Origin: a virus
Strand: one strand, 5' to 3'
Length of the DNA: 25,762 nucleotides
IMG/VR virus record: IMGVR_UViG_3300032018_000020
Span: 1 to 25,762 of that record
The notes under the pieces are model-generated. The model ran no database searches. It was given only the letters and a program-made list of their open reading frames with translations, and was not told the DNA's origin. Shown in pieces: positions 1 through 25,762 of the stretch; position 1 is the stretch's first letter, and the number at the start of each line of letters is the position of its first letter. The position numbers were made by a program, and so were the translations under genes.

Positions 1-15
1 ACAGGAGAACGTAGA

Positions 16-417
16 ATGCACAAAAAGATGGTTGATGAAATTATTGCAGTGTGCCGGAAAAGATTTGCAGACGGCGATTGTGCCAAGGCGAACCCCTTTA
101 CGGCGGAGCAGCTTGAAGATGCAATAATTGAGCTTGCCGCAAGCCACAAAACGCAGCAGGGTTCCCCGTCGAAATCAAGCGAATTGTTATGCGCTGTTTT
201 TTTGGCACCAAAGCATAAGGGGATGATGGTTAGCACAGGGGGACTTATAGGCCGCATTGAGAGAGGTAAACGGCCAGACAAATTAGACCGGCATCTTCTG
301 GGGGAGATGCTTAGTAACATGCAGGAGATGGCATCCCGGTTTTATTCTGGTGACGTAAAGGCTGTTGATGCGTTTTTGCAATGTTATTGCCTGGATGATA
401 AAAGACCAAGCGTATAA
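16..417 (+). CDS. Hypothetical protein in integron cassette B, antisense to the cassette
   Basis: The 133-residue product is not recognised. It is soluble-looking, with a mixed helical N-terminal half (FTAEQLEDAI) and no signal peptide, membrane segment or motif I can name. The ATG is preceded by AGGAGA at a normal distance, which supports translation. The stop codon falls exactly on the cassette junction: TAA is followed by the C of the crossover box. By attC orientation the cassette reads on the - strand, so this gene runs opposite to the cassette and towards intI. The left cassette boundary is outside the window, so its own attC cannot be seen. No credible ORF is visible on the opposite strand. 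Coding is likely; function unknown. Confidence 0.6.
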   Translation: MHKKMVDEIIAVCRKRFADGDCAKANPFTAEQLEDAIIELAASHKTQQGSPSKSSELLCAVFLAPKHKGMMVSTGGLIGRIERGKRPDKLDRHLLGEMLSNMQEMASRFYSGDVKAVDAFLQCYCLDDKRPSV

Positions 418-500
418 CGCAGCGGTAAGCGGGCGCGGCGACGGTCGGTAGAGAAAACGACGGGCGTGTATTCCGCGTCCGCTTGACCAACGGGTTATGT
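412..500 (-). other. attC: Integron attC recombination site
   Basis: Read on the - strand, the site runs ACATAAC (R''), a spacer, TCAAGCGG (L''), a central region of about 45 nt, CCGCTTA (L'), a spacer, and GTTATAC (R'). The two arms pair over roughly 25 positions. The R''-side arm has one extra C in TCAAGC relative to TAAGC on the other side. This is the extrahelical-base asymmetry typical of attC sites and sets the orientation on the - strand. The R'' box is also complementary to the first bases of the same cassette at the attI junction (inverted repeat GTTATGTGTC at 494-503 and GACACATAAC at 678-687), as expected for a circularisable cassette. The R boxes deviate from the strict consensus (GTTAT rather than GTTRR), which is seen in other chromosomal attC sites. 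Confidence 0.75.
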
Positions 501-686
501 GTCGGAGGGTGAAAACGTGAAGAAATGGGTGCTTGTAATTGCCGGAATACCTGTTGCGCTGGCGGTGCTTGGGTTTTCGCACTTCTGGGAGTGGTGGCAC
601 TTCGGCCCGTCGCAGAAGGCGCTTGATTGCGGAAGGAAGGCAAGGCGGAGGCTGCTTGAATGGCGGCGCTCCTTGGAGACACATAA
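418..686 (-). mobile_element. Complete integron gene cassette (cassette A)
   Basis: The cassette is bounded by two crossover points of the G|TT type on the - strand: the attI junction (G opposite 687) and the attC R' box (G opposite 418). It is 269 bp, short for a cassette. Its 3' end is the attC at 412-500. No convincing ORF is found on the cassette's sense (-) strand. The only ORF with a ribosome binding site lies antisense. It may therefore be a cassette without a sense gene, or one expressing a reverse-strand small membrane protein. Confidence 0.7.
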
Positions 687-696
687 CAGGTATTAG
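517..696 (+). CDS. Small membrane protein in cassette A, antisense orientation
   Basis: This is a 59-residue ORF from GTG, with GGAGGG seven bases upstream. That signal favours this start over the in-frame GTG at 499. The N-terminus [18 protein letters not shown] is a clear hydrophobic segment after two lysines, followed by a Trp-rich stretch and a basic, Arg-rich C-terminal half. This is a signal-anchor or short inner-membrane protein layout. The reading frame crosses the cassette/attI junction and ends 10 bp beyond it. In the excised circle the frame would run on into attC for about 12 more codons. Function is unknown, and the small size and antisense placement keep confidence moderate. Confidence 0.45.
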
Positions 697-734
697 TCGG
701 ACTCAATGCGGATATACACCAGGGGAGGAACGCC
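678..734 (-). other. attI: Probable attI site with intI 5' leader
   Basis: On the - strand the crossover-type box GTTATGT lies about 50 bp upstream of the intI start codon, where attI is expected. It marks the junction with cassette A, because its downstream bases are complementary to the R'' box of that cassette's attC. The rest of the segment is the short 5' leader of intI and contains the GGGGAGG ribosome binding site. I see no clear sigma-70 promoter or LexA operator in this short stretch. The additional IntI-binding boxes of class 1 attI cannot be identified by eye. Confidence 0.5.
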
Positions 735-1703
735 ATGAAAATGCAAGAAGTCATTCTTGCCACACGGAACGTGATGCGTTTCAAGCATTATTCCATCCGC
801 ACGGAAAAGAGCTACCTCGGCTGGATCAAACAGTATGCCCTGTTCTGCCAGGGGCACCCCGATCTTTCCGTTGAAGACAAGATCCGTGCCTGGCTCACTT
901 GGCTGGACACCTCCCGCAACGTAGCGGCGGCAACCCAGAATCAGGCCCTTAACGCAGTGGTGTTTCTCTACCGGGAAGTGCTTAAACAGGAGCCCGGAGA
1001 TTTCTCCACCTTCGGGAGGGCAAAGCGAGGGCGGAAATTACCTACCGTGCTTTCTCGGCAGGAGGCCGCCGCCCTAGTCGGACACCTCTCCGGGCAACAT
1101 TGGTTGATAGGCTCCCTGCTCTACGGTGCAGGGTTGCGGCTCATGGAGTGCCTGCGCCTGCGGGTCAAAGATATTGATTTCGAGCGCAACCAGATCGTGG
1201 TCCACGCGGGCAAGGGCGACAAGGACCGGATCACCATGCTTCCCAAGGCAACGGTGGAGCCGTTGCGGTCACATATTGAGAACGTGCAACGCAGCCACCG
1301 GCTTGATCTGGCGGGCGGATTTGGCGTCACCACCCTGCCCCATGCCTTGGCGCGGAAATATCCCAACGCAGCCAAGGAGATCGGCTGGCAGTTTCTTTTC
1401 CCGGCCTCCAAGCGGAGCCCTGATCCGCGCACCGGTGAAATAAAGCGGCACCATATCCACGATTCCGCCGTGCAAAAGGCGGTCAAGCAAGCAGCACGGG
1501 CCGCCGGGATCACCAAGCAGACAGGGCCGCATACCCTGCGGCACTCATTCGCCACCCATCTGCTGGAAAACGGCTATGACATCCGCACCATCCAGGAGCT
1601 GCTGGGGCACAAAGATGTAAGCACCACCATGATCTATACCCATGTTTCCGCCACCGGATCAGCAGGGGCGGTCAGCCCGCTGGATATGGTGATCGGCGCA
1701 TGA
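735..1703 (+). CDS. intI: Integron integrase IntI (tyrosine recombinase)
   Basis: This is a site-specific recombinase that inserts and excises gene cassettes by recombining attI with single-stranded attC. Its 322 residues match the usual IntI length. An N-terminal SAM-like domain ([13 protein letters not shown], then [15 protein letters not shown]) precedes the catalytic domain, which has R135 ([11 protein letters not shown]), K160, H266-x-x-R269 (HTLRH), H292 (LLGHKD) and nucleophile Y301. The IntI-diagnostic insertion absent from XerC/D is present near residues 203-224 (ALARKYP...GWQFLFP), followed by [15 protein letters not shown]. All catalytic residues are intact. The start has GGGGAGG at 722-728. 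The stop codon overlaps the next start (ATGA), so it is probably translated with the phage genes downstream. Integrons normally leave intI transcriptionally separate, which makes this arrangement odd. Confidence 0.95.
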
Positions 1704-2086
1704 TTACCCCCCCAACAACCATCGCCCTCAGCATCCGCCAACCATGGGCCTGGCTGATCGTCAACGGCTACAAAGACGTGGAAAACCGCGTCTGGCGCAC
1801 CAATTTCCGGGGGCGCTTCCTTGTGCATGCCTCAAAGAAATTCGATTCCGCAGGGTATGAGCAGGCGAAGGCGCTCCTGATGGCGCAGGCAGGGTTTCTC
1901 ATCCCCAGCCCGCCATCGTACCAAACAGGCGGGATTGTCGGGATATCTACGGTTGACGATTGCGCTGAAGTATATGACAGCCCCTGGTTCACCGGACCAT
2001 TTGGGATGGTCCTCTCCGGCTCCGCCCCCCTACCCTTCCAACCACTCTCCGGCAAACTCAATTTTTTCAAGGTACAAAACTCGTGA
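1700..2086 (+). CDS. ASCH-domain protein
   Basis: This 128-residue protein carries the ASCH/PUA-like signature in its first 50 residues: [22 protein letters not shown], then [18 protein letters not shown] domains are beta-barrel folds thought to bind RNA or modified nucleotides; several act as deaminase-like or amidohydrolase enzymes or as regulators. A second block ([12 protein letters not shown], then PFGMVLSGS and [11 protein letters not shown]) completes the fold. The protein has no other domain. Its start overlaps the intI stop by 4 nt and its stop overlaps the primase GTG start, so it should be translationally coupled to both. Role in the phage is unknown; RNA binding or protection from a host nucleotide-based defence are only guesses. 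Confidence 0.85.
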
Positions 2087-5000
2087 CAGACTTCGCACGG
2101 ATCAAGGAGGCGGTTGACCTCCAGGCGGTTATCATCCAAGAAACCGGCCTGCAGATGAAAGGGAAACACCTGGAGGCCTGCCCCGTCTGCGGTGGGCATG
2201 GGTGCTTTTCCATTCAGAACGAAAAAAAGACCTTCAAGTGCTTTCAGTGCCCGGCCAGTGGCGACATATTCAACTTTTTCGAGCAGTACCACCAGCTCGA
2301 CCAGGGCGAGGCCCTGAAAAGGGTGGCGGCGCTCGCCGGGATTGAGCTGGACCAGCCCGATGGCAAGAAGGCCTCGGCGCCGAAGTTGAGCCGCAAGGAC
2401 AAGCTGATGTTCGATGCAGCCACCTATTACCACCAGCACATGCTGGTTAATGGCGGCAAGGAATACCTTGTGGCCCAGCGCGGCCACGACATGGAGGTGC
2501 TCACGCAGATGCTGGTCGGCTGGTCGGACGGCAACCTCCTCGACCATCTGCAAACCAAGGGATACGAGAAAAAGGAAATTCTCGAAGCTGGGATGGCCAA
2601 AGAGAAAGAGGTTGAAGGCGGGGTCAGGCATCTCGACTTTTTCGGCAAAGGACTGGCCATCTTCCCGCACATCGCCCGTGGCCGGGTAATGCACTTCACC
2701 ATGAAGGATCCAAAGAAAGAGAGGGCATATCAGCTCCCAGCCGCCAATCGTCACAAGGATTGGCGTTTTTATAATCAGGAGGCTATCGGACGCTACAACG
2801 AGATCATCCTGGTCGAGGGCGAAAACGACACCCTCTCGGTGCTGAAAGCCAAGGTCAAGCACGTTTCCGGCCTGATCGGCCAGGTGTCAGAAGAGCAGAT
2901 CAAGACGCTCAAGTCGGAATGCCGCGGCAAGAAGCTCTTCCTGTGGATGGACAACGACGAGGAGAAGGGCAAACCCTATGCCAAGGGCATCGGCTATGTG
3001 CGCAAGATATGCCGCGCCCTGGGTAACGACATTGCCGTGCGGGTCATGGTGTACCCTGGTGAGGTGAAAGACCCGGACGATTACCTGCGGGCCTTTGACG
3101 GTGACCGCTACAAAGAGATCAAGCGATTACAGGACGAGGCGGTCGATTATATCACCTGGGAGATCGGCCGGGCTGCGCTGGCCGAGACCATGGAATCCAA
3201 GTTCGATCACCTGCGGGATCTTGAGATTTTCCGGCTGATTGCCAAGGAGCCGGAGATCCAGCAGCAGATCTTCACCGAGAAGATGATGGTGCTCGGGTTT
3301 TCCCGCAAAGCCATCGAACAGCAGCTCGAAAACGGGGTGGAGGTGCGGCGCCAGGTCGCCATCTACATGGAAGACATCGGCGGGCCAAAGAACGCCGACC
3401 CGAACCAAGTGGCGGCCATCATCCACAAATCATTCGCCCAGGACGGCCGGTTCTTTTACGACCGCTCGAGCAAGGTATATCTGCTCTGGCAGCACCACAT
3501 CTACGAAGTGGCAAGCAATCGCCCATTCAACGCCCTGATGAAGAGGATGACCACCCTGCTGCCCACCAAGGAGCCTGGGCGCAGCGTGTGGGAGTCTTTG
3601 GCCTCGGAGGGGTACAACACCGGCCGCCAGATCGATGTGGCCAGGTGGGTCTATACGGATCGCGCCACCGACACCATTTTTCTTAACCTGAATTCTCAGG
3701 GCAACATGATCCTCAAGGTCTCGCCCACCGGTATCACAGAGATTGAAAACGGCCTCAACGACGACCACGTACTGCTGCAAAGCTCCAAGAAGATCATGCC
3801 GTTTAATTTCAGGCCCGATGCGGACATTCAGGAAGGGTTTGCGGCCTTTAAGGAGCTGGTGTTCGACCAGCTCACCTGTGCGCCGGAGCAGCGCTATCTG
3901 ATCACCTGCTGGATGATGACCTGCTTCCTGCTCGATATGGTCAGCTCCCAGGGCCACATGAAGTTCGCCGGCGGCACCGGCTGCGGCAAATCCACCGCGG
4001 CCAAGTTTATCACCATCCTGCTCTATGGAAGCGAGCACCTCGAGGATCCGAGCGCAGCGGCCGCATTTGCCCTGGCCAGCCAAAACCCGCTCCTGGTGAT
4101 CGACAACCTGGAAAGCGACGACTTCACCAAATCCATCATGAAGTTCCTGCTGCTGGCCGCCACCAGAGGCCAGAAAAGCAAACGGACCAGCGGCACGGAG
4201 AGCGACACCACCGAGGAGAGCCCCAGGGCCTTGGTGCTGATCACCGCCATCGAGCCGTTCATCAAGCCTGAGCTGATCAACCGGACCATCGAGATCGAAT
4301 TCAGCAAAAAATATTGCAGCGACGGCTTTATCGAGGACGAGGTGACCCGGGCGCTGATCAAGAAGCGCGACCTGATCCTCTCGGCCATGATCAAGCTGAT
4401 CCAGAAGGATATCCTGCCCAACCTGGCCAAGCGCCGGGATTACATCACCATCCTCCAGAAAGAGTACCGCGGCCACTCCAAGGACCGCATGAACGAGTTC
4501 TGGGCGCTGATGATGCTCCTGCTCGAGAAGATGCTGCCGCATATCCCATTTTACGACGAAAACCACTTTATGTTCGGGGTGGAGACCGGAGACGCTGAAA
4601 TCCGCCAGGCCTGGATCGAATACCAGAACGGCCGGGCCAAGGACTCAGAGGTCGGCAGCAACAACATCCTCAAGCTGCTCGACGGCCTGGTGCGCGAATA
4701 CCTGCTCAAGATGCGGGAGGTTGGGGCTAAAACCGAGGCGCGGGAAGGCTACAAGGACGAGGTTTTCGTGTTCACCCATGCCGAGTACGGCATAGAGATG
4801 ATCAAGACCAAGCCCGAAACGGTGCAGGACAAGGAGAACGTGGAATTTTACACGGTGAGCCACATCGAGTTCGAGGCCACCAGCAAGGATCTGGTCTACG
4901 CCTTCGACCGCTTCTGCAAAAACAACGGGCAGCGCAACCCGTACCTGTCGGCCGCAGTGTTCGGCAGCCGGTTGCGCAACGACATGCCGCTGCTGGCCAA

Positions 5001-5100
5001 GGGAGGCTGGGAACTGGTGGCCGGGAAGAGCAGCGAAATGTACAGCCGGACAGTTCGCGGGCAGAGGTTTTTGCGGTTTCGGCATACGGTGGTGAAATGA
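2083..5100 (+). CDS. Phage primase-helicase (zinc finger, TOPRIM, P-loop ATPase)
   Basis: A 1005-residue multidomain replication protein. Residues 33-56 form a DnaG-type CHC2-like zinc-binding site (CPVCGGHGC...FKCFQC) for template recognition. A TOPRIM core follows, with the acidic motif ILVEGENDTLSVL near residue 240, WMDNDEEKG near 288 and KDPDDYL near 330. The C-terminal half has a Walker A loop, GGTGCGKST, near residue 630, and a Walker B-like LLVIDNLES about 45 residues on, consistent with a ring helicase. Such fusions prime and unwind at phage or satellite origins, as P4 alpha does. It starts with GTG inside the ASCH stop codon and ends in a 4-nt overlap with the methyltransferase. The iteron-like array downstream is a plausible target. 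Confidence 0.9.
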   Translation: MTDFARIKEAVDLQAVIIQETGLQMKGKHLEACPVCGGHGCFSIQNEKKTFKCFQCPASGDIFNFFEQYHQLDQGEALKRVAALAGIELDQPDGKKASAPKLSRKDKLMFDAATYYHQHMLVNGGKEYLVAQRGHDMEVLTQMLVGWSDGNLLDHLQTKGYEKKEILEAGMAKEKEVEGGVRHLDFFGKGLAIFPHIARGRVMHFTMKDPKKERAYQLPAANRHKDWRFYNQEAIGRYNEIILVEGENDTLSVLKAKVKHVSGLIGQVSEEQIKTLKSECRGKKLFLWMDNDEEKGKPYAKGIGYVRKICRALGNDIAVRVMVYPGEVKDPDDYLRAFDGDRYKEIKRLQDEAVDYITWEIGRAALAETMESKFDHLRDLEIFRLIAKEPEIQQQIFTEKMMVLGFSRKAIEQQLENGVEVRRQVAIYMEDIGGPKNADPNQVAAIIHKSFAQDGRFFYDRSSKVYLLWQHHIYEVASNRPFNALMKRMTTLLPTKEPGRSVWESLASEGYNTGRQIDVARWVYTDRATDTIFLNLNSQGNMILKVSPTGITEIENGLNDDHVLLQSSKKIMPFNFRPDADIQEGFAAFKELVFDQLTCAPEQRYLITCWMMTCFLLDMVSSQGHMKFAGGTGCGKSTAAKFITILLYGSEHLEDPSAAAAFALASQNPLLVIDNLESDDFTKSIMKFLLLAATRGQKSKRTSGTESDTTEESPRALVLITAIEPFIKPELINRTIEIEFSKKYCSDGFIEDEVTRALIKKRDLILSAMIKLIQKDILPNLAKRRDYITILQKEYRGHSKDRMNEFWALMMLLLEKMLPHIPFYDENHFMFGVETGDAEIRQAWIEYQNGRAKDSEVGSNNILKLLDGLVREYLLKMREVGAKTEAREGYKDEVFVFTHAEYGIEMIKTKPETVQDKENVEFYTVSHIEFEATSKDLVYAFDRFCKNNGQRNPYLSAAVFGSRLRNDMPLLAKGGWELVAGKSSEMYSRTVRGQRFLRFRHTVVK

Positions 5101-6317
5101 ATGAGCTGGCTCTTTTCGCAGGCGCTGGTGGCGGAATACTCGGAGGCAAGCGGCTCGGTTGGCGCACGGTCTGCGCTGTCGAGTTCGACCCCTACGCCGC
5201 GAGCGTTCTTGCCGCCCGGCAAAATGACGGACTTCTCCCGCCCTTCCCAATTTGGGATGACGTTCGCACCTTTGACGGACTCCCTTTGCGCGGAGCTGTT
5301 GACGTGGTTTCTGGGGGCTTCCCGTGCCAGGATATCTCCGTTGCGGGGGGGGGGGCCGGTATCGACGGAGAACGCTCCGGGCTCTGGGGAGAGATGGCCA
5401 GGATTGTTGGCGAAGTACGACCAAGATTCGTGTTCGTGGAAAACTCCCCAGCTCTCACTTCTCGGGGGCTCGGTACCGTTCTCGGCGACCTGGCCGCGCT
5501 GGGGTACGCTGCGGAATGGGGAGTGTTGGGCGCGTCCGATGTGGGAGCTCCGCACAGAAGAAAAAGAATCTGGATTGTTGCCTACTCCCCTGGCCACGCT
5601 GGCAACCAACGGTGGACCGAACCAACGGGACAGCAGCGGCCGGCCGGGATTGCAGATGGCGGCCATGATGTGGCCCACACCGAACTGCCCGAACGGCGGC
5701 AGGAGCGTGAAGCATGTAACGGATTGGCGGGGGAAGTCCGCATACAACAAAGGGAAGAAGGTGCAGGTGGACCTGGCCGCCGCGGTGAAGATGTGGCCGA
5801 CACCCAGGGCGTCTGCTGCTGGCCCGGACTTTGCGAAGATGGACAGGAGCAAGACCGGCATCAGCCTTGCGACTGCGGTGGAGCTGTTTCCGACCCCAAC
5901 AGTGTGCGGGAACTACAACCGGAAAGGTGCCAGCAAGAACAGTGGAGATGGTCTGGCGACTTTTGTGAAGACTTACCCGACTCCGACCCGGAGCATGTGC
6001 ACGATTCAGGACTTCGAGCAGGCGAGATACCACAGCAGCAAGCGGCCACCGTATCAGGAGTGCTACCCGACACCGACAGCCAACGATTCACGGGGAGGCG
6101 GACGGAACTCTCCGGGAACGCTGAACCTCTGCATGAAGATAAAAAACGAGACTGGTGGGCAACTGAACCCGACGTGGGTCGAGTGGCTCATGGGGTGGCC
6201 GCTCGGATGGACAGACTTAAAGCCGTTGGCAACGGGCAGGTGCCTGAATGCGCGGCAGAGGCTTTCTGTCGGCTGATGGACAGAATTAGAAAATTCTCTA
6301 TTGAGACGGTTGAATGA
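5097..6317 (+). CDS. DNA (cytosine-5) methyltransferase, phage Dcm type
   Basis: The enzyme transfers a methyl group from S-adenosylmethionine to cytosine C5. Its 406 residues carry motif I (LALFAGAGGGILGG), the motif IV PCQDIS with catalytic Cys77, a motif VI variant ENS at 115-117 (usually ENV), motif VIII (RRKRIWIVA, about 154-162), and near residue 380 a motif X-like LKAVGNGQVP. Between VIII and X lies a long, low-complexity region rich in Gln, Glu and Arg with recurring V-A-D-T or L-P-D-S elements. These coincide with W-P-T-P elements in the +1 frame. The gene overlaps the primase stop by 4 nt. It has no visible cognate restriction endonuclease, so it is probably protective or regulatory. 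An 11-G tract encodes residues 83-87. Confidence 0.9.
   Translation: MNELALFAGAGGGILGGKRLGWRTVCAVEFDPYAASVLAARQNDGLLPPFPIWDDVRTFDGLPLRGAVDVVSGGFPCQDISVAGGGAGIDGERSGLWGEMARIVGEVRPRFVFVENSPALTSRGLGTVLGDLAALGYAAEWGVLGASDVGAPHRRKRIWIVAYSPGHAGNQRWTEPTGQQRPAGIADGGHDVAHTELPERRQEREACNGLAGEVRIQQREEGAGGPGRRGEDVADTQGVCCWPGLCEDGQEQDRHQPCDCGGAVSDPNSVRELQPERCQQEQWRWSGDFCEDLPDSDPEHVHDSGLRAGEIPQQQAATVSGVLPDTDSQRFTGRRTELSGNAEPLHEDKKRDWWATEPDVGRVAHGVAARMDRLKAVGNGQVPECAAEAFCRLMDRIRKFSIETVE
5101..6276 (+). CDS. Overprinted ORF inside the methyltransferase gene (WPTP-repeat protein)
   Basis: A 391-codon frame lies wholly inside the methyltransferase gene in the +1 frame, starting 4 nt after its ATG. The product begins MSWLFSQALVAEYSEA and has a TWPRWGTLRNGECW block. 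It carries five or so spaced (W/F/Y)PTP elements and ends with LNPTWVEWLMGWPLGWTDL. I recall this architecture from phage and prophage proteins annotated on their own, often as hypothetical or methyltransferase-related; this is memory, not a search. A frame this long with motif-like repeats is unlikely to be accidental. Its repeats lie opposite the methyltransferase's V-A-D-T repeats because the same DNA word (gtggccgacacc-like) encodes both. Expression would need initiation at the second of two ATGs 4 nt apart. Function unknown. Confidence 0.55.
   Translation: MSWLFSQALVAEYSEASGSVGARSALSSSTPTPRAFLPPGKMTDFSRPSQFGMTFAPLTDSLCAELLTWFLGASRARISPLRGGGPVSTENAPGSGERWPGLLAKYDQDSCSWKTPQLSLLGGSVPFSATWPRWGTLRNGECWARPMWELRTEEKESGLLPTPLATLATNGGPNQRDSSGRPGLQMAAMMWPTPNCPNGGRSVKHVTDWRGKSAYNKGKKVQVDLAAAVKMWPTPRASAAGPDFAKMDRSKTGISLATAVELFPTPTVCGNYNRKGASKNSGDGLATFVKTYPTPTRSMCTIQDFEQARYHSSKRPPYQECYPTPTANDSRGGGRNSPGTLNLCMKIKNETGGQLNPTWVEWLMGWPLGWTDLKPLATGRCLNARQRLSVG
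5345..5355 (+). repeat. Homopolymeric G11 tract within two overlapping frames
   Basis: Eleven consecutive G residues lie in the methyltransferase codons for A-G-G-G-A (residues 83-87), directly after the catalytic PCQDIS motif. Tracts of this length are prone to replication slippage. Losing one G would join the methyltransferase N-terminus to the overprinted frame. Gaining one G would join the overprinted N-terminus to the methyltransferase C-terminus. A sequencing-length error is possible, but the given length keeps both frames open. Confidence 0.9.
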
Positions 6318-6321
6318 TGCG

Positions 6322-6632
6322 GGGTGCAAGTGGGTGCAAGCATATGGTGTACAAAACAACCAAGAATGGACATCGGTCGGAAAAAACAAAGATTCCTTTT
6401 TTTTGCTTTAGCTCTGGAAAGTTTCTGGGGCATTTTTTTAAAACTGCTGCACCCTTGCACCCTAACCTTATTTTTCCTTTTAATTATAATAAGTTAATAA
6501 GGGTGCAAACGTGGGTGCAAGCGGGGTGCAAAGGGTGCAAGTTGGGTGCAAACCTCGCCGGGTGTTTTCGGCTTTCACCACGAAATAATATCGTAAAATC
6601 AATCGATTGTCAAACAGGGTGCAAAGGTGCAC
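6322..6632 (+). repeat. GGGTGCAA iteron-like array, candidate replication origin
   Basis: Eight direct copies of GGGTGCAA(A/G) begin at 6322, 6332, 6501, 6513, 6524, 6533, 6544 and 6617, with a partial copy at 6626. Two inverted copies lie at 6446-6462. Within the central cluster the start-to-start spacing is 9-12 bp, close to one helical turn, as in iterons bound side by side by an initiator. An AT-rich stretch (6463-6500, including TTTTAATTATAATAAG) directly abuts the central cluster and could be the unwinding element. The array lies just downstream of the primase-helicase/methyltransferase operon. Origin function is inferred from this layout, by analogy with P4-type origins bound by the alpha primase-helicase. 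Confidence 0.6.
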
Positions 6633-6859
6633 TCCAAAATGTGCCTTGCCTCCAAGGAGATCAGGACGAATCAGACCGTGTTGGGATGGCTCCCGGCCAG
6701 TTAGCGGGAAAGAACTCACCTCGTATGACCTTATTAGAATTGGTTTGTAATAACCCTGAAAGACGCACAGCGAAAGGGATAGAACAACCCTGTTCTTCCT
6801 CTCTATTGGGGGGAGTGATTCATGTGGTCCGAAATAGACGGAAAGACGGAATTCCTTTA

Positions 6860-6952
6860 CCGCACATAATTATAAATTGTGCGGTTACTAATAAGGGAGT
6901 GTGCGGGATGATGCGGGATAGCGGTCTGGTGATCTTATGAATTGTGCGGTTA
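6860..6952. promoter_or_regulatory. TGTGCGG motif cluster, candidate operator
   Basis: TGTGCGG occurs at 6878, 6900 and 6943, and inverted (CCGCACA) at 6860. The first and last direct copies share the longer word AATTGTGCGGTTA. Starts are 22 and 43 bp apart, near two and four helical turns. The inverted copy and the first direct copy form an 18-bp-spaced dyad around an AT-rich centre. The cluster lies 170-260 bp upstream of the recombinase/Mor operon, so a repressor or activator site is the simplest reading. No promoter hexamers are confidently assigned. Confidence 0.35.
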
Positions 6953-7118
6953 GTTTTAGAATGAGGACGAAATGGGGGGCCATGATGCCGACCTGTACCC
7001 CACCCCCCCCCGAAAGATTCAGCCATTTCCCTTCCACCCCTGACCGATTGGTCTCTATCAATTGGGGTAGTTTTTCAGAAACGAGTTCAGACCTTAATCA
7101 AGGGGGGGCGCGGGGGGG

Positions 7119-8099
7119 ATGCTGACTGCTCTGCTCGACAAATATGCCACCCATCTGATCGTGCTGCGCGGTCTGTCTCTCCGCAGCGTGGCCGACTACC
7201 AGAAGCGGGTGTCGGAGTTCTTTGCCTGGCTTGCGGCCGATAGCAGGTCCACGGAGATCAAGACCATCAGCCAGGACGATGTTGAGGCCTGGCTCAAGCA
7301 CCTCTATTACGAGCAGCACAACGCCACCTTGACCCGCCACACCAAACTCGGGGCCGTGTCCGGCTTCTGGCGCTTCCTGCTTTACGAGCAGCATGTGGCC
7401 GCAGACATCACCGCGCTCATCCCTCGCCCCAGGGTAAAGCGCCGGATGATGCAGTATTTCACCAGAAACGAGGTGGTAGCTTTCTTCTCGGCCTGCCCGG
7501 TAAACACCGAGAAGGGAATCCGCGACACCTGCATCCTAATCATCCTCGCCTTTGCCGGACTGCGCGTCGGGGAGCTGTGCGGACTCCGGATGAGCGACAT
7601 CATGGACGACGGCGACTATGTCGACATCATGGTGCCGGAGGATATAGGCAAGCAGGGGAACTACCGCACGGTTGACCTGTGGAAGACCCCGACGGCATTT
7701 CTCCGGAGATGGATAGCCATTCGTTTCACCCAGGGCGCCCGGATCGACGACCCGCTCTTTATCAGTTATCGCCGCGGAAACACGGCGGTGGGTAATAAGT
7801 TATCCGGCAAGGATATAGACCGGCTCATCAAGACCCTGGGCGAGTCAGCCGGGATCCGCAAGGCTCGTATCCACTCGCACATGTTCCGGGCCACCCACGG
7901 CTCCGATCTCCTCTTTATCATCGGGTTCACCATTGCAGCCATTGCGGCCCGGCTGGGCCACAAGAACATAGCCACCACCGACAGCTATTTGCCTCGGCGC
8001 GGAAGGATCACGCAACGCTACCGGAGCTTGCGGGATTACTGGCTTCCCTGGGAAAAAATTTACACGGAGGGGGCGGCCCATGCCGAGAGCCGAGAATAG
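7119..8099 (+). CDS. Tyrosine recombinase (XerC/D-like phage integrase)
   Basis: A 326-residue recombinase distinct from IntI. An N-terminal core-binding SAM-like domain (residues 1-100, SLRSVADYQKRVSEFFAWL) precedes a catalytic domain with R149 (AGLRVGELCGLR), a probable catalytic Lys near 178, H254-x-x-R257 (HMFRATHG), H281 (LGHKN) and Tyr290 (TTDSYL). The second-helix motif reads HMFRATHGSDLL rather than the usual HxLRHTFAT, so it is a divergent branch. It lacks the IntI insertion. It probably integrates or excises the phage, or resolves multimers. A run of G residues sits before the ATG and no classical Shine-Dalgarno is distinguishable from it. The 3' end overlaps the Mor-like gene by 20 nt. 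Confidence 0.9.
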   Translation: MLTALLDKYATHLIVLRGLSLRSVADYQKRVSEFFAWLAADSRSTEIKTISQDDVEAWLKHLYYEQHNATLTRHTKLGAVSGFWRFLLYEQHVAADITALIPRPRVKRRMMQYFTRNEVVAFFSACPVNTEKGIRDTCILIILAFAGLRVGELCGLRMSDIMDDGDYVDIMVPEDIGKQGNYRTVDLWKTPTAFLRRWIAIRFTQGARIDDPLFISYRRGNTAVGNKLSGKDIDRLIKTLGESAGIRKARIHSHMFRATHGSDLLFIIGFTIAAIAARLGHKNIATTDSYLPRRGRITQRYRSLRDYWLPWEKIYTEGAAHAESRE

Positions 8100-8349
8100 G
8101 GAATTGCTCGATCAGTTGGTGTCCAGGGTTTGTAAAGATTTTGGGGTGGAGTCAGGCCGCGCCATCATGCGGACGATATTTGAGGAGCTCGGAGGTTTCC
8201 GCATAACCATCCCGACGCTTGAGGATCTACACCGGGAAGAACGCGATAGCCGTATCAAGCTCATTTTTAACGGGGGCAATATTTCAGAACTCGCAGAGCG
8301 GTTTGGTATTTCAAAGAGACATGTTCGGAGGATTGTCACTGATGGTTAA
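8080..8349 (+). CDS. Mor/C-family transcription activator
   Basis: This 89-residue DNA-binding protein resembles the Mu middle/late activators Mor and C. It has a helical dimerisation half, the beta-strand linker (GGFRITIPTLEDL) and a C-terminal helix-turn-helix (NISELAERFGISKRHVRRIV, about residues 68-87). In Mu, Mor turns on the middle promoter and C turns on late genes by binding a dyad and recruiting RNA polymerase. Only one such protein is seen here, so it may serve both roles. GGAGGGGG stands just before the ATG, inside the recombinase gene. The gene lies directly upstream of the late region, and the 43-bp repeats with an imperfect dyad are its best candidate targets. Confidence 0.85.
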   Translation: MPRAENRELLDQLVSRVCKDFGVESGRAIMRTIFEELGGFRITIPTLEDLHREERDSRIKLIFNGGNISELAERFGISKRHVRRIVTDG

Positions 8350-8503
8350 AGAGAAAAAATGTCCGTATCAGCCAGGGGAGATCAACCACGAGGTGTGCTC
8401 TTCAATGGCGGCCCACGGGAACAAGGCATGCAGGACGTGTCAGAAAAAACCAACCATCTCTGTAAAATCCGGGGGGCAGAAAAACACCCCCCTCTTCCTA
8501 TAA
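8342..8503 (+). CDS. Small Cys-rich, probably zinc-binding protein
   Basis: A 53-residue ORF overlaps the end of the Mor-like gene by 8 nt, with GGAGG at 8327-8331 as a good ribosome binding site. Cysteines at residues 7, 19, 30 and 33 (CPYQ, EVCSS, CRTC), with His16 and His25 between them, look like a small zinc ribbon. Small proteins of this type are common beside Mor-like genes in Mu-like prophages, but I cannot name a characterised homologue. It probably binds nucleic acid or a protein partner. Confidence 0.6.
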   Translation: MVKEKKCPYQPGEINHEVCSSMAAHGNKACRTCQKKPTISVKSGGQKNTPLFL

Positions 8504-8515
8504 TGTTAAAGGCAT

Positions 8516-8582
8516 ACGGCACTGGTTGGATATAAAGCTGGAACAGCCCCTCCCTCATAAGTTGGTTGCCAACCGGTGCCGT
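8516..8582 (+). promoter_or_regulatory. Long inverted repeat in the 8504-8620 intergenic region
   Basis: ACGGCACTGGTTGG (8516-8529) and CCAACCGGTGCCGT (8569-8582) pair over 14 positions, with one G-U in RNA, around a 39-nt loop. The loop contains a small GCTG-GAA-CAGC hairpin. The right arm can instead form a tight local GGTTG-C-CAACC hairpin, which is incompatible with the long stem. No T-tract follows, so it is not a standard terminator. A TATAAA box lies in the loop. It could be an operator, an RNA switch or a remnant mobile-element end. Confidence 0.4.
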
Positions 8583-8620
8583 TTGTTATTAAGCTGTCTC
8601 GTATAAAAAAGAGGTAAATC

Positions 8621-8932
8621 ATGAAACCACCCCCAAGCAATAGAAATGTCCCGAAGTGGATGTGGGCAGATGCGTGCGAACAATACGAAGACTATCAGCG
8701 TCTGTACAAAATGCTTCAAGACATAGGCCTCAGCGATCTGGCCGCGGATGAATATATTGACGCTCACGCCGAGCTGTCACGCATGGTGGAGCTGCTTGAT
8801 CCGAAGGAAGAGGATTTCCGTTCCGACGATCACTCCAAGAATTTCGCCAAAGCCGCTGCCGCGCTTGCCGCCATGAAAAAAAATCTTGGGTATGATTCAA
8901 CCCAACCCACACCCCCAATAATCACAAAGTGA
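8621..8932 (+). CDS. Hypothetical small acidic protein
   Basis: A 103-residue protein with a good upstream GAGGT. It is predicted to be mostly helical and acidic (ELSRMVELLDPKEEDFRSDDHS), with an Ala-rich helix near the C-terminus (AKAAAALAAMKKNLG). There is no signal peptide or membrane segment and no recognisable motif. Its last codons overlap the first copy of the 43-bp repeat. Its position between the activator and the terminase resembles the small Mu-like genes ahead of the packaging genes; a role in the early-to-late switch or in lysis control is possible but unsupported. Confidence 0.65.
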   Translation: MKPPPSNRNVPKWMWADACEQYEDYQRLYKMLQDIGLSDLAADEYIDAHAELSRMVELLDPKEEDFRSDDHSKNFAKAAAALAAMKKNLGYDSTQPTPPIITK

Positions 8933-8967
8933 CACGGTCTGCCAGTCTGCGTCCCCTTTCTCTGCTA
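8925..8967 (+). promoter_or_regulatory. 43-bp repeat, copy 1: candidate late promoter/activator site
   Basis: This segment is 40/43 identical to 14561-14603. It starts 8 nt before the stop codon of the preceding gene and lies 23 bp upstream of the terminase small subunit start. Positions 8931-8953 form an imperfect dyad, GACnCnGnCTG-C-CAGnCnGnGTC, fitting a dimeric activator. The conserved block ends in TTTCTCTGCTA, whose last bases might serve as a poor -10. Binding by the Mor-like protein is an inference. Confidence 0.55.
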
Positions 8968-8990
8968 AGGCAAAGTAAGGGGACATGGAT

Positions 8991-9689
8991 ATGGCAGACG
9001 ACAACAATCAGAGCGGCAACGAAACCGACCCGGATAACGGCGTTGGTATTCCTCTCGCAATGCGGGTGCGGCGTGAATACACGCTGAGTCCGGCCGCGAT
9101 TGAGCAGCGCCGCCAGGCCGCCTTACAGCCAAAGCCAGGCATGCAGGGAGTGCGCAACGCCTGGAAGCATGGCCGCCACGCCTCTTCTTTTCTCACCCGT
9201 CTCAAGCCCTGCAAAACAACCTGCCCGCAATACCCGTGTGAACTGGTAGCCGACAACGTCACCGAGCCCGGCAAGGATTGCCTGGACAAAGCAGAGCTGC
9301 TCAGTATCATCCATGCAGTCCATGACGCCATCAAAGACCCGAAAGAAGGCACCGCCGCCTTTCAAGAGATCGCCGCAGTCAATATCGCCAACTCCATCCG
9401 CATCCTGGAAATGCTTCAGGAAGACATCATGCGCGACGGCACGGTGATCAAATCCACAAAGGAAACCAAGTTCGGACCCGAGATCGAATACAAGCTCCAC
9501 CCCTCCCTGCTTGCCCTGCCCAAGATGATCCAGGATCTCAACCTCACCCCCGACCAGTTCATGATTACGCCCAAGGCCAAGGCCAAAGTCGACGGAGAGC
9601 AGGAGGCCGCCAAAACCATCGGCGAGCTGCTCGGTGCCGCAGGCAAACAGTTGGCCCAGGCAAAGGCCGCCACCCAGAAAGAGGTTTAA
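8991..9689 (+). CDS. Probable terminase small subunit
   Basis: A 232-residue protein placed directly before the terminase large subunit. Small terminases recognise the packaging site and feed DNA to the large subunit. It has a charged N-terminus, then GVRNAWKHGRHASSF, a Cys cluster (CKTTCPQYPC, then DCLDK) that could bind metal, a helical middle part (AVNIANSIRILEMLQED), and an Ala/Lys-rich tail. AAGGGG lies 8 nt upstream of this ATG but only 2 nt from the in-frame ATG at 8985, so I prefer 8991. Assignment rests on position and on resemblance to Mu gp27-type small terminases; sequence evidence alone is moderate. Confidence 0.7.
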   Translation: MADDNNQSGNETDPDNGVGIPLAMRVRREYTLSPAAIEQRRQAALQPKPGMQGVRNAWKHGRHASSFLTRLKPCKTTCPQYPCELVADNVTEPGKDCLDKAELLSIIHAVHDAIKDPKEGTAAFQEIAAVNIANSIRILEMLQEDIMRDGTVIKSTKETKFGPEIEYKLHPSLLALPKMIQDLNLTPDQFMITPKAKAKVDGEQEAAKTIGELLGAAGKQLAQAKAATQKEV

Positions 9690-9692
9690 GCT

Positions 9693-11489
9693 GTGGAGCC
9701 GATCCGCCTTGACGACCTCGGCAAGGGTGTTGTGGTTCCGCACGACACCTTCGACGCTACCCTTGCCGCGTTGGGTTGGACCTGGCAGCAGATATCCCGC
9801 GGCTCCTTGCCGCCGCCCTTCACCTCGCTTGAAGACTTCCAGCTTGCCATCATCGCCGACGACCCCTTGCTCTGGTGCACCGCCTTTCTGCGCGAGCCGG
9901 AGGATTCGGACCACGTCCAGCCCTACAGCTTTTTTCCCTACCAGATAGACTCGCTGCGCTGGTCCGGCTCCACCGTCCACAAGTGTGGCGCCGAGGTGGG
10001 CAAGACCCGCGAGATCGTTGCCTGGTGTTTGCACAAGGCCTTCACCGTCCCCAACGGCTCCGGCCTGATCGGCGCGCCACAGCAGACCCATCTGGACGAG
10101 ATCATCGAGGCCATGACCGACCAGTTCAACTGGAATGAAGATCTGGCCCGCGACTTGCTGCGCCACAAGAAGCACCCCCACCACGCCTTTTATTTTCGCA
10201 ACGGCTTCAAGATAGACTTTCGCCCGGCCGGCCACGATGGCGAGGCATACCGCGGCGTGCATGTGCGGACCTTCGCCATCAAGGACGAGGCCGCCAAGTG
10301 CAAGAACCCGACGCAGTTTTCCGAGTTCTGGCGGGCCATGAAACCAACGGCGGTCGCCCGCCTGTATTCGGTACCGGACGGCGACCGCTCCTGTGAATTT
10401 TTCAAACTCGGCCAGCGGGCCATAGGCAAAGTCGAGGAGGAGAACAATGCAACCCTTGAAGGCGCTGCTAAACAACTTACATTCAGACTCTTCAAGTGGG
10501 CAAAAGCCCTTATGCCGCCTCCTTACTGGACAGACGAACGCCGCAAGTTCTACGTCGAGCAATACGGTGGAGAAGATTCTCCTGGGTACCAGCACAATGT
10601 CCTCGGAGAAGACGGCGATCCGGAACATACTGTCTTCCCCTGGCACCACCTGAAACACTGCATCAAGCAGATCGACGAATACCGCTGCCTGAAAATCCTG
10701 GTGGATTCATCGCACGACGAGGTGATCGTCACCGGCTATCGCGGCTCCCTTACCTTTTCCACGGAAGGCGAACCGCAAGCCCGGGCGATTTCCGCCATCG
10801 ACACCGTGTTCGTCCGCGCTCCGTTTTTCAAGGCCGACGAGGATGGCCAGTCGGAGTTCACCCGGCTCATCAAGTCGTTTTTCGTATCGGTGCCGGGTCT
10901 CAAGCGCGGCGGCGCCGACCTGGGCTTTTCCGGCGACCCCACCGAGATCATCATCAAGAATATCATCGGCAAGCAGGAACGCATGGTGGCCAGGCTGCAG
11001 CTCAAGCACGTCACCTACGATCAGCAATGCCAGGCAATCAGCGCCCTGGATGATCTCTACGGCCCCAGGGAGTCACTCACCTGGGGCACCGACTTCGGCA
11101 ACGCCGGGTCTGCCGTGGCCCATGATCTCCAGGGGCTGGCCATTTACGAAGAAAAAGAGTTCGAGCACCGGCTGCGCGGCTTTCAGTTTGAATCCACCAC
11201 CGACAATGTCAACGAGGAAGGCGACCCGGTGATAGACGCCAAAAGCGGCAAGCCGGCGCGGATCACCCTTAAGGAACTGGCCACCGACATCCTGGTCAAA
11301 AAGATGCAGCGCCAGGAGCTGGAGATACCGGCCGACCCGGACATCATCCTGTATTACACCAATCACACTGTGCGCATGGGCAGCAGACACCGGATTTTCA
11401 AGAAGGAAGACGACCATCTCCTCGATGCTGACCGTGCCCAGACCTTGGCCAATATCATGGCCGCAACCGTGGAGGATTTATTCGCATGA
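9693..11489 (+). CDS. Terminase large subunit (Mu gp28-like)
   Basis: The ATP-driven DNA packaging motor and nuclease, 598 residues. The ATPase domain has a Walker A variant CGAEVGKT at residues 98-105 and a Walker B region AIKDEAAK near 195-202. The C-terminal half has acidic RNase H-like nuclease candidates (GGADLGFSGDPTEI near 405, and WGTDFGNAG further on), and ends with the HLLDADRAQTLANIM region typical of Mu-like large terminases. It starts with GTG shortly after the small subunit stop and overlaps the portal start by 4 nt (ATGA), as expected for coupled packaging genes. Confidence 0.85.
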   Translation: MEPIRLDDLGKGVVVPHDTFDATLAALGWTWQQISRGSLPPPFTSLEDFQLAIIADDPLLWCTAFLREPEDSDHVQPYSFFPYQIDSLRWSGSTVHKCGAEVGKTREIVAWCLHKAFTVPNGSGLIGAPQQTHLDEIIEAMTDQFNWNEDLARDLLRHKKHPHHAFYFRNGFKIDFRPAGHDGEAYRGVHVRTFAIKDEAAKCKNPTQFSEFWRAMKPTAVARLYSVPDGDRSCEFFKLGQRAIGKVEEENNATLEGAAKQLTFRLFKWAKALMPPPYWTDERRKFYVEQYGGEDSPGYQHNVLGEDGDPEHTVFPWHHLKHCIKQIDEYRCLKILVDSSHDEVIVTGYRGSLTFSTEGEPQARAISAIDTVFVRAPFFKADEDGQSEFTRLIKSFFVSVPGLKRGGADLGFSGDPTEIIIKNIIGKQERMVARLQLKHVTYDQQCQAISALDDLYGPRESLTWGTDFGNAGSAVAHDLQGLAIYEEKEFEHRLRGFQFESTTDNVNEEGDPVIDAKSGKPARITLKELATDILVKKMQRQELEIPADPDIILYYTNHTVRMGSRHRIFKKEDDHLLDADRAQTLANIMAATVEDLFA

Positions 11490-13555
11490 AAATATATCCC
11501 GCCTCTTTTCTCGACCGGGCAAAAAACATCTTCGCCCGCACCAAGGCCCCATTGCCCAGCGGTATCCAGCTGCGACCAAATGACGGCCAGGGTCCGTTCA
11601 CCCCCTACTTCAAGCAGTTTATCCCCCGCAAGGTAGAGGCCTCGTTTTACGAGTTCCTGCGGGAGGCGATACCGATCATCGATGCCGCTATCGGCAGGCT
11701 GGTGTCTTTGGATGGCCATATCGTGGTCAAGGGCAACAACGAGGCCCTGGTCGACGAGATTCAGGAGTGGATGGACAACATTGTGGTCAACGACCTTGGC
11801 ACCGGCCTGCAGGCCTTCCATGCCAACGTCAGCAACGAAGCGTTTGAGCAGGGATTCGGCCTGGGCGAATTTATCACCGACAAGGCCCGGCGCGATATCG
11901 TCGGCCTCCGGGTGGCCGATTCCAAGTTCATCAAATTCAAGCGCTCCTCCACGGCCGGCGGCATCGAAATTTTGCAGAAGGCGGATGGCGACTTCGGCTA
12001 CCGCCCCCTGCACCGCGACAACCTGATGTATTTTTCCATCGGCAACGAAAACCAGAACCCATACGGCACCCCGATCTTTCGCTCCTGCGAGTTCGTCGCC
12101 CAGATCCTGGCCACCATGCACAACTCTTTGCTCAATGTCTGGGAGCGGTTCGGCGATCCGTCTTTCTCCGTCAACTATAAAACCTCGAAAAAAGACGGCG
12201 CCGACCTGGAAGCACGACGGCTGCAAATAGCCAATGAACTGGACACCGCCTTCCGCGCCAAGCGGCAAGGGAAGAGCGCGGACTTTGTCCGGGCTATGGA
12301 CAGCAACAGCAACATCGAGATCACGGTGCTCGGGGCCGACAATGCGGTGCTCGAGCTGGAGGTGCCCTCCCGCCATGTGCTGGAGCAGATCGTTTCCAAG
12401 TCCGGATTGCCGCCCTGGATGCTGGGGCTGCACTGGTCCACCACCGAGCGGCTCGCCAACTTCGAAACCGAGATGGTCCTGGCGGATGTGCAGATCCGCC
12501 AGGCGGCCAAGTTGCCTAGCTTCCGCCGACTGATATCCACCATGCTGATGCTGCGCGGCCGCGCCTGGAAGAAAGGCGACTGGTGGCTCGAGTGGCAGCA
12601 GGTCAATCTTCACGACGTTGTCGCCCAGGCCCAGGCCCGGTTCCTCAACGCCCAGGCCGACATGTACCATGTGCAAAATGCCGAGACCCTCGGCATTGCT
12701 CTGGACGTGCGGGATCTGTCCTTTGGCAAATCGCTCCCGGTATCGGGCGCAAAGGGCCATGCCGCTCTCCATGCCCAGATCAAGGCAGCAAAGGCCTGCG
12801 GCTGCAAGGAGAGCCAGCGCAGCGAACCGTGGCCTGAACTGGACAACCTCGAGGCCGACTTTGAGAAAAGGCTGGTAGATGATTGGGCGGGGCTGCTCTC
12901 CCGGGTCAAGACCATCCTGGCGCTGGATCAAGCAAAGAGCGCCAAGGGCGAGGATGAAAAGCCGGGCTTTGTGCTCTCCACCGAGCAACGCGCCATGGTC
13001 TTGGCCGCAGCAAAGGAATGGACCGCAGCCTATAACCCGGCCACGAAGGATTCGCCGCTCCATTGGTTTTATGGCCAATCGTTCAGCGCCGGATTGTTCC
13101 AGGCATCCCGCATGGTCGGCGACGATGTCACCCTGCTCAGTATCCTCAAGAACAACGAGACCTTCGACTCGCTGGTCACCGACGGGTTTGCCCTGGTCAA
13201 GGACAACGCCACCAAGGCGATCACCAACCGGATCCTGCCGGAAATGGAAGCGCACGTCATCGCGGGCAGCAATCCAGTGGAGGTTGCCCGGAGGCTGGAG
13301 CGGCTGTTCGGGGATGCGAATTCGGACTGGCAACGCCTGGCAAGATCCGAGATGGCGATGGCGGCGGAAACGGCAAAGAAAGCGGAATGGACAGAGCGCG
13401 GCCTGAAACGGCTCGAATTTGCCCCGGCTCCGGACGCATGCAGTATCTGCCGCGCCCTGGCCGGAGAGTACGAGATCAGCGCCTGCCCCTTGCCGGTAAA
13501 GAATACTCACCCGCGCTGCCGGTGCTCGACCAGACCGGCGGCGAGTGAGGTGTAG
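11486..13555 (+). CDS. Portal protein fused to gpF-like head morphogenesis domain
   Basis: A 689-residue protein. Residues 1 to about 430 look like a portal of the Mu gp29/DUF935 type (YEFLREAIPIIDAAIGRL, then LPPWMLGLHWSTTERLANFE), the dodecameric ring through which DNA enters the capsid. The rest resembles the Mu gp30/SPP1 gp7 minor head protein: a helical region, then RSEMAMAAETAKKAEW and a terminal metal-binding motif (ACSICRALAGEYE... THPRCRC). In Mu these are two genes; here a single frame spans both with no internal stop. The start overlaps the terminase stop by 4 nt. The 3' end runs into a structured untranslated segment. Confidence 0.85.
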   Translation: MKIYPASFLDRAKNIFARTKAPLPSGIQLRPNDGQGPFTPYFKQFIPRKVEASFYEFLREAIPIIDAAIGRLVSLDGHIVVKGNNEALVDEIQEWMDNIVVNDLGTGLQAFHANVSNEAFEQGFGLGEFITDKARRDIVGLRVADSKFIKFKRSSTAGGIEILQKADGDFGYRPLHRDNLMYFSIGNENQNPYGTPIFRSCEFVAQILATMHNSLLNVWERFGDPSFSVNYKTSKKDGADLEARRLQIANELDTAFRAKRQGKSADFVRAMDSNSNIEITVLGADNAVLELEVPSRHVLEQIVSKSGLPPWMLGLHWSTTERLANFETEMVLADVQIRQAAKLPSFRRLISTMLMLRGRAWKKGDWWLEWQQVNLHDVVAQAQARFLNAQADMYHVQNAETLGIALDVRDLSFGKSLPVSGAKGHAALHAQIKAAKACGCKESQRSEPWPELDNLEADFEKRLVDDWAGLLSRVKTILALDQAKSAKGEDEKPGFVLSTEQRAMVLAAAKEWTAAYNPATKDSPLHWFYGQSFSAGLFQASRMVGDDVTLLSILKNNETFDSLVTDGFALVKDNATKAITNRILPEMEAHVIAGSNPVEVARRLERLFGDANSDWQRLARSEMAMAAETAKKAEWTERGLKRLEFAPAPDACSICRALAGEYEISACPLPVKNTHPRCRCSTRPAASEV

Positions 13556-13560
13556 GAGGA

Positions 13561-13681
13561 CGGGACTGGGGGGAGTTGGACCTCCCCCCGAACCATCCGC
13601 CCTTGCGCAAACAAGGGATGGAGGCCCGCAGGGTACACCTGCTTAAGTCCCGATATGCGTGAGACACGCCCGGGCAACTTA
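13561..13681 (+). ncRNA. Candidate structured RNA / 5' leader of the dam-like gene
   Basis: Stem A pairs CGGGACT (13561-13567) with AGTCCCG (13646-13652) and encloses three hairpins. These are GGGGGGAG/CTCCCCCC (13568-13589), CCAT plus CCCTTG with CAAGGG plus ATGG (13593-13621), and GCAGG/CCTGC (13628-13642). A fifth hairpin GCGTG-AGA-CACGC (13657-13669) follows. The 3' strand of stem A can instead extend hairpin five through TAAGT/ACTTA and CCCG/CGGG. The two states exclude each other, as in attenuators and riboswitches. The cloverleaf shape is not a tRNA because the arm and loop sizes are wrong. It lies 32 nt before the methylase start. Confidence 0.45.
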
Positions 13682-13712
13682 GCAGCCCCCCTGTCAAAAG
13701 GAAAGAGGAATC

Positions 13713-14477
13713 ATGTCACACGTAATCCCCTATTTCGGAGGCAAAAACCGCTTAACCAAAACCATTATCGAGAAAATTACACCGCACACTTGCTATGTCG
13801 AGGTGTTCGCCGGAAGCGCCGGGGTGCTTTTTGCCAAGGATCCATCCAAGGCGGAGGTGATCAACGATCTCGACAAGGAGTTGGTCACGTTCTATCGCGT
13901 GGTGAAGCATCACCCGGAAGAGTTTTACCGTCAGTTCAAATATTGCCTGGTTGCCAGGGATGAATTTGAGCGGCTGAAAAAGGTAGACCCGGAAACCCTC
14001 ACCGATATCCAGCGGGCCGTCCGTTATTTCTACCTGCAGAAAAATGCCTTTGGCGGGCATGTCGTCGGGCAATCATTCGGGACGGCGACCACCGCTGCGG
14101 CCCGCTTGAACCTCTTCAACCTGGAGCAAATCATCACCACCGTCTGGCAGCGTTTGGCAGGGGTCACCATCGAGCGTCTTGATTTCCGCAAACTGCTCCC
14201 CCGTTACGACCGACCGCACACCTTCTTTTTTATGGATCCGCCCTATTGGGATGTTCCTGGTTACCGGCACGATTTTGTCGAGCAGGACTTCCTTGACCTG
14301 GCCGAGATTTTGTCACGGCTGGCCGGGCGGTTTCTGATGACCATCAACGACACCAAGGAAGTGCGGGAGATTTTCGGCGGGTTCCGGATCGAAGAAGTGC
14401 AGCTCAAATATTCGATGTCGAGCCAGGCCAGCTCCAGGGCAAAGCAGCGTACCGAGCTATTGATTTCCAACGATTGA
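13713..14477 (+). CDS. DNA adenine methylase, Dam/D12 class
   Basis: An N6-adenine methyltransferase of 254 residues, near the usual D12 length. The N-terminal PYFGGKNRL binds the cofactor region with motif I YVEVFAGSAGVLF, followed by VINDLD. The catalytic motif IV is DPPYW near residue 175, followed by IND in a motif-V-like segment (FLMTINDTKE). AAAGAGG precedes the ATG. No restriction partner is present. The gene interrupts the usual Mu-like order between head morphogenesis and protease, has a long structured leader, and is followed by a strong terminator, so it behaves as an inserted moron unit. Likely roles are escape from host restriction or control of phage promoters. Confidence 0.9.
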   Translation: MSHVIPYFGGKNRLTKTIIEKITPHTCYVEVFAGSAGVLFAKDPSKAEVINDLDKELVTFYRVVKHHPEEFYRQFKYCLVARDEFERLKKVDPETLTDIQRAVRYFYLQKNAFGGHVVGQSFGTATTAAARLNLFNLEQIITTVWQRLAGVTIERLDFRKLLPRYDRPHTFFFMDPPYWDVPGYRHDFVEQDFLDLAEILSRLAGRFLMTINDTKEVREIFGGFRIEEVQLKYSMSSQASSRAKQRTELLISND

Positions 14478-14511
14478 GGCCACCGGCCCACCCCACCATA
14501 TCCCCAGCACG

Positions 14512-14547
14512 AAAAGCCCTGCCATCTTGGCCGGGCTTTTCTTTTTT
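14512..14547 (+). terminator. Rho-independent terminator after the adenine methylase gene
   Basis: AAAAGCCC (14512-14519) pairs with GGGCTTTT (14533-14540). An inner GCC/GGC extends the stem across one mismatch, around a 5-nt loop. TTTTCTTTTTT follows the helix. It lies about 35 nt after the methylase stop and separates the packaging operon from the second late operon. Confidence 0.85.
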
Positions 14548-14560
14548 CCGCCCTCAGCAA

Positions 14561-14603
14561 CAAAGTGACACGGTCTGCCAGTCTACGTCCCGTTTGTCTG
14601 CTA
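14561..14603 (+). promoter_or_regulatory. 43-bp repeat, copy 2: candidate late promoter/activator site
   Basis: This second copy differs from 8925-8967 at three positions. It begins 13 bp after the terminator and 65 bp before the next gene, exactly where a new promoter is needed for the protease-to-tail genes. The dyad (14567-14589) is kept except for one arm base. Being non-coding here, its conservation cannot be explained by protein sequence. Confidence 0.6.
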
Positions 14604-14667
14604 CGAAAAAGAAGACTCTTAAAAAATTGATCTCTTTTTTTGCACAGACACATAGGAGGGCAACGCC

Positions 14668-15096
14668 ATGGCGGACGAGACAGGCAAGATCACCAACGGC
14701 ACCAAAGACTTCGCTGGTTCTGGAGTCGAAGGAAAAAAGGAGGGTGATCCGGACGCTGCCTCCGAGCGCCGTGCCAAAGTTCGGCAGAACATGATCGTGT
14801 CCGGCATCGGCGAGCTTGACCCGGCCACGGAATACACCAAGTCAGGCAAGCCTGACGTTAAGGCTCTGGTCGATCTGCTCGGCTTTGATATCGACGCCAA
14901 AGAGCGCGATGCCGCCTTTGCGGTGTTCGCCGCCAACATGGCAGTGATTGTCTCCTCTGCGGCCACCAGCCAGGAACTTGCAGATATCTTGGCGTCCACT
15001 CCAAGTGATTCCCGTTCCCCAGCAGTAAAACAAACCACCATCCTTACCGGCGAGCATGTACTCGCCATCCAGCGCGAGCAGGGGAAAGAAGTCTGA
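14668..15096 (+). CDS. Hypothetical protein, first gene of the second late operon
   Basis: A 142-residue protein with a strong GGAGGG before the ATG. The first 45 residues are charged and probably disordered (MADETGKITNGTKDF...). The remainder is helical with an Ala-rich segment (FAVFAANMAVIVSSAATSQELAD). The C-terminus ILTGEHVLAIQREQGKEV overlaps the protease start codon by one base. No family recognised. Its position just before the head protease suggests a head assembly or small virion role; this is inference from location only. Confidence 0.65.
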   Translation: MADETGKITNGTKDFAGSGVEGKKEGDPDAASERRAKVRQNMIVSGIGELDPATEYTKSGKPDVKALVDLLGFDIDAKERDAAFAVFAANMAVIVSSAATSQELADILASTPSDSRSPAVKQTTILTGEHVLAIQREQGKEV

Positions 15097-16214
15097 TGTC
15101 CGGCTCGCTTGTAAAAGCATACCTCCCAGGCGAGATTCGCCGTAAGTCCTTTGCTTCCGGGATCAAGGGCGCAGGGGCTGGGGTTGAAGTAACCACCGAA
15201 GTGCTCGGCAAGATCAATCACTATGCCCTGACTCCGGTTACAGCGGAAGAGGTGTATGTCCGCCGGAAAATCCTCGCCCATAACGGCGTGGACCGCGACC
15301 GCGAACGATTCACCGAAACCCTGCTCGATGACTTTGCCGCCACCCTTCCCGGTAAATCCACACTCTATGCCCATGATCGCGGCAAGTTTTTGCCGCTCGG
15401 CCTCTATTTCGCCGCCGCCACCGAGGAGATCAGCCAGGAACAATTCAAGCAGATGACCGGCGAGGATCCGCGCCTTCCTGCCGGGGTGGCCAACGTCAAG
15501 GTTCTGTGGGCCTGGTACTACGTCATCAAAACGCCCGAGGTCGAATCGGTAATCAAGAATATCGAGGGCGGCACCTACCGCCACTGGTCCATCGGCTTCT
15601 CCGCGAGAGAGCTGGTTTCGGTCAAGGGGCCATACGATCAAACATTGTATTGGGAATACCTGGGGCCGGGTGAGGCCACCGAGGGTTCCCTGGTCTGGCT
15701 TGGAGCGCAGCAAGGTGCCACCAGTCAAAAAAACGCCAAGGATGGTCTTGGCACGGACGAAGTTGAACACCAACTGAGAGGAAAAGATATGAAAGTGCTT
15801 AAGGCGCTGCTCGGGGCAGTATTGGGGAAATCCTTCGGCGACACCGTCACCGAGGAGAATCTTGTCGATGAGGTCAAGTCTGCTCTGGCCGCCAAGGACG
15901 CACAGGTATCCACCCTGCAGACAGAGGCGGCAGGCCTCAAGGACATGGCAGCCATCGGCAAAAAGCACATGGATGAGCTGGCCGCTGACTACGCCAGGAT
16001 GAAGGCGCTCCTGGGCGAATGCAAAGAGGATGAGACCGAGGTTACCAAGATGAAGGGTTATGCCGCCACCCTTCCCGCCGACTTCCTGGTCGGAGAGGTC
16101 AAGGCCTTGCAGAAACGAGTAAGCGAAAAATTTCCGTCACAGGGCCAGCTTGAGGGCGACCTGCGGCGCGACAAGTCCGGCAGCGAAGGCAACCCGCTGA
16201 TTCCGCAGAACTGA
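15096..16214 (+). CDS. Prohead protease with C-terminal scaffold region (Mu gpI-like)
   Basis: A 372-residue protein. The N-terminal ~220 residues resemble a phage head maturation protease, with conserved elements AHNGVDRDRERF, LYAHDRGKFLPLG (candidate catalytic His) and YRHWSIGFSAREL (candidate catalytic Ser). The C-terminal ~140 residues are a charged, coiled-coil scaffold. Mu gpI/gpZ and lambda C/Nu3 use the same arrangement, with the scaffold also made separately from an internal start. A heptamer A-AAA-AAC at 15728-15734 lies in frame at the domain junction. A -1 slip there would stop the protein after about ten residues, giving a protease without scaffold. Confidence 0.8.
   Translation: MSGSLVKAYLPGEIRRKSFASGIKGAGAGVEVTTEVLGKINHYALTPVTAEEVYVRRKILAHNGVDRDRERFTETLLDDFAATLPGKSTLYAHDRGKFLPLGLYFAAATEEISQEQFKQMTGEDPRLPAGVANVKVLWAWYYVIKTPEVESVIKNIEGGTYRHWSIGFSARELVSVKGPYDQTLYWEYLGPGEATEGSLVWLGAQQGATSQKNAKDGLGTDEVEHQLRGKDMKVLKALLGAVLGKSFGDTVTEENLVDEVKSALAAKDAQVSTLQTEAAGLKDMAAIGKKHMDELAADYARMKALLGECKEDETEVTKMKGYAATLPADFLVGEVKALQKRVSEKFPSQGQLEGDLRRDKSGSEGNPLIPQN
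15789..16214 (+). CDS. Nested scaffold protein from an internal start
   Basis: An in-frame ATG inside the protease gene is preceded by GAGAGGA at 15776-15782, an unusually good ribosome binding site for the middle of a gene. The 141-residue product begins MKVLKALLGAVLGKSFGD. It contains a predicted coiled coil (AKDAQVSTLQTEAAGLKDM through DYARMKALLGE) and a basic/polar tail, as expected for an assembly scaffold that holds capsid subunits and is later degraded by the protease. Separate synthesis of scaffold in excess over the fused protease is the known logic in lambda and Mu. Confidence 0.65.
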   Translation: MKVLKALLGAVLGKSFGDTVTEENLVDEVKSALAAKDAQVSTLQTEAAGLKDMAAIGKKHMDELAADYARMKALLGECKEDETEVTKMKGYAATLPADFLVGEVKALQKRVSEKFPSQGQLEGDLRRDKSGSEGNPLIPQN

Positions 16215-16252
16215 TCGCCCATCACGGCGCAACCCATTAAGGGAGAAGAACC

Positions 16253-16612
16253 ATGGCACACGAAAAAGCAACCCCGCGTGATGGGGTGAACGGTCTCAAG
16301 ACCATGAAACTCGCACACACTGCCGCAGTGCTGGCAGGCGAGATCATCGAGGCGACCGGCAATATCCTGGTGGCGGTATCGGCCGCAGAGGCGAACGCCG
16401 CCAACATCTACATCTACCGGGGCCGGGTAGGGTTTCCGAAGGCCACCGGGGGATCTACCGCCATCACCGCCAATACAAAAGTGTATTGGGACGTTTCGGC
16501 AGGCGTGGCCACCACCAGTTCCGACACCGGGACCAACAAGCTGATCGGCACCACGATTGAGGCGGCCGGAGACAGCGATGCCGAAGTCCTGGTAATGCTG
16601 GCCGAAAACTAG
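16253..16612 (+). CDS. Head decoration-like protein (DUF2190 type)
   Basis: A 119-residue, beta-rich protein of the DUF2190 type often found between protease and capsid genes. The pattern VAVSAAEANAA, then YRGRVGFPKATGG, AITANTKVYWDVSAG and LIGTTIEAAGDSDAEVLVML resembles the small beta-barrel that stabilises capsids from the outside. AGGGAG precedes the ATG. Decoration function is inferred from family and position. Confidence 0.7.
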   Translation: MAHEKATPRDGVNGLKTMKLAHTAAVLAGEIIEATGNILVAVSAAEANAANIYIYRGRVGFPKATGGSTAITANTKVYWDVSAGVATTSSDTGTNKLIGTTIEAAGDSDAEVLVMLAEN

Positions 16613-16651
16613 GCGATTATCCCAAGCAACCACGCACATAAGGATATCATC

Positions 16652-17635
16652 ATGAAATTGTACGGTAAAAAAATCATCGACTGGAATGGCCTGTCGCAGA
16701 TCCCTGCGGCTCTGCACAAAGAAAAAATCCTGGCCGCCATCTCCGCAGGCTTCAAAGCGGTCTCTGACATCCCCCTCCTGGGTGTTTCCGCAGACAAGGT
16801 GCTCGGCTCCAAGATCATTGGCGCTGACCCCTCCCTGGCCTCTGCTGCCCCCCCTATTATCATGACTGCCACCGATACGGTGGATGCCCCTGATCGTGGC
16901 TACGAGGCACTTTTCGCCGAGGTAGACATGCGGAACTCCAGCAGCAAGACCTTCGAGATGCTGGACATCACCGACGGCGTTACCTTTTATCAGCAGCTCC
17001 CCGGCGAAGAGGCAAAGCTCTCGAGGTTGCCTACCGGTGCCAAGGCGAATGTGGGCATGCTGCGCTTTACCGGCGGCTTCCCCATCCTCGACGACTGGTT
17101 GCGCTTCAACGAGTTTTATAAGATCGACGAGTTGATCGCCGACACCTTCAATCGTTGGTACGACAAAAAGGCCGATCTTTTCTACGGCCTGCTCGGGCTG
17201 CTCTCCAGCGCCATCAACGAGGCCTTCGCCACGGATGACATCACTACCATCAACAACGCCTGCGCCAAGATCGTCACCGACATGCAAGCCGCCGGATACG
17301 GTGTCTCCGCCACCAGCGGATTCTACATCACCTGCCATCCCAATCTGTTGATGCGGGTCTACAAGGCGCTTGCAGCCTCGTTCATGAATCCCAACACCAA
17401 CAACAACCAGATTGTTTGGCCGATCAAGGGGGTCATCCCGACCGCCAAGGTTGCGGCCACCAGCTACTATGTTTCCCTGGCCGGCCTGAAGAACAAGCGC
17501 GGCGAGTGGGAAGACCTCAACACCCGGGAGCCTCAGCGCAGCGAGTTGAAGCTCGGCGCCGACCATGTATGGACCGGCGCTTACAACGGCGCTATCGGCG
17601 AGGCCAAACAGCATCGCCGTTGTTCGCTCTCTTAA
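16652..17635 (+). CDS. Major capsid protein (Mu gpT-like, HK97 fold expected)
   Basis: A 327-residue protein of capsid size, placed after protease, scaffold and decoration genes. It has an N-terminal helical region, a central GMLRFTGGFPILDDWLRFNEFYKIDELI segment, a helix-rich middle typical of Mu gpT-like heads, and a basic C-terminus (GAYNGAIGEAKQHRRCSLS). AAGGA precedes the ATG. It is followed by a GC-rich hairpin before the next gene, which would lower downstream expression relative to this abundantly needed protein. Confidence 0.8.
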   Translation: MKLYGKKIIDWNGLSQIPAALHKEKILAAISAGFKAVSDIPLLGVSADKVLGSKIIGADPSLASAAPPIIMTATDTVDAPDRGYEALFAEVDMRNSSSKTFEMLDITDGVTFYQQLPGEEAKLSRLPTGAKANVGMLRFTGGFPILDDWLRFNEFYKIDELIADTFNRWYDKKADLFYGLLGLLSSAINEAFATDDITTINNACAKIVTDMQAAGYGVSATSGFYITCHPNLLMRVYKALAASFMNPNTNNNQIVWPIKGVIPTAKVAATSYYVSLAGLKNKRGEWEDLNTREPQRSELKLGADHVWTGAYNGAIGEAKQHRRCSLS

Positions 17636-17657
17636 TCCTCCTTTCTCCTGATGGGGT

Positions 17658-17677
17658 GGGCGGGCTTCGGCCCGCCC
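17658..17677 (+). promoter_or_regulatory. UUCG-capped hairpin downstream of the capsid gene
   Basis: GGGCGGGC and GCCCGCCC form a perfect 8-bp stem capped by the very stable TTCG tetraloop. There is no T-tract, so it is probably an mRNA stabiliser for the capsid transcript or a transcription pause rather than a full terminator. It lies in the 60-nt gap between capsid and the next head gene. The Mu-gpT-DE RNA motif, described downstream of gpT genes, comes to mind, but a single hairpin does not establish it. Confidence 0.6.
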
Positions 17678-17695
17678 TACTCCTGACAAGGCGCC

Positions 17696-18127
17696 ATGCC
17701 AAAGACAGCAGCGGCAGACATCAAGGCTCTCGGCTTCACCTTCGGCCAGTTCAACCTGGCCACTGCTGCTGAGTTCGACGCCTGGCTGGATGCAGCGATA
17801 GCCGAACAGGCCTTGCTGCTTGAAGGAAGGATCGGCTCCACGATCTACAGCACGACAGCAACCCCCGCCTCGACGTATGTGAAGCGGGCAGAAAAATGCC
17901 TGGTGGCGGCAGAGCTTTTCCAGCGCCGCGCCATTGCCATAGCAGGCAACGCCCAACCGAACGGAGAAGAGCCAGTCACGGCCTCGCTCGATGTGCAGCA
18001 AAAAAAATACCGTACCGAGGCCCAGGAGCTGATTGACCGCCTGGTTGCCGGGTCGGTGTCGGATGATACAGGGTTTGCTTCCGGGGTCAGCGTGACCTCG
18101 CATTTCCCCGAGGATGTCGATGCTTAA
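17696..18127 (+). CDS. Probable head-tail completion protein (Mu gp36 position)
   Basis: A 143-residue, mainly helical protein (FDAWLDAAIAEQALLLEGRIG, then VKRAEKCLVAAELFQRRAIAIAG), as in the small adaptor proteins that sit under the portal. Family assignment rests on gene order (capsid, this gene, then a gpG/gp37-like protein, sheath). It overlaps the next gene by a few codons. The start ATG has only AAGG upstream. Confidence 0.6.
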   Translation: MPKTAAADIKALGFTFGQFNLATAAEFDAWLDAAIAEQALLLEGRIGSTIYSTTATPASTYVKRAEKCLVAAELFQRRAIAIAGNAQPNGEEPVTASLDVQQKKYRTEAQELIDRLVAGSVSDDTGFASGVSVTSHFPEDVDA

Positions 18128-18578
18128 AATCCGGGTAAAAATTGAGAACGGCCAGGCTGGCGGCGCCCACATCCGGCACATTATCGACCGCGCCCCGCTG
18201 GCGGCGAAAAGAGGCCTGAGACGGATTATCCGCGGGCTCCATCGGGAAGCGGATGACTTTCTCGCCGGTGCGGCCGGGAAACCGGGTAGCTATCCGGTCC
18301 CGTCGATTACCGGGCATCTTCGCCGGAACCTCGACTGGCTTGAGCCTGGGGAAAAGAAAACCGTCAACGGCGTTTCGTTTGACACCGACGACCTTGAGGC
18401 CATGCTTTTCGACTCGGCGATCTATGCCTCGGTGATCCATGACGGCACCCGCTCTTCCGAGAGCCACGGTCCTCGGCCTTTCACCGATGATGCCCTGGAC
18501 GCCTTCAATACCGGTGGGCGGATCGAAGGGATTATGGCCGCTGAATTCAAGAAAGAACTCGAAAGGACAGGGATATGA
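18120..18578 (+). CDS. Probable virion morphogenesis / tail completion protein
   Basis: A 152-residue basic protein with the pattern of phage gp10/gpG-type completion proteins: an N-terminal beta strand (MLKIRVKIENG), helix (RAPLAAKRGLRRIIRGLHREADDFLA), and the ending YASVIHDGTRSSESHGPRPFTDDALD. The Y-A-x-x-x-H-(E/D)-G and R-P-F motif pair is characteristic of this class. I chose the ATG six bases after GAGG; an in-frame ATG at 18114 would add two residues. It lies in the gene order expected for joining head to tail. Confidence 0.65.
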   Translation: MLKIRVKIENGQAGGAHIRHIIDRAPLAAKRGLRRIIRGLHREADDFLAGAAGKPGSYPVPSITGHLRRNLDWLEPGEKKTVNGVSFDTDDLEAMLFDSAIYASVIHDGTRSSESHGPRPFTDDALDAFNTGGRIEGIMAAEFKKELERTGI

Positions 18579-18841
18579 CCGTAACCCCGGAAATGTTTGT
18601 CACCCTGTTTGTTCTATCAGCGGTCTTTTACGAGCTGGTCAAGCTCATGGTCGGGCATCTTTTCGGCCGCTTCCTCTCCCCTGGGTTCGTGAAAACTAAG
18701 GAATGCGAACAGTGCTCTGCCAAAAGCAGCACCATCGATGCGGAGATGAAGAGGGATATTAGGGTTATCAAAAAGGCGCTGATCAGCATGGCCACCAAAG
18801 GGGCCATGTCCGAAGATGATATCCAGGGGTTGGTGAGCTGA
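18575..18841 (+). CDS. Small membrane-anchored protein with a CxxC motif
   Basis: An 88-residue protein with one hydrophobic segment near the N-terminus (MFVTLFVLSAVFYELVKLMV), then a charged region with C-x-x-C (KECEQCSAK), and a helical C-terminus (MKRDIRVIKKALISMATKG). The start overlaps the preceding stop (ATGA). A holin or other lysis role is possible from size and topology. Mu-like phages, however, keep small unknown genes here, and no endolysin is nearby. Function unknown. Confidence 0.65.
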   Translation: MTVTPEMFVTLFVLSAVFYELVKLMVGHLFGRFLSPGFVKTKECEQCSAKSSTIDAEMKRDIRVIKKALISMATKGAMSEDDIQGLVS

Positions 18842-19408
18842 ATGGCACCCGTTTCCTTTATCGCCGTGCTCAATGCGCTTGCTTCCCAGATAAACGGGGA
18901 TGCGAACGTGCAGGCGTTCTGCCAGGCCAAGTGGGCAAAGAATCTGGTGGCCAAGGTCAGTTTTCGCAATAGGACCGAGGTGCACATGGACTCCCTGCCG
19001 ATCCTACTGATCACCAGGCCGAAGGTCGGCAAGCGCCACGATGCTTCCGCCGGGCAGGAGGGGCTGCACAGCGTTCGTCTGTATTTCGGATTCTACCAGC
19101 CAGACCAGGACAAAGTGGTCGCCGAGCAGATCGGCCTCGAGGAGCTGATCGAGGACGCCATCAACCGCGACACTTCGCTCGGAGACACCGCCGATGAGGT
19201 TACCATTCTGGATTCCGCCAACGACGAGGGCAAGAAGCACCCGTCCTGTTTCACGGTTATGGCCCTGGATGTACTTTTCCAGCGGCTGCCGCTGAATGAA
19301 GCTGACGGCTCCACCATCGATGACTTCCTCCGCATGCATGCCGAGTACGATCTGGCGGCTCTGGACGGACAGACAGATGCCGTCGATGACATAATCCTTC
19401 CCCCGTGA
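18842..19408 (+). CDS. Probable tail terminator protein (Mu gp37 position)
   Basis: A 188-residue alpha/beta protein starting immediately after the previous stop codon. It has SFIAVLNALASQINGD, LPILLITRPKVGKRHDAS and a strand-rich middle (GLHSVRLYFGFYQPDQD), then an acidic C-terminus. In this position Mu-like phages carry the protein that caps the tail tube and sheath before head joining. Assignment depends mainly on synteny with DUF2635 and sheath just downstream. Confidence 0.6.
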   Translation: MAPVSFIAVLNALASQINGDANVQAFCQAKWAKNLVAKVSFRNRTEVHMDSLPILLITRPKVGKRHDASAGQEGLHSVRLYFGFYQPDQDKVVAEQIGLEELIEDAINRDTSLGDTADEVTILDSANDEGKKHPSCFTVMALDVLFQRLPLNEADGSTIDDFLRMHAEYDLAALDGQTDAVDDIILPP

Positions 19409-19415
19409 GGAAACC

Positions 19416-19595
19416 ATGAAAGACACCATTTTTGTAAAACCGAGACAAGGCTTGGTTGTAAAAGACCCTGCCACAGGCGAGCCCCTGCCGGAAACCGGCG
19501 CCCCAGTGCCGTATACCACGTACTGGCGCCGCAGACTGCAAGACGAGGACGTGCTCCCCGCCAAGCCAACCAAACAAGAAAAGGGAGGTAAGTGA
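19416..19595 (+). CDS. DUF2635 small tail protein (Mu gp38-like)
   Basis: A 59-residue ORF beginning MKDTIFVKPRQGLVVKDP and containing GEPLPETGAPVPYTTYWRRR. This is the hallmark of DUF2635 proteins that precede the sheath gene in Mu-like phages (VRPxxGLxVRDPxxxxxLPxxG, then YWxRRLxxGDV). It starts 7 nt after the previous stop and ends inside the sheath start (TGATG), so translation is coupled. Its exact role is unknown; the placement between tail terminator and sheath is conserved. Confidence 0.85.
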   Translation: MKDTIFVKPRQGLVVKDPATGEPLPETGAPVPYTTYWRRRLQDEDVLPAKPTKQEKGGK

Positions 19596-21067
19596 TGCCT
19601 GGTATTTCATACAACGCTATTCCGATTGATATCCGCACCCCTGGTCATTATATCGAGTTCGACAACACCAGGGCCATGCAGGGGCTGCCGACTATGCCGC
19701 ACAAGATTCTGGTCATTGGCCAGCGCTTGCCCGGCGGCATCATTGCGGCGGCGACCCCGGTGCGTGTCCTTTCCGGCTCGCAGGCAGAGGAGTTTTTCGG
19801 TCGCGGTTCCATGCTGGCCGAGATGCTCAAGGCGCTCAAAGAGGCGAACAACTACACCGAATGCTGGGCCGCTGCTCTCGATGACGAGGTTGCCGGGGTT
19901 CTGGCTGCCGGGTCGCTTACCATCGGCGGCACCCAGACCGAGGCTGGCACCCTGAACCTGTACATCGCTGGCAAACGGGTTCGCTGCGGAGTTGCGGTAG
20001 CCGATACTGCGGCGGCCATTGCCACCGCCCTGGCTGCGGCAATCAATACACAGACCGACTTGCCAGTCACCGCCGCAGTGAACGGGACAGTGCCGCAAAA
20101 AGTTGACCTGACTGCCCGCCATAAAGGCGAATCCGGCAACGATATCGACCTGCGTCTCAACTACGTGTTCGGCGAGAAGCTCCCGAAAGGGCTGACGGCG
20201 ACCATCGTGGCCATGACCGGCGGCACCGCCAACCCTGATATTGCCACGGTGCTGACCGCCATCGGCGCCGAACAGTACCACACCATCATCATGCCTTATA
20301 CCGATGCCGCCAACCTCGCCGCATTAGAATCTGAGCTTGACGACCGCTGGGGTCCGATGGTGATGAAGGAAGGGCACGCCTTTGCCGGAGCGGCAGGAAC
20401 CCACGCCGCCATCTCCACCCTCGGCTCTTCGCGCAATAATCCGCAGACCTCTATCATGGGCCTCCAGAAAAGCCCGACCGCCCCGTGGATTCTCGCTGCG
20501 GTGCTCGGAGCCGTTGATGCCTTTGAACCAGACCCGGCCCGGCCACGGCAGACCCTGGTGCTGAAAGGCATCCTTGCCCCGGCTGAAAAGGATCGTAATA
20601 CCAGGGAGGAAAGAAATCTCCACCTGCACGATGGCATCTCAACCTTCATCGTGGACCAGGGCGGCAACGTCCTGATCGAGCGGCTGATCACCACGTACCA
20701 AACCAACCCGTTCGGAGTTGAGGATATCAGTTATCTCGATATCACCACCATGCGCACCCTGGCCTACCTGCGGTACTCGGTGCGGGCCCGGATCGCCATA
20801 AAATTCCCTCGTCACAAGCTGGCCAATGACGGCACCAACTTTTCCCCCGGCCAAGCCATTGTCACCCCTAAGATCATCCGTGCCGAGCTGCTCGCCCTGG
20901 CGAGGCAATGGGAAGAGGTAGGGCTGATCGAGAACCTCGACCAGTTCAAGGACGATCTTCTGGTAGAGCGTGACGGCTCCGATCCCAACCGGGTCAACGC
21001 CTTGATCCCGCCGGATATCGTCAACCAGTTCCGCGTGTTCGCTGCCTCGGTTCAGTTCCGCCTGTAA
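19595..21067 (+). CDS. Contractile tail sheath protein (Mu gpL-like)
   Basis: A 490-residue sheath protein that polymerises around the tail tube and contracts on infection. The N-terminus (PGISYNAIPIDIRTPGHYIEFDN) and the C-terminal region (FGVEDISYLDITTMRTLAYLRY, then NPGQ-like FSPGQAIVTPKIIR) are typical of Mu gpL. The middle (TLNLYIAGKRVRCGV) is the variable surface domain. GGGAGG lies six bases before this ATG, which is better placed than for the upstream in-frame GTG at 19592. Confidence 0.95.
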   Translation: MPGISYNAIPIDIRTPGHYIEFDNTRAMQGLPTMPHKILVIGQRLPGGIIAAATPVRVLSGSQAEEFFGRGSMLAEMLKALKEANNYTECWAAALDDEVAGVLAAGSLTIGGTQTEAGTLNLYIAGKRVRCGVAVADTAAAIATALAAAINTQTDLPVTAAVNGTVPQKVDLTARHKGESGNDIDLRLNYVFGEKLPKGLTATIVAMTGGTANPDIATVLTAIGAEQYHTIIMPYTDAANLAALESELDDRWGPMVMKEGHAFAGAAGTHAAISTLGSSRNNPQTSIMGLQKSPTAPWILAAVLGAVDAFEPDPARPRQTLVLKGILAPAEKDRNTREERNLHLHDGISTFIVDQGGNVLIERLITTYQTNPFGVEDISYLDITTMRTLAYLRYSVRARIAIKFPRHKLANDGTNFSPGQAIVTPKIIRAELLALARQWEEVGLIENLDQFKDDLLVERDGSDPNRVNALIPPDIVNQFRVFAASVQFRL

Positions 21068-21094
21068 CAGATAAAGGTAAAAGGAGAAACCCTC

Positions 21095-21460
21095 ATGAGC
21101 AAGAAACGACTTGGCAAGGCCTTTATCAAGGTGGACGGCGAGATGCTGGAAACCATGCCCGGAGCAAAGCTCAACCTCGGCGGCGCCGCTCGCAACCCCG
21201 TGGTCGGGAACAACACGGTGCATGGTTTCTCGGAGTCGATCAAGGAGAGTTCTTTGGAGTGCGAAATCTCTGTTAGCGCGACCACCTCGCTGGACAAATT
21301 TCGGCAGACCGAGGACGCCACCATCACCTTCGAGGCGGATACCGGACAGACCTTTATTATCCGCAACGCCTGGTCGGTAGATCCCCCGGTCGTTACCGAC
21401 GGAGAGGGCGGCAAGGTTCCGATCAAATTCAACGGCCCCCCGGCTGAGGAAATGAAATAA
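21095..21460 (+). CDS. Tail tube protein (Mu gpM-like)
   Basis: A 121-residue beta-rich protein after the sheath gene, the tube position in Mu. It has an N-terminal basic strand (KKRLGKAFIKVDGEML), then GAKLNLGGAARNPVVGNNTVHGFSE and FEADTGQTFIIRNAW, giving the pattern of Mu gpM tube subunits. AGGAGA precedes the ATG. The stop overlaps the chaperone start (TAATG). Confidence 0.85.
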   Translation: MSKKRLGKAFIKVDGEMLETMPGAKLNLGGAARNPVVGNNTVHGFSESIKESSLECEISVSATTSLDKFRQTEDATITFEADTGQTFIIRNAWSVDPPVVTDGEGGKVPIKFNGPPAEEMK

Positions 21461-21828
21461 TGCGCACCGTCGAGGTTCCTTTGGATCATGGGCTGAAAAT
21501 TGGCGAGACAGTAGAGACCTTGGCCGTGCTGCGGGAGACTACTGCGGCTGACGTTATCGACGCCACCGAGGAATCGGAGCGTCTTTTCCAGGCGACGGAC
21601 GGCCCATGCCTGGTCGCCAGCCCTTGCATGGTTGGGATGCATACTCTTCGGCGGCAGATTGTTTCCATCGGAGACCACAAGGGCCCGCTGACCATTGGTG
21701 AGTTGAAGCGCCTATCCTCCGCCGATCTTGGTCTGTTGCAGGAAAAGGCCGTGGAGATGGAAACGGCTGCGCTCAAGGGGGTAACTGGCCGGGGGCGACT
21801 TGCTGCTGGTACGGAAAACCCTGATTGA
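21460..21828 (+). CDS. Tail assembly chaperone, short form (Mu gp41-like)
   Basis: A 122-residue acidic protein between tube and tape measure, where contractile-tail phages encode the chaperone that coats the tape measure during tail assembly. It contains LAVLRETTAADVIDATEESE and GELKRLSSADLGLLQEKAVEME. The zero frame ends at a TGA shortly after a G-run. A second frame continues from the same point to the tape measure, so this is probably the short product of a frameshifting pair. Confidence 0.85.
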   Translation: MRTVEVPLDHGLKIGETVETLAVLRETTAADVIDATEESERLFQATDGPCLVASPCMVGMHTLRRQIVSIGDHKGPLTIGELKRLSSADLGLLQEKAVEMETAALKGVTGRGRLAAGTENPD

Positions 21829-21940
21829 CCCTGGTGTTTTGTTTATCGGGATCCGTACCAGTTGGCCACGTTCGGAGATACGCGCCATGACCTTGAGTGA
21901 TTTATGCAGGACATTCCAGAACCTTAAGGAGATGCCGTAA
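21794..21940 (+). CDS. Frameshift extension of the tail chaperone (-2 frame)
   Basis: At CGG-GGG-CGA (21790-21798) a slip of two bases back by the tRNA on GGG re-pairs with GGG. Reading then continues GGC GAC TTG into an open frame of 48 codons, ending right before the tape measure GTG. The extension contains SWPRSEIRAMTL, the type of (W-P-x-S-E-I-R) segment seen in the long chaperone forms of other phages. The fusion would be 160 residues. As I recall, Mu uses a -2 shift at a nearly identical G-run followed by CGA. It has no plausible independent start. Confidence 0.75.
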   Translation, partial: GDLLLVRKTLIDPGVLFIGIRTSWPRSEIRAMTLSDLCRTFQNLKEMP

Positions 21941-23740
21941 GTGGGAGAGGTCAAGACTTCTATAATTGTTGACCTTGCCGGCAATATCCAACAACGCGGG
22001 CAGCAGTTCATCTCCACCCTGAACAATGTCGGCAGCCAGGGCGTTCGTTCATTGTCTCGATTGAGCCAGATAGCCGAGATGTCAGGCCGTGGACTTGATA
22101 AGCTGGGCAATCGTTATACTGCCCTCCTCACCGGGGCCTCTGGCATCGGTGCTGCCCGCATGGTCATGGATCATCAGCGCCGCCTTACCAGGCTCGGTAT
22201 CGTCGCGAACCGCAGCGAAGAAGATATTCAATCCCTTAATGAAGAAATATACCGCACCGCACAGGCACCAGACATCCGCTTGGACCCGAGCGAGATCACC
22301 TCTGCAATCGAAGAGATCATGGAGAAGACCGGCGATCTGCGGTTTGCAGAGCAGAACATCCGCAATATCGCACTGGCTATCCAAGCGACTGGAGGTGCAG
22401 GCAAAGATATAGGCGGGGTCATGTCCGAATTTCAAAAGATGGGCATTACAGATTTCAAAAGCGTGCTCGAGTCGATTGACATTCTGAACGTGCAAGGCAA
22501 GGAGGGCGCGTTTACCCTGCAAAACCTTGCCGCGCTCGGACCAAGGGTTATTACCGCCTACACCTCTATGGGGAGAGGCGGCATACAATCTATCCGTGAG
22601 TTGGGCGCAGCCATGCAGGTGATCCGCCAGGGAACGGGCGGGCCAGAACAGGCGGCCACCGCTTTCGAGGCGCTGATGCGCACACTCAGCGATGGAAAAA
22701 AAATCAAGATGCTGCAAAAAGGCGGTATCAAGGTTTTCGATCCGGAGGCGCTCAAGCATGGCAAGGAGGTGCTGCGCCCCATCAATGAACTGATGGTGGA
22801 GATCGTCAAGCGAACTGGCGGCCGCAAGACCTTGCTCTCTAAGGTGTTCGACGCCGAGGCCATGCGTTCCTTCAACTCCCTGATTGATGAATACAAGCGC
22901 ACCGGAGACATCACCAGCCTGGACAAGTTCATGCGTATGCAGGCGGATGGTTCCACCACCATACATGACAGCGCCAGAGCCGCCAAAGACGCCACAGCCG
23001 CTGTCGATCTCCTTTTTACCTCCTTTAAAAAATTCGCCGATGGAAACCTGACCAAGCCAATCCAGTCTCTGGCCGACACCATGAACAGTATTGATCCGGA
23101 AAAATTTCAGACCGGCATGAAAGTCGCTGGATATGCCGCCCTCGGCCTCGGTGGGCTGGTGGTAGGGCGGAAAGTGTATCAGGGAGCAAAGGGTCTTGCC
23201 GGGATGTTCCGTGGAGGCGCTGGCAAAGCAGGGGCCTTGGGCGGGCTTGCCGGCGGCGGTGGCCCGATACCTGTTTATGTGGTCAACAAGCATCTGTCTA
23301 TGCTCCCAGGCACGGATGGCTTTGGTGCCAATCCCTCTAGCCCTAGCTCTTACGGTAAGGGTGTGCTGCAAAAGACTGCAGGCTCTGCCGCTTTTTTGGG
23401 GTTTTCCCCTCTTATCGCCCCTGCCATATCCGCTCTGGCCGCCGAGACATCCATGGCCATCGGTAAAGCAATCTCCGAAAAACAGGCGGCCACTTCTTCT
23501 CCATCAACCCTGCGAACGCTTATGGGCAGACATATGGTGATGGGCGGTGGCGCTGACAGCTATCAGGTGAAAACGATAGGGTCGGCTCTCAACAAGGGAT
23601 TTTCTGGTGAGCCGCTACAGAGCGATGTCAACTTGAACATCAAGATCGACGATGAGCGGGTCTCGGTGAAAAGAATGTCGAGCAACAGTCGAAAAGTGAC
23701 CCCCAACGTGGACGCAGGTCTTACCATGAGGTCTCATTGA
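21941..23740 (+). CDS. Tail tape measure protein
   Basis: A 599-residue protein that sets tail length and channels DNA. It starts with GTG directly after the chaperone extension stop, with AAGGAG nine bases upstream. The N-terminal part is helical and repetitive (LAGNIQQRGQQFISTLNNVG). Two hydrophobic segments lie near residues 390-410 (GYAALGLGGLVVGRKVY) and 480-505 (FLGFSPLIAPAISALAAE), separated by a Gly-rich linker. This layout is typical of tape measures. It is on the short side, suggesting a short tail. The stop overlaps the gpN-like start by 1 nt. Confidence 0.9.
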   Translation: MGEVKTSIIVDLAGNIQQRGQQFISTLNNVGSQGVRSLSRLSQIAEMSGRGLDKLGNRYTALLTGASGIGAARMVMDHQRRLTRLGIVANRSEEDIQSLNEEIYRTAQAPDIRLDPSEITSAIEEIMEKTGDLRFAEQNIRNIALAIQATGGAGKDIGGVMSEFQKMGITDFKSVLESIDILNVQGKEGAFTLQNLAALGPRVITAYTSMGRGGIQSIRELGAAMQVIRQGTGGPEQAATAFEALMRTLSDGKKIKMLQKGGIKVFDPEALKHGKEVLRPINELMVEIVKRTGGRKTLLSKVFDAEAMRSFNSLIDEYKRTGDITSLDKFMRMQADGSTTIHDSARAAKDATAAVDLLFTSFKKFADGNLTKPIQSLADTMNSIDPEKFQTGMKVAGYAALGLGGLVVGRKVYQGAKGLAGMFRGGAGKAGALGGLAGGGGPIPVYVVNKHLSMLPGTDGFGANPSSPSSYGKGVLQKTAGSAAFLGFSPLIAPAISALAAETSMAIGKAISEKQAATSSPSTLRTLMGRHMVMGGGADSYQVKTIGSALNKGFSGEPLQSDVNLNIKIDDERVSVKRMSSNSRKVTPNVDAGLTMRSH

Positions 23741-25002
23741 TGGCCTCCTGGCGCGAAAGACTACAACCGGCCAAGTTCCGCGATGCCGAATTCTTCGTAG
23801 AAAGTTCCGAGGGGGAGCTTGGCCGCAAGACGGTATTGCACAGTTACCCCCAACGCGACACTCCATATCCTGAAGACATGGGCCGCAAGGATCGGCAGTT
23901 TCCCATGGAGGCTTATGTAATCGGCCGGGACTACATGGCGGCGCGTGACCGCCTGGTCGCCGCCCTGGAGACCAAGGGCCCTGGGGCTCTGGTGCATCCG
24001 TACCGAGGAGCCATACAGGTCTCTCTTCTTTCTGCCCGTGGGCCTATCGAGTCTGTCCGTGAGGGAGGCATGGCCCGTTTTTCCCTTACCTTTGTCGAGG
24101 CCGGGGACAACAAATATCCATCCTCCACCTTCGACACATCTGCCATCGTGGATGCCCGTGCCGATGCCGCCCTTACCGCCGCCCAGGGAGATTTTGTCGA
24201 TGGGTTCAGCGTGGCCGGCATGTCTGATTTCGTTGCCAGCCATGCCCAGGGCTTGGTGACGGCTGGGCTTTCCGCTCTCCAGGCGGCAAGCTCCATGCTG
24301 CCCGACCTTCCCCCGGGCCTCAGCGCCTTTTCCGGGAACCTGGACCGGCTGGGAGGGATGACGTCAACCTTGATCCGCAAACCATCGTCGCTGGCCAGCG
24401 AATTGGTTGGGCTCGTAACCGGCCTTGGCAGCTTGTTCGCCCGTCCGGAAAACGCCCTGCAGTCGTATCGCTCCCTCTGGCCCTTTGGGAACAACCTGGC
24501 GAGCCAGACAGCATCCACGCCCGCCCGTGCCGCCATGGTCAGCAATCAAAATGCGTTTTCCACCCTCATCCGGGTGGCATCCACCATTGAAGCAACCAGG
24601 GCAGCCTCGCAAATCCCCTTTGCCAATACCGTGGAGACCTCCGCAGCCACCCAGGCCACAGGGGAATCCCCCACCCTTTCCGAGTTTGACAATTATCCGG
24701 CCGCGATCTCGCTGCGCGACGACCTGGCCGCCCAACTGGACACGGAGATGGACACCGCGCCGGACACTACCTATGCCGCCCTGGCGGATCTGCGCACGGC
24801 CATGGTCAGCGATATCAATACCCGCGGCGCCGATCTGGCGCAGATATCCTATTTCACCCCCGCAGATACACAGCCCGCCCTGGTGTTGGCCTATCAGTTG
24901 TATGGCGATGCCACGCAGGACCAGATGATCGTCGGCCGCAACAATATCGTCCACCCGGGATTCGTGCCCGCAGGGTCGCCCATCGAGGTGCTGAATGGAT
25001 AA
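23740..25002 (+). CDS. Mu gpN-like tail/DNA circularisation protein
   Basis: A 420-residue protein whose N-terminus is diagnostic: WRERLQPAKFRDAEFFVESS, then GRKTVLHSYPQRDTPYPEDMGRK and PYRGAIQV. This is the DNA circularisation protein N-terminal family of Mu gpN, a baseplate/tail protein. The C-terminal half is Ala/Ser-rich and variable. The ATG overlaps the tape measure stop (TGATG), and the 3' end overlaps the gpP-like start by 8 nt. Confidence 0.9.
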   Translation: MASWRERLQPAKFRDAEFFVESSEGELGRKTVLHSYPQRDTPYPEDMGRKDRQFPMEAYVIGRDYMAARDRLVAALETKGPGALVHPYRGAIQVSLLSARGPIESVREGGMARFSLTFVEAGDNKYPSSTFDTSAIVDARADAALTAAQGDFVDGFSVAGMSDFVASHAQGLVTAGLSALQAASSMLPDLPPGLSAFSGNLDRLGGMTSTLIRKPSSLASELVGLVTGLGSLFARPENALQSYRSLWPFGNNLASQTASTPARAAMVSNQNAFSTLIRVASTIEATRAASQIPFANTVETSAATQATGESPTLSEFDNYPAAISLRDDLAAQLDTEMDTAPDTTYAALADLRTAMVSDINTRGADLAQISYFTPADTQPALVLAYQLYGDATQDQMIVGRNNIVHPGFVPAGSPIEVLNG

Positions 25003-25762
25003 CGCGGCGATCCTCACCGTAAATGGCCTGCGCTATGGCGGGTGGGAAAACATCTCCGTAACCAGAGGCATCGAGCAAATATCCGGCACCTTTGATCTCC
25101 GCCTCACCGAGCGGTGGCCGGGCCAGCAGGAGGGCCGGCCAATCCGCCCGGGCGAGGCGTGCACGGTGGCTCTCGACGACCAGGTCGTCATCACCGGATA
25201 CATCGACGATGTGCTCCCGGAATACGGAACGGACAGCCACACCCTCTCTGTCACCGGCCGGGACCGCACCGGGGATCTGGTTGATTGTTCCGTCCTGCCC
25301 GCAGGCAAGCAATGGAAAAATCGGACCATCACCCAGATCGCCTCCGACCTTTGCGCCCCGTTTTCGGTGGGGGTCAAGGCTGTGGGCGATATGGGCAAAC
25401 CTTTGCCGCGATTCACCAGCCAGCATGGCGAGACCGCCTTCGAGGCCCTGGAACGAGCGGCACGTCAGCTCGGGGTGCTGCTCGTTTCTGATACCAAGGG
25501 CGGCCTGTTGCTGACCCGCGCTGGCACAGATCGCAGCCCCACCGCCCTGGTGGAAGGGGAAAACATCCTGATCGGCAAGGGCGAACTGAGCCAGCGCGAC
25601 CGGCACAGCAAATATATCCTCCGCACCGAAAACCCAGGCACGGATGATTCCACCCCGGCACAGAACACCGGGGCCGAGGCGACTGCCACCGATCCGAATG
25701 TCAAGCGCTATCGGCCGCTGATCATTCTGAGCGAGGACACCGGCCACAGCCAGGCCCTGCTC
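24995..25762 (+). CDS. Mu gpP-like baseplate hub protein (partial, cut by window end)
   Basis: The frame is open to the last base, giving 256 residues of a longer protein. It begins MDNAAILTVNGLRYGGWENI, with SVTRGIEQISGTFDLRLTERW, GEACTVALDDQVVITGYIDD and SVTGRDRTGDLVDCS. This is the signature of Mu gpP (gp44), the trimeric hub homologous to T4 gp27, linking the tail tube to the spike. The start lies inside the gpN-like gene, so expression is coupled. The C-terminal domains lie outside the window. Confidence 0.9.
   Translation, partial: MDNAAILTVNGLRYGGWENISVTRGIEQISGTFDLRLTERWPGQQEGRPIRPGEACTVALDDQVVITGYIDDVLPEYGTDSHTLSVTGRDRTGDLVDCSVLPAGKQWKNRTITQIASDLCAPFSVGVKAVGDMGKPLPRFTSQHGETAFEALERAARQLGVLLVSDTKGGLLLTRAGTDRSPTALVEGENILIGKGELSQRDRHSKYILRTENPGTDDSTPAQNTGAEATATDPNVKRYRPLIILSEDTGHSQALL

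Follow-up and report, generated by a model that had tools for sequence, protein, structure and literature searches.

Why does a phage genome carry two near-identical copies of a 43-bp sequence, each ahead of a block of late genes? The window analysed here is a 25.8-kb virus contig that ends at 25762, and the copies lie at 8925–8967 and 14561–14603. The first-pass annotation had reported this repeat from inspection, and the match is confirmed: 40 of 43 bases are identical (41 of 44 when 8924/14560 is included). With an ungapped self-match score of 35 the pair is the top direct repeat of the window; the runner-up scores 17, and 20 first-order Markov simulations of the window gave best scores of 13–17. 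A third copy of the 20-base core is absent from the window at up to 3 mismatches, where 0 are expected. The copies are also placed as had been described, one before terminase and one between a terminator and the protease-to-tail genes. Copy 1, which overlaps the stop codon of orf103 (the gene before it), sits directly 5′ of terS; copy 2 sits 3′ of a strong terminator hairpin and 5′ of orf142 and the protease, capsid and tail genes. A 23-bp imperfect dyad, likewise recognised earlier, is found inside each copy. It reads GACACGGTCTG-C-CAGTCTGCGTC at 8931–8953 (centre C8942) and GACACGGTCTG-C-CAGTCTACGTC at 14567–14589 (centre 14578), one inner pair of the second having been lost through a G-to-A change. 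Each copy further includes an extended −10, TGCTA (8963–8967 and 14599–14603), which the first-pass annotation had not named. We refer to the two sites as P1 and P2. In viral contigs the exact 17-base pattern was matched only by L003, a near-identical phage from another metagenome, its P2 copy included; the repeat sequence thus appears private to the phage. The loose whole-genome pattern CTGCC..YTGNTA was unusable, being too common in bacterial genomes.

Portal and TerL searches yielded about 100 related loci, of which those located in host assemblies belong mainly to Desulfobulbaceae, Desulfobacterales, Geobacter-like, Nitrospirae and Thermodesulfovibrionales bins. Among the papers searched, none deals with these phages or with the 9l0x and 9l0y structures. 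When the DNA upstream of terS was compared, unguided, with the portal–protease interval, a near-identical pair emerged in about 30 phages, at these same two positions but usually with a different sequence. Half-sites and core vary between phages: the variants include GTGACAC..CTGCCAG, GTGTCCT..CTGCCAG, ATGCAAT..CTGCCAG, GTTTCAT..CTGCCTG and TTTACCT..TTGGCCCAA. P1 and P2 dyads within a phage share 86% identity, and dyads of different phages 53%. The DNA flanking the dyad block is at background identity (29–33%) on both the upstream and the transcribed side, and it therefore appears that only the functional block is kept in step within a phage.

Most of 15 whole or long relative contigs carry exactly two sites. 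The first-pass annotation had looked to lysis genes for further copies; this expectation holds in some relatives, such as L113, where an extra site lies about 78 bases 5′ of a GH108 endolysin gene, but fails in most complete relatives, which have their two sites only. L113 carries another site after a Gp49-like/HTH_3 pair resembling a toxin–antitoxin insertion, both features falling in the region 6534–8441. An extra site lies just 3′ of mor in L068 (G015), and in L006 the terminator-plus-site is duplicated after the capsid gene. A third site, spaced like the others, precedes a gene in L046 (G009) that encodes DAM-like and GNAT-like domains (PF22555, PF22559). We note that in L134 (7743–9239), also G009, the third late-type promoter before the DAM-like/GNAT-like gene recalls C control of Mu mom. 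In several relatives at a greater distance no site could be recognised. The terL gene is split at residue ~243–248 by a 225-bp insert in L037 (7717–9759) and L030 (750–2792); the insert of L037 is rich in short GTTCAAGG/TTGAAC repeats and may be an intron, an intein or a mobile repeat. About 5 kb of other DNA interrupts the portal gene of L027 (5436–10617). L036 carries two 112-base repeats (13415–13526 and 13984–14095) whose differences include several A/G changes; they may represent tandem gene copies or a diversity-generating region.

The layout of the sites was read from an alignment of 52 sites from 26 non-redundant phages, centred on the dyad (the centre in L110 was picked partly by spacing). 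Positions −18 to −14 from the dyad centre are A-rich, positions 1–3, 7 and 9–11 of the dyad are conserved on each side, and a T-rich spacer follows. TGnTA is found at centre +21 to +25 in 47 of the 52; any other shift within 12 bases is seen 0 or 1 times. With the T after TGn counted as −12, the dyad centre falls at −36. The 52 aligned promoters have no −35 consensus. A −10, an absent −35 and a dyad with an A/T-rich stretch upstream are the features of a promoter of the Mu Pm type. Position 10 differs from phage to phage, yet the sites of one phage tend to share its base (0.88), and in 71% of sites the two halves are mirror-complementary there; a symmetric protein would be expected to give this pattern. 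A sigma-54 promoter was considered and rejected, its −24/−12 spacing being a misfit on reading.

In the window all elements lie on the + strand. P1 consists of a proximal UP-element-like stretch, ACAAA (8924–8928), where A/T is kept across the aligned promoters, the predicted operator (8931–8953), supported by its covariation with Mor residues 80, 84, 41 and 43, and the extended −10, TG-C-TAAGGC (8963–8971). The first gene it would serve is terS (8985–9689; ATG at 8985, with homology favouring 8991), followed by terL (9693–11489), portal (11486–13555) and dam (13713–14477). An intrinsic terminator (14511–14547), with a hairpin at 14511–14541 and then a T-run (−21 kcal/mol, z −5.1), closes the unit. 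P2 repeats the arrangement, with ACAAA at 14560–14564, the predicted operator at 14567–14589, identified by the repeat and the pair comparison and also present in L003, and the extended −10, TG-C-TACGAA, at 14599–14607. Its unit (14668–25002) comprises orf142, protease, decoration, major capsid, tail sheath, tube, tape measure and later genes. Transcription in the window is predicted to start at about 8978 (P1) and 14614 (P2). A generic sigma-70 scan called no consensus promoter at P1 or P2 in the window, as expected given that the −35 is absent; the terminator rule of the scan missed the hairpin at 14511–14541, which has an internal mismatch.

The assignment of the start site is supported by the position of the terS ATG, which falls exactly at the predicted +1 in six relatives (L046, L047, L061, L065, L076 and L084). 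In L014 the terS ATG is at +2, and another four ATGs located at +2 start different frames. This suggests that the late mRNAs may be leaderless where ATG and predicted transcription start coincide. By reading, a gene ATG is also located at the predicted start at P2 of L107 and L108. Many relatives have a terminator-like hairpin (AGCCCTC..GGAGGGCTTTTTT) that begins at the predicted P1 start, among them L015 (7266–7316), L050, L051, L052, L068, L072, L073, L107 and L027; the window has none. The Shine–Dalgarno sequence of terS sits inside the 3′ arm of this leader hairpin, and its pairing has a modest consensus in an alignment of relatives. In some of the relatives with the hairpin, a short peptide that is conserved (M-A/R-W-K-S-I-H-P..) starts from an ATG at +2.

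The activator of the Mor/C type that had been proposed just upstream is indeed encoded there. The mor-like gene (8080–8349, + strand) overlaps the 3′ end of a tyrosine recombinase gene, and its 89-residue product matches Pfam Mor (PF08765) with an E value of 1.2e-12 and 48.3 bits, above the cut-off of 24.9. The PHROG assignment is late transcriptional activator, and hmmsearch matches were obtained to 1rr7 (E 1.6e-9) and to Mu C, 9l0x. An AF2 model (pLDDT 83) has helix elements that fit the Mor/C fold, with a helical dimerisation part, a strand segment and a C-terminal HTH. The best PDB fold matches (1rr7, 9l0y and 9l0x) have a probability of 1.00, yet E values of only ~2e-3 and TM scores of 0.5–0.6; Mu Mor and C are the only strong class in the fold search. 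Both 9l0x and 9l0y apparently contain four activator chains. The predicted recognition helix (79–88) carries R80 and R84, one turn apart. The strand segment carries R41 and T43, at positions that align with Q68 and Y70 of Mu Mor. A Mor-like protein is encoded in all complete relatives examined except G013, usually upstream of terS. In L065 (G013), otherwise a typical phage with the site pair, Mor was undetected on the contig by profile or tblastn. We note that G013 (L137–L139) has the same promoter pair and that primase and recombinase homologues are also undetected on the contig. The window itself contains two different tyrosine recombinase genes (735–1703 and 7119–8099), and it is the second that directly overlaps mor.

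Divergence of Mor tracks divergence of the sites (Mantel r = 0.53, p = 0.0002, n = 22; partial 0.51 given TerL). In a set of 36, consisting of the pairs plus sites added by profile scan, r was 0.51 (partial 0.485), and after collapsing Mor proteins more than 55% identical r was 0.34 (p 0.016). Once Mor is taken into account, no correlation with site distance is left for TerL, portal, protease, terS or recombinase; this holds for terS although it physically adjoins the site, and for the recombinase the partial r is −0.01. Primase divergence keeps its correlation given Mor (partial r 0.56, p 0.012, n = 14), thus the Mantel analysis alone does not single out Mor.

Individual residues and bases were compared by scanning every Mor column, with no preselection, against half-site positions 1–13. 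Covariation was strongest between residue 84 and position 9 and between residue 80 and position 11; residues 41 and 43 came next, both with positions 1–3. Among 36 phages, all 22 with Arg80 have G at −11, and 13 of the 14 with another residue do not (p 6e-9); the sole exception, L073, has Lys80. Arg84 is accompanied by C at −9 in 31/31 and Asn, His or Lys84 by A in 5/5 (p 3e-6). Residues 41 and 43 covary with the CTG-C-CAG core: with Thr, Ser or Met at residue 43 a CTG core is present in 22/27, and with Arg, Tyr, Trp or an unclassified residue a CTG core in all sites is found in 0/9. Independent contrasting pairs were read on trees of TerL or of Mor residues 1–36. Those for residue 80 were concordant in 10/11 and 8/9 and those for residue 84 in 4/4, with none opposite; the association of residue 84 rests on these 4 contrasts. 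A TGCA-type site was predicted for L037 from its Asn84 before the site was known, and was found as expected.

These data bear on one alternative, in which the sites are operators of a repressor or other DNA-binding protein linked to the replication module and Mor covaries by linkage. The behaviour of primase and the one contig with no detectable Mor would suit such a protein. We nevertheless regard it as very improbable, because the covariation maps to the recognition helix and the dimer-axis strand of Mor structures, with several independent changes, and because the correlations of the five other proteins vanish given Mor. A Q-type late antitermination system, with the dyad as a promoter-embedded element for a Q-like protein loading on paused polymerase, is very unlikely. 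The element does lie within the promoter, beside the extended −10, and the leader hairpin found in many relatives comes just after P1. That hairpin is absent after both P1 and P2 in the window and after P2 in relatives, so a promoter closely followed by a terminator occurs at P1 of some relatives only. The protein, moreover, is of the Mor/C family by profile and fold, and Mu Mor and C are initiation activators (PMC4390567, PMC4461284).

The first-pass annotation had also raised antitermination of the nut/put kind, in which the repeat, lying after a promoter, would be transcribed and its RNA would modify RNA polymerase. Two copies ahead of long late operons, each with an inverted repeat, are what such sites might look like. 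However, neither copy has a more stable fold than its shuffles (z −0.24 and +0.13), the dyad is centred on a single base, the covariation partner is an HTH protein, and Rfam searches of the window and of two relatives gave no match. The repeat stops at its own −10; conservation across the relatives stops there too, and the predicted transcribed part is at background identity with no conserved RNA structure downstream of the start. We therefore take the sites to be promoter DNA and consider an RNA site exceedingly unlikely. It is hardly credible that the dyads are recombination or integration core sites for the tyrosine recombinase encoded at 7119–8099, whose gene adjoins mor, since, despite their direct orientation, the recombinase adds nothing to site divergence given Mor, recombining would delete terminase and portal, and the invariant −10 would be left unexplained.

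The repeats are, then, very probably two copies of a Mor-activated late promoter. The two-site Mor/C-like late regulon first suggested for this locus is strongly supported by the comparative data, namely the site pairs, the fixed spacing and the residue–base covariation. Architecture, spacing and coevolution with Mor are read from sequence; mirror symmetry of the dyad and covariation are observed, and binding by a dimer is predicted. The mor gene is at the end of the replication/recombination cluster and is probably co-expressed with it, which would set the timing. The 89-residue protein would dimerise and read the dyads at both promoters, with R80 and R84 of the recognition helices reading the outer GTG(A)C half-sites and R41 and T43 of the β-strand reading the CTG-C-CAG core. 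Through the alpha C-terminal domain and/or sigma, the protein would bring in host sigma-70 RNA polymerase and so make up for the missing −35. P1 would transcribe terS, terL, portal and dam up to the terminator at 14511–14547, and from P2 transcription would begin anew across the protease, capsid and tail genes. Because a single activator has to fit both operators, the two would be expected to change together as it changes.

The Ogr/Delta proteins of bacteriophage P2 are zinc-finger activators that act near −55 at late promoters with a dyad and no −35. The present system resembles theirs in combining a single small phage activator with several late promoters that have a dyad but lack a −35; here, however, an HTH protein of the Mor type would act at −36. 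The Mu Pm dyad is 16 bp (two 5-bp arms and a 6-bp spacer) centred at −43.5, with a proximal UP subsite at −57 to −52; with Mor, the alpha C-terminal domain makes contacts at the upstream A/T stretch and polymerase is recruited in place of a −35 contact (PMC4390567). Common to Mu Pm/Mor (1rr7, 9l0y) and to our sites are a Mor-family protein, a dyad, an A/T-rich UP-like element upstream, a −10 recognised by host sigma-70 and the lack of a −35. The sites here differ in their dyad, which is 23 bp with an extra conserved core and is centred at about −36, and in the nearly constant presence of an extended −10. The activator differs in length (89 residues against 129 in Mu) and appears to serve the late structural genes directly. 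The system resembles the Mor/C class in its predicted way of working and belongs to it by protein family, and its geometry departs from the Mu Pm definition in one respect.

Mu C controls lys and mom, and the Mu late promoters are those of lys, I, P and mom (PMC4461284). As in the Mu C regulon (9l0x), more than one late promoter would depend here on a single activator, of the same family as C, by a mechanism that is predicted. Some relatives add sites before a lysis gene (L113) or a DNA-modification gene (L046/G009); the parallel is close, because Mu puts lys and mom under C (PMC4461284). Mu, in contrast, employs a Mor-then-C cascade and four late promoters, whereas these phages have one Mor-like gene and usually two promoters. 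Unlike the Mu late promoters, the sites are near-identical within one phage.

Tentatively, and with a little less than even confidence, we suggest that these phages represent a distinct Mor/C subclass. It would have a two-part DNA code (recognition helix and dimer β-strand), a non-Mu geometry and repeated turnover of specificity with all late operators in step, giving each phage a private late switch that co-resident prophages cannot trigger. The natural record of an activator and its operators evolving together is unusually clear, with dozens of specificity variants and few candidate residues per base, and it predicts exactly which site each Mor variant should recognise. It bears on how Mor/C proteins read DNA, the covariation implicating both recognition helix and dimer strand, and on how far an activator can shift relative to the −10. 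The positions of late-transcript starts are predicted for uncultured phages of Desulfobacterota and relatives, and their activators and promoters make up a compact set of potentially orthogonal pairs.
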